64,000 nt of DNA from Corynebacterium sanguinis (GTDB lineage Bacteria; Actinomycetota; Actinomycetes; Mycobacteriales; Mycobacteriaceae), in NCBI RefSeq assembly GCF_007641235.1, contig NZ_CP038157.1, positions 310,001 through 374,000 on the forward strand, in the 5' to 3' direction. The notes below the pieces were generated by a model. The model was not told the origin of the DNA. It was given only the letters and a program-made list of their open reading frames with translations, and made no database searches. The position numbers and the translations under genes are program-made. This document shows positions 1-64,000 of this stretch, piece after piece; the first letter of the stretch is position 1, and every line of letters begins with the position of its first letter.

Positions 1-172
1 CCTGCCGGCTCTAAAGGAGTCGCTGGAGAACGCGAAGCCGCGTCCGGTTTCCCCGTTCTACCCGGCCATCTCCAAGGCGATCCAGGACAACGCCTACGCT
101 GCGCTGACCGCTGGTAAGAGCGTCGACGACGCGACCCGCGACATGGCCGCCGCGATCCGCCAGGCCTCCTAA
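1..172 (+). CDS. tusE: C-terminal end of ABC transporter substrate-binding protein (TusE/LpqY-like), partial
   Basis: The reading frame is open from the window edge to a TAA and supplies the last 56 residues of a protein. The tail has the helical C-terminal character of sugar-binding lipoproteins (AISKAIQDNAYAALTAGKSV, then a helix ending IRQAS). It precedes two MalF/MalG-type permeases, so it most likely is the binding protein of a trehalose/maltose-type importer. The lipobox and ligand-binding lobes lie outside the window, so the substrate is inferred from the permeases and from remembered TusFGK2-E gene order only. Confidence 0.6.
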   Translation, partial: LPALKESLENAKPRPVSPFYPAISKAIQDNAYAALTAGKSVDDATRDMAAAIRQAS

Positions 173-213
173 CAGTTAGACCCACCATTTCGGGGTTGCC
201 ATATAAGCGCACG

Positions 214-255
214 ACGCCCGCACCTGTGAGACTCTAGTTCCACAGATGCGGGCGT
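214..255 (+). terminator. Intercistronic hairpin between tusE and tusF
   Basis: Two 15-nt arms (acgcccgcacctgtg and cacagatgcgggcgt) pair with one mismatch around a 12-nt loop and are followed by a short T-containing tract. It sits in the 115-nt gap between binding-protein and permease genes. Such hairpins often act as partial terminators or mRNA stabilisers that keep binding protein in excess over permeases; that role is inference. Confidence 0.6.
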
Positions 256-287
256 TTCGTCCGTGATTGATTTGCAAGAAGGTGCAC

Positions 288-1319
288 ATGACCACAGCTG
301 TGAAAGCAACAACGAGGTCTCGCCCGCGGCGCGATACGGGTAAGGCGGCCTTGCTCGTCGCCCCAGCGCTAGCGGTTTTGGCCGTTGTGATCGGCTACCC
401 GATCATCCGCGCGATTTTCCTGTCCTTCCAGGGAAACCGCCGCCTCGACCCCGCCACCGGCGTGTTCACCGAGGGCGGCTTCGCGGGCCTGGAGAACTAC
501 CTGTACTGGATTACCAACCGCTGCATGTCGCCCTCCGGCGTCGTCGGCGTGTGCCCGCCGGGCGTGCTCGCCACCGACTTCTGGCCGGCGGTGCGCATCA
601 CCTTGTTCTTCACGGTGGTCACCGTGCTTCTTGAGACGATTCTGGGCATGATCATGGCGCTGATCATGAACACCCCGTCGCGCGGGCGTGCGCTGATCCG
701 CGCCGCGGTGCTGATCCCCTGGGCGATCCCTACGGCGGTGACGGCGAAGCTGTGGCAGTTCATGTTCGCCCCCTCCGGCATTGTGAACTCGCTGCTTGGC
801 ACGTCGATCGCCTGGACGACGGACCCCTGGGCTGCACGTACGGCCGTGATCATCGCCGACGTGTGGAAAACCGCGCCGTTTATGGCCCTGCTCATCCTCG
901 CCGGCCTGCAGATGATCCCGCGCGAGGTCTACGAGGCCGCGCGTGTCGACGGCGCCACGAAGTGGCAGCAGTTCACCCGCATTACCCTGCCGCTGGTGCG
1001 CCCGGCGCTGATGGTGGCCGTGCTATTTCGCACCCTCGACGCGCTGCGCATGTACGACCTGCCGGTGATCATGATCTCCGGCTCGTCGAACTCCCCCACG
1101 GCAACGATTTCCCAGCTCGTCGTCGAGGACATGCGCCAGGGCAACTTCAACTCCGCCTCCGCCCTGTCCACGCTGATCTTCCTGCTCATCTTCGCCGTGG
1201 CGTTTGTCATGATCCGCTTCCTCGGCGCCGACGTCGGGCGCGTGGAGCGCACCAAAAGGAAGAGGCGGCGTTGGGTTGGGCGTCGACAAGCGCGCGGCAC
1301 GAAAGCTCAGGAGGTCTAA
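288..1319 (+). CDS. tusF: ABC sugar permease, MalF/SugA type (trehalose uptake TusF)
   Basis: A 343-residue inner-membrane permease. After a basic N-terminus (TTRSRPRRDTG) come about six hydrophobic segments. The EAA loop that contacts the ATPase is seen as EAARVDGATKWQQF with LPLVRPAL after it. The ATG at 288 is preferred over an upstream in-frame TTG at 267 because AGAAGG lies about 5 nt before it. A periplasmic loop containing two Cys (RCMSPSG, GVCPPG) follows TM1. The next permease begins 3 nt after the stop behind an AGGAGG, so the pair is translated as a unit. Trehalose specificity rests on family and synteny, not on a visible substrate residue; maltose or another alpha-glucoside is possible. 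Confidence 0.85.
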   Translation: MTTAVKATTRSRPRRDTGKAALLVAPALAVLAVVIGYPIIRAIFLSFQGNRRLDPATGVFTEGGFAGLENYLYWITNRCMSPSGVVGVCPPGVLATDFWPAVRITLFFTVVTVLLETILGMIMALIMNTPSRGRALIRAAVLIPWAIPTAVTAKLWQFMFAPSGIVNSLLGTSIAWTTDPWAARTAVIIADVWKTAPFMALLILAGLQMIPREVYEAARVDGATKWQQFTRITLPLVRPALMVAVLFRTLDALRMYDLPVIMISGSSNSPTATISQLVVEDMRQGNFNSASALSTLIFLLIFAVAFVMIRFLGADVGRVERTKRKRRRWVGRRQARGTKAQEV

Positions 1320-1322
1320 GCG

Positions 1323-2144
1323 ATGAAAAAGATTTGGCACTACGTAGGCGTCATCTTCATCATGTTCTGGGGCCTGGCCCCGTTCTACTGGATGCTCATC
1401 ACCGCGCTGCGCGACAGCGCGCACACCTTCGATACCACCCCGTGGCCCACGCACGTCACCCTGCAGAACTTCTACGACGCGCTGGCCACCGACAAGGGCA
1501 ACGACTTCCTCGGCGCGATCGGCAACTCGCTGGTCATCTCGCTGTCGACCACCGCGATCGCCGTGGCTGTCGGCGTGTTCACGGCCTATGCGATTGCGCG
1601 ACTCGACTTCCCGGGCAAGGGCATCGTCACCGGTGTCATCCTCGCGGCCTCGATGTTCCCGGGCATCGCGCTGGTCACCCCGCTGTTCCAGCTCTTCGGC
1701 GACCTCGGCTGGATTGGCACGTACCGCGCGATGATCATCCCGAACATCTCGTTCGCGCTGCCGTTGACGATTTACACGCTGATCTCGTTTTTCCAGCAGC
1801 TTCCGTGGGAGCTCGAGCAGGCAGCGCGTGTCGACGGCGCCACTCGCGGCCAGGCGTTCCGGCTGGTGCTTTTGCCGCTGGCGGCGCCGGCGATTTTCAC
1901 CACCGCGATCCTGGCGTTCATCACCACCTGGAACGAGTTCATGCTGGCCCGCCAGCTCTCCACCACGGCGACGGAGCCGGTGACGGTGGCCATCGCGCGC
2001 TTCTCCGGACCGAGCGCGTTCGAGTACCCGTACGCGTCGATCATGGCGGCTGGCTCGCTCGTCACCGTGCCGCTGATCATCATGGTGCTGATCTTCCAGC
2101 GCCGCATCGTCTCCGGCCTGACCGCCGGCGGGGTGAAGGGTTAG
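1323..2144 (+). CDS. tusG: ABC sugar permease, MalG/SugB type (trehalose uptake TusG)
   Basis: A 273-residue second permease subunit with six hydrophobic stretches. It opens with KKIWHYVGVIFIMFWGLAP and carries the EAA motif EQAARVDGATRGQAF followed by LPLAAPAI, the coupling-helix sequence for the nucleotide-binding subunit. A strong Shine-Dalgarno AGGAGG precedes the ATG. Its stop overlaps the GTG of the next small gene by one base (TAGTG). No ATPase gene follows within the window, so the energy-coupling subunit must be encoded upstream or elsewhere, as with shared MsiK-like ATPases. Confidence 0.85.
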   Translation: MKKIWHYVGVIFIMFWGLAPFYWMLITALRDSAHTFDTTPWPTHVTLQNFYDALATDKGNDFLGAIGNSLVISLSTTAIAVAVGVFTAYAIARLDFPGKGIVTGVILAASMFPGIALVTPLFQLFGDLGWIGTYRAMIIPNISFALPLTIYTLISFFQQLPWELEQAARVDGATRGQAFRLVLLPLAAPAIFTTAILAFITTWNEFMLARQLSTTATEPVTVAIARFSGPSAFEYPYASIMAAGSLVTVPLIIMVLIFQRRIVSGLTAGGVKG

Positions 2145-2350
2145 TGCGCCGCGACCTCATGTGGCAGACCCTGATCGGGTTCGTCGGCTTCTTCGCCGCC
2201 GTCGCGCTCGTGCAGGCTGTGCTGAACCTGTTTCGCCCCGAGCCGTTGCTCTGGCCGGGTCTGCTCGCGGGCGCGCTGTGCTTGGCGACGTTCTGGCTCA
2301 CGCGCCGGTGGCGCACATGGCGCGCCGGAGCCGACCCCCACTCCCCCTAA
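2144..2350 (+). CDS. Small two-helix membrane protein of the tus operon
   Basis: A 68-residue protein starting at a GTG that shares its G with the tusG stop, so translation is probably coupled. It has two hydrophobic segments (about residues 10-25 and 36-50) joined by a short loop with FRPEP, then a basic tail (TRRWRTWRAG). A small membrane protein accompanies the tus genes of C. glutamicum as I remember the locus, which fits this position. Function is unknown; an accessory or stability role for the importer is conjecture. Confidence 0.65.
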   Translation: MRRDLMWQTLIGFVGFFAAVALVQAVLNLFRPEPLLWPGLLAGALCLATFWLTRRWRTWRAGADPHSP

Positions 2351-2541
2351 ACCCGGACGGGTAAACGTGCTGCCTCTCCGCCTAAACCCGGGGCATTCTT
2401 ACCCGTCCGGGTTGAGGCGGATTCGAAGTGATACAGGCCTTTACCTTCGATTGCACTTTCTATGGTCTCTCCGGTAGAGATGTCTGTGCACGGTACAGCC
2501 TTAGCGCTCGTCGAACATAACGGCTCTGTGAATGAACTCAT
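2347..2541 (-). CDS. Possible 64-residue protein coupled to the DUF6414-like gene
   Basis: This frame starts with an ATG that overlaps the TGA of the preceding gene (ATGA), a typical coupling signal. The product (MSSFTEPLCSTSAK... ending in LPVRV) matches nothing I recognise, and its last third is encoded by the terminator-like inverted repeats. It may be a genuine small partner of the upstream gene or a chance frame. Confidence 0.25.
   Translation of the reverse strand: MSSFTEPLCSTSAKAVPCTDISTGETIESAIEGKGLYHFESASTRTGKNAPGLGGEAARLPVRV
2350..2421. repeat. Nested inverted repeats downstream of the tus operon
   Basis: A perfect 15-bp inverted pair (aacccggacgggtaa at 2350-2364; ttacccgtccgggtt at 2399-2413) encloses a third related copy (tccgcctaaacccgg, about 2377-2391). 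That copy can pair instead with ccgggttgaggcgga at about 2407-2421, with one mismatch. The two hairpins cannot form together. The site lies between the end of the tus operon and the 3' end of a convergent gene, so a bidirectional terminator is the simplest reading. Confidence 0.6.
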
Positions 2542-3419
2542 CTAAAAATGGCTATGGGTTCGAGGATCAAGGCAGGGCCTGTAAATTCACCCATGGTGCC
2601 CACATTCCGCACCCCAAACTGCGCACTCGCCTCCTCGAAGTTTGAAAGCATTTCAATCACAGCCGATCGCTCGAATTCGTTCTTAGGCGCTTTCGGCATT
2701 AACCGCAGTGTCGGACTCCAATCACCAGGCTCTAGGATTTCAGCGACTTGACCTACTACCGTGTACTCTCCCTCCAACGGCGCTGGGCTTCCAAGCAGCT
2801 TTTCTTCTCCTAGAATAAATGCGATATCACCCGCCTTCTCGCTTAAATCCACCCTCGCGGGAATCTGCATTTCGCCTTCAGCCCCAAAGACATGCCGCAT
2901 AATTTCAGCCGATTGCGTGATTTTCTTAGCCCCTTCACCTTTGATATACCAAGGGTGCCCTGGGAGTTTGGTGCTCTTTGCGTAGTCTGAATACATTCTC
3001 GCCAGCGGATAAATCTCGTAGGTTTTCACCTTTCCCTCGAGCTTTATCACCTCGCCGATCCTCAGGGCTGCTTGTTGCCATTCGTTTGGATTCAAGAGAT
3101 CACCGACTGCATTGTTGTCGATAAGGTACTGATACCAAGCCTCGAAGATCGAGAATTTCGTTCGGATTCTAATCAGCTCGTCTTCGAACGAGGACTGCTT
3201 CTTCTTTCCAGCTTCTGCATTGCCTTTAACTGCAAGTGCACTAGCCGATACAGAACCGCCGAAACCGCTTTCGCGCGCTTCATTTATCTTGGTAACTACA
3301 CTGTCGATTTTTCCCGCTTCAAGTGCAGATAATGAGTTCACCACCAGCTCATCATCGAGGTAGACAAACGACCGGTGCAGATTTACTTCCGGTGACTTGT
3401 ACACGATGTCACGTGGCAT
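2538..3419 (-). CDS. DUF6414-like protein
   Basis: A soluble 293-residue protein with no signal peptide. The N-terminal pattern FVYLDDELVVNSLSALEAGK resembles the start of DUF6414 proteins (a YLD motif followed by a helix leading into an A/G/E-rich segment). Next comes a low-complexity hinge with GFGGSVSASALAVKGNAEAGKKK, and then a mixed alpha/beta half. Base composition is clearly AT-richer than the neighbouring tus and pur genes, with many ATA, TTT and AGA codons, which suggests acquisition by transfer. The biochemical role of DUF6414 is not established. The family assignment is from memory of the motif and is not certain. Confidence 0.55.
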   Translation of the reverse strand: MPRDIVYKSPEVNLHRSFVYLDDELVVNSLSALEAGKIDSVVTKINEARESGFGGSVSASALAVKGNAEAGKKKQSSFEDELIRIRTKFSIFEAWYQYLIDNNAVGDLLNPNEWQQAALRIGEVIKLEGKVKTYEIYPLARMYSDYAKSTKLPGHPWYIKGEGAKKITQSAEIMRHVFGAEGEMQIPARVDLSEKAGDIAFILGEEKLLGSPAPLEGEYTVVGQVAEILEPGDWSPTLRLMPKAPKNEFERSAVIEMLSNFEEASAQFGVRNVGTMGEFTGPALILEPIAIFR

Positions 3420-3620
3420 TTACTATCATCTCTCTCGATCTGTTTCTCATTCCAACGAAGGGCCCCAGGAAGCGTGACCGGCCGCCTAACGCATCTACGG
3501 TTTCGCTCCAGCTTCGGCTAATTGTATTGTGCGAGATCTCCTGAGCTCCCTTATTTAATTCTTCTCTGTTTGGAAGCACTAATAGGTGAGAAATTCGATT
3601 ACTACTTCAAAATGGAGTTG

Positions 3621-4094
3621 CTAGCGCCCGAGCAGGCGCCGGGCGAGGCGTCGCCACGCGACGCGCGCCACCGAGTGTGGCAGTGCGACCACCTCGCGGG
3701 CGTAGTTGCGCGACCGCGACGAGGCCGGGGTCTCGGCCGCGACGATGTCGACGGGGATGCCGAGGTGCCACGCCCACACCTTCGTGCGCAGCACGTGGAA
3801 GCCGTTGGTGACCACGGTCAGGCGCGGGGCCGAGGGGAACATCGCGCGGGAGTTTTCCAAGTTCTCGTTGGTGGAGCGCGCGGCGGGCTCGAGCGCGATC
3901 GCCGCGCCGGGCACGCCGCGCGCGACGAGCCACGCCGCCATCGCGCCGGCCTCCTCGAAGCCGCTGACGAGAAGGGGACGCGACGGGTCGCTGCGGTACA
4001 ACGACAGCGCCGCCGCGAGGCGGGCCTCGAGCATCCGCGAGGGACGCCCGTCGATCACCCGGGCGCCGAGCACGACGATCGGGCCCTTAGCCAC
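3621..4094 (-). CDS. DUF218/YdcF-SanA-like protein
   Basis: A 157-residue protein of the DUF218 fold. The first strand is [17 protein letters not shown], followed by [31 protein letters not shown] and [15 protein letters not shown]. The E-x2-A-x-S-T-x-EN motif and the VTNxFHxxR motif are the family signature. It starts at a GTG that overlaps the end of purE by 8 nt and so belongs to the purK-purE operon. Members bind S-adenosylmethionine or affect envelope permeability in enterobacteria. The role here is unknown. Confidence 0.8.
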
Positions 4095-4587
4095 CCATCA
4101 GCCGCTCGCGCAGGGCCTGGTCCTTGCGCTCGACCTCGTCGGCCATGTCGGACTGGTAGGCCGCCATCTTCTCCAGCACCTCTGGGTCCGACGCACCGAT
4201 GATGCGCGCGGCGAGCAGTCCCGCATTCTTCGCCCCGCCAATGGAGACAGTGGCCACGGGCACACCGCCGGGCATTTGCACAATGGAGAGCAACGAATCC
4301 AGGCCGTCGAGGTCTTTGAGTGCCCGCGGGATCCCGATGACGGGCAGCGGCGTAGCCGCGGCGATCATGCCGGGCAGATGGGCCGCTCCCCCGGCGCACG
4401 CGATGATCACCTTCAGGCCCCTGCCGTGGGCTGACGTGGCGTAGGCCAGCATCTTCTCCGGGGTGCGATGGGCGGAGACGACACCGACCTCGAAGGGGAT
4501 GGAAAACTCCGCCAGCACCTCGGCGGCGGGCGCGACGGTGTCCCAGTCGGAGTCGGAGCCCATGATCAGGCCAACGAGCGGCTGCAT
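4087..4587 (-). CDS. purE: N5-carboxyaminoimidazole ribonucleotide mutase PurE
   Basis: Converts N5-CAIR made by PurK into CAIR in purine synthesis. The signature strand-loop [11 protein letters not shown] starts the protein, with SAHRTPEKM (the catalytic SAHR motif) and [12 protein letters not shown] following, and then [27 protein letters not shown]. The length of 166 residues fits the class I enzyme. I chose the ATG directly before QPLVGLIMG; an ATG five codons upstream overlaps the purK stop and could be used instead. It lies downstream of purK in one operon. Confidence 0.95.
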
Positions 4588-4592
4588 ATTCC

Positions 4593-5765
4593 CTACTTCC
4601 ATTCTGCGTTGATGATGTAGTGCGCGGCGTCTTCGGCGACCTCCAGGGCGCGCTCAAGGGAGTCGGCGGCGACGTTGACGTGGCCCATCTTGCGGCCCGG
4701 GCGGTAGTCCTTGCCGTAGAGGTGGACCTTGGCTTCGGGATAGCGGCGCATGACCTCGATGACGCGCTCCTCCATCGGCATCTCCGGGTCCGCGTCTCCG
4801 CCGAGGGTGTTAACCATCACGGTCACCGGGGCAGTCGGTGCGGTGGATCCCAGCGGCCAGTCCAGCACTGCGCGCAGGTGCTGCTCGAACTGCGAGGTGA
4901 CGCAGCCGTCCTGGGTCCAGTGGCCGGTGTTGTGCGGGCGCATCGCCAGCTCGTTGACCAGGACTCCGTCGGCGGTTTCGAACAGCTCGACGGCGAGCAC
5001 GCCGGTGACGTCGAGCTCCTCGGCGATGCGGATCGCTAGGTCGCGGCAGTAGCGGGCGCGCTCGTCGGAAAGCTCCGGCGCCGGCGAAATGGCCACCCGG
5101 CAGATCCCGCCGTCCTGGCGCGACTCCACCACCGGCCACGCCTCGACCTGGCCCGAGCGGTTGCGCGCCACCATGGCCGAGAGCTCGCGCACGAACGCGA
5201 CCTTAGCCTCGGCGTAAAGCCCCACGTCCTGCGCCAAAATTGTTGCCACCTGCTCGGCGAGCTCCTCGCGCGTCTCGGGGAACCACACCCCGTGCCCGTC
5301 GTAGCCGCCGCGGGTGGCCTTCAAGCACACTTGACCGTCGACCTCGTCGAAGAAACGGGAGGCGTCGTCGACCGAGGTGATCGCCGCGAACGGGGGCACC
5401 GGCAGCCCGAGCTCGCGTAGGCGAGTGCGCTGCTCGAGTTTGTCCTGGGCGTAAATCAGCGCCTCGGGGCGGGGCTCGACGGCCACGCCGGCGTCGATCA
5501 GCGAATGCAGGTGCTCGTTGGGGACATGCTCGTGGTCGAAGGTGACCGCGGTGGCGTCGGCCGCGGTGGCCTCAAGGTCCGCGAGGTTGTGGTAGTCACC
5601 GAGGCGAACGTCGCCGAAGACCTGCGCCGCCGAGGCCTCGCGGCTGCCCGCAAGCACGCGCGGGGCGAGCCCCAGCTCAATGGCCTCGGTGTGCATCATG
5701 CGGGCGAGTTGGCCGTCGCCGATGACGGCGACGATGGGCGTTCCGTAAGCATCATTCACGCCCAC
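4593..5765 (-). CDS. purK: 5-(carboxyamino)imidazole ribonucleotide synthase PurK
   Basis: An ATP-grasp enzyme of 390 residues that uses ATP and bicarbonate to carboxylate AIR to N5-CAIR. The N-terminal PreATP-grasp strand [13 protein letters not shown] is visible, followed by [12 protein letters not shown], the ATP-grasp segment [13 protein letters not shown] and the metal-binding stretch [19 protein letters not shown] with [16 protein letters not shown]. It is followed at once by purE, so the PurK/PurE pair is complete. Confidence 0.95.
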
Positions 5766-5788
5766 CCACTCTAGCGCCCGCGGTGCGG

Positions 5789-6253
5789 TCAGTAGCGACG
5801 CGCCTGAGCGATCTGGCCATGGAGGATCCGCTCCACCTTGCGGCTGCGGCCGACCTCCGGGAAGTACAGCGGGCGCTCGAAGCCGTACACCGCCAGCGAG
5901 ATCCCGCCCCGGTCGCGGTGCGCCGAGTGAATCTGGCCGAACGGAATGGAGTCGATCGCGCCGCGGCGACTGCGGGCGAGCACGCGGTGGTTGGTGACCA
6001 CGAAGCGGCGCCGCCTAGATGTCGCCAGCGGCCAGCAAAACCGCACCACACCCACGATGGCCCAGATAAGCACAATCAGGTTGCGCAGGCCCGACGAGAT
6101 GCCGTTCGCGTCCATCCACCCAATCGCCATCCAGCACACGGCGGTGATGACGACGAGTTCGAGCAGGGGGAAAATCAGGGTCGTCAACGGGCTCGTCGTG
6201 TCCGCGAGAACAACTTCACCCCTGGCCAGTCGCAGGCCCCGATTGTCTACCAC
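5789..6253 (-). CDS. PH-domain-containing membrane protein
   Basis: A 154-residue protein with two adjacent hydrophobic segments (about residues 25-46 and 58-75). A bacterial PH-like beta domain follows, seen as RRRRFVVTNHRVLARSRR, SIPFGQIHSAHRD, ISLAVYGF and PLYFPEV. The VTNHRVL strand is typical of the bPH family. It sits between birA and purK, as a similar gene does in C. glutamicum as I recall. Ligand and function are unknown. Confidence 0.75.
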   Translation of the reverse strand: MVDNRGLRLARGEVVLADTTSPLTTLIFPLLELVVITAVCWMAIGWMDANGISSGLRNLIVLIWAIVGVVRFCWPLATSRRRRFVVTNHRVLARSRRGAIDSIPFGQIHSAHRDRGGISLAVYGFERPLYFPEVGRSRKVERILHGQIAQARRY

Positions 6254-6264
6254 GGCTGACGATG

Positions 6265-7008
6265 TTAGTTCGCCGGGCGCAGGTGGGTCACATCTCCGGC
6301 GCTGTACGCGGTGCCGTCGATGAGGATTTCGCCGGCGGCGGTGACGTCGTCGACCGTTCCCTCGACGTCGTCGCCGTGGCGCTCAAGGCGCACCGTTTTG
6401 CCGATGGTGGAGCACACCGCGCGGTAGTCCTCCAGCAGCTTTTCGTCGCCGGTCTGCCACTGCTCCAGGCGCGTGGCCAGGGCGCGCAGCAGGTCGATGG
6501 TGAACTCGTCGAAGTTGATCTGGATGCCCTCGAGGTTGAGCGAGGTCGCGCCCGCCACCGGCAGGTCCTCGGCGCGCCAGTAAACATTGATGCCGATGCC
6601 CACCACAACGCGGCGGGTGTCGCCGGCGATGTCGGCCTCGGAGAGGATGCCCGCGAACTTCTTTCCACTGAGCAGGGCGTCGTTGGGCCACTTCAACTCG
6701 GCCTCGGGCACGACGTCCGTGACAGCGAGGCCGGCGGCAAGAGAGGCGAGGCCCAGGTTGTCGGCGGTGGGGGCGTCGACAAGCACGCTCAGCGCGAGGA
6801 TCGAGCCGGCCGGCGAGACCCATTCGCGGCCCATCCGGCCTTTGCCCGCTGTCTGCTCGTCGGCGATGAGCACGCTGCCCGGCGTGCCGCTCGCCAGCAG
6901 CTGCGTGTTGGTGGAGTCGGTCGACGCGACCCAGTTCACGTCCGCCCAGGAGTCGGCGACCTCGGTGGCGATGCGTTGGATGTCCTTGACTGTCATGGCC
7001 TCAAGCAT
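6265..7008 (-). CDS. birA: Biotin--[acetyl-CoA-carboxylase] ligase BirA
   Basis: Activates biotin to biotinyl-AMP and transfers it to the lysine of biotin carrier domains; the targets AccBC and Pyc are both in this window. Seen are STDSTNTQLL, the adenylate-binding loop GKGRMGREW, LKWPNDALLSGKK and GILSE, then the C-terminal SH3-like cap (LERHGDDVEGTVDDV). There is no N-terminal helix-turn-helix, so this is the monofunctional group I enzyme and not a repressor. The start is ambiguous: an in-frame ATG four codons later (at 6996) is also possible. Confidence 0.92.
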   Translation of the reverse strand: MLEAMTVKDIQRIATEVADSWADVNWVASTDSTNTQLLASGTPGSVLIADEQTAGKGRMGREWVSPAGSILALSVLVDAPTADNLGLASLAAGLAVTDVVPEAELKWPNDALLSGKKFAGILSEADIAGDTRRVVVGIGINVYWRAEDLPVAGATSLNLEGIQINFDEFTIDLLRALATRLEQWQTGDEKLLEDYRAVCSTIGKTVRLERHGDDVEGTVDDVTAAGEILIDGTAYSAGDVTHLRPAN

Positions 7009-7101
7009 ATTGCTTATCGACGCCTCAGCGCCCCCTGCAGTGATGTTTAAGATAAGACCATCGGAAAAGCGATCGCAGTTATCGCCCTATACACGGCCGG
7101 G

Positions 7102-7812
7102 TTGGCCGCGGGGCTGTACTACGTCAGGAATTTCCGTGGCGTGGAGTACGCCGACCCCGCGTTTATCCAAACCTTCTTCTTGGTGCTCGTCGTTTTGGCC
7201 TCGGCGACCGTGGCCTACTGCCTGGTGTTTCGTGAGGAGGCGGCGATCCCGTGGGAGCGTGCGCGTCGCTGGGGCGCGTACGCGATTGTGATGGTGCCTT
7301 TGGTTGTTTTGCTCGCCGTCGCGTTGGTGACGGTACCCCCGGGCGTCGCGCTGATCGGGCTTGCGTTGGTTGCCATTGGCGAGGAGGTGGCGTTTCGGCA
7401 GGTCTTCTTCGGCGCTCTGCTCAAGCGCAGCGCCGCGGCTGGCGGGGGTGTGATCGGCGCGGTTGTCGGCTCGGCGCTCGCGTTTTCTGCGCTCCACGCC
7501 GTCAGCGTTCTCGGCGGGCGCACCGCGACGCAGGTGGCGAGCCAGATGCTGATCATCTTCCTCGCCGGGATCGTCTTCGCCTGCCTGTTCCTGAGCACGA
7601 AAAGCCTGGTAGCGGTCATTGCCTTCCACTGGATCTGGGACGCACTGGTGTCGGTGCCCTCGGACGACGCGTCGTATCTGACCTGGGCGATGCCGCTGTG
7701 CATGTTGTCTCAGACCGTCGTCGGGCTTGTTGTGCTGTGGCGGTTCCGCACGTGCGCGGCGAGCGCGTTTCTGGCTCAGCCGCGGGTCGGGGTGGGCGCT
7801 GTCGGGCGGTAG
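7102..7812 (+). CDS. CPBP-family intramembrane metalloprotease, irregular 5' end
   Basis: A multi-pass membrane protein with the three motifs of the CPBP (Abi/CAAX protease) family: EEVAFRQ with the metal-binding glutamates, FSALHA, and HWIWD. The annotated start is a TTG inside what looks like the first transmembrane helix. In-frame codons from 7051 encode a further hydrophobic stretch (IGKAIAVIALYTAGL) but contain no ATG, GTG or TTG before a stop at 7048. An ATG at 7043 in another frame would join to it after a single-base insertion. The gene may therefore have a 1-bp deletion, use an unusual start, or be shorter than its homologues. Some family members are linked to bacteriocin immunity; no such context is visible here. 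Confidence 0.72.
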   Translation: MAAGLYYVRNFRGVEYADPAFIQTFFLVLVVLASATVAYCLVFREEAAIPWERARRWGAYAIVMVPLVVLLAVALVTVPPGVALIGLALVAIGEEVAFRQVFFGALLKRSAAAGGGVIGAVVGSALAFSALHAVSVLGGRTATQVASQMLIIFLAGIVFACLFLSTKSLVAVIAFHWIWDALVSVPSDDASYLTWAMPLCMLSQTVVGLVVLWRFRTCAASAFLAQPRVGVGAVGR

Positions 7813-7871
7813 TTTCGTGCCAGGCGCTCGTTCTGTTGGCTCGGTGGTGTTTTGTCGCGGCTCGGGCTTTA

Positions 7872-8165
7872 CGACGGGTGCGGGGGCCTGCTCCAGGGTT
7901 TTGGCGGCTGCGCCGTTTGTACCGCGCAATGTGGCGATTCGGGATGGCAAATTCCCTGTTCGCGACAGTGACGTTTGCGTAAATTGCGCAATGCACAATG
8001 CGCAGTCGCCGCACCGCGGTCCGGGTTGTACACGGGAGCAAAGGCCTGCCCCAGGATCTCCGCAACTGCGCAATTTGTACTGCGCAACGTAGCGATTCGG
8101 AACAGCAAAGTCCCAGCTCACGAATGCACCCTCTGCCTAAATTGCGCAGTGCAAAACGCGCAGTC
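7872..8165. repeat. Tandem pair of diverged GCGCAAT-armed intergenic repeats
   Basis: The 440-bp gap between the CPBP gene and acpS contains two degenerate tandem copies of a unit of about 150 bp. Each has a CCAGG-containing core (near 7892 and 8049), an arm like ctgcgcaatttgtactgcgc, the constant patch gcgattcgg (7933 and 8092), and then an inverted arm containing attgcgca (7983 and 8141). Arms pair within a copy with mismatches. The word TGCGCAAT and the CCAGG core link it to the elements at 55099 and elsewhere. No coding potential is evident. Confidence 0.6.
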
Positions 8166-8253
8166 CCCGCCCCCCCAGCAACGACGACTAGGAGCTGCAC
8201 GCGACACCGGCCGCGTAAGACGAAAGACAAATGCCCGTTATAAACGAACCCCC

Positions 8254-8625
8254 TCACCCCACGACGCACACCGCGATGGCGTAGTCGCCGTCGTGGGATA
8301 GGGACAGCGATGTTGCCTCCGGCGCCGCGTCGACAAGCGAGCCGCGCAGCGCAATCGTAACGCGGCCAAACGCGTCCGCGACCACCTCGATGTCGCTGAA
8401 ATCGACGTCGGAGTGCGCGGGCGGCGACCCGTAGCGCGACTGCGCCCACGCCTTGATGTAGGCCTCCTTCGCCGCCCACCGCGCGGCTAGCGACGCGACG
8501 GGCGAGGGCTTGGCCGCACACTCGCGCCGCTCCCTCTCCGTAAACACGCGCGTAAACGTCGAGCCAGAGACGTCCAGCTGCGACGCAAACGCCGAAATCT
8601 GGACGATATCGGTGCCGACATGCAT
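8254..8625 (-). CDS. acpS: Holo-[acyl-carrier-protein] synthase AcpS
   Basis: Transfers 4'-phosphopantetheine from CoA to the serine of the ACP domain of FAS-I. Family motifs are VGTDIVQI (metal-binding Asp), RVFTERE, RWAAKEAYIKA (catalytic Glu/Lys) and LSLSHDGDYAIA. Length is about 123 residues. The ATG before HVGTDIV is preferred because AAGGAG lies 10 nt upstream; a GTG three codons earlier has the same AAGGAG too close. Bacterial FAS-I lacks the fungal built-in PPT domain, so a separate AcpS is required. Here acpS is divergent from accD1-fas and shares their upstream region. Confidence 0.92.
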   Translation of the reverse strand: MHVGTDIVQISAFASQLDVSGSTFTRVFTERERRECAAKPSPVASLAARWAAKEAYIKAWAQSRYGSPPAHSDVDFSDIEVVADAFGRVTIALRGSLVDAAPEATSLSLSHDGDYAIAVCVVG

Positions 8626-8700
8626 TGGGCCCACTCTCCTTGCCTATCCAAAAAACGTGTTGTAAATCACATCTACGCGAACACCCAGTATAAACGCTTA

Positions 8701-8733
8701 ACTTACCCGGCAGTAAGCTACGTTTCGGTAAGT
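8701..8733. promoter_or_regulatory. Repeated CTTAC/GTAAG dyads in the acpS-accD1 divergent promoter region
   Basis: Within 33 bp there is an inverted pair acttacc / ggtaagt and an internal cttac-ccggca-gtaag dyad, giving three half-sites for one protein. The location, between acpS and accD1-fas, is where a lipid regulator such as the corynebacterial FasR would be expected. I cannot match it to a remembered FasR consensus, so the regulator is unassigned. Confidence 0.4.
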
Positions 8734-8774
8734 GCGCCGGAGGATGACTACCACCCCGCATTATTGTGCGCCGT

Positions 8775-10400
8775 ATGACGATTTCGCCGTACAAACCGGT
8801 CGAGCGGCTCGCCACGGCGCCCCGCACGACGGCAGACAAGATCGCCGATCTGCTCGCCCGCCGCGAGGAATCGCAGGCGCCGCTGGGCAGCGCAGCCCAC
8901 GAGAAGGTCCGGGCCGCCGGGAGGATGACCGCGCGCGAGCGGCTGGATTACCTCCTCGATGAAGACTCCTTCGTCGAAACCGGCCAGCTCGCGCGCCACC
9001 GCACCCACGATTTCGGCATGTTCTCCAAGCGTCCCGTCACCGACGGCATCATCACCGGCTTCGGCACCATCGATGGCCGCGAGGTCTGCATCTTCTCCCA
9101 GGACGGCACCGTCTTCGGCGGCGCGTTGGGCGAGGTCTACGGCGAGAAAATGGTCGCGCTCCAGGAGCTCGCCGTGACCACAGGCCGACCGCTGATTGGC
9201 CTCTACGAGGGCGCTGGGGCCCGCATCCAAGACGGTGCCGTGTCCCTGGACTGGATCGCCGCCACGTTCCGCCTCAACGTCAAGGCCTCGGGCGTCGTCC
9301 CGCAGATCTCGGTGATCATGGGCGCCTGCGCCGGCGGCAACGCCTACTCCCCCGCCCTGACCGACTTCGTGGTCATGGTGGACAAGACATCGAAGATGTT
9401 CGTCACAGGCCCCGACGTGATCAAAACGGTCACCGGCGAGAACATCACGCAAGAGGAGCTCGGCGGCGCTTGGACCCACATGGGCAGCGCCGGCAACTGC
9501 CACTACGTCGCCGCCAGCGACGCCGACGCCCTCGACTGGGTCGGCGACCTCGTCGGCTACCTTCCCAGCAACAGCCGACTGAACGCGCCGGCGGAGTACG
9601 CCGAGCCCGACACCGAGATCGGCGACTTCGACCGCGAGCTGGACTACATTATTCCCGACAACGTCTCGCAACCCTACGACGTGCGCGAGGTGATCACCCG
9701 AATCGCCGACGACGGCGAGTTCATGGAGATCATGGAGCAGCGCGCCGAAAACGTCGTCGTCGCGTTCGGCCGCATCGACGGCGAGGTCGTCGGCTTCGTC
9801 GCCAACCAGCCCAGCGTCCTCGCCGGCTGCCTCGACATCGACTCCTCCGCCAAGGCCGCCCGCTTCGTGCGCACCTGCGACGCCTTCAACATCCCGCTCG
9901 TGCTGCTTGTCGACGTCCCCGGGTTCCTGCCCGGCGCCGCCCAAGAGCACGACGGCATCCTGCGCCACGGCGCGAAGCTTCTCTACGCCTACGGCGAGGC
10001 GACGGTGCCGAAAATCACCGTCACCATGCGCAAGGCCTACGGCGGGGCGTACTGCGTGATGGGCTCGAAGGGCCTCGGCGCAGACGTGAACCTGGCGTGG
10101 CCGACCGCCCAGATCGCGGTGATGGGTGCCGCCGGCGCCGTCGGGTTCATCAACCGCAAGGAGATAAAGGCCGCGCGCGACTCCGGGATGGGCGAAGCCG
10201 AGCTGGCCGACCTCGTCGCCTCATTCGAGCGCGAGTACGAAGACACCATCCTCAACCCCTACAACGCCGCCGAGCGCGGGCTTATCGACGCCGTCATCCT
10301 GCCTTCGGAAACCCGCACGACCATCGCCGCCAACCTGCGCCTTCTGCGCGGAAAAACTGTGGCGCGCCCGGCGCGCAAGCACGGCAACATCCCCCTCTAG
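8775..10400 (+). CDS. accD1: Acyl-CoA carboxylase beta subunit AccD1 (DtsR1), acetyl-CoA carboxyltransferase
   Basis: A 541-residue carboxyltransferase that moves CO2 from carboxybiotin on AccBC to acetyl-CoA, giving malonyl-CoA for the synthase encoded 23 nt downstream. It has both crotonase-like halves. The N-domain carries [12 protein letters not shown] and [11 protein letters not shown] with the oxyanion-hole Gly pair near residues 186-187. The C-domain carries ADRAENVV-like [24 protein letters not shown] and [15 protein letters not shown], and the protein ends [11 protein letters not shown]. The ATG before TISPYKP was chosen because it matches the remembered DtsR1 N-terminus (MTIS...). 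The Shine-Dalgarno is weak. In C. glutamicum dtsR1 neighbours dtsR2, but here they are 42 kb apart. Confidence 0.93.
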
Positions 10401-10423
10401 AACCGATAAGGACTTTCACAGCA

Positions 10424-13400
10424 ATGAAGAACCTCACCCCGTTGACCAGCATGACCTCGCCCGCCGTAATCTTCCAAGGCCAGGGTACCAACTGGCAGCT
10501 TGCGCTGGCCGACGCCGCCGCGACCCCCATGACCCACGCGCGCCTCAACTCGCTTCTTGATGCTGCCCGCAGCGTAACCGGACCAATCGCCCGTCCCCTG
10601 GCCTCGAGCGTTCCGGGCGTCGTTGAGCGTCTGCGCGCGATCATGGACCCCGACCAGGCCACCGCGGTCAACGACGTCGACCGCCTCCCCGCCGTGTCCG
10701 TGCCCGGCATCGTGCTTGCCCAGATCGCGGCCACGGACCAGCTGCGCGGGCTGGGGCTCGACATCGACTCCGCCGCCCTCGCCGGGCACTCCCAGGGCAG
10801 CCTCGGCGTGGCCGCCGCGTCGCACCCCGAGCACGCGCTCGCATTCGCGTTCATCCTCGGCGCGGCCGCATCCGCCACCTCCAGCGGGCGCGATGCCCGC
10901 TCCCGCATGCTGTCCGTGCGCGGCATCCACCGCGGTGACCTGGACCGCTTCCTGGGTACCCAGCCCGCCGTCGTCAACGGCCCCCGCCACGTCGTGTTTT
11001 CGGGTGAGCCCGCCGAGCTGGAGGCCGCTGTATCAGCGATCAACGCCGCCGCGGCCGAGTTCAACGCGAGGCTGGAGGCCGCCGAGTTCGGCGGCTCGGA
11101 GATGAACCCGGTCTACGATTTCCTTCCCGTCGCCTACCCCTTCCATAACGAGGGCAACGAGGACGCCGTCGAGCTGGCCGTCAAGTGGGCGCAGGCCTGC
11201 GGGATCGATCTCGGCGAGACCACCCCGCGCGACTTGGCCCAGGCCATCCTGCACGACCCCCACGACTATCCCGCGCTGGTGCGCGGCCTGCTTGAGCAGG
11301 GCGTAAGCCACATCGTCGCGCTCGACCCGGCCGTGGCGAGCATCACCACCAAGCTCGTCGCCGGGGCGGGCGTGCCCGTGATCACCGCGGACAGCGCGAC
11401 CGCGCGCGACAACCTCGCCCGCCCGGGCGCACCTGTGCCGGAGGCCGCCGACTACTCCCGCTTCGCGCCCCGCCTGGTGCGCCTCCCCGACGGCGAGACG
11501 TACACGCAGACCCGCTTTTCCACGCTGACCGGCCTTTCCCCGATCATCCTCGGAGGCATGACCCCGACGTCCGCGGACGGCGAGATCGTCGCCGCGGCCG
11601 CCAACGCCGGATATTGGACGGAGCTTGCCGGCGGCGGCATGTACTCCGAAGACGTGTTCACGCAGCACAAGAACACCTTGGTCGAGCACCTAGAGCCGGG
11701 GCGCACCGCCCAGTTCAACACCATGTTCTTCGACCGCTTCTTGTGGAACCTCCAGTTCGGTCAGACCCGCATGGTGCCCAAAGCCCGCGCCGCGGGCGCA
11801 CCGTTCAACGGGGTCTGCATCTCGGCCGGCATCCCCGAGGTCGAGGAGGCCACAGACCTTCTTGCTCAGTTGCGTGCCGACGGCTTCCCCTACATCGCCT
11901 TCAAACCGGGTACGACCGCACAGGTCCGCGCGGTGTTGAAGATCGCCGAAGCCAACCCCGACGTGCCCGTCATCCTCATGGTCGAAGACGGCCACGCCGG
12001 AGGACACCACTCCTGGGTGGACCTTGACGACATTCTCATCGAGACCTACGGCGAGGTGCGTGAGCACGACAACGCCTATCTCACCGTCGGCGGAGGCGTC
12101 TACTCCCCCGAGCGCGCCTCCGATCTCATCACCGGTGACTGGGCGACGCGCTGGGACCTGCCTCTCATGCCGGTCGACGCTGTGTTTATTGGAACCGTCG
12201 CCATGGCCACCAAGGAGGCCAAGGCCACCGACTCCGTCAAGGACCTGCTGGTCAACACCAAGGGACTTACCCCGGATGAGAACGGCGGCTGGGTTTCGCG
12301 CGGCACCGGGCGCAACGGCGTGGCGTCGTCGCAAAGCCACTTGCTCGCCGACATCCACGACCTCGACAACTCGTTCGCGCGCGCGTCGCGGCTGATCACG
12401 AGCCTGTCCATCGAGGAGTACGACGAGCGCCGCGACGAGATCATCGAGGCCCTGTCGAAGACCTCGAAGCCGTTCTTCGGCGACATTGAAACCATGACCT
12501 ACGCGGAGTGGGTCAACCGGTTCGTCGAGCTCGCCTACCCGTTCACGGATTCCTCGTGGGACAAGCGCTTCCTCGCGGTGCTGCAGCGCGTCGAGGCGCG
12601 CCTGAACCCCAGCGACCACGGCGAGATCGAGTCGCTGTTTGAGCTGGGGGTGGACGCGCGTGAGGGCGCCGATAAGCTGCTGGCTGCCTACCCTGTCGCG
12701 CACGAGGTCAAGGTCTCCCCGCGCGATGCCGCGTGGTGGTTAGCGCTGCACTACGCCTACCCGAAGCCGATGCCGTGGGTGCCCGCGATCGACGGGGACT
12801 TGAAGGTCTGGTTCGGCAAGGACACGCTGTGGCAGGCCCAGGACCCCCGCTACACTGCCGACCAGGTCCGCATCATCCCCGGCCCCGTCGCGGTCGCGGG
12901 AATCACCAAGAAGAACGAGCCCGTCGCCGAGCTCCTCGGCCGCTTCGAGGCCGCCACGACGCACTCGCTTCTCGACGCCGGCGTCACCGCCACCGAGCGC
13001 TTCTCCCGCCTCGCCGACGCCACCAGTGTCGAGGAGTACCTCAAGGCCGCCCCGACACTGGTCTGGCACGGCCACCTAATGGACAATCCCGCCTACGCGA
13101 TGGACGAGTGCGCCTACGAGATCGTCGAGGAGGCCGACGGCTGGGCGATCCGCATCGTCACCGACTCCTACTGGGACGATCTGCCGGAGGACCAGCGCCC
13201 GTTCTACGTGCGCGACGTGACCATCCCGATCGACCTGCCCGCGGGTGTCGCCACCGGCGCGTCCCCGGTCGTGTCCGACGAGCGTCTGCCGAAGTCCGTC
13301 TACGACCTGCTCGCCGGCCTGGCGGGCGTGGGCTCGACCTCCGAGACCGGTGACGACATTGCCGAGATGCCCTCGCTTGTCGACGGCATCGCCCACGCCT

Positions 13401-16400
13401 CGTTCACCTTCCCCGCTTCCCTGCTCGCCGCGCACACCGCGGTGACTGGCGCCGCGCTCGGCGAGGACGTCGTGGCGGGCACCCCGGACGTGCTCGTTGG
13501 GCCGTGCTGGCCGGCGATCTACACCGCGCTTGGTTCCGGCATGCTGCCCGACGGCTTCCCCGTCATCGAGGGCCTGCTCAACGCCGTGCACCTCGACCAC
13601 CTCATTGACCTGCGTGTGCCGCTGCGCGAGCTTGCGAACGGCCGCACCATCGACGTGGCCTCGCACTGCAGCTCGATTGACGAGTCCTCCGCGGGGCGCA
13701 TCGTCACCGTCGAACTCGAGCTCTCCTCCGGCGGCGAGGTCGTGGCCACCCAGATGCACCGCTTCGCCATCCGCGGCCGCGCGACCGTGGCCACCCCTCC
13801 CGTGCCCGCCCCGCAGTTCGGCGGCGGCGCCGACGCGGACGCTGTGGAGGCCACCCCGCGCTCGTTTGTGGACCGCGCCGTGGTCACCGCCCCGCACGAC
13901 ATGACCCCGTTCGCGCTGGTGAGCGGCGACTACAACCCGATCCACACCTCCTACAACGCCTCTGGGCTCGTCGGACTGAGCGCGCCACTGGTGCACGGGA
14001 TGTGGCTCTCCGCCACCGCCCAGCACGTCGCCGGGCGCCACGGCGAGGTCACCGGCTGGACGTACAACATGTACGGCATGGTGCAGCTCGATGACGTCAT
14101 CGAGATCACCGTCGAGCGCGTCGGGCGCGTGGGCATCCGCCCGGCACTGGAGGTGACCTGCCGCATCGGCGGCGAGGTGGTCTCGCGCGGCCAGGCGCTT
14201 CTGGCGCAGCCGCGCACCGCCTACGTCTACCCGGGCCAGGGCGTGCAGGCCGAGGGCATGGGTGCGGGAGATCGCCAGGCCAGCCCCGCCGCGCGCGAGA
14301 TCTGGCGCCGCGCCGACCGTCACACCAGGACCAACCTGGGCTTTTCCATCCAGCGCATCGTGGATGAGAACCCGACCGAGATCACGGTGCGCGGCGAGGT
14401 GTTCAAGCACCCGAATGGCGTGCTGCACCTGACCCAGTTCACCCAGGTCGCCCTGGCCGTGGTGGCGTACGCGCAGACCGAGCGGCTGCGCGACGCGAAC
14501 GCGCTGGCCACCGGCGCGATGTTCGCCGGGCACTCGCTGGGCGAGTACACGGCGCTTGCGTCACTCGGCGGGATTTTCGACCTCGAGGCCGTGATCGACA
14601 TCGTCTACTCGCGCGGCTCCGCGATGGGTTCGCTCGTGCCGCGCGATGCCGAGGGCAACTCCGACTACGGCATGGGTGCGCTGCGCCCGAACATGATCGG
14701 TGTGGCACCGGGCGACGTCGTGGATTACGTCGCCTCGGTGGCACATGCCGCCGGGGAGTTTTTGGAGATTGTCAACTACAACATCTCCGGCCAGCAGTAC
14801 TCTGTGGCCGGAACCAAGCGCGGCCTCGCCGCCCTGGCCCAGGCCGCCAACGGTGTGCGCGAGCGCGCGTTCGTCACCGTGCCGGGCATCGACGTGCCCT
14901 TCCACTCCCGCGTGCTGCGCGACGGCGTGCCGGCCTTCGCCCAGAAGCTCGACGAGCTGCTGCCCGCCGAGATCGACGTGGCCACCCTCGAGCACCGCTA
15001 TGTGCCCAACCTGGTCGCCCGGCCCTTCGAGCTGTCCCAGGACTTCATCGACGCCGTCACCGCCGAGGTCCCTTCAGAGCGCCTCGCCGGAGTCACGGTG
15101 GACAACACTCCCGCAGGCGAGCTCGCCCGCATCCTCCTCATCGAGCTTCTGGCCTGGCAGTTCGCCTCGCCGGTGCGCTGGATTGAAACGCAGGACCTGC
15201 TCATCGGGCGCGTCGATCAGCTCATCGAGGTCGGCCTCGCTGCCTCGCCGACGCTGACCAACCTGGCCAAGCGCGAGATGGACGTGATCGGCCGCCACAT
15301 CCCGGTGCTCAACGTCGAGGCGAGCCAGGACACCGTCATGCTGGCGGACTCCATCGCCGCGCCCGAACCGGAGGAGGCGAATCAGCCGGAGCAGCCTGGG
15401 CAGGCGGAGGAGGTTGAGCCCGCCACCGCTCCCGAGCCTGCGGCAGCCGCGCCCTCCCCGTCTTCCACTCCCGCTCCCGCTGCGGCCGGCGGCTCGCCCG
15501 TCACCGACCTCCCGTTTAGCGCCGCTGACGCCATCGACGTGCTCTTCGCGTTCCAGAATAAGATCCGCGTGGAGCAGATCACCGGCTCCGACACCATCGA
15601 GGAGCTCACGGGCGGGGTGTCGTCGCGACGCAACCAGCTGCTCATGGACATGTCCGCCGAGCTTGGGGTGCCCGCCATCGACGGCGCCGCCGAGGCCGAC
15701 GTGACCACGCTGCGCGAGCGCGTGAGAACCGCCGCCCCCGGTTACGCTCCCTTCGGCTCCGTGCTCTCCGAGGCAATCGGCGCGCGCCTGCGCCAACTTC
15801 TCGGTGTGGCAGGGCTTAAACCCGCACACGTCGGCGACCACGTCACCGGCACCTGGGCGCTGCCCGCGTCCTGGGTTCCCCACGTCGAGGCTGAAATCCT
15901 GCTGGGCACCCGCCAGGAGGAGTCGGTGCGCGGTGGTGCCCTCGGCACTCTGCCCGGCGCGTCTTCGAAGTCCGAGGTGAACACGCTTATCGACGCCGCC
16001 GTGGCCAACGTCGCCGCCCGCCACAGCATCAACGTCAGCCCGGCAAAGGCAGGTGGCGCCTCCGGCGGCGCAGTGGTCGACTCCGCAGCCCTCGAGGCCT
16101 ACCGCGACGAGGTGACCGACACGCTGGTGACCACCGCGCGCACACTGTTGGCCAAGCTCGGCGTCGGAGACGAGCACGTCGAGATCGAAGCACCCGACAC
16201 CACCGTCCTCGAAACCGTCGAGGCTGAGCTGGGCGCCGGCTGGGTCTCGCAGGTCACCCCCCGCTTCGACGCGCGCAAGGCAGTGCTTTTCGACGACCGC
16301 TGGGCCCAAGCGCGCGAGGACCTCGCCCGCGTGGCCCTGGGCGAGGCGGACATTGCGGTGGAGCGCTTCCGCGACACCGGGCAGACTGTGGCCGAGCAGG

Positions 16401-19354
16401 CGCAGTGGTACGCGGATAACGGCTACTCCGGCCCGCTGGCGGAGATCGCGCAGGCCGCCGCCGAGGACTTTAACGGCGAGTTTTCCGGCGAGATTGCCCT
16501 GGTTACGGGTGCCGCGCCCGGTTCCATCGCGACTGCTCTTGTCGAGCGCCTGCTCGCTGGGGGCGCCACCGTGGTCATGACTGCCTCGAACGTGAGCCAG
16601 GCACGCAAGGAGTTCGCGCGCACCCTCTACCGCGACAACGCCGTCGCGGGCGCCGCGCTGTGGCTCGTGCCCGCCAACTTGTCGAGCTACCGTGACATCG
16701 ACGCGCTCATCGCCTGGCTCGGCGAGGAGCAGAAGGAGACCGTGGGCAAGGACGTGCGCGTGATCAAGCCCCGGCTGATCCCCACCCTGGCCTTCCCGTT
16801 CGCCGCGCCGAGCGTGTCCGGATCCCTGGCCGAGGTCGGCGGCAACGCCGAAACCCAGGCCCGGTTGCTGCTGTGGTCGGTCGAGCGCACGATCGCGGGC
16901 CTTGCCGAGCTGGCGCAGACTTCCGATTCCGTCCAGCGCACCCACGTTGTCCTGCCGGGTTCGCCGAACCGGGGCACCTTCGGCGGCGACGGCGCATACG
17001 GCGAGGTCAAGGCCGCGCTCGACGCCGTGCTAAACAAGTGGTCCGCCGAGACCGGCTGGCCCGACGGCGTGACCCTTGCCCAGGCGCGCATCGGCTGGGT
17101 GGCCGGCACGCACCTGATGGGCGGCAACGACGCTCTCGTCCCCGCGGCCGAAGCCGCCGGCATCCACGTGTGGAGCCCGGAGGAGATCTCCCGTGAGATC
17201 CTCACCCTGGCAACGCCCGAAGCGCGCGCTCAGGCTACCGAGTCGCCGCTGGACCTCGACCTGACAGGGGGGCTTGCCGACGCCGGCGTGTCCATCGCAG
17301 AGCTCGCCCGCAGCGCCTCGCTGCCTGCGGGTGGGGGCGTGGACGAGGGAGCGTCGGCAGGTGAAAGAATCAAAGCCCTGCCGAACCTGGCCAACCCGGT
17401 ACAGCCGGAAGGCGTCGAGGTGGATACAGTGAGCTGCGGCCTCGACGACATGATCGTGATCTGTGGAATCGGCGAGGTGTCCTCCTGGGGTTCGGGTCGC
17501 ACCCGACGCGAGGCCGAGTACGGCATCCGCCGCGACGGCGACGTCGACCTCACCGCCGCCGGCGTGCTCGAGCTGGCCTGGATGACCGGGCTGGTGCGCT
17601 GGTCCGAGGACCCGAACCCGGGCTGGTATGACGCCGAGGGCACGGTGATCGCCGAGGAGGATATCTACGAGCGCTTCCGCGACGAGGTCGTCGCCCGCGC
17701 CGGCGTGCGCGAGCTGACGGACAAGTACTTCCTCACCGATAAGGGCTCCATCGATCTCACTGAGGTCTTCCTCGACCGCGACATCACCTTCACCGTGGCC
17801 GGCGAGGCCGAGGCGCGCGACTACGAGGCCGCTGACCCCGACAAGACCGTAGTGCGCGTGATTGACGGCGAGTGGACAGTGACCAGGTTGGCCGGGGCGA
17901 AGGCTGCCCTTCCGCGCAAGGCGACCTTGACCCGCACCGTGGCCGGGCAGATGCCGGACGACTTCGACCCGGCAGCCTGGGGAATTCCAGCGCAAATGGT
18001 TGACAACATGGACCGCATTGCGGTGTGGAACTTGGTCACCGCCGTCGACGCGTTCGTCTCCGCCGGTTTTACCCCGGCTGAGCTGATGCAGGCCGTCCAC
18101 CCCGCGGACGTGGCCTCGACGCAGGGCACGGGAATCGGTGGCATGGAATCCCTGCATAAGGTGTTCGTCTCCCGCCTGCTCGGCCACGAGCGCCAGTCCG
18201 ACATCCTGCAGGAGGCGCTGCCGAACGTGGTGGCCGCGCACGTCATGCAATCGCTCGTTGGCGGCTACGGTTCGATGATCCACCCGGTCGGCGCCTGCGC
18301 CACCGCGGCGGTGTCCGTCGAGGAAGCCGTGGACAAGATCGCCGTGGGCAAGGCCGACTTTGTCGTCGCCGGCGGCATCGACGATGTCCAGGTCGAGTCG
18401 CTGCAGGGCTTCGGCGATATGAACGCCACCGCGGAGACGGCCACGATGCGTGCCAAGGGCATCCACGACCGCTTCATTTCACGGGCCAACGACCGCCGCC
18501 GCGGCGGCTTCCTTGAAGCCGAAGGCGGTGGCACGGTGTTGGTCGCCCGTGCCTCACTGGCAGCTGAGCTGGGATTGCCAGTGTATGCGGTTATCGCCTA
18601 TGCCTCCTCCTTCGGTGACGGGGCGCACACCTCGATTCCCGCACCCGGTTTGGGTGTGCTCGCCGCGGCACGTGGGGGTGAGAATTCCCGCCTGGCACGC
18701 TCGCTGGCCTCGCTGGGCCTATCACCCGACGATGTCACCGTGCTGTCCAAGCACGACACCTCCACCAACGCCAACGACCCTAACGAATCCGAGCTACACT
18801 CCCTGCTGTGGCCCGCGATCGGGCGCGACACCCGTGCGCCGATGTACGTCATCTCCCAGAAGACGCTGACCGGCCACTCGAAAGCGGGTGCGGCGCTGTT
18901 CCAGATTGGCGGGCTTATCGACGTCCTCGCGACCGGCCGCATCCCCGCCAACGCATCACTTGACTGCGTCGATCCCCTCGTGGGTGAGAAGGCACGCAAC
19001 TTGGTGTGGCTGCGCGCTCCCCTGTCGCTGGGTGTCGGTGCCGTGAAGGCGGCGGCGCTGACCTCCCTCGGCTTCGGCCACGTCGGCGCACTCGTGGTGC
19101 TGGCGCATCCGGGCGTGTTCGAGGCGGCGCTGGCTGCGTCTGGTGCGTCCGTGTCCGAGTGGCGCTGCCGCGCCACGGCTCGCCTGCGCGCCGGCGCCGA
19201 GCACCTCGAGGCCGGGATGGTCGCCCGCCGGGCGCTGTTCACCCAGGTGGAGAACCGCCGCTTCGCGGACGGCAACGCACACGACGGGGAAATCGCGCTG
19301 CTTCTCGACCCGGACGCGCGCCTCGGTGAGGACGGTGTGTACCCGCGGGCGTAG
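10424..19354 (+). CDS. fas: Type I fatty acid synthase (multidomain FAS-I)
   Basis: A single polypeptide of 2976 residues with the bacterial FAS-I domain order. The acyltransferase is near the start (GHSQGS, Ser123). The FMN enoyl reductase follows (PIILGGMTPTSADGE, about 370 onward, with GHAGGHHSW). The hot-dog dehydratase has SGDYNPIHTS and LVHGMWLS (about 1165-1195). The malonyl/palmitoyl transferase has GHSLGEYTAL, Ser1371. An A/P/E-rich linker near 1650-1690 leads to an ACP region with GGVSSRRNQLL, candidate pantetheine Ser 1733/1734. The ketoreductase has VTGAAPGSIA near 2030. The ketosynthase has PVGACATAAVS, Cys2625, plus KHDTSTNAND and LTGHSKAG. The C-terminal PPT domain of fungal synthases is absent. 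It is co-directional with accD1, 23 nt apart. Candidate alternative start: Met10. Confidence 0.95.
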   Translation: MKNLTPLTSMTSPAVIFQGQGTNWQLALADAAATPMTHARLNSLLDAARSVTGPIARPLASSVPGVVERLRAIMDPDQATAVNDVDRLPAVSVPGIVLAQIAATDQLRGLGLDIDSAALAGHSQGSLGVAAASHPEHALAFAFILGAAASATSSGRDARSRMLSVRGIHRGDLDRFLGTQPAVVNGPRHVVFSGEPAELEAAVSAINAAAAEFNARLEAAEFGGSEMNPVYDFLPVAYPFHNEGNEDAVELAVKWAQACGIDLGETTPRDLAQAILHDPHDYPALVRGLLEQGVSHIVALDPAVASITTKLVAGAGVPVITADSATARDNLARPGAPVPEAADYSRFAPRLVRLPDGETYTQTRFSTLTGLSPIILGGMTPTSADGEIVAAAANAGYWTELAGGGMYSEDVFTQHKNTLVEHLEPGRTAQFNTMFFDRFLWNLQFGQTRMVPKARAAGAPFNGVCISAGIPEVEEATDLLAQLRADGFPYIAFKPGTTAQVRAVLKIAEANPDVPVILMVEDGHAGGHHSWVDLDDILIETYGEVREHDNAYLTVGGGVYSPERASDLITGDWATRWDLPLMPVDAVFIGTVAMATKEAKATDSVKDLLVNTKGLTPDENGGWVSRGTGRNGVASSQSHLLADIHDLDNSFARASRLITSLSIEEYDERRDEIIEALSKTSKPFFGDIETMTYAEWVNRFVELAYPFTDSSWDKRFLAVLQRVEARLNPSDHGEIESLFELGVDAREGADKLLAAYPVAHEVKVSPRDAAWWLALHYAYPKPMPWVPAIDGDLKVWFGKDTLWQAQDPRYTADQVRIIPGPVAVAGITKKNEPVAELLGRFEAATTHSLLDAGVTATERFSRLADATSVEEYLKAAPTLVWHGHLMDNPAYAMDECAYEIVEEADGWAIRIVTDSYWDDLPEDQRPFYVRDVTIPIDLPAGVATGASPVVSDERLPKSVYDLLAGLAGVGSTSETGDDIAEMPSLVDGIAHASFTFPASLLAAHTAVTGAALGEDVVAGTPDVLVGPCWPAIYTALGSGMLPDGFPVIEGLLNAVHLDHLIDLRVPLRELANGRTIDVASHCSSIDESSAGRIVTVELELSSGGEVVATQMHRFAIRGRATVATPPVPAPQFGGGADADAVEATPRSFVDRAVVTAPHDMTPFALVSGDYNPIHTSYNASGLVGLSAPLVHGMWLSATAQHVAGRHGEVTGWTYNMYGMVQLDDVIEITVERVGRVGIRPALEVTCRIGGEVVSRGQALLAQPRTAYVYPGQGVQAEGMGAGDRQASPAAREIWRRADRHTRTNLGFSIQRIVDENPTEITVRGEVFKHPNGVLHLTQFTQVALAVVAYAQTERLRDANALATGAMFAGHSLGEYTALASLGGIFDLEAVIDIVYSRGSAMGSLVPRDAEGNSDYGMGALRPNMIGVAPGDVVDYVASVAHAAGEFLEIVNYNISGQQYSVAGTKRGLAALAQAANGVRERAFVTVPGIDVPFHSRVLRDGVPAFAQKLDELLPAEIDVATLEHRYVPNLVARPFELSQDFIDAVTAEVPSERLAGVTVDNTPAGELARILLIELLAWQFASPVRWIETQDLLIGRVDQLIEVGLAASPTLTNLAKREMDVIGRHIPVLNVEASQDTVMLADSIAAPEPEEANQPEQPGQAEEVEPATAPEPAAAAPSPSSTPAPAAAGGSPVTDLPFSAADAIDVLFAFQNKIRVEQITGSDTIEELTGGVSSRRNQLLMDMSAELGVPAIDGAAEADVTTLRERVRTAAPGYAPFGSVLSEAIGARLRQLLGVAGLKPAHVGDHVTGTWALPASWVPHVEAEILLGTRQEESVRGGALGTLPGASSKSEVNTLIDAAVANVAARHSINVSPAKAGGASGGAVVDSAALEAYRDEVTDTLVTTARTLLAKLGVGDEHVEIEAPDTTVLETVEAELGAGWVSQVTPRFDARKAVLFDDRWAQAREDLARVALGEADIAVERFRDTGQTVAEQAQWYADNGYSGPLAEIAQAAAEDFNGEFSGEIALVTGAAPGSIATALVERLLAGGATVVMTASNVSQARKEFARTLYRDNAVAGAALWLVPANLSSYRDIDALIAWLGEEQKETVGKDVRVIKPRLIPTLAFPFAAPSVSGSLAEVGGNAETQARLLLWSVERTIAGLAELAQTSDSVQRTHVVLPGSPNRGTFGGDGAYGEVKAALDAVLNKWSAETGWPDGVTLAQARIGWVAGTHLMGGNDALVPAAEAAGIHVWSPEEISREILTLATPEARAQATESPLDLDLTGGLADAGVSIAELARSASLPAGGGVDEGASAGERIKALPNLANPVQPEGVEVDTVSCGLDDMIVICGIGEVSSWGSGRTRREAEYGIRRDGDVDLTAAGVLELAWMTGLVRWSEDPNPGWYDAEGTVIAEEDIYERFRDEVVARAGVRELTDKYFLTDKGSIDLTEVFLDRDITFTVAGEAEARDYEAADPDKTVVRVIDGEWTVTRLAGAKAALPRKATLTRTVAGQMPDDFDPAAWGIPAQMVDNMDRIAVWNLVTAVDAFVSAGFTPAELMQAVHPADVASTQGTGIGGMESLHKVFVSRLLGHERQSDILQEALPNVVAAHVMQSLVGGYGSMIHPVGACATAAVSVEEAVDKIAVGKADFVVAGGIDDVQVESLQGFGDMNATAETATMRAKGIHDRFISRANDRRRGGFLEAEGGGTVLVARASLAAELGLPVYAVIAYASSFGDGAHTSIPAPGLGVLAAARGGENSRLARSLASLGLSPDDVTVLSKHDTSTNANDPNESELHSLLWPAIGRDTRAPMYVISQKTLTGHSKAGAALFQIGGLIDVLATGRIPANASLDCVDPLVGEKARNLVWLRAPLSLGVGAVKAAALTSLGFGHVGALVVLAHPGVFEAALAASGASVSEWRCRATARLRAGAEHLEAGMVARRALFTQVENRRFADGNAHDGEIALLLDPDARLGEDGVYPRA

Positions 19355-19522
19355 GGCCTGCGGGGCACTCCTTGGCTCCGGGACCGTGTCCGGCACCACT
19401 ATGGAAGTGGTACTGGATGCGGTCAACCTGAAGCTCGCGTCCATGTAGCGCGGATGCCCCCATTTTCCAGGGCATGATCGCGCGGTGGAGCGTCCGCGTG
19501 GTCGTGTCACCGATCATGGTCC

Positions 19523-19599
19523 GTGAGAAATGCTACCGCGCCGCCCCAACATCTCTCAGTTTTCCCAGGTCAGATTTTTGGCAGCGCAACATTTCTTAC
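19523..19599 (+). repeat. Three-arm CCCAGGTC intergenic element, copy A
   Basis: A 77-bp element between the fas stop and a convergent gene. Arm W is gtgagaaatg (19523-19532). Inverted copies lie at 19550-19558 (catctctca, one mismatch) and 19590-19599 (catttcttac, one mismatch). The core tttcccaggtc begins CCCAGGTC at offset 41. Arm order and spacing match the copies at 36749, 41577 and 63692 although the arm word differs. Confidence 0.75.
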
Positions 19600-19618
19600 C
19601 AGGACTTGACCCAGGGCC

Positions 19619-20008
19619 CTACCGCTGGGACGCAGCGGTCCACGTACTGTCTTCGATGAGTTCCATTTTCCGGCGGTCACTTTCCAACAGCTCCACGAGC
19701 CGGCGTGTGATAAGGTAGACGGTTCCGTTCTCCACACCGCGGCCGATCAGGCCATCTACAATCCTCTCCCGATTGCCGAAGATGACGAACCAGGTGAACA
19801 GCTTGTCTAGGCCGAATGACTGCGCCTCTTGTTCCGTGATAGAGCCGAACTCTTTGTAGTGGCGGGAGGAGTCGCATCCGAGGAAATCGAGGAGGTAGAT
19901 ACCGTCCCAGATTCCAAACCACAACCAGTCCGGGTAGTCGAGAATATCCCTGAACTCGGCATCGCTGCCTTCAAGTTCGTCACGGAGTGTGACTACTCCT
20001 TTGAGCAA
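19619..20008 (-). CDS. Small hypothetical protein (DUF6508-like)
   Basis: A 129-residue acidic protein starting at TTG. Recognisable parts are an aromatic-rich stretch (YPDWLWFGIWDGIYLLDFL) and a segment FTWFVIFGNRERIVDGLIGRGVENGTVYLITRRLVELL. The latter resembles the R-x-R-F-x-G ... G-x-I-x2-I-x2-RL pattern I associate with DUF6508, an uncharacterised family. A stop lies five codons upstream of the TTG in frame, so the N-terminus may be truncated. It sits just after the large exonuclease-BRCT gene on the same strand. No function can be given. Confidence 0.5.
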   Translation of the reverse strand: MLKGVVTLRDELEGSDAEFRDILDYPDWLWFGIWDGIYLLDFLGCDSSRHYKEFGSITEQEAQSFGLDKLFTWFVIFGNRERIVDGLIGRGVENGTVYLITRRLVELLESDRRKMELIEDSTWTAASQR

Positions 20009-20112
20009 CTCGCGGGTGTGTCATTTTCTCTGGTGAAATTCTCATGCCCCAAGAATACGTAGACACACGACATGGAGGCTGCCGCTTTCGAAGAGTGGGC
20101 AGACACCGTTTT

Positions 20113-23100
20113 TCACAGTGACCGGATGATGTCCGCCAATTCGTCCTGGCCACGGTGGCCGAAGATGGCCGCCGAACGCCGTCGGGGAGCGTCGCCGGAA
20201 AGGCCCAGTGCGAGGTTGACCTCCCGCATCGCCGCATCTGCGTCCGATGCCAGAGCGGTATCCAGCCCCATTTCATTAAGCAAACGGGCCAGACCACGGA
20301 GGTGCGAGTCGCGGTCAGGCGCCGGAGAGACGTCGAAAAGCTCTGGCCCAAAGGTCAGCCACACCCGATCGCCCTCCTTCGAACCGAGCTCTTGGAGGAA
20401 ACGGCGAATCGTCGATGTCGACGGCTGACGCAGCTTATTTACCCTCAGAAACTGACCACCCAGGCGGCTGGGGACTTCCACCTCGCCGCCGACCGGAACG
20501 TGGTAGAGTCCGACTGCCCCGCGTGGGACCTGAAACCCTGAACCTCGCAGGTGATCAGCAGTCACGGCGATAAGGAGCCGCCAGGTCCCGCCGCGCAGGT
20601 ACATGTTCTTGGAGTCTTCGGGGCCGTCCTCAATCACCTCTTCGTCACCAACGGCACGGCGAACCATTCCGTTGTCCATTCTGAAATCAATCGATGAGGC
20701 GTACGCGCGGACCGAGGTTTCCGAGACTCCGAGCTGCGGTGCATCCGCGAGGAGTTCGCTCAGCGCGACTGCTCCGGTAGGGCTGTCGTCAATGCGCCGC
20801 GCAATCCAGTCGGAAATGGTGGAAAACTCTTCCATCCCCCATTCAGTCAGCGCGTAGGAGTTGAGGGCGACCCGGGTGATTCGGGGGTCCACAGCCAGCT
20901 GGTTTGCCACAGAGCGGATGTTGGATTCCGTCCGGAAGTGTGCGGCGATGTCTTCGAGGCTCATCGGGTGCTGGTCGTGAGCCAGTACTGCCACTGCACG
21001 ATCTTGGTAGTTTGTCGCACGCGCCATTTCCTCGTCCGACAGGGGGAAGAAAGATGGTGCTTCCAGCAAAAGTTCTCGCAGATCATTCTGATCAACATCG
21101 AGGTGTTTCGCTGCCGCGGCGGTGCTGAAAATTCCGTGGGTGTCGATGTTGCCGTCAATCCACGTTGTTAGCTCTGCGGGCACACCAGGAGCGTGAATCC
21201 ACCGGCCGTTGACGTCCCACAGCGTGTAGAGTTTGCGGAAGTACTGCTCAAACGTCGTCCCGGGCAGAACCGCCTCGTTCCACAGCTCCGGCAGCTCCGC
21301 TTGGGCCTGTTCAGTGAGGATTAGCCGGCCGAATTTCCGGGAAATTGCCCGAGCCGTTGCCTCGCTCAGTTCGGAATTGACGGAGTAGGCGTCACGCGCC
21401 TTTGTCTCCAACTGCCGAACCCGCTCGCGCGACACTCCGAACTGGGCACCAAGCTCTTCCAATGTGGCGTCGCCCAGCCAGCGCTGTGTGGCGATCTCAA
21501 GCATCCGCTCATCTCTGAGCGCCACCTCAACCAGTTCTGCCACGCACGCGGAGAAAAGACTCACCACCTTTTCTCGGCCCGTTCCGGGGAACGGCTCTCC
21601 CGTCAAAGCCGCCCACCCAGCGACGACATCGACATCTTCCCGCGGTCCGCGATAGGTATCGCCATCGAGGTAGATCGACGACGACAATCCCATGTCGTCG
21701 ACGACGGCAGGCGAATCCTGCTCTGCCGACTCGTCCGTGTCGAGCGCAGCGAGGATTACGGCCTCCACCAGCCGCCGAACCCGCTTTTCTCCAACCCCTT
21801 GGAGACTGCGGAGGTCATAGACTGTCGCCTCCAGCATCCGCGGGTACAGCTGCCTCCAACGCTGCCCCGCCGCTGCGATGGAAGAGTGCGCAAGCTCTAG
21901 TTGGCTGTCAACGGATAACCCTGGGGACAGGTGGTGAAGCGGTGCATCCGGCTTGTGGGAGATCCATGCCAGCGCCACTTCGTCGGGCGCCTGTGCTTCC
22001 GCTTCGACATCGAGTAACCACGGGAAGCGCTGCTCATCGACGCCAGAGGTTTCCACGTCTTCCGCCGGAGCGGCGACAATTCCCTCGAACGCGGCAATGA
22101 GGCGGGTGAACGCTACCTCCGAGACAATCGGGATCATCAGTTCGCGTGCCCGGGCGGCCTTGCCGCTCATGGAGTCAGGGTTGCCCGCGACCACCACGAC
22201 CGTCTTCTTGGTCACCGCTCCGTGACTGAGGCCGAGCTCAACGACGCGGCGCTCCCACTCCGCCCGCGGTAAATCCAATGAACCGGTGAACGCGACGCGG
22301 TCGCCCGGGCGCAGGCGGAACTCTCCGGCTTCACCGTCGCCGACGGGTGCCGCGAGCAATTGATCGACTACCTCATCCGCCACTCCGAGCTGCCTCGCCA
22401 ACTGGGTCAATTCCGCGCGTTCATCATTGGTAACCACCCCGTCAAGCCATGCGGTCACGGCCAGCTGACGGATGAAGTCCTCATGAATGAGAGCGATGTC
22501 GTCGAACGACAGGCCGTCCTGGACAGCGATGGCACTGAGCTGCGCAATTTCGGAGGCAGAAAGGCTTCGATCCACCAGGCTGGCCGCCAGCGCTTTGCGG
22601 TAACGCTCCACATCCGCATCGCTGTTGCTCGGCAGATTGTCCGCCAGCCCAGCGAGCCAGTGTTTACTCTTGGCGGTCTCGAGCGTGCGTGAGAGGAGTC
22701 CGACTCGAGGGGCTTCAGCGGGTTCAGCGGGTTCAGCAACGACGCGGGATCCGGGATCCACGCTTGCACCGTATTCACGGGCGAGAACGCCCAACAGCTC
22801 AGCCGTGGCCAGCGCGTCTGCGAGTGCCGCATGCGGACGCGCATTTTCTATCCCGACCACCGCCAGTGCCTGCTCCAGTTTCGCGCACCCCAGGATCCGC
22901 TTGGACAGAGCTTGGGTGTCCGTCCATCCGACGCTATCTACGTTGGTGTCCACCCCTGCACGGCGGAATTCCATTGTCAAGAACCGCCTCTCAAAGGAAG
23001 CGTTGTGAGCCACCGGGATTCGCCCCGTTAGCAGTCCCGCCAGTTGAGGCGCCACCTCGCCGAAGGCCGGTGCTTTCACCACATCCGTTGCGGTGATGCC

Positions 23101-23271
23101 GTGGACAAAGCTGTTGGGGATGTCGCGGTTGGGCTGTACAAGGGTGTCCCAGGTGGATTCGACGGCTAAAGAACTGTCAAGGAGAACTAGGCCGATTTCG
23201 ATGATCCGATCGCTGGCACTGAATCCGGTTGTTTCCAGATCGATGACGGCGAATCCCGGTGTTGTAGACAT
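20113..23271 (-). CDS. DEDDh exonuclease-BRCT protein with sigma-70 region 4-like helix-turn-helix
   Basis: A 1052-residue multidomain protein. Residues about 5-165 are a DnaQ-type DEDDh exonuclease: DLETTG (D11, E13), HNASFERRFL, and PHAALADA (H147, D152). Motif II has Glu94 where Asp is usual. About 215-300 is an all-helical TerB-like stretch. About 315-400 is a BRCT domain (GDRVAFTGSLDLPRAEW, KKTVVVVAGNPDSMSGKAAR). Then come a helix-hairpin-helix (LRSLQGVGEKRVRRLV) and a sigma-70 region 4-type HTH (LEELGAQFGVSRERVRQLE). A long C-terminal part has further winged-helix-like segments. The domains fit DNA end or nick processing. The ATG overlaps the stop of a decayed upstream frame (TAATG). 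I know no characterised protein with this full order. Confidence 0.75.
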   Translation of the reverse strand: MSTTPGFAVIDLETTGFSASDRIIEIGLVLLDSSLAVESTWDTLVQPNRDIPNSFVHGITATDVVKAPAFGEVAPQLAGLLTGRIPVAHNASFERRFLTMEFRRAGVDTNVDSVGWTDTQALSKRILGCAKLEQALAVVGIENARPHAALADALATAELLGVLAREYGASVDPGSRVVAEPAEPAEAPRVGLLSRTLETAKSKHWLAGLADNLPSNSDADVERYRKALAASLVDRSLSASEIAQLSAIAVQDGLSFDDIALIHEDFIRQLAVTAWLDGVVTNDERAELTQLARQLGVADEVVDQLLAAPVGDGEAGEFRLRPGDRVAFTGSLDLPRAEWERRVVELGLSHGAVTKKTVVVVAGNPDSMSGKAARARELMIPIVSEVAFTRLIAAFEGIVAAPAEDVETSGVDEQRFPWLLDVEAEAQAPDEVALAWISHKPDAPLHHLSPGLSVDSQLELAHSSIAAAGQRWRQLYPRMLEATVYDLRSLQGVGEKRVRRLVEAVILAALDTDESAEQDSPAVVDDMGLSSSIYLDGDTYRGPREDVDVVAGWAALTGEPFPGTGREKVVSLFSACVAELVEVALRDERMLEIATQRWLGDATLEELGAQFGVSRERVRQLETKARDAYSVNSELSEATARAISRKFGRLILTEQAQAELPELWNEAVLPGTTFEQYFRKLYTLWDVNGRWIHAPGVPAELTTWIDGNIDTHGIFSTAAAAKHLDVDQNDLRELLLEAPSFFPLSDEEMARATNYQDRAVAVLAHDQHPMSLEDIAAHFRTESNIRSVANQLAVDPRITRVALNSYALTEWGMEEFSTISDWIARRIDDSPTGAVALSELLADAPQLGVSETSVRAYASSIDFRMDNGMVRRAVGDEEVIEDGPEDSKNMYLRGGTWRLLIAVTADHLRGSGFQVPRGAVGLYHVPVGGEVEVPSRLGGQFLRVNKLRQPSTSTIRRFLQELGSKEGDRVWLTFGPELFDVSPAPDRDSHLRGLARLLNEMGLDTALASDADAAMREVNLALGLSGDAPRRRSAAIFGHRGQDELADIIRSL

Positions 23272-23385
23272 TAGTTGTTACCGCTTTCCTTGCTAAGTTG
23301 CACCAAATCCCCCGCCGCGGGCTCGCAAACGCAGTTCACGATGCCGCCGGACGTGATCAGATCGACGGCCAGTCAATTCAGCCAA
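23271..23385 (-). pseudogene. Remnant of the 3' end of a GIY-YIG nuclease gene
   Basis: Read on the minus strand this segment encodes VDLITSGGIVNCVCEPAAGDL, closely matching ELIMSGDIVDYVYEPSVGEL at the C-terminus of the GIY-YIG protein at 25568-26725. DNA similarity continues into the preceding codons (FGVI versus LGVI), but a stop and a frame change interrupt it. The remnant ends with a TAA overlapping the ATG of the exonuclease gene. Nothing of the rest of the nuclease is visible upstream. It is a decayed paralogue or a scar of recombination. Confidence 0.65.
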
Positions 23386-23640
23386 TGACACCAAATTCTA
23401 TTCATTTATCGGAGATCTGCTCCCCTTGTCGGCGATTTTGGGCCCGGTCATTGCCCGCAATTACCAAACTCATGAACGTGGATACCGCGCCGCTGTCCCG
23501 GCGGAAAAGGGAGCAAACCGAGCGAAGATCTTGGATGGCTTGCCGCCTGAATAGGCGTGGGGGCTCGTCACTGCCCTCATTCAAAACTGCGCCAATACTT
23601 CCACGCGGACAGAGCCGCAACATCATAACATCGGCGTCAT
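23386..23640. other. Divergent intergenic region without a supported gene
   Basis: This stretch separates the GIY-YIG remnant from the 21-bp repeat array. Only short frames without family resemblance are present. It probably contains the promoter for the exonuclease gene on the minus strand, but no clear -35/-10 pair stood out. Confidence 0.5.
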
Positions 23641-23724
23641 CATATCGGTTCTCACTATCGTCATGTCAGTTTTCACTGTCATCATATTGGTTTTCACTGA
23701 TATCATGCCAGTCCTCACTGTTAT
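23641..23724. repeat. Four tandem 21-bp repeats upstream of the AlbA_2 regulator gene
   Basis: Four head-to-tail copies of a 21-bp unit (at 23641, 23662, 23683 and 23704) follow the pattern CATRTYRGTT then YTCACTRTYRT. A partial fifth, catgtcaggt, runs up to the start codon. The unit equals two helical turns, so every copy faces the same side of the DNA, as in iteron or operator arrays. It lies directly before the gene for an ATP-binding transcriptional regulator, so autoregulation is the obvious inference. Confidence 0.75.
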
Positions 23725-23734
23725 CATGTCAGGT

Positions 23735-25483
23735 ATGGGCGCATCCACTGTTGTTAATGACGGCACTAACGAAACCCTCTTCGGGCTGTACGAAATAGAA
23801 GTAGAGCTCGCGAAGCTTCGCAGAACGGGTACAGACAATGAACGCGTCGAGGTGAAGCGTTGCACAACGAAGGTGGGCACGAGCTTCTGGGAGACCGTCA
23901 GTGCATTCGCCAACACAGAAGGTGGCCTTATCCTTCTCGGGCTCGACGAGCCAGATTTTACCCCTACGAAAGGATTTGACTTCGAAAAAGTCCAGGACCA
24001 GGTAACCGGAGGTTTGCGGGAGGCGCCCAACGCGGAACCTAAGGTTACGCCGGTACCCGAGTACCGCATCGCTACCCTCACCATTGAAGAAACTGAGATT
24101 ATCGCGATTCGAATTGAGCCGCTAGCCGATTCGCTCCGACTACGAAAACAGATGCCATGCTTCGTCAGCTCAAAGCAGATAGCTAAAGGGAGCTACAAAC
24201 GAGTACTTGACCAGGATCAGCTACTCAATCAATACGAAATCTTTAGTCTGAGCCACAGGTTCGACGAGGACCTTACGGACCTGCAGCCCGTCGCAGAGGC
24301 TACTCTCGAGGATCTTTCGTCGGATCGCGTCGAGAATCTCATTGAGCGTCTCACCGATCTCGGCTCCCGCGTCGGAGACGATGCATCGTCTACCAAAGAA
24401 ATACTAATCAGATTGAAAGTGGTCGCTAATGGTAAGCCGACACTTTCTGGTTTATTGGTCTTTGGTGGCTACCCACAACAGTTTTTTCCGCAGTTCTTCA
24501 TCGATGTCACTACGCATCCGGGACTGGAGAAAGGAACCGGGACCGGAGGACAACGATTTCTGACTAGAAGAAGATGTGACGGCGGGATGCCTCTTGCCAT
24601 CGATGATGCAGTGCAAGCAGTACTAAAAGAACTACGAACCAGGTACGTGGAATCTGAAGGAACCATTCGCGAAGAAAAAGAAGTACCTCCGATTGCCATC
24701 CGTGAGGCAATCGCGAATGCGGTAATGCACCGGGATTACGGCGAATACCAAAGAGGCCAGCAAATCGCAGTAGACATCTACCCTGACCGTGTCGAGATAA
24801 CCAGCCCTGGTGGGCTGTGGGCGGACCGCACGGAAGACAACATCACAGATGGGCGTTCTGTATCGCGGAATACCGGTCTTGCGAACTTGCTTAGCTATGT
24901 CATCGATGCCGACCTTAAGCAAGTCGCGGAGAATCAGGGCAGCGGAATACCCCGCATGTTGAAGGCGATGCAGGAAAGCGGGCTCCCGAGACCGGAATTC
25001 AAAGACAAGATCTCGACATTCACTGTGACACTGCCGAGGTTTGGGTTACTCACACATGAGGCTCGGCAGTTTCTGGATACCTATGGACACGGTAAGAACA
25101 ATTTTCAAGATATTGCTCTCACCCTCGCTCGCGACCTAGGAGCGGTCTCACCGCAGGATCTTCGCAGGCATGTCGGCATGGACAGCGACGATGCCAGGGC
25201 TGAACTCGGCGACCTCGCCCGGCAACGCCTGCTTCGCGAAACTGCTCCGGACCATTTTGTCCTCCGTACAAGTGACGTACCCACTGGAACATCAGCTGCA
25301 ATCCTTGAAGTTCTTCACCATGACAAACCCTTGAAAACTCAAGAGATAGCCGAATTGACCGACCGGTCCCCAGCGACGATCAGGCTCCACCTTCGGGAAC
25401 TCGTCAGTTCTGGATTAGTCATTGCAACCGCCCCTCCGACCAGTAGGAACAGAGCCTACCGACTTGCACACGCGGTCGCCTAG
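23735..25483 (+). CDS. AlbA_2-domain ATP-binding transcriptional regulator
   Basis: A protein of about 582 residues. The N-terminal AlbA_2 (Schlafen-like) domain has ERVEVKRCTTKVG and SFWETVSAFANTEGGLILLG. A GHKL-type HATPase_c_4 domain has PIAIREAIANAVMHRDY, VEITSPGGL and NTGLANLL with GSGIPRMLKAM. A C-terminal winged helix has SPATIRLHLRELVSSGL. The ATG at 23735, directly after the repeats, is preferred. The longer frame from 23663 would translate the repeats into a 7-residue periodic hydrophobic leader, which is unlikely. Such proteins are common regulators in mobile and defence loci. Base composition is lower in GC than the core genes. Confidence 0.82.
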   Translation: MGASTVVNDGTNETLFGLYEIEVELAKLRRTGTDNERVEVKRCTTKVGTSFWETVSAFANTEGGLILLGLDEPDFTPTKGFDFEKVQDQVTGGLREAPNAEPKVTPVPEYRIATLTIEETEIIAIRIEPLADSLRLRKQMPCFVSSKQIAKGSYKRVLDQDQLLNQYEIFSLSHRFDEDLTDLQPVAEATLEDLSSDRVENLIERLTDLGSRVGDDASSTKEILIRLKVVANGKPTLSGLLVFGGYPQQFFPQFFIDVTTHPGLEKGTGTGGQRFLTRRRCDGGMPLAIDDAVQAVLKELRTRYVESEGTIREEKEVPPIAIREAIANAVMHRDYGEYQRGQQIAVDIYPDRVEITSPGGLWADRTEDNITDGRSVSRNTGLANLLSYVIDADLKQVAENQGSGIPRMLKAMQESGLPRPEFKDKISTFTVTLPRFGLLTHEARQFLDTYGHGKNNFQDIALTLARDLGAVSPQDLRRHVGMDSDDARAELGDLARQRLLRETAPDHFVLRTSDVPTGTSAAILEVLHHDKPLKTQEIAELTDRSPATIRLHLRELVSSGLVIATAPPTSRNRAYRLAHAVA

Positions 25484-25567
25484 GCTCGCTCCGCTCGAGT
25501 CCTGGGTAGTGGTGCTCACCGACTCCTGTGCCCCTTTGCCGCTTCCGAGGTCGAGCTCCCCCCTCGC

Positions 25568-26725
25568 TCACCCCTCGCCCGGTAGCGGGACCAGCTCCCC
25601 CACCGACGGCTCGTAGACGTAGTCCACGATGTCGCCCGACATGATCAGCTCAATGGCCTGGTCAATGACGCCGAGCGGCACCATAAACCACTCTGTGGCG
25701 GCCACCGAGCCGCCAACCTCATCAACCACTGAGGCGTCGAGCCGTACTGACGCAAAAACCCGGTGCAGCAGGTGTTCGAGTGCCGAGGGACGTACGTTGT
25801 AGACGCGATAGTCCGCGACCACCTCCACCGGAGCATTGAGATACGTCGGACTTTTCTCAGCGCCGGCAATCCGCGCCGCGACAGTCCCCGTGGTGAATCC
25901 AATCTTGTACAGGTTCTCCAGGCCACGGAGATCCGGATGTTCACTGAGCGAGCGCAACACGTAAATATGCCCGGTGTCTACGTCGGCATCACCGATTTCG
26001 GTGGCGTCCATCCTCGCCCGCGTGAGCGCTTGGCCATTCGACTCGTAGAGTCGCGTGGCCAGCGATTCGCGGTACATGGAGGACTCCGTGCCATTTTCGA
26101 AGATGACGCGAAGCCGCGGCTTCGTCTCCCCCTCTAGCGGTTCGCGCACCTCCGCCACAAACGCCATCACACCGCTGGTGACGAAGAAGCGGCCCTCCTT
26201 GATGCTGCGTTCGCCGACGAAGGTGGTCAACTTCCAGTCGCCGCTGGCCAGTCCTGCATGTTTGTCGGCGAAGAGTTGCTCGAAGCGTTGGAAATCAGCC
26301 GCCTTGATCCGCGTGGCCCGGTCGTGATCGGTGTCAGGACTCTTGCGGGCGGGAAGGCTGGACACATCGAAGATGTCCGACACCGCGCCCACGAGGTCAT
26401 CCGAAGCCAGCAGATCATCTATCGAGGCCGGTGCCTTTTGCGGGGCGAGCAGGCCCAGATGGTCGACCTCACGCAACGCCTCCATCTTGTCTTCGCTGGC
26501 TCTGATCCCCACGAGCCGCGCACCGAGCTTTCGCTCCGAGATCGTCATCGTGTTCGGGTCGGGTTCGCGCCCGTTGGCCTCGACGAACTCGACAATCTCC
26601 CCGAAGGCCCGTGTCAGGCGGTCAGTCGCGGTGACCGGGGCCGGCTTTTCAGGGGTGTCCAGCAGCCCGTCTGTGTCGGAAGCGATCAGAGCGTCCAGTT
26701 GGGCGTTAATGTAGTCTTCGGTCAC
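25568..26725 (-). CDS. GIY-YIG (T5orf172-type) nuclease-family protein
   Basis: A 385-residue protein whose C-terminal third is a GIY-YIG/T5orf172 domain: GHIYVLRS near residue 251, LYKIGFTTGTVAARI, and then ALEHLLHRVFASVRLD and TEWFMVP. The N-terminal 90 residues carry an ANGREPDPNTMTISERKLGA helix pair that closely resembles the C-terminal end of the helicase encoded just upstream. It starts at a GTG overlapping the helicase TGA by 4 nt, so it is translationally coupled. It is the likely nicking or cleaving component of the MTase-helicase-nuclease operon. Target and activity are inferred. Confidence 0.82.
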   Translation of the reverse strand: MTEDYINAQLDALIASDTDGLLDTPEKPAPVTATDRLTRAFGEIVEFVEANGREPDPNTMTISERKLGARLVGIRASEDKMEALREVDHLGLLAPQKAPASIDDLLASDDLVGAVSDIFDVSSLPARKSPDTDHDRATRIKAADFQRFEQLFADKHAGLASGDWKLTTFVGERSIKEGRFFVTSGVMAFVAEVREPLEGETKPRLRVIFENGTESSMYRESLATRLYESNGQALTRARMDATEIGDADVDTGHIYVLRSLSEHPDLRGLENLYKIGFTTGTVAARIAGAEKSPTYLNAPVEVVADYRVYNVRPSALEHLLHRVFASVRLDASVVDEVGGSVAATEWFMVPLGVIDQAIELIMSGDIVDYVYEPSVGELVPLPGEG

Positions 26726-28686
26726 TTCCCTGCCTCCAATTCGGCTTTGCGTTGCGCTGCTGCGTTGCGGACGACAAGGAGGGCGTCGGCGAGCCTGCGC
26801 TCCTCACTGTCTTCGGTCCGCCGGTCGGGTTCCCTGCCGTTGGCCGTGATCCAGGCCCTCACTTGAGGGATCAAGGCGAGTGCTTCTTCGAGCGACATTT
26901 CCACGCGGGTTGCGTAGATGGAGTCGGAGATGAGCTTTAGCACCGACGTGTTCACGGACTTGGAGAGGATCTCGAAGGCCCGCTGGAACGGGTTGATGGA
27001 GTCAATCAGGTTGATGGTGAGGTCGTCGATGTTGACAAACTGGTTCGCCATCTCAATGAACCGCTTGTCACCCACCTGCTTTTCACGGCCTGATTTGATC
27101 ACGGAGTCGACCACCACGCGCTGGCGCACCTCTTCCACCTCGGTCTCGGTCAGATCCGGGTATTGCTCACGGATGATCTTGGGGATGAGCACCTTGTTCG
27201 TGGTTTGGGCCTCCACACTGCCGACGGCCGCACGCGCAAATGTGTCGTCCTGCAGGATCTTCGCCTTGAGGTCGTTGAGGTCGGTGGACACGATCTGCCG
27301 CACCCGGTCCGTGGACGGTTCTTTCAGCCCGGAGATTTTCAGGTTGTTTCCCTCGCTGGTGTCATTCGGGTCTTTCTTCGCCTTAAAGTTGAAGTTCTGG
27401 GCGAGGACCTGCTCCATGAGAAGGGAGGCGGTGATCGCCTTGAGCATGTTGTTCACCGACACCGTCACCTCGCTCTGCGAGGCATCAGGCTCGGCCAGCA
27501 GGTTGGTGAACTGCGCGTGCAATTTACCCTCAACGTCGCGGGTGACGCGGCCGATGATCTGGATGATCTCCGTCAGCGACGCCCGGTACCCCACGGTCAG
27601 CGCGTGCTCCGCAAAGGGCCAGTCGAAACCCTCTTTCGCCATTCCCAGCGCGATGATGATGTCAACTGCGTCGCGGTCCTTCGACGCGGAGTCCACCAGG
27701 TACGCAAGTGTGCGGGCGCGCGCCTTCTGGTCGGTGTCATCCACCAAGTCCGCAATGCGGAGGATGTCGCCGGTATCGCGCCGCCGCACGAGAATGATGC
27801 CCGTGTCCTCCTCGGTGCCCACCACCTCACCGATGGTGTCCATGATGGAGCCGACCTCTTCGATCTTGTCTTTGGTGGACTCGCCGGAGTTCACGTTGGG
27901 GATGTGCAGGATGGTCTTCTTGTCCAGGTCGAGCACCTCGTGGATCGCATCCGTGTAGCGCCCCTGGTAGAAGTGGTGGCCGATCCCGAGGGATTTGAGG
28001 TGCTGGTACCCGTTGAGCTGGTCGTAGTAGTTGAAGGTGACGGGGGTGAACTTCGCCTCGTCCCCGGGCAGGAGCACGGGCAGCGCGTCGCCGCGGAAGT
28101 AGGAACCCGTCATGGCCACGATGTGCGCGTCGGAGCCGTTCATCACCTCGCGCAGCAGGTTACCCAGCCGGGAGTTTTCCAGGTCTGCGGAGACGTGGTG
28201 GAACTCGTCGATGGCCAGGACAGTCCCGTTGAAGTCGGCGGGCGTGAGCTTCTCAAAGGCGAAGCGCAGTGTCGCGTGCGTGCACACCAGGACCGCGTCC
28301 GGGCCTTCGAGGAAGCGGATAAACGCGTCCACCTTGCTCGCACTGCTACCGGGGGTGCACAGGTTGTTTTCCGGCTTGATATCCCAGTCGGCGAAAAACC
28401 CGTTGCTTGTGAGATTCGTCGGCGCGAACGAGCCGCCGATGGAGCGCTCCGGTACCGCGACGATGACTTTCTTACGCCCCTGGTTGAACAGCTTGTCCAG
28501 GCCGACGAACATCAGTGCTCGCGACTTGCCCGATGCCGGCGGGGCCTTGATCAACAGATACTGCGCGGCCCGCTGCTCGTACACGCGCCGCTGCATCTCG
28601 CGCATGCCCATCTCGTCAGTGCTAACCGATGTCCCGTCCTGCGCGTAGTACACCTCAACGAGGTTCTCCCGCGAATGCTTGCCCAT
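26722..28686 (-). CDS. Superfamily 2 DEAD/DEAH-type helicase of the restriction-like operon
   Basis: A 654-residue helicase. Walker A is APPASGKS (K54), motif II is IDEFHH (D160, E161), motif III is MTGSY, and motif VI lies in EIIQIIGRVTRD. Two RecA-like domains are followed by a helical C-terminus ending in ITANGREPDRRTEDSEERRL. AGGAG precedes the ATG, 8 nt after the MTase stop. By analogy with type I/III and BREX/DISARM systems it would translocate DNA for restriction. The partner genes here differ from those named systems. It is intact, although the MTase upstream is interrupted, and its expression may be reduced by the insertion. Confidence 0.87.
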   Translation of the reverse strand: MGKHSRENLVEVYYAQDGTSVSTDEMGMREMQRRVYEQRAAQYLLIKAPPASGKSRALMFVGLDKLFNQGRKKVIVAVPERSIGGSFAPTNLTSNGFFADWDIKPENNLCTPGSSASKVDAFIRFLEGPDAVLVCTHATLRFAFEKLTPADFNGTVLAIDEFHHVSADLENSRLGNLLREVMNGSDAHIVAMTGSYFRGDALPVLLPGDEAKFTPVTFNYYDQLNGYQHLKSLGIGHHFYQGRYTDAIHEVLDLDKKTILHIPNVNSGESTKDKIEEVGSIMDTIGEVVGTEEDTGIILVRRRDTGDILRIADLVDDTDQKARARTLAYLVDSASKDRDAVDIIIALGMAKEGFDWPFAEHALTVGYRASLTEIIQIIGRVTRDVEGKLHAQFTNLLAEPDASQSEVTVSVNNMLKAITASLLMEQVLAQNFNFKAKKDPNDTSEGNNLKISGLKEPSTDRVRQIVSTDLNDLKAKILQDDTFARAAVGSVEAQTTNKVLIPKIIREQYPDLTETEVEEVRQRVVVDSVIKSGREKQVGDKRFIEMANQFVNIDDLTINLIDSINPFQRAFEILSKSVNTSVLKLISDSIYATRVEMSLEEALALIPQVRAWITANGREPDRRTEDSEERRLADALLVVRNAAAQRKAELEAGK

Positions 28687-29103
28687 CGTGTCTCCTACTT
28701 CCTGGCCTTGCGCGCCCGCTTCACCGGCTTCGCCGCTTTCTCCGCGGCGATCATGGACTCATACATAGCAAACAGGTCAGACAACCGGTCCTCATCGGAT
28801 TCGTACACGCGTTTGGAGTACAGCGAATCCACCAGGTCATCGACGTCCTTGTGCGCCGCCCGCAGGTTGTCCGGCATGAGGTCGGGGTCGTAGAGCTCCG
28901 CCAGCGTCTTCTCGCAGTGGTACTCGCGCACATCAAGCACCCGTAGGGCCTTTTCAGTGAGCTTTCGCTTGTCGACGTCTGAAAGCTGCGGCACCGGGAA
29001 GTTGTTGTAGACGATGGTGTTGGAGTAGCGGTAATCGGTCTTCATCTTGCCTCCGACTGCGCGTGCCCACACCATGTGCATGCGCGATGTGAGCAAGGCA
29101 AAA

Positions 29104-29111
29104 AGCCACGG
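29104..29111. repeat. Target-site duplication, left copy (agccacgg)
   Basis: The octamer agccacgg directly abuts the left inverted repeat of the IS and recurs directly after the right one. Eight base pairs is the usual duplication length for IS256-family insertions. Confidence 0.9.
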
Positions 29112-30550
29112 GAGCGTGTCAAGTTGTTTGTGTGTGGGGCGTGATTATTAGAGGTAGGGCTCGAAGCGGTCAGGGTAAGCCACAGACATCTGGTTGATGG
29201 CCTGCTTCCAGTTCGTCACCCGCCTGCCCTCGATCAGCCGGCCGCTGGTCGCCGCGACCCGTTTGCCCTGCTTAGCACGCTTGGCGGCCCGTTTGTCCTC
29301 AATGTTGCAGATCATCAACCACACGGTTTTGATCGCAGACTCATCGTTGGTGAACTGCACCCGATTCCGGGTGGCTTTACGCAGCTCGTTGTTCATCGAC
29401 TCAATCGAGTTCGTGGTGTAGATCACCTTCCTAGCCATCGGTGGGAACTCAAGGAACGGGATGAACCGGTCCCACGCATCGCGCCACACCTTGACTGACT
29501 GCGGATACTTTTCCCCCAGCTCGGAGGCCTCGAACTCCGTCAACGCCGCCAGAGCGGTTTGCTCGGTGGGGGCGGTGTAGATCTTCTTCAACTCGGCGGA
29601 CACCGCCTTACGATCTCCATAGGCCACCCACCGGTTTGCTGCCCTGATCAGGTGGACGACACAGGTCTGGACCATCGAATCCGGCCAGGTGGCTTCCACA
29701 GCCTCCGGCAGACCCTTGAGCCCGTCACAGCACACGATGAACACATCGTGCACTCCGCGGGTAGCGAGGTTGGCACACACCTGCGCCCAGAACGAGGCTC
29801 CTTCCTCTTTAGCCAGCCAGATACCCAGGATGTGTTTGATCCCCTCCATGTCCACCCCGATAGCCAGGTACGCGGATTTGTTGACCACCCGGCCCCCGTC
29901 ACGGACTTTGATCCGTAACGCATCGAGGAAGACCACGGGGTAGAACTCATCAAGTTGGCGGTTCTGCCAGATCATGACCTCCTCGAGGACCGCATCGGTG
30001 ATCGCGGAGATTGTTTCATGGGAGATGTCCACGCCCATGGCGGTGGCCATGTGGTGCTGGATGTCTCGGACGGTCATGCCACCGGCATAGAGACTGATGA
30101 TCATGTCGTCGACGTCGGTCAGCCGGCGGGATCCTTTGGGCACCATTGTCGGCAGGAAGGATCCGTCACGGTCCCGGGGAACAGCGACATCGACCGGTCC
30201 GTAGTTCGAATCGACCCGCTTGGGGTAGGAACCGTTACGGGAATTGTTCTGACCAGCGGCTTCCTTGCTGTTCCGGTCGCCGTGCTGGTAGCCGAGGTGG
30301 GCATCCATCTCGGCGTTGAGGCCCCGGTTGATCGAGGCCTGGAGCAGGCCCCGGACGAGATCGTTGGCATCCGTGGTGGAGGTGCCGAGCTCGTCGATCA
30401 GCTTCGCCATCTCAGGATTGGCGAGGAGCTTTTCCTCGATCGCTTTGATCTTTGCGGAGTCCTCTGGGTTTCGTCGTGCCACGGTAGTCATTCTGGTTCA
30501 TCTCCTTGGTGTGAGGGGAATCCCTCACACACAAACCATCTGACACCCTC
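29112..30550. mobile_element. IS256-family insertion sequence (1439 bp)
   Basis: Ends are imperfect inverted repeats: left gagcgtgtcaagttgtttgt and right, reversed, gagggtgtcagatggtttgt, both continuing gtgtg-gg. An 8-bp direct repeat (agccacgg) flanks the element. It contains a single transposase gene with no passenger. Both ends and both target copies are intact, so the insertion is probably recent and potentially still mobile. It interrupts the MTase gene of the defence operon. Confidence 0.92.
29148..30491 (-). CDS. IS256-family (mutator-like) DDE transposase
   Basis: A 447-residue transposase. Family features include the VAVPRDRDGSFLP region, SLYAGGMTVRDIQ and VDISHETISAITDAV. The DDE residues are in VVFLDALRIKVRDGG and FIVCCDGLKGLPEAV, with the final Glu in TTNSIESMNNELRK. 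AAGGAG lies 10 nt before the ATG. The frame is uninterrupted, so the enzyme should be functional. It is oriented in the same direction as the host MTase gene. Confidence 0.95.
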   Translation of the reverse strand: MTTVARRNPEDSAKIKAIEEKLLANPEMAKLIDELGTSTTDANDLVRGLLQASINRGLNAEMDAHLGYQHGDRNSKEAAGQNNSRNGSYPKRVDSNYGPVDVAVPRDRDGSFLPTMVPKGSRRLTDVDDMIISLYAGGMTVRDIQHHMATAMGVDISHETISAITDAVLEEVMIWQNRQLDEFYPVVFLDALRIKVRDGGRVVNKSAYLAIGVDMEGIKHILGIWLAKEEGASFWAQVCANLATRGVHDVFIVCCDGLKGLPEAVEATWPDSMVQTCVVHLIRAANRWVAYGDRKAVSAELKKIYTAPTEQTALAALTEFEASELGEKYPQSVKVWRDAWDRFIPFLEFPPMARKVIYTTNSIESMNNELRKATRNRVQFTNDESAIKTVWLMICNIEDKRAAKRAKQGKRVAATSGRLIEGRRVTNWKQAINQMSVAYPDRFEPYL

Positions 30551-30558
30551 AGCCACGG
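30551..30558. repeat. Target-site duplication, right copy (agccacgg)
   Basis: Second copy of the octamer, immediately outside the right terminal inverted repeat. Collapsing the two copies restores the MTase reading frame exactly. Confidence 0.9.
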
Positions 30559-32949
30559 CTCGGCATCGTAAACGGCATTTGCAGCATCAGAGATCACTGT
30601 TTCAGAGCCAAGATACCCCATCGGGATATAGGTTCGCCTTTCCGAGGAAACCCGCGGAACAATGATCGAATCGGTGGGTTTATAGGCTACGTGCCAAAAC
30701 CGGTGAGGCTTATTAGCCATTTCTCGGGTATTCGCGGAAGTACTGGTGGCTCGGAAATTGCGGATTCTGACCATCTTAGGAGAAAACATCTCTTCGGCCA
30801 CGAGGCCTTCATCGTCCGAAAACCAAAGGCAATATCGATTACGACCTTGTATAAATTCACTCGCACCTATGTAACGCTTAATCCATCGACGAGCTTCCGG
30901 TATTTGATTTATGAGCTTATCTCTATCCTGCGGACCTAGAAGGAGCTGACCATCGTCTTTGGGAACAGAGCCAAGTGCCATCTTAGGAAGAGCAGAAGAG
31001 AGGGGTCTTAGCCGACGTGTGATTAGGATGTCTGGACCATCCGCGAGGTAGCCATTGATATTTCGAGCTTCGACAGCAACCGCCTCCGTAAAAATATACT
31101 TTGAGCGTCGTGACACCGGCCTTAACCCAATTACTACAACGGTTACGCCAGCATTCGCTTTAGCGTTGTTTTCCCATCTAAAGGAAGTATGCGCAAAACC
31201 AATTTCCACGCCTGCAGCGTTTAGAAATGGGTGCATCAACCCGACGTGTTCACCCTGAACCACTGAATTTGTTGATACAAAAGCCAGCGAGGCCTTAGTA
31301 CCGGAGATGTAGTCCGCGCCCTTAACAAACCACAAGGCAATATAGTCCAAGTCCTTTGAATATTTCCGGTCTTCGAACACGTACGGGTAATCCGCCTTCA
31401 TTTCCGGAGGCTGAGACTTTCCACCTTTATAAGGCGGGTTCCCAATCAAGTAGATCTCATCCGTCCCATTGTTCGGGCACACCTCGTTCCAATCCACACG
31501 CGCGGCGTTTCCGGCGCGAATCTGGCCCGTCTCCTTCAGCGGGATAAGCGGGATAGAGGTGCCGAACTGCTCGCGGAACTCCTCGTTCATCTGGTGCTTG
31601 GCAATCCAGAGGGAAAGGACAGCGACTTCGACCGCGAAGTCGTCGATCTCGATGCCGTAGAAGTTCTCGATGTTGATGCGGGATTCGGTGAACAGCATGT
31701 CCCCTTCGCGCAGGTCCGCCTGGCGTTGCAGGATGGCGTGCTCGAGGCGGCGCAGCTCCTTGTACGCGATGACGAGGAAGTTTCCGGATCCACACGCGGG
31801 ATCGAACACCTTGATCTCGGCAATCCTGTCCAGCAGCTTCTGCAGCTTCGGCGCGCTGTCGTAGCTCGCCTCAAACTCCTCTTTGAGCTCGTCGAGGAAT
31901 AGCGGCTCGATGGTCTTCAAAATATTGGGCACCGACGTGTAGTGCTGCCCCAGATTGGACCGCTTGCCCGGGCTGACCACCGCCTGGAACATCGAACCGA
32001 AGATATCCGGATTGATGTCCAGCCAAATCTGCGTGCCCAAGTCAATGAGCATCTGGCGGGCCGCGGCGCTAAACCGCGGCACCGTCAGGTTGGCGGACGA
32101 GCGGAAGAGTCGGCCGTTGACGTAGGGAAAGTCCCGCAGGTGCGCCGGCTTCTTCTCCGGGGCCGCCTCGTCGAGTGCTGCGAAGAGGTCTTTGATGAAG
32201 TCGTCGGTGTCGGAGCCGTCGGCAAGCGTGTGCGATGCCACCGCATTGGTGAACTGGTTGGGGCCGAAAATGCCCGTGTCCTCGGCGAAGTAGCAGAACA
32301 GCAGGCGGGTGAAAAACACATTGAGGCCGTGGCGCGTGTGCGGGTCCTCGAGGAGGCCGGGGTTGGCGGACGCGAGCTCGTCGAAAAGCGAGCCCATCTT
32401 CTCTGCCGCCCGCACATCCGCGTGCGATTCAGCCGTGTACTGCGCCTTCTCCATGCCCGCCCACGGCAGGAAGAAGGTGAAGTGCTGGCCAATCTCGCGC
32501 AGCGGGAAGGAGCGGTTCTCCGTCGTCTTGGTGTCGTAGGCGATGAGATCGCGGTAGTCGGTGACGATGACGAAGCGGGGCCGGTACTTCACCACCGCGG
32601 GCTCGACCCGCAGAGCCTCCAATTCGTGGAGCAGGTCCGCAGTGGTCTCGCGGAAGTACACCACGTTCTTCTGCGCGACCTCGCGGTCCGGATCTTCCGC
32701 GACGTTGAGCGAGCCGTTGCGCAGGCGGGTCACGTTGCCCTTGGAGCGACCGAAAGCGAGCAGCAGCTCGAAGATGAACTCGCGGTCGTAGCTATCGCGG
32801 CCGGCGAGCGGCTTGATGCGCTCCTCGATGTCTTTGAGGTTCAGACGTGGCACGTGGGGTCCTTTAATTTCACTTGTAGGGCTAAGCACACATATCTGAC
32901 AGGAAAGCTTACCGCGCCTTCGAGCTGCAGAGCCCTTAGAATCCTGGCC

Positions 32950-33399
32950 ATGGATGGGCACAGTTCCTTTACTCGGAGCGGTCGGAAACACCTACCCGTC
33001 TGGGCTTTTGCATCGATCATTGTGCTCGGAACCTTTGTATTACTGCTCTACACCGCATTGATCTTCGATAGCACCACCGAAGGGCGATCGCAGCTTCTTG
33101 ATTTCACCTCACGGATTGCCGGCCCCACAGGTGCCGCGACCATCGCCTGGCTAGGTGTGAACCAGACTATGAAGAACACAAGAGAACAGGATCTCATGAA
33201 GGAGTGGCACTCCAACCTGCGGTGGGCCACGGAATTATGCGCTCGTGAGGAGTCTAAGCAGGTTGCGCTGGGGATCGCTATCCTGGACTCTCTTGACGAC
33301 CTCCCATTTCTTGGGGAGAATGAGAACCAACTTATCGACGCTGTCGTACAGCAGGTAGTACAAGGCTTTGATGCGATGGATGGGAGGGATCACGAATGA
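32950..33399 (+). CDS. Small membrane-anchored protein next to the MTase
   Basis: A 149-residue protein, divergent from the MTase gene. It has a hydrophobic helix near residues 17-38 (VWAFASIIVLGTFVLLLYTA) and a weaker one around TGAATIAWLGVNQ. A cytosolic helical tail (TREQDLMKEWHSNLRWATELC, then an acidic helix) follows. Its TGA overlaps the ATG of the next short gene (ATGA). I recognise no family. The layout resembles small membrane proteins that accompany defence genes, but that is only context. Confidence 0.6.
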   Translation: MDGHSSFTRSGRKHLPVWAFASIIVLGTFVLLLYTALIFDSTTEGRSQLLDFTSRIAGPTGAATIAWLGVNQTMKNTREQDLMKEWHSNLRWATELCAREESKQVALGIAILDSLDDLPFLGENENQLIDAVVQQVVQGFDAMDGRDHE

Positions 33400-33557
33400 C
33401 CGCAAAGAGTTCACAACGCCCCTACGTCCCCAAAACAACCACCCCGCCAACTTCGGGGCAGATAGCCGCTGCAAAGCTGATTATCAAGCGTAATCAAGAG
33501 GGAAAGAGCAAGATCGAGATTACTCCCAAGATCCGTTACCTAGCTGAGTACCGCTGA
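33396..33557 (+). CDS. 53-residue basic protein coupled to the membrane protein
   Basis: This short gene begins at the ATG that overlaps the preceding stop (ATGA). It encodes a basic peptide: MTAKSSQRPYVPKT, a Pro/Thr linker, then the helix GQIAAAKLIIKRNQEGKSK and the strand-like IEITPKIRYLAEYR. Coupling and plausible composition argue that it is real. No family is recognised. It may bind nucleic acid, judging from charge alone. Confidence 0.5.
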   Translation: MTAKSSQRPYVPKTTTPPTSGQIAAAKLIIKRNQEGKSKIEITPKIRYLAEYR

Positions 33558-33602
33558 TTGCCGTTGAGATCGATCTCATCCTCTGGGTCGGACTACGCAG
33601 CG

Positions 33603-34174
33603 TCATCCAAGGGCGAACCGCTGTTCGCACTCGACGTTGGCAACCAGGTCATTCACCGCCCCGTAGGTGACATCCAGCACGGGGATTAAGACCTCATCGA
33701 ATTCATGGCGCTGCGCCTCGCCCCATGCTTTCATCCATTCCTCTGCTGCGGGCATTAGTTCCAGCGGGTGCCAGCTACGCCGTACCTTTTCAACCTTGGC
33801 CCCGAAGTGAGTGACAGTTTCGAAAACCGGAGGTGGGATTCATTGGCAACCGCGTCAGGAGGGCGTCGACAAACTGCGCGCACTCGAGCCCGAAGATGGT
33901 GACCGACCGGTTCGTGCGCCCCGAGTAGCTCGTGATTTTCATCTTGGCCGGGTTTGCTCGCCGCCCAGCGCAGCAAACTCGTGTCGATGGTGACGACGAT
34001 ACTGTCGAGGGCGCGCTCTATTTTTGCCAGAGTCTCGAAGGCATCACTCACAGGGCGGGCCAATGCGGCGGGAATATCCGCCCTGTCCCCTGGTTCGCCC
34101 ATCTCACCGGCGGCAAGTTACAACATCTCAGGGTAGAACTCTGCGACCCCGCCTACCACTGTGATCTCAGCCAT
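33603..34174 (-). pseudogene. Decayed gene of unknown family (nonsense and at least two frameshifts)
   Basis: Minus-strand fragments in successive frames form one protein-like sequence. It begins MAEITVVGGVAEFYPEML, then a TAA. The same frame resumes with MGEPGDRADIPAALARPV and ALDSIVVTIDTSLLRWA. A second frame gives KMKITSYSGRTNRSVTIFG, and a third gives VFETVTHFGAKVEKVRRSW and HEFDEVLIPVLDVTYGAV before a TGA. The fragments are collinear and each reads like real protein, so this is a broken gene and not intergenic noise. I do not recognise the family. Confidence 0.7.
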
Positions 34175-34221
34175 CTCGGTGCCATCCTCACCTCTCGTGT
34201 CCGAGGAAGGGAGCTTAGACT

Positions 34222-34247
34222 GTGCCAATAACACCGAGAGTGCCAAT
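34222..34247 (+). promoter_or_regulatory. Direct GTGCCAAT repeats upstream of the DUF262 gene
   Basis: The octamer gtgccaat occurs at 34222 and again 18 bp later at 34240, about 40-65 nt before the start of the DUF262/DUF1524 gene. The spacing is near two helical turns, so it could be an operator overlapping the promoter. No regulator can be named. Confidence 0.3.
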
Positions 34248-34287
34248 TAGGTGATTTAGCACGTTAATCCACCAGGAGGAGGCCGCC

Positions 34288-36717
34288 GTGAAAGGCGATG
34301 TGAAAGAGATCCACAAGCCATTCGACGGTATAGACAAGAAGCTCGTCATTCCCGTCTACCAACGGAATTACGACTGGACCACGAAGCAGTGCGAACGCCT
34401 GTTCAACGATATCGAGGAAATGGTTGACGAGGGACGCGAACGCCACTTCTTCGGGTCGGTGGTGGGTAACCCCGAAGACTCTTTTACTTGGGTGGTTATC
34501 GACGGTCAACAGCGCCTGACCACGGTCAGCCTGCTCATCCTCGCGCTCGTTCATGCGGTGCGTGACGGCGAGGTGGAAGAAGGATCAGAAGGATTAGCCA
34601 CACGGTTGATGAACAACTACCTGCTCCTGGGAGGCACCGAGAAGCAAAAGTTCAAGCTCAAGCCCATCAAGGACGACCAGGATTCTTACGAGAGATTGTT
34701 CGGTTCGCCGGAGTTCTTCAACGCCAGGTCCAACATCACGGCTAACTACTCCTATTTCAGGCAGCGCCTCCGGAAGACTCACCTCAACGCCGATGACCTC
34801 TGGAACAAGGGCATCTCGCGCCTACAGGTCATGCACCTTGACCTCGAACCAGGAGATGATCCGCAGCGCATCTTCGAGACCCTCAACTCAACTGGACTTG
34901 CGCTCAAGGAATCCGACAAGATCCGCAACCTCGTGCTGATGGATCTACCCCACGAGGAGCAGGAGCGTGTGTACGAAAAGTATTGGAACGAGATGGAGAA
35001 AAATGTCGAGTTCCGCACGGACACCTTCGTCCGCTGGTATCTAACCGCACAGACCTCCAAGACGCCGAAGGAAGCTGATGTTTTCGAAGCGTTCAAGGAC
35101 TACTCGGCAAAATCGACCAAGACCATGCCCGAGGTCGTCAAGGATCTGCATATGTTCTCCACCTTTGAGAAGGCTCTCACCAAAGCAGACACCGGCATTC
35201 CCGCCGTGGACCGCCGACTGCGCACTGCCAATATGGTCTTCGGTGACGTGGTCAAGCCTTTCCTGTGGCTGACCTACCGCGACCTCAAGGAGGGCGTGAT
35301 CAGCGCCGATGACTTCACGTCCCTCCTGGCGCTCATTGAGACGTACGTCTTCCGTCGCGTTGTTGTGTCCGTAGCATCCAACGCGTTAAACAAGATCTTT
35401 GCCAACGCATACTCCGAGCTGAGGAAATTGCGTCGTGGTGAAGAGAGGTACAGCGACATCCTCGCGTACATGCTGCTAAGCCGCGGCCACAGCGGCAGGT
35501 TCCCCGACGACGACGAGTTTGTCGAATCCTTCCGCACCCGAGACTTCTACCACATGAAACTGAGCTACCGACCCTACGTATTCCAAATGCTCGAGATAGG
35601 GCATTCCCTCGATGTAGCGGACATTGCCAACTACTTGGTTCAGGGCGAGCTCACCATCGAACACATCATGCCCCAGACTTTGAGCAATGCCTGGCGGGAA
35701 GAGCTCGGGCCCGACGCCGAGGCAATCCACCGTACTTGGGTCAACAGGATCGCCAACCTCACCATCACCGGTTACAACTCGCAGTACTCGAACTCGTCGT
35801 TCAAGACCAAAAAGGAAATGCCCGGGGGCTTCCACCAGTCGCCCTACACGATTAACAACTTCATAAAACGACAGACGACGTGGGGACTGGAACAACTCAG
35901 CGAACGCTCTGAAGAAATGGCCACCCGCGCGCTCGAGGTCTGGCCCATGCCACGAACTGACTTCGAGCCCGTCCGCGACGTACTTCAATCAGAACCCCTG
36001 GGCGAGGACACGGACTTCACCGGTGTCGAAGTGTCTGCAGTCGAGATCGGCGGCGCGAAGACAGCAGTAAAAACTTGGACGGACTTGTTGATCGCAGTTT
36101 TAAGATCGTGGATGGAAACCCACCGGGAGGCGGTGCTTTTCGCAGCCGAGTCCGAGGCCATGCTAGACACCCACAGCAGTGCGACCCACATACCGCCCAA
36201 CGCAAAGCTGCGCCAGGTTGACCCCGCCCTCTCAGTACGCGTCAACACCTCCACGGCACAGAAAGTTGCACTCATTCGAAGAATGTGTGAAGCGATCGGA
36301 TTCGACCCCAATGACATCACACTCTTCCGTAAGCACAAGGCGTCCGCTGGCCAAGATTCTCCCCCAGATCCAGACCCGGCCGAGGTATCCCCGTACAGCG
36401 CGATCACCGCTCTCCTGCCGCTGGTAGAGGAAGTAGAGGGAAGCATCCTGGATGAAACAGAGACAACCGAGCTGCGTGAGCATCTCATTGCCGCCCTGCA
36501 GCCGCGATTTCCCGCAGAGCCGCAGGCTGTACTGGGCGGGCAAGATCTCAAGTCATACCTATCCACCCACCCGGTGGAGACCCTCTCGGCCGAGGAGGTT
36601 TTGGCATGTCTCGCACTTATGGTTCTCATCTCTCGGATGATGGGTGGAAGCCAGATGCACGTACAGCTGCTCAACGGCGAGGTTGGAAAGCTGCTGCGGC
36701 GCCTTGACCACTTTTAG
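34288..36717 (+). CDS. GmrSD-like DUF262/DUF1524 (HNH) modification-dependent nuclease
   Basis: An 809-residue fusion. The N-terminal DUF262 (GmrS-like, NTP-binding) has LVIPVYQRNYDW and the signature VIDGQQRLTT, with IFETLNSTGLALKESDKIRN. The DUF1524 (GmrD-like) His-Me/HNH domain has TIEHIMPQTLSNAW near residue 458, then NRIANLTITGYNSQYSN and SFKTKKEMPG. A long C-terminal part (about 590-809) includes a homeodomain-like segment of the REase-associated type (TWTDLLIAVLRSW). Homologues are type IV enzymes cutting glucosylated or otherwise modified DNA. Start GTG with AGGAGGAGG. It would complement the adjacent MTase-helicase operon by attacking modified phage DNA. Confidence 0.85.
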   Translation: MKGDVKEIHKPFDGIDKKLVIPVYQRNYDWTTKQCERLFNDIEEMVDEGRERHFFGSVVGNPEDSFTWVVIDGQQRLTTVSLLILALVHAVRDGEVEEGSEGLATRLMNNYLLLGGTEKQKFKLKPIKDDQDSYERLFGSPEFFNARSNITANYSYFRQRLRKTHLNADDLWNKGISRLQVMHLDLEPGDDPQRIFETLNSTGLALKESDKIRNLVLMDLPHEEQERVYEKYWNEMEKNVEFRTDTFVRWYLTAQTSKTPKEADVFEAFKDYSAKSTKTMPEVVKDLHMFSTFEKALTKADTGIPAVDRRLRTANMVFGDVVKPFLWLTYRDLKEGVISADDFTSLLALIETYVFRRVVVSVASNALNKIFANAYSELRKLRRGEERYSDILAYMLLSRGHSGRFPDDDEFVESFRTRDFYHMKLSYRPYVFQMLEIGHSLDVADIANYLVQGELTIEHIMPQTLSNAWREELGPDAEAIHRTWVNRIANLTITGYNSQYSNSSFKTKKEMPGGFHQSPYTINNFIKRQTTWGLEQLSERSEEMATRALEVWPMPRTDFEPVRDVLQSEPLGEDTDFTGVEVSAVEIGGAKTAVKTWTDLLIAVLRSWMETHREAVLFAAESEAMLDTHSSATHIPPNAKLRQVDPALSVRVNTSTAQKVALIRRMCEAIGFDPNDITLFRKHKASAGQDSPPDPDPAEVSPYSAITALLPLVEEVEGSILDETETTELREHLIAALQPRFPAEPQAVLGGQDLKSYLSTHPVETLSAEEVLACLALMVLISRMMGGSQMHVQLLNGEVGKLLRRLDHF

Positions 36718-36748
36718 CCCAGTCACCCGAAGCCCCAGCATGCGCCGA

Positions 36749-36824
36749 GTGCACAATGTTGCCGATCCGGGGCAACATTGTGCACTTCCCCAGGTCAGGT
36801 TCTCAGTCGCGCAACATTTTGCAC
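36749..36824 (+). repeat. Three-arm CCCAGGTC intergenic element, copy B
   Basis: The arm agtgcacaatgttgcc (36748-36763) and a perfect 16-bp inverted copy (36771-36786) enclose a 7-nt loop. The core ttccccaggtcag follows, and then a second inverted copy gcaacattttgcact (36811-36825, one mismatch). Total length is 76 bp with the core at offset 40, as in the other members. It lies between the DUF262 gene and a co-directional DoxX-like gene. Confidence 0.8.
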
Positions 36825-36902
36825 TGCGCCCCCACTGCCCGACCACGAACCTAAACTCCCTACACCCCCCGAACTCTAATCGAACACTTGTACACTGGCC
36901 AC

Positions 36903-37268
36903 ATGAACCTCCTCCGAAATTCGCTTGCCCCCGCCCTTGCTACGGCCGGCATGCTTCACTTCGTCAGACCCAAACCCTTCGACGGGATCGTTCCTCCCCA
37001 ACTGCCCGGCTCGCAGCGCTTCTACACCTACGCCTCCGGCGTGGCGGAACTAACCACGGCGGCGCTGCTCGCCGCCCCGCGTACCCGCAAAGTCGGAGGC
37101 CTGAGCGCAGCAGTGCTCCTGACTGCGGTCTGGCCGGCGAACATGTACATGGCGTGGCTGTGGCGGCGCAAACCGTGGTACCTCCAGTTGATCACCATCG
37201 CCCGGGTCCCGCTGCAGGTTCCTATGATCCGCGCGGCGTGGGGCATCTACAAGGGCCGCAAGGGTTAG
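36903..37268 (+). CDS. DoxX-like membrane protein, copy 1
   Basis: A 121-residue integral membrane protein with about four hydrophobic segments. It contains the DoxX-type phrases GMLHFVRPKPFDGIVPPQLP and YASGVAELTTAALL, and ends WGIYKGRKG. The ATG before NLLRNSLAP is preferred over a GTG-type start five codons earlier. A close paralogue lies at 50199-50561. Each copy is followed directly by a DUF3253 gene. DoxX family roles (redox or sulfur metabolism) are poorly defined, so no reaction is assigned. Confidence 0.75.
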   Translation: MNLLRNSLAPALATAGMLHFVRPKPFDGIVPPQLPGSQRFYTYASGVAELTTAALLAAPRTRKVGGLSAAVLLTAVWPANMYMAWLWRRKPWYLQLITIARVPLQVPMIRAAWGIYKGRKG

Positions 37269-37273
37269 GGCTG

Positions 37274-37528
37274 ATGGTGTCGGCAAATCAGGTGCGTCAG
37301 GGGGTCGTCGATAAGCTTGCCGTGCGCGCCCCGGAGTCCTCAATCTGCCCCTCGGAGGTGGCCCGCAAGCTCGGTGGCGACACGTGGCGTGAGCTTATGC
37401 CCTTTGTGCGTGAAACCGCAGCTCAGATGGCACGGGAGGGCACAATCGTAGCCACGCAAGGCGACGCGGTCGTGGACGCGGAAGGTGCGAAGGGGCCGAT
37501 CCGTTTGCGGCGTGGCCCGGGCTGGTAA
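37274..37528 (+). CDS. DUF3253 protein, copy 1
   Basis: An 84-residue winged-helix-like small protein: GVVDKLAVRAPESSICPSE (helix and CPSE turn), then TWRELMPFVRETAAQMARE and an RGPIR-like KGPIRLRRGPG end. It starts 5 nt after the DoxX-like stop. The conserved CPSEVAR and W-R-x-LMP pattern identifies DUF3253. Function is unknown; fold and charge suggest a nucleic-acid or protein interaction role. Confidence 0.75.
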   Translation: MVSANQVRQGVVDKLAVRAPESSICPSEVARKLGGDTWRELMPFVRETAAQMAREGTIVATQGDAVVDAEGAKGPIRLRRGPGW

Positions 37529-37607
37529 CCCCGTGCGGGGGTAGATGTCTATCGGTGTGCCTACCCTCGGGCGGGACCCATAAACTCCGAGGAATAGGTA
37601 CACCATA

Positions 37608-39740
<2,133 letters not shown>

Positions 39741-39769
39741 ACACCCCAGCGCGACAGCGCGCAATTCGG

Positions 39770-39803
39770 AATGCCCCCGGCCGGTGCTCGGCTCGGGGGC
39801 ATT
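39770..39803. terminator. Terminator between katE and the convergent SDR gene
   Basis: The arms aatgcccccg and cgggggcatt form a perfect 10-bp stem followed by TTTT. The stem is flanked by As on the other side, so it can act for both convergent genes. Confidence 0.8.
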
Positions 39804-39824
39804 TTCCGTGCACGGTGCGTCAGA

Positions 39825-41474
39825 CTAGCCTTTGTAGGTCTCGCGGTCCTCCCGGAACGCCGTGGCCGAGGCGTACTCGTGGACTTCGGTGATGAGGCTG
39901 AGCTGCCCGTGCGCAGCATCAATCAGCGCCTCAAACACCCCAGCGTCGATGCCCAGGTGCTCCGCATTATCAAGCAGGACCTCCCATCCGCCGATCTTGC
40001 CCACGACGGCAGAGCGCATCATTTCCGCCTCCAGCAGCAGCGCCATGGGAGAGCGCTGCGCCACCCGGCCGTTCGGCTTGAGCCGGCCAAACCGCTCCCC
40101 TGCCCAGGCAAGAGCTCCCTGCGCCGGTTTGGGGTTGAAACCGAACTTGCGCGTCAGAATTTCGAGGAAGTCCCGGTCAGCTCGGATCTCACGGGCCACG
40201 CGGGCGATCTGGGCAAACACCGGTGTGTCCTGGTAGTTCATCGTCATCTTGTCGAGGCGCTCTACCGCCCCGCGTGCGCCGGTGAGGTGGTTGGCTAGGT
40301 AGTGCTCCAGAAGCTCCAGATCAACCTCACTCGACGGGGAGGCGGTCTCCTGCGCCATCTGTGCGGTCTCCCCGGCGGTCACCCCGAGCTGCGGCAGAAC
40401 CTTGTCGGTGGAATCCTCGGCCCACAGGCTCGGTGAATTATGGCCGGAGCCGTTGATCATGGCGTCGATTAGTTCGCGCACCGTGTCTTTCGCGCTGCGC
40501 GTCGGCTGCCAACCGAGTTCGTGCTTCGCCCGGGAGTTGTCCATCATGGGCACGCCCATTGCCATATCGATCCACCCCGCATCGGCCGGAAGCGCCCCGG
40601 CGCGGTGGGCAGCTGTGGCCGCCGCGCGCACGACGGCCGGAGGCAGCTCAACGAAACGACCGTGATCGATCAGGTTCGCGAAGTCCTTCGGGTAGAGGAT
40701 GTCATCGGCGCAGATATTAAATGCGCCGGTAGCCCGCTTCTTCGCCGCCAGCAGGTACGCCTGGGCGATGTCGTCCGCGTGAACGGCCTGGGCGCGGATG
40801 CCCTTCGGAAGCAAAAGCGCGGGCAGCTTTGCTTTCCGCAGCACTCCCACCGGGGCCGCGGAACCAAGGAAGAAGCGCTGGACCTCGGAAGCGGCGTCGG
40901 CCTGGAAGATCAGGCCGGGGCGCAGCCTGGCGACAGTGATGTCCGGGTGGGTGGTTTCGAAGGCGTCAAGAAGTGCCTCGACAGCGCCCTTGTCCTCGCT
41001 GTAGTGCGATCCCTCAATGCCTCGCGCCGGGAAGTCCTCTCCGCGCAGCGGCGGGGTGTCCTGCGCGTCCTGCACGCTGCCGCGGGCGTCGTCACTGTTA
41101 TAGGCCCCGATCGAAGAGGCGACAACGATGTGCTTCACCCCAGCGGCTGCCGCAGCGTCGAGCACACGCTCGGTGCCTTCGACGTTGACTCGGCGCAGCA
41201 GCTCGCGGTCGTGGTTGGGGTAGATGATCCAGGCCAGGTGGATAACGGTGTCGACCCCGGTAAATGCGTCCTGCAATTGCGCAGTGGCCTCAATTTCAGG
41301 TGTTGCGGCCCCCACATCAATACTGTGCCACTCCACTCCCGCGTAGGGCTCCTGCTTCGATGAGGGTACGCGCCGGGAGATTCCGACGATATCGGTGACT
41401 TCACTGTCCTTGTGTAGTGTGCGCAGCAGGGCCGTACCAACGTTGCCCGATGCGCCGGTGATGGCGATCTTCAT
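39825..41474 (-). CDS. NAD-dependent epimerase/dehydratase (extended SDR) with C-terminal helical bundle
   Basis: A 549-residue fusion. Residues 1-330 are an extended SDR: GASGNVGTAL (Rossmann P-loop), DTVIHLAW, VASSIGAY (catalytic Ser), the HYSEDKGAVE Tyr-x3-Lys pair, and VARLRPGLIF. About 375-545 is unrelated to SDRs: four amphipathic helices (LLEHYLANHLTGARGAVERL, FAQIARVAREIRADRDFLEI, LLLEAEMMRSAVVGKIGGW, ALIDAAHGQLSLITEVHEY) like a ferritin-like or DUF892-like bundle. GGAG precedes the ATG. It is convergent with katE, so a stress role is possible. Substrate unknown. Confidence 0.8.
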   Translation of the reverse strand: MKIAITGASGNVGTALLRTLHKDSEVTDIVGISRRVPSSKQEPYAGVEWHSIDVGAATPEIEATAQLQDAFTGVDTVIHLAWIIYPNHDRELLRRVNVEGTERVLDAAAAAGVKHIVVASSIGAYNSDDARGSVQDAQDTPPLRGEDFPARGIEGSHYSEDKGAVEALLDAFETTHPDITVARLRPGLIFQADAASEVQRFFLGSAAPVGVLRKAKLPALLLPKGIRAQAVHADDIAQAYLLAAKKRATGAFNICADDILYPKDFANLIDHGRFVELPPAVVRAAATAAHRAGALPADAGWIDMAMGVPMMDNSRAKHELGWQPTRSAKDTVRELIDAMINGSGHNSPSLWAEDSTDKVLPQLGVTAGETAQMAQETASPSSEVDLELLEHYLANHLTGARGAVERLDKMTMNYQDTPVFAQIARVAREIRADRDFLEILTRKFGFNPKPAQGALAWAGERFGRLKPNGRVAQRSPMALLLEAEMMRSAVVGKIGGWEVLLDNAEHLGIDAGVFEALIDAAHGQLSLITEVHEYASATAFREDRETYKG

Positions 41475-41576
41475 GGTGAATGCTCCAATTCGTAAACGAT
41501 GGTTTATGTTTCGCTATCCAGTGAACACTAATTCGACCGCGCGCGCGGCCCTTGAGTTAGCGACATCCGTGCTGCG

Positions 41577-41653
41577 GTGACAAAATCGGCGTTCATCGTG
41601 CGGATTCTGTCACTTTCCCCAGGTCACATTTTGTGTCGTGCTGATTTTGTCAC
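41577..41653 (+). repeat. Three-arm CCCAGGTC intergenic element, copy C
   Basis: Arm gtgacaaaatc (41577-41587), inverted gattctgtcac (41603-41613, one mismatch), core tttccccaggtc (CCCAGGTC at offset 41), and a second inverted gattttgtcac (41643-41653, perfect). It is 77 bp long. Unlike the other copies it lies between divergent genes (SDR and gltB), upstream of the AmtR-like boxes. Confidence 0.8.
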
Positions 41654-41757
41654 TACCACCCGGCTGCCCGAGCCGGGGCAGAGGAACCCAGCGCCCGCGC
41701 ACCTCAACCCGGCTCCCCGCTATGACATAAAACACACTCCGCCCCGATGTGCAGGGT

Positions 41758-41777
41758 TTTCTATAATCCGTTAGGTA
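41758..41777 (+). promoter_or_regulatory. AmtR-like box 1 upstream of gltB
   Basis: The sequence ttttCTATaatccgttAGgt fits the C. glutamicum AmtR consensus tttCTATN6AtAG with one deviation in the right half. It lies about 80 nt before gltB. AmtR represses nitrogen-assimilation genes in nitrogen-replete cells. Confidence 0.5.
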
Positions 41778-41808
41778 TATGGATTGCGCAACAGCCCTGC
41801 GACAGTGT

Positions 41809-41827
41809 TTTCTATAGCTTGACAGAA
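41809..41827 (+). promoter_or_regulatory. AmtR-like box 2 upstream of gltB
   Basis: The sequence tttCTATagcttgAcAGaa matches tttCTATN6AtAGaA at all but one core position. It lies 30 nt before the gltB start, where binding would block transcription. Two boxes 51 bp apart (about five turns) suggest cooperative binding. Confidence 0.65.
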
Positions 41828-41856
41828 CTGCACAATCGAGAGTGAGGTGACCAGCG

Positions 41857-44800
41857 TTGAGCCTGAACCGAGTCGGCCTGTACAACCCGGCCCACGAGCA
41901 CGACGCCTGTGGCGTCGGCTTCGTGGCCGATATGAAGGGCCGCGCCAGCCGTGCGATCGTCGAACACGGCCTCGATGTTCTTGAGAACATCGACCACCGA
42001 GGTGCTGCAGGCGCGGAAGTAAACACCGGCGACGGTACCGGCATCATGATCAACATCCCGGACGCGTTCTACCGAGAGGTCACTGCCAACCTCGGCTTCA
42101 CGCTTCCGGAGCCGGGCCACTACGCCACCGGCATCGCCTTCATGCCCACCACGCGCATGGCCATGCTCGACGCGATGCGTGCGGTGGAGACCATCGCAGA
42201 TGAAGAGGGCGCACAACTGCTCGGCTGGCGCGATATCCCTGTAAACTCTGAGGGTGTCGGAAACATGGCACTAGACGCCATGCCCTGCTTCCTCCAGCCC
42301 TTCTTCACTGCGGAGGGCAAGTCCGGCATTGAGCTGGACCGCATCATGTGGTTCCTGCGCAAGCGCCTGACCCGCGAACTCGGTGAGACCGAAGGGCGCG
42401 ATACCGTCTACTTCCCGTCGCTGTCCTCGCGCACCATCGTCTACAAAGGCATGCTCACCGCCTCGCAGCTGCCCACCTTCTACCCGGACCTGTGCGACGA
42501 GCGCGTCGTATCCGCGCTGGCACTCGTCCACTCGAGGTTCTCCACCAACACCTTCCCGTCGTGGCCGCTGGCCCACCCCTACCGCCTGATCGCGCACAAC
42601 GGCGAGATCAACACGGTCAAGGGCAACGAAAACTGGATGCGCGCCCGCGAGGCGCTGATCAACTCTGAGGTCCTCGGACCGCTGGAGCGCGTCCTTCCGA
42701 TCTGCACCCCCGGCGCCTCCGACACCGCGCGTCTCGACGAAGCCCTCGAGCTACTCACCCTGGGCGGATACAGCCTGCCCCACGCGATGGCCATGCTCAT
42801 CCCGCAAGCTTGGGAGCACAACCCCACGATCTCGGACGAGCTGCGCGACTTCTACGCCTACCATTCCTGCCTCATGGAGCCCTGGGACGGCCCGGCGGCG
42901 GTCGCGTTCACCGACTCCCGCTACATCGGCGCGCTGCTCGACCGCAATGGGCTGCGCCCGGGCCGCATCTGGGTCACCGACGACGACCTGGTCATCATGG
43001 CCTCGGAGGCCGGTGTGGTGGATATTCCGGCAGAAAAGATCGTCAAGCGCACGCGCGTGCGCCCCGGCCGGATGTTCCTGGTGGACACCGAGGCTGGCCG
43101 GATCGTCCCGGATGAGGAGATCAAGCACGCGCTGGCCACTAAGGCGCCCTATGGCGAGTGGATTGAGCAGAACTTCACCCCGCTCAAGGACCTCCCTCAG
43201 ACCCGCGCCAGCTACATGAAGCACGATCGCGCCGTGTTGCGCCAGCGCGTGTTCGGCATCACCGAGGAAGACGTCGATGTCCTGATCAAGCCGATGGCAC
43301 TGACCGGTGCCGAGGCGCTCGGCTCCATGGGTTCCGACACCCCGATCGCGGCGCTCTCGCAGCGCCCGCGCCTGCTGTTCGACTTCTTCGCGCAGCGCTT
43401 TGCGCAGGTCACCAATCCGCCGTTGGATTCCATCCGCGAGAAGCCCGTGACCTCGATGCACACGCTGCTCGGCCCCCAGTCCGACGTGCTCAACCCCGGG
43501 CCCGAGGCAGCCGCCCGCATCCAGCTGGACTCCCCGATCATCGACAACCACGCGTTTACCACCCTGGTGCACGCCAACGACGACGGGAAGTTCCCGCACT
43601 TCTCCTCCCGCGTCATTTCGGGCCTGTACCCGAAGGCGCACCACGGCAAGGGGATGAAGGAGGCCATCGACCGTGTGCGCCGCGAGGTCTCCGAGGCAGT
43701 CCACGACGGCATCGGCCTGATCATCATTTCCGATCGCGAGTCGGATGAGCGCTTCGCGCCGATTCCGTCGCTGCTGCTCACCTCGGCGGTGCACCAGCAC
43801 ATGGTCGCCGAGCGCACCCGGACGCGCGCCTCGCTGGTGATCGAATCCGGCGACGCCCGTGAGGTCCACCACCTGGCGATGCTCATCGCCTTCGGTGCCG
43901 ACGCGATCAACCCGTACATGGCCTTCGAAACCATCGACGAGCTGCGCATGGACGGCCAGCTTGGTGACCTCTCGCTCGATGAGGCGTGCACGAACTACGT
44001 CAAGGCCGCCACCACCGGCGTACTCAAAGTGATGTCGAAGATGGGCATCGCCACCGTGGCCAGCTACCGCGGCGCGCGCCTGGCGGACATCACCGGCTTG
44101 AGCCAGGAGCTTCTCGACGACTACTTCGGCGCCGAGCCCTCCCCCATCGGCGGCATCGGGCTTGCCGACGTCGCAGCTGACGTCGAGGCCCGCCACCGCC
44201 ACGCATTCCTACCGCGGCCCGAGGAAAACGCTCACCGCGACCTAGAGATCGGCGGCGAGTATAAGTGGCGCCGCGAGGGCGAGTACCACCTGTTTAACCC
44301 GGAGACCGTGTTCAAGCTCCAGCACGCGACCAAGACCGGACAGTACGCGATCTTCAAGGACTACACCCGCACCGTCGACGAGCAGTCCGAGCGCCTGGCC
44401 ACCCTGCGAGGCATGATGGAGTTCGTCTCCGATCGCCCCTCGATCCCGATCGACGAGGTCGAGCCGGCCAGCGAGATTGTGAAGCGCTTCTCCACCGGCG
44501 CGATGTCCTACGGCTCCATCTCGGCCGAGGCCCATGAGGTTCTGGCGATTGCGATGAACCGCCTGGGTGCGAAGTCCAACTCCGGCGAGGGCGGCGAAGA
44601 CCCGGCCCGTTTCGAGTACGAGCCTAACGGCGACTGGAAGCGCTCGGCGATCAAGCAGGTTGCCTCCGGCCGCTTCGGTGTGACCAGCCACTACCTGTCC
44701 AACTGCACCGACATCCAGATCAAGATGGCACAGGGAGCCAAGCCGGGCGAGGGTGGCCAGCTCCCGCCGAACAAGGTCTACCCGTGGATCGCCGAGGTAC

Positions 44801-46413
44801 GCATCACCACACCGGGCGTGGGCCTGATCTCCCCGCCACCGCACCACGACATCTACTCCATCGAGGACCTCGCGCAGCTGATCTTCGACCTCAAGTCGGT
44901 CAACCCGGACGCGCGCATCCACGTCAAGCTCGTGGCCGAACAGGGCGTGGGCACGGTGGCGGCCGGTGTGTCGAAGGCGCACGCGGATGTCGTGCTCATC
45001 TCCGGCCACGACGGAGGCACCGGCGCCTCCCCGTTGACCAGCCTCAAGCACGCCGGCGGCCCCTGGGAGCTGGGTCTTGCCGAGGCCCAGCAGACCCTGC
45101 TGCTCAACGGCCTGCGCGACCGCATCACCGTCCAGGCCGATGGCCAGCTCAAGACTGGCCGCGACGTGATGGTCGCCGCACTCCTCGGCGCCGAGGAGTA
45201 CGGCTTCGCCACCGCCCCGCTCGTTGTCGAGGGCTGCATCATGATGCGCGTGTGCCACCTCGACACCTGCCCGGTGGGCATCGCCACGCAGAACCCCGAC
45301 CTGCGCAAGAAGTTCACCGGCCGGGCGGAGCACGTGGTCAACTTCTTCATGTTCATCGCCGAAGAGATCCGCGAGTACCTGGCCGAACTCGGCTACCGCT
45401 CGATCGACGAGGTGATCGGCCGCGCGGACCTGCTGCGCCAGCGCACGGACCGCGAGTTCGTGGAGAATAACCCGCGTGCGGCCCAGCTCGATCTCTCCCC
45501 GATCTTCTCCACTGCGCGTTCCAAGTTTTTCCCGGACCAGGCTCGCAAGTGCACCACCGCACAGAACCACTTCCTCGACGACGTGCTCGACCACACCATC
45601 GTCGCCGACGCGGCTCCCGCCTGCGCCGGTAGCGGCCGTGCCGTGGAGGAGTCTTACCCGATCCGCAACACTAACCGCAGCGTCGGGGCTCTCTCAGGTG
45701 GCGTCGTCACGCGCGCCAGCGGTGCTAACGGGCTTGACGACGACGCCGTCACCTTGACTTTTACGGGTTGCGCCGGCAACTCCTTCGGCGCGTTCGTGCC
45801 CCACGGAATGACACTGGACCTGGTCGGTGAGGCCAATGACTTCGTGGGCAAGGGCCTATCCGGTGGGCGCATCATCGTACGCCCGACCGCTGACGCCCCC
45901 CAGCAGCTGGATTTGGGCGAGCCGGACATCATTGCCGGCAACGTCACCGGCTTCGGCGCCACCTCCGGCGAGCTGTTCATCGCGGGCGTGGCCGGCGAGC
46001 GCTTCTGCGTGCGCAACTCCGGCGCCACGGCCGTGGTCCACGGAATCGGCAACCACGGCTGCGAGTACATGACCGGCGGACGCGTCGTCGTCCTCGGCGA
46101 GATCGGCGACAACTTCGGAGCCGGCATGTCCGGTGGCATCGCCTACCTCGCGCCGATCGACGACGAGGCCACCCTGGCCCGCAAGGTCAACCCCGGACAG
46201 GTGGACATCTCCGGTGTGGATGAGGAGGACATCGAGTTCCTCACCCGCATCTTCGCCGACCACGAGCGCTACACCGGCGCACAGGTCCCGTACGCACCGC
46301 AGGACATGATAAAGATCATGCCGCGCGACTACCGCAAAGTTCTCGACATCATTGACCTCGCGCGCCGGACCGGCCGCGACGAGGCCGAGGCAATCATGGA
46401 GGCAGTGAGATAA
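41857..46413 (+). CDS. gltB: Glutamate synthase (NADPH) large subunit GltB
   Basis: The 1518-residue alpha subunit of GOGAT. It hydrolyses glutamine and transfers ammonia to 2-oxoglutarate. The Ntn-glutaminase Cys is in HDACGVGF, Cys18, implying removal of a 17-residue propeptide. The central FMN barrel includes [12 protein letters not shown] and [10 protein letters not shown], with [16 protein letters not shown]. The 3Fe-4S ligands are in [16 protein letters not shown] (C1127, C1133, C1138). The C-terminal GXGXG beta-helix starts near [14 protein letters not shown]. Start is TTG with GAGGTG 7 nt upstream. The stop overlaps the gltD ATG (TAATG). Two AmtR-like boxes precede it. Confidence 0.96.
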
Positions 46414-47945
46414 TGGCCGACCCACAAGGATTTATGCGCTACCCGCGCGAGGAAGCAAAGCACCGCCCCGTTCCGCTGCGTCTGATGGACTACCGCGAGG
46501 TCTACGAGCAGACGAGCGAGAAGCACGACAAGGAACAGGCAGCCCGGTGCATGGACTGCGGCATCCCCTTCTGCCACGAAGGGTGCCCGCTCGGCAACAT
46601 CATCCCCGAGTGGAACGACCTGGTCCGCCAGGGCCGGTGGCAGGAGGCCTATGACCGGCTGCACGCCACCAACAACTTCCCGGACTTCACCGGCCGTCTG
46701 TGCCCGGCTCCCTGCGAGGGTGCCTGCGTGCTGGGCATCAACGACGACCCGGTCTCGATCAAGCACATCGAGCAGAAGATCGTCGACGTCGCCTTCGAGA
46801 ATGACTGGGTCGAGCCGATCCAGGCCAGCTTTGACACGGGACGCTCCGTTGCCGTGGTTGGATCGGGCCCGGCGGGCCTCGCCGCGGCGCAGCAGCTGAC
46901 CCGGGCGGGCCACCGCGTGACGGTCTACGAGCGCGACGACCGCCTCGGCGGGTTGATGCGCTACGGCGTGCCCGAGTACAAGATGGAGAAAAAGCACATC
47001 GACCGGCGCATCGAGCAGATGCGCGCCGAGGGCACCGAGTTCAAGGTGAGCACCTCCCCCTCGGCCGCCGACCTCGCCGGCTTCAACGCGATCGTGCTGG
47101 CCACGGGTACCCCGGTTGCCCGCGACCTGCCCGTCGACGGCCGCGAGCTCGAGGGCATCCACCTCGCGATGGAGTACCTCACCGCCGCGAACAAGTTCTG
47201 CGAGGGCGACACCGACGCCCCGACCATCGACGCGCGCGGCAAGCGCGTCGTCATCATCGGCGGCGGCGACACGGGCACCGACTGCTTCGGTACCGCACTG
47301 CGCCAAGGCGCGGCCAGCGTCACGCAGTTCGACATCCGTCCGCGCGCACCGAAGCTGCGCGGCGCGTCGACCCCGTGGCCGATGTACCCGCTGATGTACC
47401 GCACCGCCACCGCCCACGAAGAGGGCGAGTACATCGTCACCGGTGATGAGTCGGCCGCTGAGATCGAGCAGCTCGGGCTCGCCCGCCGCGGCGCCGGCGA
47501 CACCCTGGGCGAGCGCCTCTTCTCGGTCAACACCGTCAGCTTCCATGGCACCGACGGCAAAGTCGAGTCCATCGGCGGCAACGAAGTGCGCGTCATCGAC
47601 GGCCGCCGGACCCCGGTCGAGGGCACCGACTTCGAGATCGAGGCCGATCTCGTGCTCATTGCTCTGGGCTTCACCGGCTCCCAGGCCAGCGGCCTCAACG
47701 CCGAGCTCGGCATCGTGATCGACGATCGCGGCCGCATGACCCGGGACGGCTCCTACCGCGCCGCGCGTACGGTGGAGCACGGGCCGAAGGTCTACATCGC
47801 CGGCGACAACGGGCGCGGCCAGTCGCTGATCGTGTGGGCGATCGCGGAAGGCCGGGCGGCCGCAGCCGCGGTCGATGCGGACCTCATGGGCGAGACCGCG
47901 CTGCCTGCGCCGGTCGAGCCGACCAAGGCACCCATCGGGATCTAG
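46413..47945 (+). CDS. gltD: Glutamate synthase (NADPH) small subunit GltD
   Basis: The 510-residue beta subunit, which oxidises NADPH and passes electrons through FAD and Fe-S centres to GltB. The N-terminal cysteine region is seen as RCMDCGIPFCHEGCPLGN and RLCPAPCEGACVLG. The FAD site is VVGSGPAGLAAAQQL. The NADPH site is VVIIGGGDTGTDC. The FAD-closing motif is YIAGDNGRGQSLIVWAI. The start shares bases with the gltB stop, so synthesis is coupled one-to-one. Confidence 0.96.
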   Translation: MADPQGFMRYPREEAKHRPVPLRLMDYREVYEQTSEKHDKEQAARCMDCGIPFCHEGCPLGNIIPEWNDLVRQGRWQEAYDRLHATNNFPDFTGRLCPAPCEGACVLGINDDPVSIKHIEQKIVDVAFENDWVEPIQASFDTGRSVAVVGSGPAGLAAAQQLTRAGHRVTVYERDDRLGGLMRYGVPEYKMEKKHIDRRIEQMRAEGTEFKVSTSPSAADLAGFNAIVLATGTPVARDLPVDGRELEGIHLAMEYLTAANKFCEGDTDAPTIDARGKRVVIIGGGDTGTDCFGTALRQGAASVTQFDIRPRAPKLRGASTPWPMYPLMYRTATAHEEGEYIVTGDESAAEIEQLGLARRGAGDTLGERLFSVNTVSFHGTDGKVESIGGNEVRVIDGRRTPVEGTDFEIEADLVLIALGFTGSQASGLNAELGIVIDDRGRMTRDGSYRAARTVEHGPKVYIAGDNGRGQSLIVWAIAEGRAAAAAVDADLMGETALPAPVEPTKAPIGI

Positions 47946-48022
47946 GAAAAATGCGTACACCTTCGGCTGAGTTTTCTCTCAAGGCTTAGTCGAGGGTGAC
48001 GTACAACTCACTTCTCGCGTTC

Positions 48023-48040
48023 CTGTCGATACATCGACAG
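48023..48040. promoter_or_regulatory. Palindromic operator candidate in the glnA promoter
   Basis: A perfect palindrome, ctgtcgat-ac-atcgacag, lies about 90 nt before glnA and just upstream of a -10-like tagaat (48049-48054). A second small dyad CTAG-N7-CTAG overlaps the -10. Neither has the exact spacing of the AmtR consensus (CTAT-N6-ATAG), so another TetR-like repressor or a variant AmtR site is possible. Confidence 0.5.
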
Positions 48041-48128
48041 ATATTTACTAGAATAGCGCTAGGCACAACAGCGGGCCCGCTACGAACTCCCCGCAGCCGA
48101 AACAGCCTCTAACAGCAAGGAGACTCAA

Positions 48129-49565
48129 GTGGCTTTCACTAACACCGACGACGTCGTCAAGTACATCAAGGATGAGGGAATCGAATTCCTCGACATCCGC
48201 TTTACCGACGTCCCTGGCACAGAGCACCATTTCACCCTGCCCGCATCCGCCTTCGACGAGGAGGCAGCGAAGGCCGGAATGGCGTTCGACGGCTCCTCCA
48301 TCCGAGGCTTCACCACCATCGACGAGTCGGACATGGTCCTGCTCCCGGACCCCACCACCGCGCACCGCGACCCGTTCCGCGACGTGCCGACGTTGAACAT
48401 GAAGTTCTTCGTCCACGACCCGTTCACCTACGAGCCGTTCTCCCGCGACCCGCGCAACGTGGCGAAGAAGGCCGAGGAGTACCTCGCCTCCACCGGCATC
48501 GCTGACTCCGCGTCCTTCGGCATGGAGGCCGAGTTCTTCATCTTCGACAAGGTGTCCTACGCCGCTGAGGCGAACACGTCCTTCTACCACGTCGATTCCG
48601 ACGAGGGCTGGTGGAACCGCGGCAACGAGAACATGCTCGACGGCTCCCCGAACCTGGGCAACCCCACTCGCAACAAGGGCGGCTACTTCCCTAACACCCC
48701 AGTGGACAAGACCCAGGAGGTACGCGACGCGATCGTGAAGAACCTGCAGCTGGTCGGCTTCGATGTGGAACGCTTCCACCACGAGGTTGCTTCCGGGGGC
48801 CAGAACGAGATCAACTACCGCTTCGACACGCTCCTGCATGCCGCGGATGACCTCCAGACGTTCAAGTACATCGTCAAGAACACCTGCCACCAGTACGGCA
48901 AGGTTGCCACCTTCATGCCGAAGCCCCTGGCTGGCGACAACGGCTCCGGCATGCACGCCCACCAGTCCCTGTGGAAGGGCGGGAACCCGCTGTTCTACGA
49001 CGAGTCCGGCTACGGCGGGCTGTCCGACATCGCCCGCTACTACATCGGTGGCCTGCTGCATCACGCACCTGCAGTGCTCGCGTTCACCAACCCGACGCTG
49101 AACTCCTACCACCGCCTGGTCCCGGGCTTCGAGGCCCCGATCAACCTGGTCTACTCCCAGCGCAACCGCTCCGCCGCGGTCCGCATCCCGATCACCGGTG
49201 CCAACCCGAAGGCCAAGCGCATCGAGTTCCGTGCACCGGACCCCTCGGGCAACCCGTACTTCGGCCTCGCCGCCATGCTCATGGCCGGCATCGACGGCAT
49301 CAAGAACCGCATCGAGCCTCACGCCCCGGTGGACAAGGACCTCTACGAGCTCCCGCCGGAGGAGGCCGCCACGATCCCGCAGGCACCGACCTCTTTGGAA
49401 GGCGTCATCGAGGCCCTGCGCCAAGACCACGACTTCCTCACCGAGGGCGACGTGTTCCCTGAGGACCTTATCGATACCTACATCAACTACAAGATCGTCA
49501 ACGAGATCGCGCCGAACCGCCTGCGCCCGACCCCGCTCGAGTTCGAGATGTACTTCGACTGTTAA
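48129..49565 (+). CDS. glnA: Glutamine synthetase type I (GlnA)
   Basis: A 478-residue ATP-dependent glutamine synthetase that forms dodecamers. Visible features are the N-terminal beta-grasp ([19 protein letters not shown]), [24 protein letters not shown] with metal ligands, [18 protein letters not shown], and the adenylylation Tyr in DLYELPPEE near residue 406, the mark of the GlnE-regulated GSI-beta class. The GTG start follows AAGGAG. It lies directly downstream of gltBD but has its own promoter region. A strong terminator follows. Together these genes make the GS/GOGAT cycle. Confidence 0.96.
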
Positions 49566-49595
49566 AACGCACGCCTCGCTTGTCGACGCCCAATT

Positions 49596-49626
49596 AAGCG
49601 CCCCGAAGATTTCTACCGGGGCGCTT
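49596..49626 (+). terminator. glnA rho-independent terminator
   Basis: The arms aagcgcccc and ggggcgctt form a perfect 9-bp GC-rich stem with a 13-nt loop, 30 nt after the glnA stop. The trailing T tract is weak, as is common in high-GC actinobacteria. Confidence 0.75.
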
Positions 49627-49627
49627 G

Positions 49628-50090
49628 CGCGTTCGAAGATGCACCGGGCAGAGTCGTGTGAGAACGTCGCGAGGAGTTCATGAATCCTGCGTCGACTATG
49701 CATTTGACCTGCTCACCTGCGCCCAGAGTGCACAGGACTCCTCCGGCAAGTTTCTCGAGATTGTTAACTCGGGAATCCAACGCACTATCAGGCTGTCCGC
49801 CTACAGCGCGTCGCCCTCTCCCGAAACTCGGTTTCAGACGCTCGTCCATGAGTCCGCTCACGTCATGGTCGGCCATCTCGGGCCAATAGATGTCGACGAC
49901 TCAGGGGTGGAAAAGGATCCGGATGGTCGAAGCTGAGACAGCCGCTGACATTGAGCGAGTGAACCGCTAACGCGACGCTCTCGGTATTGACACCTGCTGG
50001 ACACGGGCAATGTCCCTGGCATTTGTTTACGGAGGTGGCCCGCGGGATTGTGAAGCTCTTCGGGGGTTACTCGGTTATCCCCGCCAAACG
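49628..50090 (+). pseudogene. Decayed ArdC/ImmA-type metallopeptidase gene
   Basis: One frame gives FLEIVNSGIQRTIRLSAY and RFQTLVHESAHVMVGHLG, which contains the zinc motif HExxH (HESAH) with a following GH. It stops at DPDGRS. A second frame resumes with VEAETAADIERVNR, then a TAA, then RDALGIDTCWTRAMSLAFVYGGG. The order HExAH-x3-GH, then an E-x-A-E helix, then LGIDT matches ArdC/IrrE-like domains of antirestriction or phage-type proteins. At least one frameshift and one nonsense codon make it a relic. The 5' end is undefined. Confidence 0.6.
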
Positions 50091-50198
50091 AAAAAAGGTT
50101 ACTCCGCACCGCTGCCCAGCGTAACCTCACGCGCATTCGTAGCCGACGATCATTCCTTCTTACTCGCGAAACTCCCCACGACGCTACGCTGGTTGGTT

Positions 50199-50561
50199 AT
50201 GAATGGCATCCAGAAGGCCCTCGCCCCAGTTTTCGCCACCGCGGGCGCTCTCCACTTTATTAAACCGCAGCCTTTTGACAGCATCGTACCGCCACAGTTG
50301 CCGGGCAGCGCGCGGAGCTACACCTACGCGTCCGGCGTTGCGGAACTGGCGACGGCCGCGCTGCTGGCCACCAAGCGCACCCGGAAGGCCGGCGGTTTCG
50401 CCGCCGCGGCACTGCTTACCGCCGTGTGGCCCGCGAATGTGTACATGGCGCAGCTGTGGCGAAAAAAGCCGTGGTACTTGCAAATTGTCAGCATTGGGCG
50501 AGTCCCGCTGCAGATCCCGTTGATCCGAGCGGCGTGGGGGATCTACAAGGGCCGGTCCTAG
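50199..50561 (+). CDS. DoxX-like membrane protein, copy 2
   Basis: A 120-residue paralogue of the protein at 36903-37268. It shares ALHFIKPQPFDSIVPPQLPG, YTYASGVAELATAALLA, LLTAVWPANVYMAQLW and the end RAAWGIYKGRS. Four hydrophobic helices are predicted by eye. The ATG before NGIQKALAP matches the N-terminus of copy 1. Its TAG overlaps the GTG of the DUF3253 gene by one base. Retention of the two-gene order in both copies implies that the proteins work together. Confidence 0.75.
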   Translation: MNGIQKALAPVFATAGALHFIKPQPFDSIVPPQLPGSARSYTYASGVAELATAALLATKRTRKAGGFAAAALLTAVWPANVYMAQLWRKKPWYLQIVSIGRVPLQIPLIRAAWGIYKGRS

Positions 50562-50833
50562 TGGTTTCGGCTGAGCACTTGCGTGAAGGGATCGTCGATA
50601 AGCTTGCTGCTCGCGCCGCAGAGTCCTCTCTCTGCCCGTCCGAAGTGGCGCGCGATCTCGGCGACGACTCCTGGCGTGATGTGATGCCAGCAGTGCGCGA
50701 AGCAGCCGCTCAGCTCGCTCTTCGCGGTGTCGTCGTGGCCACTCAGGGCGACACGGTGGTCCAGGCCGATGCCGCGAAAGGGCCGATTCGGATCCGCCGC
50801 GGACCGCAGTGGAGTACGCCTGTTGCTCCGTAG
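50561..50833 (+). CDS. DUF3253 protein, copy 2
   Basis: A 90-residue homologue of the protein at 37274-37528, with EGIVDKLAARAAESSLCPSE, WRDVMPAVREAAAQLALRG and the end AKGPIRIRRGPQW plus a short extension. It starts at a GTG whose G is the last base of the DoxX-like stop, which forces translational coupling. The CPSEVAR motif is intact. Function unknown. Confidence 0.75.
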   Translation: MVSAEHLREGIVDKLAARAAESSLCPSEVARDLGDDSWRDVMPAVREAAAQLALRGVVVATQGDTVVQADAAKGPIRIRRGPQWSTPVAP

Positions 50834-50876
50834 CCGTGGAAAAGGGACGTGGTTTGGCGAATCCTGCGCCTCTTCC

Positions 50877-51806
50877 CTATGCCCCAATGGCCTTCGTCGA
50901 GCCGGGCAACGGAGTTGCTGGCACGAAGTCGGCGGGGTGGGCCGAGCTGAGAAGCTCCCGGAGCTCGTCCCGAAGCTTGTTCACGATCGGCCCCCGCGGC
51001 TGCTCCCACTGCTTGCAGCGGCGAGCCGCCACCGCGGCGCGATCGGCGAGCTCGTTGAGTGGGTTGCCGGCGTGGCCGCGCACCCAGCTGACGCGAACCG
51101 TGACCCCGGATGCGCGCACCCTGTCGAGCTCCGCCATGGCGCGTCGCTCGTAGTCCTGCGCGACAGGGCGGCGCGAGGGTGAATTGATAATCCGCGCCAC
51201 CGTCAGCGAATCGGTCACGAGATCGAGCTCACGCGCGTCCAGGCAGTACCGGACCTGCTCCAAGATCATGTGCACCGCCGCGAACTCCCCTTCCAGCACG
51301 GTTGTTGCGGAGGTGACGCGGCTGAGCACCTCGCACTTCGTGCCGCTCGCGCCCACGGCGGCGATACCGACCAATCTTCCGGACTTTCCCTTCGAGGCGT
51401 CGGTTGCGTAGACGTAATGGGCGGCGCGTTCGGGCATGTGTGCCTCAACCGGCCCGTGCAGGTCCAGTGAGTGGGCCCGGCTGCACGCTTCCCATGTCGC
51501 TTTCAGAGCGGGGCCGGTAACTACGTCGCGGACCTCAAGACCGGGGTAGGCATCGGGGATGTCTCGAAGCAGGCGGCGAATCGTGGGGTCGGAGATGTAC
51601 ACGATCATGCCGTCGCACTGGTGCTTCCACGTTTCACTGACTGCGTCGACAAGCCAGTTCAAGACCTCGAACGACGAGGAGACCAACTGCCGGTTGGCGT
51701 GCACTATTTCGCCGTTAACGGCGGCGGTAATAACGAGCGTGTCCGCGCAGGAGGAGAGGTGGGCTGTGTGGTGGATAACTGCGGTGGGTTTCGCGGGAGT
51801 GGTCAT
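50877..51806 (-). CDS. RNase HI-domain protein
   Basis: A 309-residue protein. The C-terminal half is an RNase HI fold with the carboxylate set: YVYATDASKGKSGRLVG (Asp), VLEGEFAAVHMIL (Glu), LDLVTDSLTVARIIN (Asp) and WVRGHAGNPLNELADRAA (His and Asp). The N-terminal half (about 150 residues) is a separate domain of unknown function that reads like a degenerate second RNase H-like fold (VITAAVNGEIVHANRQ, EVLNWLVDAVSE). The start at MTTPAKPTA is preferred over a longer frame with a basic leader. It probably removes RNA from RNA:DNA hybrids. Confidence 0.8.
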   Translation of the reverse strand: MTTPAKPTAVIHHTAHLSSCADTLVITAAVNGEIVHANRQLVSSSFEVLNWLVDAVSETWKHQCDGMIVYISDPTIRRLLRDIPDAYPGLEVRDVVTGPALKATWEACSRAHSLDLHGPVEAHMPERAAHYVYATDASKGKSGRLVGIAAVGASGTKCEVLSRVTSATTVLEGEFAAVHMILEQVRYCLDARELDLVTDSLTVARIINSPSRRPVAQDYERRAMAELDRVRASGVTVRVSWVRGHAGNPLNELADRAAVAARRCKQWEQPRGPIVNKLRDELRELLSSAHPADFVPATPLPGSTKAIGA

Positions 51807-51894
51807 GGCGATGACACTAAAGCGCCGCCGCGACATCGCCCCGTGACTGCTTCGAACCCCCTTTTGAACCTCCCCCGGGGCGTACACCTACCAG

Positions 51895-52560
51895 CTACGC
51901 AGCGCGAACAACAATGACGGAATCTTCCCACACGCCGGGCTGGCCCTCGGGACCGGCCGCTTCGCGCTCGACGGTGTCGGCGCGCTCCACGACCCAACTA
52001 TTCGGGTCGAGCTCAAGCGCGGCGAGATCTTCGTCGGGTGTATAGAACGTCGAAGGCCCGCGCCCGGTGCCCGCAAGCCACGCCGGAGGCTTCGCGTGCG
52101 CGAGGATCACCATGCGGCCTCCCGGGGTGAGGTAGCGCGAAATTTCCCGCAGAATCGACGCACGCTCTAGCCGGACGGGAGATTGCTAGAAACTCGCGGT
52201 GATCAAGTCATAGCGTTGCCCGCTCGGCGGGCGCCACGTGGTGAGGTCATCCGCAATAAACCGCGCGCGGTCTTGGCACCCGGCTGCCTCCGCGAGCTTG
52301 CGAGCGCGCTCGACGGCGACCGCAGACAGCTCCACACCAGTGGCGAACCAGCCACGCTGCGCGAGCCAGCACACGTCACCGCCTTCTCCTGACCCGAGAT
52401 CAAGCGCGCTGCCTAGGTCGAGCGGTTCAACCACGGCACCCAGAGCCGCGTTGACCCGCCCGGACCACACGCTGCTGGCGGACGCGTAGCGCGCATCCCA
52501 AAACTCGCGTGGATCATCCGTCGGGGTGACATTGTGATCTTTGTTGTCCATGCCTGCCAT
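51895..52560 (-). pseudogene. Class I SAM-dependent methyltransferase with one in-frame amber codon
   Basis: The frame encodes a small-molecule methyltransferase: REFWDARYASASSVWSGRVN, the SAM motif ALDLGSGEGGDVCWLA, GVELSAVAVERAR, and RYDLITASF. It then meets a TAG at 52186-52188. The same frame continues without a break (QSPVRLERASILREISRYL, TPGGRMVILAH) to a normal stop. Homologues usually have a hydrophobic residue at this place (SF-x-HSPV-like), so a single substitution seems responsible. The total would be 221 residues. It is either a very young pseudogene or a sequencing error. Confidence 0.75.
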
Positions 52561-52728
52561 GTTTACCTTGAATCGATGTGACCAAGATCTTTACCCCGCG
52601 AAACAATTTGTGCGCCGCGGCGATATAGTCCATTAGGCACTGCGGTCGGGCGGCATGGAATCCACCTGCGCTGGCCCGTGAGCCGCAGACACAACCGACA
52701 ACAAAACTGACAGTTAGACTAAGGCATT

Positions 52729-54243
52729 ATGAGTTCAACGAAACCGGATTTGACCACGACCGCGGGCCGTCTCCACGACCTTCGCAACCGCCTGGAGGAA
52801 GCGCAGGCGCCGGTCGGCCGTGACGCGATTGAGAAGGTCCACGCCGCGGGCCAGTCCACCGCCCGCGAGCGGGTGGAAAAGCTGCTGGATCCCGGTAGCT
52901 TCGTTGAAACGGACGCGCTGGCCCGCCACCGCGTCGAGGCCTACAAGATGGATCGCACCAAGCCCGCCACCGACGGCGTGGTCACGGGCTACGGGCTTAT
53001 CGACGGCCGCCGGGTCTGCGTGTTCTCCCAAGACCCCACCATCTTCGACGGAGCGCTCGGCGAGGTGACCGCGGAGAAGATCCTCAAGATCTACGACCTG
53101 GCTACTAAGACGGGCGTGCCGCTGGTCGGGATTTACGATTCCGCAGGCCCGCGCATGGCCGAGGGCATTGTCGCCGGCGCGATGCAAGCCAAGATCCTGC
53201 GCGCCGCCACCGCCGCCTCGGGCCTGATCCCCCAGATCGCTGTGGTGGCTGGGCCGACGTCGTCTCTGGCGTCGATTAGCGTGCCGCTCGCGGACCTGGC
53301 GATCATGGTTGATCGCGCAACCCTGCACCTTGTGGATCCGGAGATTGTGACCAAGGTGTCCGGAACCGAGGCCACCGCGCAATCCATCGGCGGGGCGACC
53401 GTCCACGCCGCGACGACGGGGCTGGCGCAGCTGACCACGTCCACCGATGAGGACGCGGTGCAGCTCGCCCGCGACGTCATCGGGTTCCTGCCGACGAACA
53501 ACCGCGCCGCCTCCCCCGTCGGCGACAACCCGCAGCCTGGCGAAACGGACCTCGACGCCTTCATGCCCGACGACGAGAGCGCGGCCTACGACGTGCTCGA
53601 CATCATCGCGGCAATCACCGACGGCGATTTCCTCGAGCTGGGCGCCGCGCACGCCGACAACATCGTGACCGGTTTCGCCCGCGTCGGCGGCCGCGCGGTG
53701 GGCATCGTGGCCAACCAGCCGTCCGTCCTCGCGGGCTGCCTCACCAACGACGCCGCCATCAAGGCCGCGCGCTTTATCCGCACCTGCGATGCGTTCAACT
53801 TGCCACTGGTCCTCCTCGTGGACTCGCCGGGCTTCGTGCCCTCGATCGAGGAAGAAAAGTCCGGCGTGATCACGCGCGCCGCGTCCCTGGCGTACGCCTT
53901 CGCCGAGGCCCAGGTGGGCACGATCACCGTGGTCACACGCAAGGCCATCGGCCCCTCGTACACGCTCATGGGCGCCAAGGACCTCGGTGCTGACCTCGTC
54001 TTCGCCTGGCCCACGGCGCAAATCGCGCTTGCCGACGCCCCCACCGCCGCCGCGGCCCTCGCCACGGACGCGGAGACCTACGCCGCGGAGAACCTCAACC
54101 CCTACGTGGCCACCGAGCGCGGCCTGGTCGACGCGGTCATCGAGCCGTCTACCACCCGCGCCCGTATCCTCGAAGGCCTGCGCCTGCTTGAGCGCAAGGT
54201 GGTTTACCCGCCCGCCAAGAAGCACGGCAACATCCCGCTGTAA
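52729..54243 (+). CDS. accD2: Acyl-CoA carboxylase beta-type subunit AccD2 (DtsR2)
   Basis: A 504-residue carboxyltransferase-fold protein, homologous to AccD1 over its length (FETDALARHR-like VETDALARHRVE, FSQDPTIFDGALGEV, and the end PAKKHGNIPL). The first oxyanion-hole motif, GACAGGNAY in AccD1, is here AGPTSSLAS. The second, [13 protein letters not shown], is GPSYTLMGAKDLG. It therefore lacks the Gly pair that stabilises the CoA enolate. In C. glutamicum AccD2 works with AccD3 and AccE in the long-chain acyl-CoA carboxylase for mycolic acid synthesis, as I recall. It is followed 15 nt later by accE. Confidence 0.88.
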   Translation: MSSTKPDLTTTAGRLHDLRNRLEEAQAPVGRDAIEKVHAAGQSTARERVEKLLDPGSFVETDALARHRVEAYKMDRTKPATDGVVTGYGLIDGRRVCVFSQDPTIFDGALGEVTAEKILKIYDLATKTGVPLVGIYDSAGPRMAEGIVAGAMQAKILRAATAASGLIPQIAVVAGPTSSLASISVPLADLAIMVDRATLHLVDPEIVTKVSGTEATAQSIGGATVHAATTGLAQLTTSTDEDAVQLARDVIGFLPTNNRAASPVGDNPQPGETDLDAFMPDDESAAYDVLDIIAAITDGDFLELGAAHADNIVTGFARVGGRAVGIVANQPSVLAGCLTNDAAIKAARFIRTCDAFNLPLVLLVDSPGFVPSIEEEKSGVITRAASLAYAFAEAQVGTITVVTRKAIGPSYTLMGAKDLGADLVFAWPTAQIALADAPTAAAALATDAETYAAENLNPYVATERGLVDAVIEPSTTRARILEGLRLLERKVVYPPAKKHGNIPL

Positions 54244-54258
54244 AAGGAGACTTTCTCG

Positions 54259-54456
54259 ATGGACATCACCGTGATCAAGGGCAACCCCACGGACGACGAG
54301 CTCACCGCGCTGACGATGGTGCTCGCGGACCTGCAGGCCGCAGCCACCAACGCCCAGAACCCGGGCGAGCGCAATCTGTGGGGCAGCCACGGCACCCCGC
54401 TGCACCCCCGCCCCCTGTTTAACCCGGGCGCGTTTTCCAACGTCACCTACTTCTGA
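54259..54456 (+). CDS. accE: Acyl-CoA carboxylase epsilon subunit AccE
   Basis: A 65-residue small subunit found only in actinobacterial carboxylases, where it bridges the AccA/BC and AccD subunits. The pattern is typical: ITVIKGNPTDDELTALTMVL, then an alanine-rich helix, and a tail with LWGSHGTPLHPRP. AAAAGGAG precedes the ATG. Its TGA overlaps the ATG of maf (TGATG). Confidence 0.85.
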   Translation: MDITVIKGNPTDDELTALTMVLADLQAAATNAQNPGERNLWGSHGTPLHPRPLFNPGAFSNVTYF

Positions 54457-55049
54457 TGCGACTCGTTCTCGCCTCCCAGTCGCCGTCGCGGCGGATGCTG
54501 CTGGAAAACGCAGGCGTGCGCCCCGTGATCCACCCGGCGCACATCGATGAGGACGCGCTGCTTGCCGCCTCCACCGCCGGGCCTGCCGACACCGTCACCG
54601 CCCTCGCCCGCGCGAAAGCGGCAGCGGTCGCGTCCCAGTACCCCGGCGACGTGATCATCGGCTGCGATTCCATGCTGCTTCTCGACGGCCAGCTCCAAGG
54701 CAAACCCCACTCGATTGAGGCCACGGTTGCGCGGTGGCGCGCCCAGCGCGGCAAAACCGCCCAGTTGATTACCGGCCACGCCGTGCACTACCAGGGCCAA
54801 TGGGTGACAGAGAGCGTTGCCACCACCATCGCCTTCGGCCAGGTCTCGGATGCCGATATCGAGGCCTACGCGCGCTCGGGCGAGCCGCTCGAGTGCGCCG
54901 GGGCCTTTACCCTGGAGGCCCTGGGCAGCTGGTTCATCGACTCCATCGAGGGCGATCCCTCGAGCGTGATTGGCCTGTCCATGCCGCTGCTGCGCCGCGC
55001 CCTGTACTCCTTCGGGCTGTCCGCGTCGCAGTTCTGGGCTGGGAAATAG
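54456..55049 (+). CDS. maf: Maf-family nucleotide pyrophosphatase
   Basis: A 197-residue nucleoside triphosphate pyrophosphatase that hydrolyses non-canonical or modified dTTP/UTP/CTP. The hallmark N-terminus is RLVLASQSPSRRMLLENAG, followed by VIIGCDSMLLLDGQLQGKP, ITGHAVHY, and then AGAFTLEALGSWFIDSIEGDPSSVIGLSM. It is co-transcribed with accD2-accE, as in other corynebacteria from memory. Confidence 0.93.
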   Translation: MRLVLASQSPSRRMLLENAGVRPVIHPAHIDEDALLAASTAGPADTVTALARAKAAAVASQYPGDVIIGCDSMLLLDGQLQGKPHSIEATVARWRAQRGKTAQLITGHAVHYQGQWVTESVATTIAFGQVSDADIEAYARSGEPLECAGAFTLEALGSWFIDSIEGDPSSVIGLSMPLLRRALYSFGLSASQFWAGK

Positions 55050-55098
55050 GCCGACGCGCTGGGCAACCGTCGCCGGACACCACGCCGCGGCGGGGCCG

Positions 55099-55170
55099 AC
55101 TGCGCAATGTGGGCTCGGCGGCTTGTCGCGGCCTGGGGTTTTGCCGTTACGTCACGCCAGATTGCGCAGT
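55099..55170 (-). repeat. CCCCAGG intergenic element with GCGCAAT arms, copy F (short form)
   Basis: The arm actgcgcaat (55099-55108) and a perfect inverted copy attgcgcagt (55161-55170) enclose a core that reads aaaaccccagg on the minus strand. It lacks the middle arm seen in copies A-D and spans 72 bp. It lies between maf and the co-directional DUF3151 gene. Confidence 0.65.
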
Positions 55171-55259
55171 CCAAACTATGCGGACGTGGGCTTAAGCATG
55201 CAGCGCACCCTCCTTCATGCCCACCCACGTCTGGCAACCACTCGGGTAGCCTGACAGCC

Positions 55260-55655
55260 ATGGAAATCAACGACATGCTTGCCCCGCCGCCCGTCCACCT
55301 GCCCGAGGACCCCGCAGACAACCTCGACCTGCTCGACCGCGAGACCGCGCTGTCGCATCCGGAGTCGCCGGCGGTGTGGGCTGCCCGTGCCGCCGTCGAA
55401 CTCACGGACGGCGACGTGCTCATCGCCTACGCTTACGCGCGCACCGGCTACCACCGCTCGCTGGATCGGCTTCGCGCCAACGGCTGGAAGGGGTGGGGCC
55501 CGGTGCCCGCCAGCCACGCCCCGAACCGCGGGGTGCTCAAGGCGATCGCCATGCTGGCGTTGGCCTCCGAAGCAATTGGCGACACCGACGAGTACGACCG
55601 GTGCCGCCAGATGCTCAGCGACGCTGATCCGGGAAGCGTCGATAAGCTGCTGTAA
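55260..55655 (+). CDS. DUF3151 protein
   Basis: A 131-residue actinobacterial protein: MLAPPPVHLPEDPADNLDLL at the start, then VWAARAAVELTDGDVLIAYA, YHRSLDRLRANGWKGWGPVP and NRGVLKAIAMLALASEAIG. The LPEDPA start and the GWKGxGPVPxxHxPNRG motif define DUF3151. All-helical, cytosolic, function unknown. An internal ATG six codons in is an alternative start. Confidence 0.85.
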   Translation: MEINDMLAPPPVHLPEDPADNLDLLDRETALSHPESPAVWAARAAVELTDGDVLIAYAYARTGYHRSLDRLRANGWKGWGPVPASHAPNRGVLKAIAMLALASEAIGDTDEYDRCRQMLSDADPGSVDKLL

Positions 55656-55664
55656 AGCTCTTAC

Positions 55665-56729
55665 TTACGCGGAGTGCTTCTCCTCCACGCGCTTGATGGC
55701 TTCCTCAGCCACTAGGTCCTGGATGCCCATGTGCAGCTCGGAGGTGAAGCCGACGCAGGAGCAGTTGATCTCGCCGAGGACGTAGGTGTCCTTGCCACTG
55801 TGATCGTCGTCGGCAAGCATGAAGTCGGCGGTCCAGATCAGCGGGATGTTGTCGCCGCCGAGCTTCTCCGCGATCACCGGACGGGCTGCGGCGAACATGT
55901 CGACGAGTTCCTGCCACTCCTCCGGCTTGTTGTAGGTGTACTTCGCGCCGGAGAACAAGGTTGCGGAGAACGCGTCGCCACCCTCAGCCGGCTTCTTGTG
56001 CACGACGAAGACCGGGTGCGGGCCAACGAGCAGGATGCGGATTTCGCCCTCGACGATGCGCGGCAGGAAGCGCATGTCCACGAGCATGCCGTTGTCGCCG
56101 ACGATGTACTGGTCACAGAAGTCCATGAACTCGCCCAGCTCGCGCTCCTCAGTGTGGTTGTCCACGGCCTCGGTGCACTTGAGCTTGGTGTCGAGCGGCA
56201 GCGCGGTGCCCGGCTCAATGGAGGCGGCCAGGTCCTTGTCGGCGAGGCGCACGCGCCAGATGCCGGAGCCGGTGGAGCCGCGGTTCTGCTTCAGCACGCG
56301 CTCGCCGTAGGACAGGGAGACCGGGAAGGTCTTGTGGAAGTCCTCCACGTTGTAGTAGGCGGCGGTGTCAGAGGGGACCAGGTCGGTGTCGTTGAGCTTG
56401 ACCAGCGCGTCCTTAGCGCCGTAGGAGATCATCTCCTCCGGGGTGGACATGCCCACCAGGCCGGCGTCGGAGAGGCGGGACAGAAGCTCGAAGTAGCCCT
56501 TCTCACCGCCCGGGATGTTGCCGGGGTTGACGCGGGAGATGTAAGCGTCGAAATTCTCGGAAACGTAGGTGAACAGGTCCTCGGTCCACTCGGGGCGGAA
56601 GAAGACGACCTCGGCGTTCCAGCCCTTTTCCTTAATCGAGTTGACGATGGGCATGGTGTCTTTGCGGTGGCCGTCGATGTACTTGTCGGAACCGCCTTCG
56701 ACCTCGAAAACGACGATTGCTTTGTGCAT
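55665..56729 (-). CDS. Cj0069-like ATP-grasp protein
   Basis: A 354-residue protein with an ATP-grasp-like plan. The N-terminal domain has KAIVVFEVEGGSDKYIDGHR, then ISRVNPGNIPGGEKGYF, the nucleotide-binding stretch RVLKQNRGSTGSGIWRVRL and the metal-binding end WTADFMLADDD with VLGEINCSCVGFTSE. AGGAGA precedes the ATG before HKAIVVF; the upstream extension of the frame lacks a ribosome site. The family is annotated Cj0069 and has no known substrate. It runs convergent to DUF3151 and divergent from the rhodanese. Confidence 0.75.
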   Translation of the reverse strand: MHKAIVVFEVEGGSDKYIDGHRKDTMPIVNSIKEKGWNAEVVFFRPEWTEDLFTYVSENFDAYISRVNPGNIPGGEKGYFELLSRLSDAGLVGMSTPEEMISYGAKDALVKLNDTDLVPSDTAAYYNVEDFHKTFPVSLSYGERVLKQNRGSTGSGIWRVRLADKDLAASIEPGTALPLDTKLKCTEAVDNHTEERELGEFMDFCDQYIVGDNGMLVDMRFLPRIVEGEIRILLVGPHPVFVVHKKPAEGGDAFSATLFSGAKYTYNKPEEWQELVDMFAAARPVIAEKLGGDNIPLIWTADFMLADDDHSGKDTYVLGEINCSCVGFTSELHMGIQDLVAEEAIKRVEEKHSA

Positions 56730-56908
56730 TGCGAACTCTCCTGACGCATGGGTGTTTACGACTTTGACGATATGTGTAAAATGCCCGTTACGCTGGGCAA
56801 GCTTGTCCGCAAGTGACAAACGTCACATTGCAGGGGGTGGCGCCGGGACCGTCGGCGACGCGGGTATGGTGGAACCCTGATACGAACGCGCCCGAGGAAA
56901 GGTACCGC

Positions 56909-57766
56909 ATGGGCATCGAGCATGACCCGCACCCGCTGTTCCAAGAGTTCGCCCACCCCGAAAAGTTCGTCTCCGCCGCGTGGCTGTCCGCGCGCCTCGG
57001 CGTCGACGGGCTGAAAGTCGTCGAGTCCGACGAGGACGCCTTCCTGTACGACATCGGCCACATCCCTGGTGCGCTGCGCATCGATTGGCGCCGCGACCTC
57101 AACGACCCCGTGCGCCGCGACTTCATCGACGGCGCCGCCTTCGCCGAGCTGATGGGCTCGCGCGGCATCTCGCGCGAGGACACCGTCGTCGTTTACGGCG
57201 ACAGCGCCAACTGGTGGGCCTCCTACACCGCGTGGATCTTCGAGCTCTTCGGCCACCCCGATGTCCGGCTTCTCGACGGCGGCCGCGACGCCTGGATGGG
57301 CGAAGAACGCGACACCTCCTTCGCCGTGCCGAGCTACCCCGCGGTCACCTACCCCGTGGTCGAGCGCGACGACTCTAAGATCCGGACCTTCGTCGCCGGC
57401 GTGCGTGAATCGCCCTCGCTGCAGCTTATCGACGCCCGCACGCCCGACGAGTTCTCCGGCACCGCGAACGTTGGCTCCGCATCGTGTCTGCGCAGCGGGC
57501 ACATCCCGGGCGCGGTCAACATCCCGTGGGGCGAAGCCGTCCACCCCAACGCGCGCTTTAAGTGCCGCGCGGACATCGAGGCAGCGTACGCGCAGTTCGA
57601 CCCCGAAGAAGAAACGGTGACCTACTGCAACCTCGGGGCCGCCGCGGCGCACACGTGGTACACGCTGCGCCACGCGCTCGGGTTTGAGCACGCATCGTTA
57701 TATGACGGCTCGTGGGCGGAGTGGGGCAACCTCGTCGGGGTTCCGATCGCCCGCGACGAGGCGTAG
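56909..57766 (+). CDS. thtR: Thiosulfate sulfurtransferase (tandem rhodanese)
   Basis: A 285-residue two-domain rhodanese. The inactive N-terminal domain spans about 20-140 (GHIPGALRIDWRRDLND, VVVYGDSANWWA). The C-terminal active domain spans about 160-280 (IDARTPDEFSG, SGHIPGAVNIPWGE) with the catalytic loop TYCNLGAAAAHTW. The nucleophilic Cys is present. The loop has small residues where many SseA enzymes have R-S-S, so the sulfur donor could differ. AGGAAAGG precedes the ATG. The gene adjoins accBC, as thtR does in C. glutamicum from memory. Confidence 0.88.
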   Translation: MGIEHDPHPLFQEFAHPEKFVSAAWLSARLGVDGLKVVESDEDAFLYDIGHIPGALRIDWRRDLNDPVRRDFIDGAAFAELMGSRGISREDTVVVYGDSANWWASYTAWIFELFGHPDVRLLDGGRDAWMGEERDTSFAVPSYPAVTYPVVERDDSKIRTFVAGVRESPSLQLIDARTPDEFSGTANVGSASCLRSGHIPGAVNIPWGEAVHPNARFKCRADIEAAYAQFDPEEETVTYCNLGAAAAHTWYTLRHALGFEHASLYDGSWAEWGNLVGVPIARDEA

Positions 57767-57795
57767 GGCAGAAAGTTCGCTAGAGCTAAATTCTC

Positions 57796-57801
57796 TATAA
57801 T
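57796..57801 (+). promoter_or_regulatory. Consensus -10 box (TATAAT) upstream of accBC
   Basis: A perfect TATAAT lies about 105 nt before the accBC GTG. A -35 is not obvious; ttcgctag sits near the expected place. The resulting leader of about 95 nt has no start codon with a ribosome site of its own. Confidence 0.5.
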
Positions 57802-57903
57802 GGGCGCAGGTTGTAACATTCAAGCGCGCGTTGTGGCTATACCTAGTTGAACAGCTATTGCCTATTACGTTTATAAATTCGCAGTAAGGACGGAATCGAA
57901 CTC

Positions 57904-59661
57904 GTGTCTCAGTTGAAGAAGGTACTCGTCGCCAACCGCGGTGAAATTGCCGTCCGCGTCATTCGCGCGGCCAAGGACGCTGGCATTGCGTCCGTCGCCG
58001 TCTACGCCGGCCCGGACGCAGCAGCTCCGTTCGTCGGCATGGCCGACGAGGCTTTCGCGATCGGTGGCAACACCGCCGCCGAGTCCTACCTAGACATTGA
58101 CAAGATCCTCAAGGCGGCGGCCGATTCCGGCGCCGATTCCATCCACCCGGGCTACGGCTTCCTGTCGGAGAACGCAGAGTTCGCCCGCCGCGTGATCGAC
58201 GCCGGCTTGACCTGGATCGGCCCCTCCCCCGAGTCGATTGCCGCCCTGGGCGACAAGGTCACCGCCCGCCACATCGCCCAGGCCGCCGACGCCCCCATGG
58301 CCCCGGGCACCAAGGACCCCGTCGCCGACGCGGACGAAGTCCTCGCGTTTGCCGACGAGCACGGCCTGCCGGTGGCCATCAAGGCCGCGTTCGGTGGCGG
58401 CGGCCGCGGCATGAAGGTCGCCTACACCCGCGAGGAAATCCCCGAGCTGTTCGCCTCCGCGACGCGCGAGGCCGTCGCCGCCTTCGGCCGCGGCGAGTGC
58501 TTCGTCGAGCGCTACCTGGACAAGGCGCGCCACGTCGAGGCGCAGGTGCTGGCGGACCAGCACGGCAATGTGGTGGTCGTCGGCACGCGCGATTGCTCGT
58601 TGCAGCGCCGCTTTCAGAAGCTCGTCGAAGAGGCGCCCGCGCCGTTTTTGACCGATGAGCAGCGCGAACGCATCCACTCCTCCGCCAAGGCTATCTGCCG
58701 CGAGGCGGGTTACTACGGCGCCGGCACCGTCGAGTACCTCGTGGGCTCTGACGGCCTGATCTCGTTTTTGGAGGTCAACACGCGCCTGCAGGTCGAGCAC
58801 CCCGTCACCGAGGTCACCGCTGGTATCGACCTGGTGCGCGAGCAGTTCCGCATCGCGCAGGGTGAGAAGCTGCGCCTGAGCGAGGACCCCGCCCCGCGCG
58901 GCCACGCGATCGAGTTCCGCATCAACGGCGAGGACCCGGCCGCGAACTTCATGCCGGCTCCGGGCACCATCACCGAGTACGCCGAGCCCTCCGGCCCGGG
59001 CGTGCGCGTCGACTCCGGCGTGCGCACCGGTTCGGTCGTCGGCGGGCAGTTCGATTCCATGCTGGCCAAGCTCATCGTTTACGGCGAGACCCGCGACGAG
59101 GCCATCGAGCGCGCCAAGCGCGCGCTGTCCGAGTACACGGTCACAGGTCTGCCCACCGTCATCCCCTTCCACAAGGCAGTGCTTGACGACGCCGCGTTTA
59201 CCGGCAACGGCGAATCCTTCGACGTCTACACCCGCTGGATCGAAGAGGAGTGGGACAACCAGATCCCGCCGTACGAGGATTCCGACACAGACGCAGATGC
59301 CGACGACGCCGAGCCGAAGCGCACCTTCTCCGTGGAGGTCAACGGCCGCCGCATCGAGGTCGCTCTGCCCCACTCCCTGATCCTCGGCGGCGGACCGCGC
59401 CGCAAGACGAAGAAGCGCCGCGCCTCCGGCACCAAGGTCGCCACGTCTGGCGACGCTGTCGCGGCACCGATGCAGGGAACCGTGATCAAGGTCAACGTCT
59501 CGGAGGGTGACGAGGTCGCCGAGGGCGATGTCGTACTCATCCTCGAAGCAATGAAGATGGAAAACCCGGTTAAGGCCCACAAGTCCGGTACCGTCGCGGG
59601 CCTGGCCGCGCTCGAGGGCGGCCAGGTCAACAAGGGCGCTGTGCTGATGGAGCTGAAATAG
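57904..59661 (+). CDS. accBC: Acyl-CoA carboxylase alpha subunit AccBC (biotin carboxylase + BCCP)
   Basis: A 585-residue bifunctional subunit shared by the acyl-CoA carboxylases. The biotin carboxylase domain (1-450) shows [39 protein letters not shown] (ATP-grasp glycine loop), [16 protein letters not shown] and [16 protein letters not shown] basic linker ([13 protein letters not shown]) leads to the biotin carrier domain with EAMKMEN, the biotinyl Lys being K551. The GTG start has AAGGACGG-type spacing upstream. It supplies carboxybiotin to AccD1 and AccD2; BirA in this window modifies K551. Confidence 0.95.
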
Positions 59662-59678
59662 GCACTAGGGTTGAGCGA

Positions 59679-60152
59679 ATGGAGTTCACACTGCGCCCGG
59701 CCAGCGAATCAGACCGCACCTACATCCAGCGCCTCAACTACCTCACCGAGGTGTTCGGCGACGAGTCTGCCCCGCTTGGCGAGTCCTCGCTGCACGGCGT
59801 GGCCGAGTACGTCGACCAGTGGGACCCCGAGCGCGACGGCGGAGTCATCGCGTTCGACCCCTACCGCACCCCGGCTGGCGGGGTCTGGTTGCGCTACTGG
59901 GCCACCCCCGAGCAGGGCTTTGCAAACCTCGGCCCCGACGTCCCCGAGCTTGCCATCGCCGTGGAGAACCGCTTCGCGGGCCACGCCCTCGGCACGACGC
60001 TGCTGCGCGCCGCCTGCGACCTGGCATGGGCCCAGGGGGCGCGGCGCGTGGCCCTGTTCGTAGACCCCAACAACCCTAGGGCGCGGCACCGCTATGAAAC
60101 GTTCGGGTTCCGCGACGCGCGCGCCGCTAACGTGATGGCGCTTGAGCTCTAG
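59679..60152 (+). CDS. GNAT-family N-acetyltransferase
   Basis: A 157-residue acetyltransferase: FTLRPASESDRTYIQRLNY start, the acetyl-CoA-binding motif in FAGHALGTTLLRAACDLAWA, then VALFVDPNNPRARHRYETFGF. It lies 17 nt after accBC in the same direction. Its TAG and the pyc TAG on the opposite strand share the palindrome CTAG, so the two genes overlap by 4 nt tail to tail. Substrate unknown. Confidence 0.85.
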   Translation: MEFTLRPASESDRTYIQRLNYLTEVFGDESAPLGESSLHGVAEYVDQWDPERDGGVIAFDPYRTPAGGVWLRYWATPEQGFANLGPDVPELAIAVENRFAGHALGTTLLRAACDLAWAQGARRVALFVDPNNPRARHRYETFGFRDARAANVMALEL

Positions 60153-63100
60153 CTAATGACCACCACGAGGTCGCCGCCCTCGACCTTCGTCGCCTTCGTC
60201 AGTGCGATGCGCTCGATCGTGCCGTCCTTCGGCGCGGAGATCGCGGCCTCCATCTTCATCGCCTCAATCGTGGCAACCTGGTCGCCCTCTTTGACCTCGT
60301 CGCCGACGTTAACCGTGACGTTGACAACCCCGGCGAACGGGGCAGCGACGTGGCCCGGGTTGGACGTGTCGGCCTTCTCCACCTCCGCCACCGAGGACTC
60401 CGCGCTCTCGTCGCGCACGCGCAGCGGGCGGACCTGGCCGTTGACGGTGAAGATCACCTGGCGCATGCCCTTTTCGTCGGCGTCGCCGATTGCCTCGAGT
60501 CGCACCACCAGCGGGGTCTTTTCCTCGGAGACCTCCCCGTAGTAGATGAGGTTCTCTTCGCCCTCGGTAAGCCCGTAGAAGAACGCCTTGTCGGAGAGCT
60601 GGTCGGTAATGCCGTAGGTCCGGCGGTGCTCCAGAAACTCCTCGTACTGCATGGGAAACAGCAGCTTGTCCAGCGCCTCGCGCCGCAGCTTCTCGTCGTC
60701 GGATTCCAAAGCCTCCGCAGCCTCGGCGGGGACCTCGACGGTGCGGTTGACCACGGCGCGGTCTTCAAGCGCCTTGTCGCGCAGCTCCGGCCAGCCGCCG
60801 GGCGGGGTGCCCAGCTCGCCCTGGAGGAAGCCGATGACCGACTCGGGGATGTCGAACTTGCGCGGGTTCTCGGCGAACACGTGCGGGTCCACACCCGCGC
60901 CCACGAGGTGCAGCGCGAGGTCGCCGACCACCTTCGACGACGGCGTCACCTTGGTCGGGCGCCCGAGGATCTCGTTGACCGCGGCGTAGTAGTCCTCGAT
61001 CAGCTCGAAGCGATCGCCGAGGCCCAGCGCGTTGGCCTGGGTGCGCAGGTTGGAGAGCTGGCCGCCGGGGATCTCGTGCTTGTACACGCGTCCCGTGGGG
61101 CCCGGGATGCCGGATTCAAACGGAGCGTACACCTGACGCACGGCCTCCCAGTAGGGCTCCATGTCGGAGACCGCCTCCAGCGAGAGCCCCGTGTCGCGCT
61201 CGGTGTTGGCAAACGCGGCGACGAGTGCGGACATCGAGGGCTGCGACGTGGTGCCGGCCAGCGGGGCGGAGGCGACGTCGACAACGTCGGCGCCCGCGGC
61301 GGCCGCCGCGAGGTAGGTCGCGAGCTGCCCGCCCGCCGTATCGTGCGTGTGCACGTGGATGGGCAGGTCGAAGCGCTCGCGCAGCGCGCCGACCAGCCGC
61401 GTCGCGGCGGCCGGGCGCATCAGGCCGGCCATGTCCTTAATCGCTAGCACGTGCGCCCCGGTGCCCACGATCTCCTCGGCAAGCCGCAGGTAGTAATCCA
61501 ATGTGTAGAGGTCCTCGGCCGGGTCGAGCAGGTTGCCGGAGTACGCCATCGCCACCTCGGCGACGGTGGTGTTGGTCTCCAGCACGGCGTCGATGGCCGG
61601 GCGCATCTGCGAGACGTCGTTAAGAGCGTCGAAGATGCGGAAGATGTCGATGCCGCTGCGGGCGGCCTCCGCGACGAACGCCTTGGTCACGCTGTCCGGG
61701 TACGGGGTGTAGCCGACGGTGTTGCGCCCGCGCAGCAGCATCTGCAGGTTCACGTTCGGCAGCACTTCGCGGATCTCGTCGAGACGCATCCACGGCGACT
61801 CGTGCAAGAAGCGCATGGCGACGTCGTAGGTTGCCCCGCCCCACGCCTCGACCGAGGTCAGCTGCGGGGTGAGGTGGCCGACGTGCTTCGCCGCGGCGAC
61901 GAGCGTGTTCGTGCGGATGCGCGTCGCCAAAAGCGACTGGTGCGCGTCGCGGAAGGTCGTCTCGGTGACGCCGAGTGCGGTCTGCTCGCGCAGCTTCTGC
62001 GCCCACTTTTCGGGGCCGAGCTCCAGCAGGTCGTCGCGCGAACCGCGCGGCAGATCGCCGTAGTCGCGCTCGGGCAGCTTCTTCGAAGGCGCGATGTTCG
62101 TCGGCCGCGGCCCGTTGGGCTGGTTGACGGTGACGTGGCCGACGTAGTCGAGGATGCGGCCGATCTCGTCCGCCGCCGCGGGCGCCTCCAGCAGGTGCGG
62201 GTGGTCGGCGATGAAGTTGGTGTTCACGCGCTTGTAGCGGAAGTCGGGGTCGGAAAGCAGCTCGCGCAGGAACCCGATGTTGGTGGAGACGCCCGTGACG
62301 CTGAACTCGTTGAGCGCGCGCAGCGAGCGGTCCACGGCGATCTGGAAGTCCTTGCCGCGGCAGGTCATCTTCACCAGCAAGGAATCGAAGTTGGGGGTAA
62401 TTTCGGTGCCGACGGCAACGGAGCCGTCGAGACGCACGCCCGCACCGCCCGGCGAGCGGTACCCGGTGATCAGGCCGGAGTCCGGGCGGAACCCGTTGGC
62501 GGGATCCTCGGTGGTGATGCGGCACTGCAGCGCGGCGCCCGTGATCTGCACGCTCTCCTGGTCCAGGCCGAGGTCCTCAAGCGTCGCGCCCGCCGCGATG
62601 TAGAGCTGCGAGCGCACGATGTCCACGCCCGTGACCTCCTCGGTCACGGTGTGCTCGACCTGGACGCGCGGGTTCATCTCGATGAACACGTGGTTGCCGT
62701 TCTCGTCGACGAGGAACTCGACCGTGCCTGCACCGGAGTAATTGATCTCCTTGCAGAAGCGCACCGCGTCGGCGCAGATGCGCTCGCGGTGCTCCTGCGT
62801 AATGTGCTGCGCCGGCGCGATCTCCACGACCTTCTGGTGGCGGCGCTGCAGCGAGCAGTCGCGCTCGAACAGGTGGATGACGTTGCCCGCGGAATCAGCG
62901 AGGATCTGCACCTCGATGTGCTGAGGGTTGATCACCGCGCGCTCGACGTACACCCGCGCATCACCGAAGGCCGCCTCCGCCTCACGCGAGGCTTCCGCCG
63001 CGAGCTTTTCGACGTCCTGCTCACGCTCCACGAACCTCATCCCGCGCCCACCGCCGCCCGCCACGGCCTTGACAAAGACGGGGAACTCGAACTCCTTGGC

Positions 63101-63559
63101 AAACTCCGCGATCTGCGCCGGGTCGTCCGAGGGCTCGGAGTCTTTCAACGTGGGCAGCCCGGTGCGCTCCGCGGCCTGCACGGCGGCTGCCTTATCGCCG
63201 GTGAGGTCGAGCGTTTCCGGGCTGGGGCCGATGAAGGTGATCCCGTTCTCGGCGCACTCACGAGCAAGCTCGGCGCGCTCGGAGAGGAAGCCGTAGCCGG
63301 GGTAGACGGCATCCGCGCCCGTCTTCTTCGCGGCGGAGATGATCTCGTCGATGTCCAGGTAGGCGCGCACCGGCTGGCCTTCGACGCCGATCTGCACGGC
63401 CTCGTCCGCAAACGGGCGGTGGAAGGAGTTGCGATCCTCGCGCGGGTAGACCGCGACCGTTTTGGCCCCGGTCTCGAACGCTGCATGAAACGCCCTCACG
63501 GCGATCTCACCCCGATTGGCAACGAGGACTTTGTCAAAGTGCGGAAGCGTGCGAGCCAT
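60149..63559 (-). CDS. pyc: Pyruvate carboxylase
   Basis: A 1136-residue biotin enzyme that makes oxaloacetate from pyruvate, bicarbonate and ATP, the main anaplerotic step in corynebacteria. The biotin carboxylase domain (about 1-455) has [28 protein letters not shown] and FIEMNPRVQVEHTVTEE. The carboxyltransferase TIM barrel (about 530-810) has WGGATYDVAMRFLHESPW, LRGRNTVGYTPYPD, IKDMAGLMRP and HVHTHDTAGGQLA. The C-terminal carrier domain has ATIEAMKMEAAI with the biotinyl Lys near residue 1100. Length fits the single-chain enzyme. Confidence 0.97.
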   Translation of the reverse strand: MARTLPHFDKVLVANRGEIAVRAFHAAFETGAKTVAVYPREDRNSFHRPFADEAVQIGVEGQPVRAYLDIDEIISAAKKTGADAVYPGYGFLSERAELARECAENGITFIGPSPETLDLTGDKAAAVQAAERTGLPTLKDSEPSDDPAQIAEFAKEFEFPVFVKAVAGGGGRGMRFVEREQDVEKLAAEASREAEAAFGDARVYVERAVINPQHIEVQILADSAGNVIHLFERDCSLQRRHQKVVEIAPAQHITQEHRERICADAVRFCKEINYSGAGTVEFLVDENGNHVFIEMNPRVQVEHTVTEEVTGVDIVRSQLYIAAGATLEDLGLDQESVQITGAALQCRITTEDPANGFRPDSGLITGYRSPGGAGVRLDGSVAVGTEITPNFDSLLVKMTCRGKDFQIAVDRSLRALNEFSVTGVSTNIGFLRELLSDPDFRYKRVNTNFIADHPHLLEAPAAADEIGRILDYVGHVTVNQPNGPRPTNIAPSKKLPERDYGDLPRGSRDDLLELGPEKWAQKLREQTALGVTETTFRDAHQSLLATRIRTNTLVAAAKHVGHLTPQLTSVEAWGGATYDVAMRFLHESPWMRLDEIREVLPNVNLQMLLRGRNTVGYTPYPDSVTKAFVAEAARSGIDIFRIFDALNDVSQMRPAIDAVLETNTTVAEVAMAYSGNLLDPAEDLYTLDYYLRLAEEIVGTGAHVLAIKDMAGLMRPAAATRLVGALRERFDLPIHVHTHDTAGGQLATYLAAAAAGADVVDVASAPLAGTTSQPSMSALVAAFANTERDTGLSLEAVSDMEPYWEAVRQVYAPFESGIPGPTGRVYKHEIPGGQLSNLRTQANALGLGDRFELIEDYYAAVNEILGRPTKVTPSSKVVGDLALHLVGAGVDPHVFAENPRKFDIPESVIGFLQGELGTPPGGWPELRDKALEDRAVVNRTVEVPAEAAEALESDDEKLRREALDKLLFPMQYEEFLEHRRTYGITDQLSDKAFFYGLTEGEENLIYYGEVSEEKTPLVVRLEAIGDADEKGMRQVIFTVNGQVRPLRVRDESAESSVAEVEKADTSNPGHVAAPFAGVVNVTVNVGDEVKEGDQVATIEAMKMEAAISAPKDGTIERIALTKATKVEGGDLVVVIS

Positions 63560-63691
63560 GGTGGTGGTCCTTTCCCGAGCGGGTGTGGGGTCATGCTAAA
63601 GCTGATTCTAACCCCCAAAGAAGGCACACGAGCGGGCTTGAATGTCGCTCTGTGTGGGGGCTTCTGTGATTGTGGGCGCTGGTGGGGGCCA

Positions 63692-63768
63692 GTGACAAAA
63701 GTTGTACCGACGCCGAAAACGACCTGGGAAAATGACAAAAGTTGCACCAGCGGTGCAACTTTTGTCAC
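63692..63768 (-). repeat. Three-arm CCCAGGTC intergenic element, copy D
   Basis: On the minus strand: arm gtgacaaaagttgcacc, a 3-nt loop, an inverted copy of 16 matching bases (63733-63748), core ttttcccaggtc (offset 40), and a second inverted copy ggtacaacttttgtcac with one mismatch. It is 77 bp long. It lies between pyc and the citrate-synthase-family gene, both on the minus strand. Confidence 0.8.
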
Positions 63769-63780
63769 TCAACCCGTCGG

Positions 63781-64000
63781 CTAGCGCACGTGGCGCTCAT
63801 CCGGGCCGTTGTACGCGGCCAGCGGGCGGATGATCGTCGGGTTGCTGTACTGCTCAATGATGTGCGCGGTCCAGCCGGTGATGCGCGCCATGACGAACAG
63901 CGGGGTGAAGAACTCGATGTCGAAACCGAGGATGTAGTAGGCCGGGCCGGCCGGGAAGTCCAGGTTCGGCATGATGTGGATCGAGGTATTGTCGTACATG
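63781..64000 (-). CDS. prpC: C-terminal end of citrate synthase/2-methylcitrate synthase, partial
   Basis: The final 73 residues of a citrate-synthase-fold enzyme: NLDFPAGPAYYILGFDIEFF, then TPLFVMARITGWTAHIIEQY and the arginine-containing end NPTIIRPLAAYNGPDERHVR. The active-site Asp lies in PNLDFPAGP, and the IIRPxAxYxG end is typical of PrpC and of type II citrate synthases. The PAYYILG and PDERHV wording favours 2-methylcitrate synthase of propionate catabolism. The start is beyond the window. Confidence 0.8.
   Translation of the reverse strand, partial: MYDNTSIHIMPNLDFPAGPAYYILGFDIEFFTPLFVMARITGWTAHIIEQYSNPTIIRPLAAYNGPDERHVR

Follow-up and report, generated by a model that had tools for sequence, protein, structure and literature searches.

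A core-bearing family of short palindromic elements in Corynebacterium whose arms seem to evolve together with an adjoining nuclease-like gene

Corynebacterium genomes carry a large and apparently undescribed family of DNA elements, about 77 bp in length, in which a core, TTTCCCCAGGTCG, is constant and the word of the surrounding inverted arms varies. The elements have class-specific arms, adjoin the gene of an unnamed nuclease-like protein (referred to here as Y) at a good part of the loci that encode it, and co-diverge with that gene. The reading that we favor, and consider moderately probable, is a system resembling REP sequences and their RAYT genes, built on an unrelated nuclease; we infer that Y binds and cuts the elements and causes their movement. 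The family was recognized from four copies in the window, by which we mean the whole 64,000-nucleotide stretch of Corynebacterium sanguinis DNA that was analyzed (bases 310001–374000 of a single 2.36-Mb contig).

Elements 1 to 3 lie on the plus strand and element 4 on the minus strand, and the coordinates and layout originally predicted for all four were borne out. Each consists of an arm W, a near inverted copy W′, the core, and a far copy W′; CCCAGGTC is present at 19564, 36789, and 41618, and GACCTGGG at 63721, in the minus-strand copy. Element 1 (19523..19599; W, 19523–19537; near W′, 19546–19559; core CCCAGGTC, 19564–19571; far W′, 19585–19599) has the word GTGAGAAATG and was matched at E 1.1e-21 by a covariance model for which it was a training sequence. 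Element 2 (36749..36824; W, 36749–36763; near W′, 36771–36785; core, 36789–36796; far W′, 36810–36824) has the word GTGCACAATGTTGC and begins 31 bp past the stop codon of the gene directly upstream, which encodes a GmrSD-type restriction endonuclease (34288..36717, plus strand; Pfam GmrSD_N/GmrSD_C). In an alignment with genome G058, the GmrSD homologue is likewise followed by an element, with a different word; in G020 the element 2 site differs, and there is an assembly gap there. Element 3 (41577..41653; W, 41577–41591; near W′, 41599–41613; core, 41618–41625; far W′, 41639–41653) has the word GTGACAAAATC and divergent flanking genes. Element 4 (63692..63768; W, 63754–63768; near W′, 63733–63746; core, 63721–63728; far W′, 63692–63706) carries the canonical word of the genome, GTGACAAAAGTTGCA, and had no match in plasmid or phage collections. 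W matched the near and far arms at 9 and 10 of 14 nucleotides, respectively, in element 1, at 14 and 12 in element 2, at 11 and 12 in element 3, and at 14 and 13 in element 4. The expectation that arms agree to within one mismatch in each element nearly holds over words of 10–17 letters, the exception being the near arm of element 1, which differs from W at 2 of 10 positions.

Between elements 1 and 2 lies a variable island of defense genes (19619..36717), which is context and falls outside the elements. It encodes an exonuclease with a BRCT domain, a Schlafen AlbA_2 protein, a T5orf172 protein, a helicase, an MmeI-like protein, and GmrSD, and is partly common to the window genome and G058. 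The MmeI-like type IIL restriction-modification gene seems to be interrupted by a Mutator-family transposase gene (29148–30491), its C-terminal piece lying at 28695–29096 and the remainder at 30412–32991. Seven copies of this insertion sequence in G058 (L174, L179, L183, L187, L190, L193, and L195) have 99–100% identity, which suggests that it passed recently between the window species and G058. A small gene at 36903–37268 of the window has a weak match to MauE, below the cut-off, and a second copy, 72% identical, about 13 kb away (genome positions 360250–360617).

A covariance model built from the four window elements identified eight further copies in the same genome (E 7e-18 to 4e-4), giving 12 full-length copies, six of which are arranged in three tandem pairs (periods 93, 93, and 112 bp). 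A second model, built from these 12, was run on 201 genomes of the genus, the own genome included, and yielded matches in 27 at E <= 0.01, several of which are probably noise, and in 17 at E <= 1e-4. The family predicted from the window alone therefore has further copies both in its own genome and in other Corynebacterium. A set of 83 elements was assembled from the 12 own copies and 71 elements of relatives from 16 genomes, leaving out reverse-strand half-hits, most short hits, and ten genomes with weak hits only. In the relatives' elements the core hardly varies. By reading, the stretch from the core to the end is rigid, at 36–37 bases, and the distance from W to the core varies, with the core at 32–44. 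Arm words differ by genome and include GTGAGAAATGTT in G041, GTGAAAAATGTT in G058, CTGAAGGATTC in G121, TGTAAAACC in G189, and GTGAACT in G129. Several arrays whose linkers are unrelated have the same tandem period of 93 bp, a regularity that suggests helical phasing of a bound protein; the other periods in this small sample are 81, 82, 103, and 112 bp. One array in G058 (L353, G058:1145180–1145760) has a period of 81 bp, the constant core, and palindromic arms such as GAGGTCTAGTAGCTAGACCTC.

Rfam 15 gave no matches in the window at gathering scores and none in eight loci at E 0.5. Together with the literature matches listed, among which no family of such a design was found (most subscription journals being outside their scope), this agrees with the earlier impression that the design is undescribed. 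A word search of an article on tagged palindromic repeats (PMC3733652) found no mention of Corynebacterium, Actinobacteria, or Mycobacterium.

Among the 12 own copies, 81.5% of cells are paired between W and near W′ and 85.6% between W and far W′, and two-sided changes are present in 7 of 14 W:near pairs and 6 of 15 W:far pairs. Across the set of 83, W matched the near arm at a mean of 10.0 of 14 positions, compared to 9.41 when arms were shuffled within genomes (0 of 2000 shuffles as high) and 7.87 all-against-all; the corresponding values for the far arm were 10.45, 10.00 (1 of 2000 as high), and 8.11. Arms are thus better matched than shuffled ones, and the covariation in the own copies and the shuffle test both support the claim that they stay matched while the word drifts. 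Since the all-against-all shuffles reach only 7.9 near and 8.1 far, the matching is mostly due to a genome-wide word common to the copies of one genome, and the excess at the level of the single element is smaller. The original prediction recognized the matching within an element and missed both the genome-wide sharing and the tie to the neighboring nuclease-like gene. Element-wide gene conversion as the sole source of the shared words is disfavored by reading: the arms are shared, the interior spacers mostly not.

It had also been proposed that W alternates between the near and far arms in a two-state hairpin, and this proposal was not supported. Mismatches comprise 66 G·T versus 73 A·C for W:far and 61 versus 44 for W:near, with no clear G–U preference on either strand, which argues against selection for RNA pairing and makes it less likely that selection acts on an RNA hairpin. 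Several elements have a degenerate near arm, and inspection by eye showed none in entire classes, among them G049 class I and the element adjoining Y in G024. Given the lack of a G–U excess and the classes without a near arm, a two-state RNA hairpin is unlikely.

Clustering of the neighbors of elements (G020 left out) identified Y as a recurring unnamed protein of about 300–335 amino acids on the far-arm side. Y is modeled as an AbiEi-like half joined to a nuclease half resembling Vsr and I-Bth0305I; the latter has a predicted PD-(D/E)XK-type fold and in this respect agrees with the catalytic domain of the Vsr/EDxHD superfamily. Searches of Y against Pfam and NCBIfam yielded no family at cut-off, the nearest in Pfam being DUF559 (E 0.006, below its cut-off); no PADLOC family was matched, nor any solved structure by sequence. 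Among 28 relatives in a protein collection, the four that are named are each called "hypothetical protein". A profile of nine Y proteins, built from element-adjacent ones, matched at E <= 1e-15 in 71 of the 201 genomes, and a strong Y (at least 185 bits, a line set after the list was seen) is present in 33 of them. Y is fast-evolving: in each of the 13 pairs examined, Y at orthologous sites is 44–75% identical, compared to 93–98% for the ABC or LepA protein next to it. The Y gene of the window genome (G000 720040–720582; L021, L022) is frameshifted, with its N-terminal part in another frame, and the 12 elements of that genome may therefore be a fading set.

An element lies within about 35 bp of Y at 12 loci in 11 genomes, as collected from the neighbor clustering, a further translated search, and the genome search. 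At these loci Y is the convergent neighbor on the far-arm side, with the element at its 3′ end, and most of them occupy two orthologous sites, ABC–Y and lepA–Y. Each of the 17 genomes with an element at E <= 1e-4 has a strong Y, as do 33 of the 201 overall (hypergeometric 6e-16, a value that ignores phylogeny, Y and the elements sharing a clade).

Sixty Y loci were fetched, 54 of them outside G149. A de novo scan that is blind to the model and to the words, yet rewards the core, gave scores of up to 54; at 18 of the 60 loci the score was higher than the best shuffled one (36), and 12 of these 18 end −5 to +10 bases from the Y stop codon. The 18 include seven loci known beforehand and one simple repeat (L246); new words were GGAACTTT at the second Y of G189, TGTAAGAATTTA in G177, and TGAATTACTCC in G048, the last of which resembles the word of a dispersed element in the same genome. 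Within 120 bp of the stop codon, 24 of 54 Y loci (the six G149 loci excluded) have a site that matches the core at 10 or more of 13 positions, compared to 1 of 78 control genes from the same loci; the same test gave 3 of 33 for the window genes, elements 2 and 4 being within reach. This test replaced a stricter one (12-mer arm pairs plus one of six core-like hexamers), whose spacing and hexamer limits missed arrays and which gave a weaker result of 17 of 60 Y loci versus 10 of 103 controls. By eye, inverted repeats are present in the 3′ regions of several Y genes that fail the tests.

When the arms of 63 dispersed elements (14 genomes) are compared with the Y-adjacent arms of their own genome, 10.75 of 13 positions match; permuting the genomes gives 8.26 (sd 0.47), with 0 of 20000 permutations as high; the Y-adjacent arms of six genomes were chosen by eye, G077, G069, and G193 were not used as own-genome pairs, and the G016 and G189 sets include the arms of a second Y. 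Own-genome Y arms rank first in 9 of the 14 genomes; G179 fails, at rank 5. The arm types often adjoin this fast-changing nuclease-like gene and seem to evolve together with it.

The exact core 12-mer TTTCCCCAGGTC has 140 matches in 24 strong-Y genomes (of 33), with 54 in G049 and G021 together and none in G161, G009, or G103, compared to 19 in 20 genomes without Y, which were the first ones in the list; six of these 19 are in G019, and 11 of the 20 genomes have none. The reversed 12-mer, as a control, gave 0–1 matches per genome; the highest number of exact cores, 32, is that of G049. Inverted 11-mers matching at 10 or 11 positions accompany 40 of the 67 core sites examined in strong-Y genomes, and one shuffle of each gave none above 9. 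Sites picked by the core alone mostly show new arm classes, and several element subfamilies occur within one genome. In G049, a class GCACCAAATTCCC...GGGAATTTGGTGC is without a near arm, and a different class, GAAAAAGTTCCC, adjoins the genome's own Y; CCTGAATTC, CTAGCAGACAATG, and CTGACAAATGTGA are common to G059 and G024, CTGACAAATGTGA being the word beside Y. Perfect arms, inverted and about 20 bp long, are present at 2 of 8 core sites from no-Y genomes, in G028 (L284) and G008 (L301), and the element family thus reaches beyond genomes with a recognizable Y.

Judged from orthologous positions, the element sites are old and the words are not. The site at 719845/719938 of the window genome is also occupied in G020, G041, G058, and G095, each with its own word between the same two flanking genes; at this site G016 has an ordinary-looking, terminator-like hairpin, followed by a core. 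Tandem copy number varies between close relatives, with three copies in G020 versus two in the window genome and two in G059 versus one in G024. G058 contains two elements that are alike at all but 3 of 78 bases and have unrelated flanks. G149 contains 14 dispersed, distant Y-family genes (about 125 bits). The six of these loci that were read (L224–L229) share a unit of about 2 kb, comprising Y and its downstream region, at roughly 85–90% identity in the pairs compared; a core of at least 10 of 13 lies downstream of Y in four of the six, and the downstream regions of two loci are arrays with the word CAGATCTGCCTGA and the core TTTCCCCAGGAC. These Y units may be currently or recently mobile. 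A search of G024 and G059 for clean empty sites gave none, the flanks there holding an element too or breaking off, and no target duplication was seen by eye at element flanks. As a separate observation, G059 has an extra stretch of about 1.9 kb (G059:914100–916750; L372, L354) that is absent from G024 (L364); within it lie two directly oriented, nearly identical CCTGAATTC-class elements, and it begins just past a CTGACAAATG-class element.

REP/RAYT systems, whose enzymes are HUH transposases, are the chief known case of short palindromic repeats that have a nuclease of their own; REPs usually have more than 100 copies per genome and a GTAG/GGAG-type head. The elements and Y resemble these systems in that short palindromic repeats are dispersed at gene ends, a nuclease-type gene of single or few copies has a repeat alongside, gene and repeat co-diverge, and orthologous genes are fixed in place and outpace their neighbors; coevolution of gene and repeat, a fixed position, and a fast gene are reported in two REP/RAYT studies (PMC2817692, PMC8266576). 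RAYT-mediated REPs were nevertheless rejected, since the element-bearing genomes are without a Y1_Tnp gene: PF01797 matched in 5 of 201 genomes and in none of the 27 with element hits, the window genome included. Further differences are that the fold predicted for Y is of the Vsr/PD-(D/E)XK type rather than HUH, that 0 of 83 W arms start with GTAG or GGAG, that the elements have a constant internal core and variable arms, and that the 12 copies found by model in the window genome are few for REPs. With regard to the two flanking repeats of the dispersed class, in inverted orientation, by which REPtrons are judged, a repeat was found on the downstream side of Y, and the upstream scan was rough and of one strand. 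Y differs from EDxHD/Vsr-like homing endonucleases such as I-Bth0305I by its AbiEi-like N-terminal half and the adjoining repeat, and from AbiE toxin–antitoxin systems, whose AbiEi its N-terminal half resembles, by the fusion to a nuclease; no intron or intein was noticed in passing. The logic of the system is a known one (REP/RAYT-like), and its parts are other than those of REP/RAYT; it is set apart as new because the RAYT domain and the head motif were looked for and not found and no described family was identified.

In the favored reading, the elements would be short, nonautonomous, REP-like repeats served in trans by Y. Its AbiEi-like half would bind the arm words W/W′, so that the arms would track the specificity of that protein; AbiEi is known to bind inverted repeats. 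The constant TTTCCCCAGGTCG core is the natural candidate for the position at which the other half, the Vsr/EDxHD-like nuclease, would nick or cut the element. Such a cut would allow the copying of elements to new positions, tandem expansion, or conversion, for the most part at the 3′ ends of genes. As with RAYT genes and REPs, Y and the element next to it would diverge jointly over long periods without leaving their place. A more far-reaching proposal, which we advance tentatively and at somewhat less than even chances, is that these elements represent a new class of nuclease-driven short mobile DNA. AbiEi–Vsr fusions would each read their own arm word, act at the shared TTTCCCCAGGTCG, and spread and maintain the ~77-bp repeats, as a convergent counterpart of RAYT/REP in which the arms could be swapped between classes and the site of action stays constant.

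Alternatively, the elements could be host-useful bidirectional 3′-end structures (terminators or mRNA-end hairpins) between convergent genes, with the link to Y incidental. Copies do favor gene 3′ ends: of the 83, 70 have both neighbors called by the author's own simple gene caller, and 34 of these are flanked by convergent pairs, compared to 29% expected by intergenic bases (p 4e-4, which is optimistic because non-independent tandem and orthologous copies were counted separately). The predicted spread over convergent, divergent, and co-directional genes is therefore correct in that every orientation occurs, but it is not even. In addition, some elements span the entire gap between two stop codons (G041:90695), and the G016 terminator-like hairpin stands at an element-bearing orthologous site. 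This explanation is nonetheless unlikely, because a terminator needs neither a constant core nor a genome-wide arm word and half of the classified copies lie elsewhere than in convergent gaps. By eye, the reverse strand is without a U-tract after the stem and the forward strand has only TTT/TTTT, and an excess of G–U pairs was not found.

There is also only a small chance that the elements are ordinary MITEs, moved by a standard transposase with the same terminal repeats, and that Y is a passenger or frequent neighbor. Like MITEs, they are small (~77 bp) and nonautonomous, with terminal inverted repeats (the W:far pairing of the own copies) and several subfamilies per genome, and the G058 pair has exact end boundaries. 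They differ from MITEs by a third internal arm in many classes, by the constant core, and by being kept at orthologous sites though the word changes. Among the listed matches in the 201 genomes (strict filters, E <= 0.01), no transposon with matching ends was found: none covered the near–core–far end of the modeled class alone, and no longer element with the same ends was seen. A target duplication is not clear by eye, and the adjacency of Y and the match to its arms would be left unexplained.

Similarly improbable is the possibility that Y is a regulator or defense nuclease, an AbiEi-like repressor fused to a nuclease, for which the elements serve as immobile operators or self-recognition sites. 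The elements lie downstream of Y (with the rough, one-strand upstream scan), the dispersed copies favor gene 3′ ends, Y has no PADLOC family match, and the amplification in G149 suggests mobility. Finally, att-like integration sites of islands are very improbable. In their favor, elements 1 and 2 stand in direct orientation at both borders of the defense island, the corresponding G058 edges carry elements differing at 3 of 78 bases, and one class is present as two direct copies in the extra G059 segment that G024 lacks. Against them, the border elements of the window carry different words, most other copies have no known island nearby in an unsystematic look, and neither G041 nor G095 yielded an element at the equivalent position.

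If the REP/RAYT-like reading is true, this type of way of life has evolved more than once, here on an unrelated nuclease, and the reading would explain both scattered intergenic repeats of Corynebacterium and an unnamed gene family. The many natural pairs of enzyme and word, several per genus and even two per genome, would bear on how a DNA-binding protein and its sites shift specificity together.
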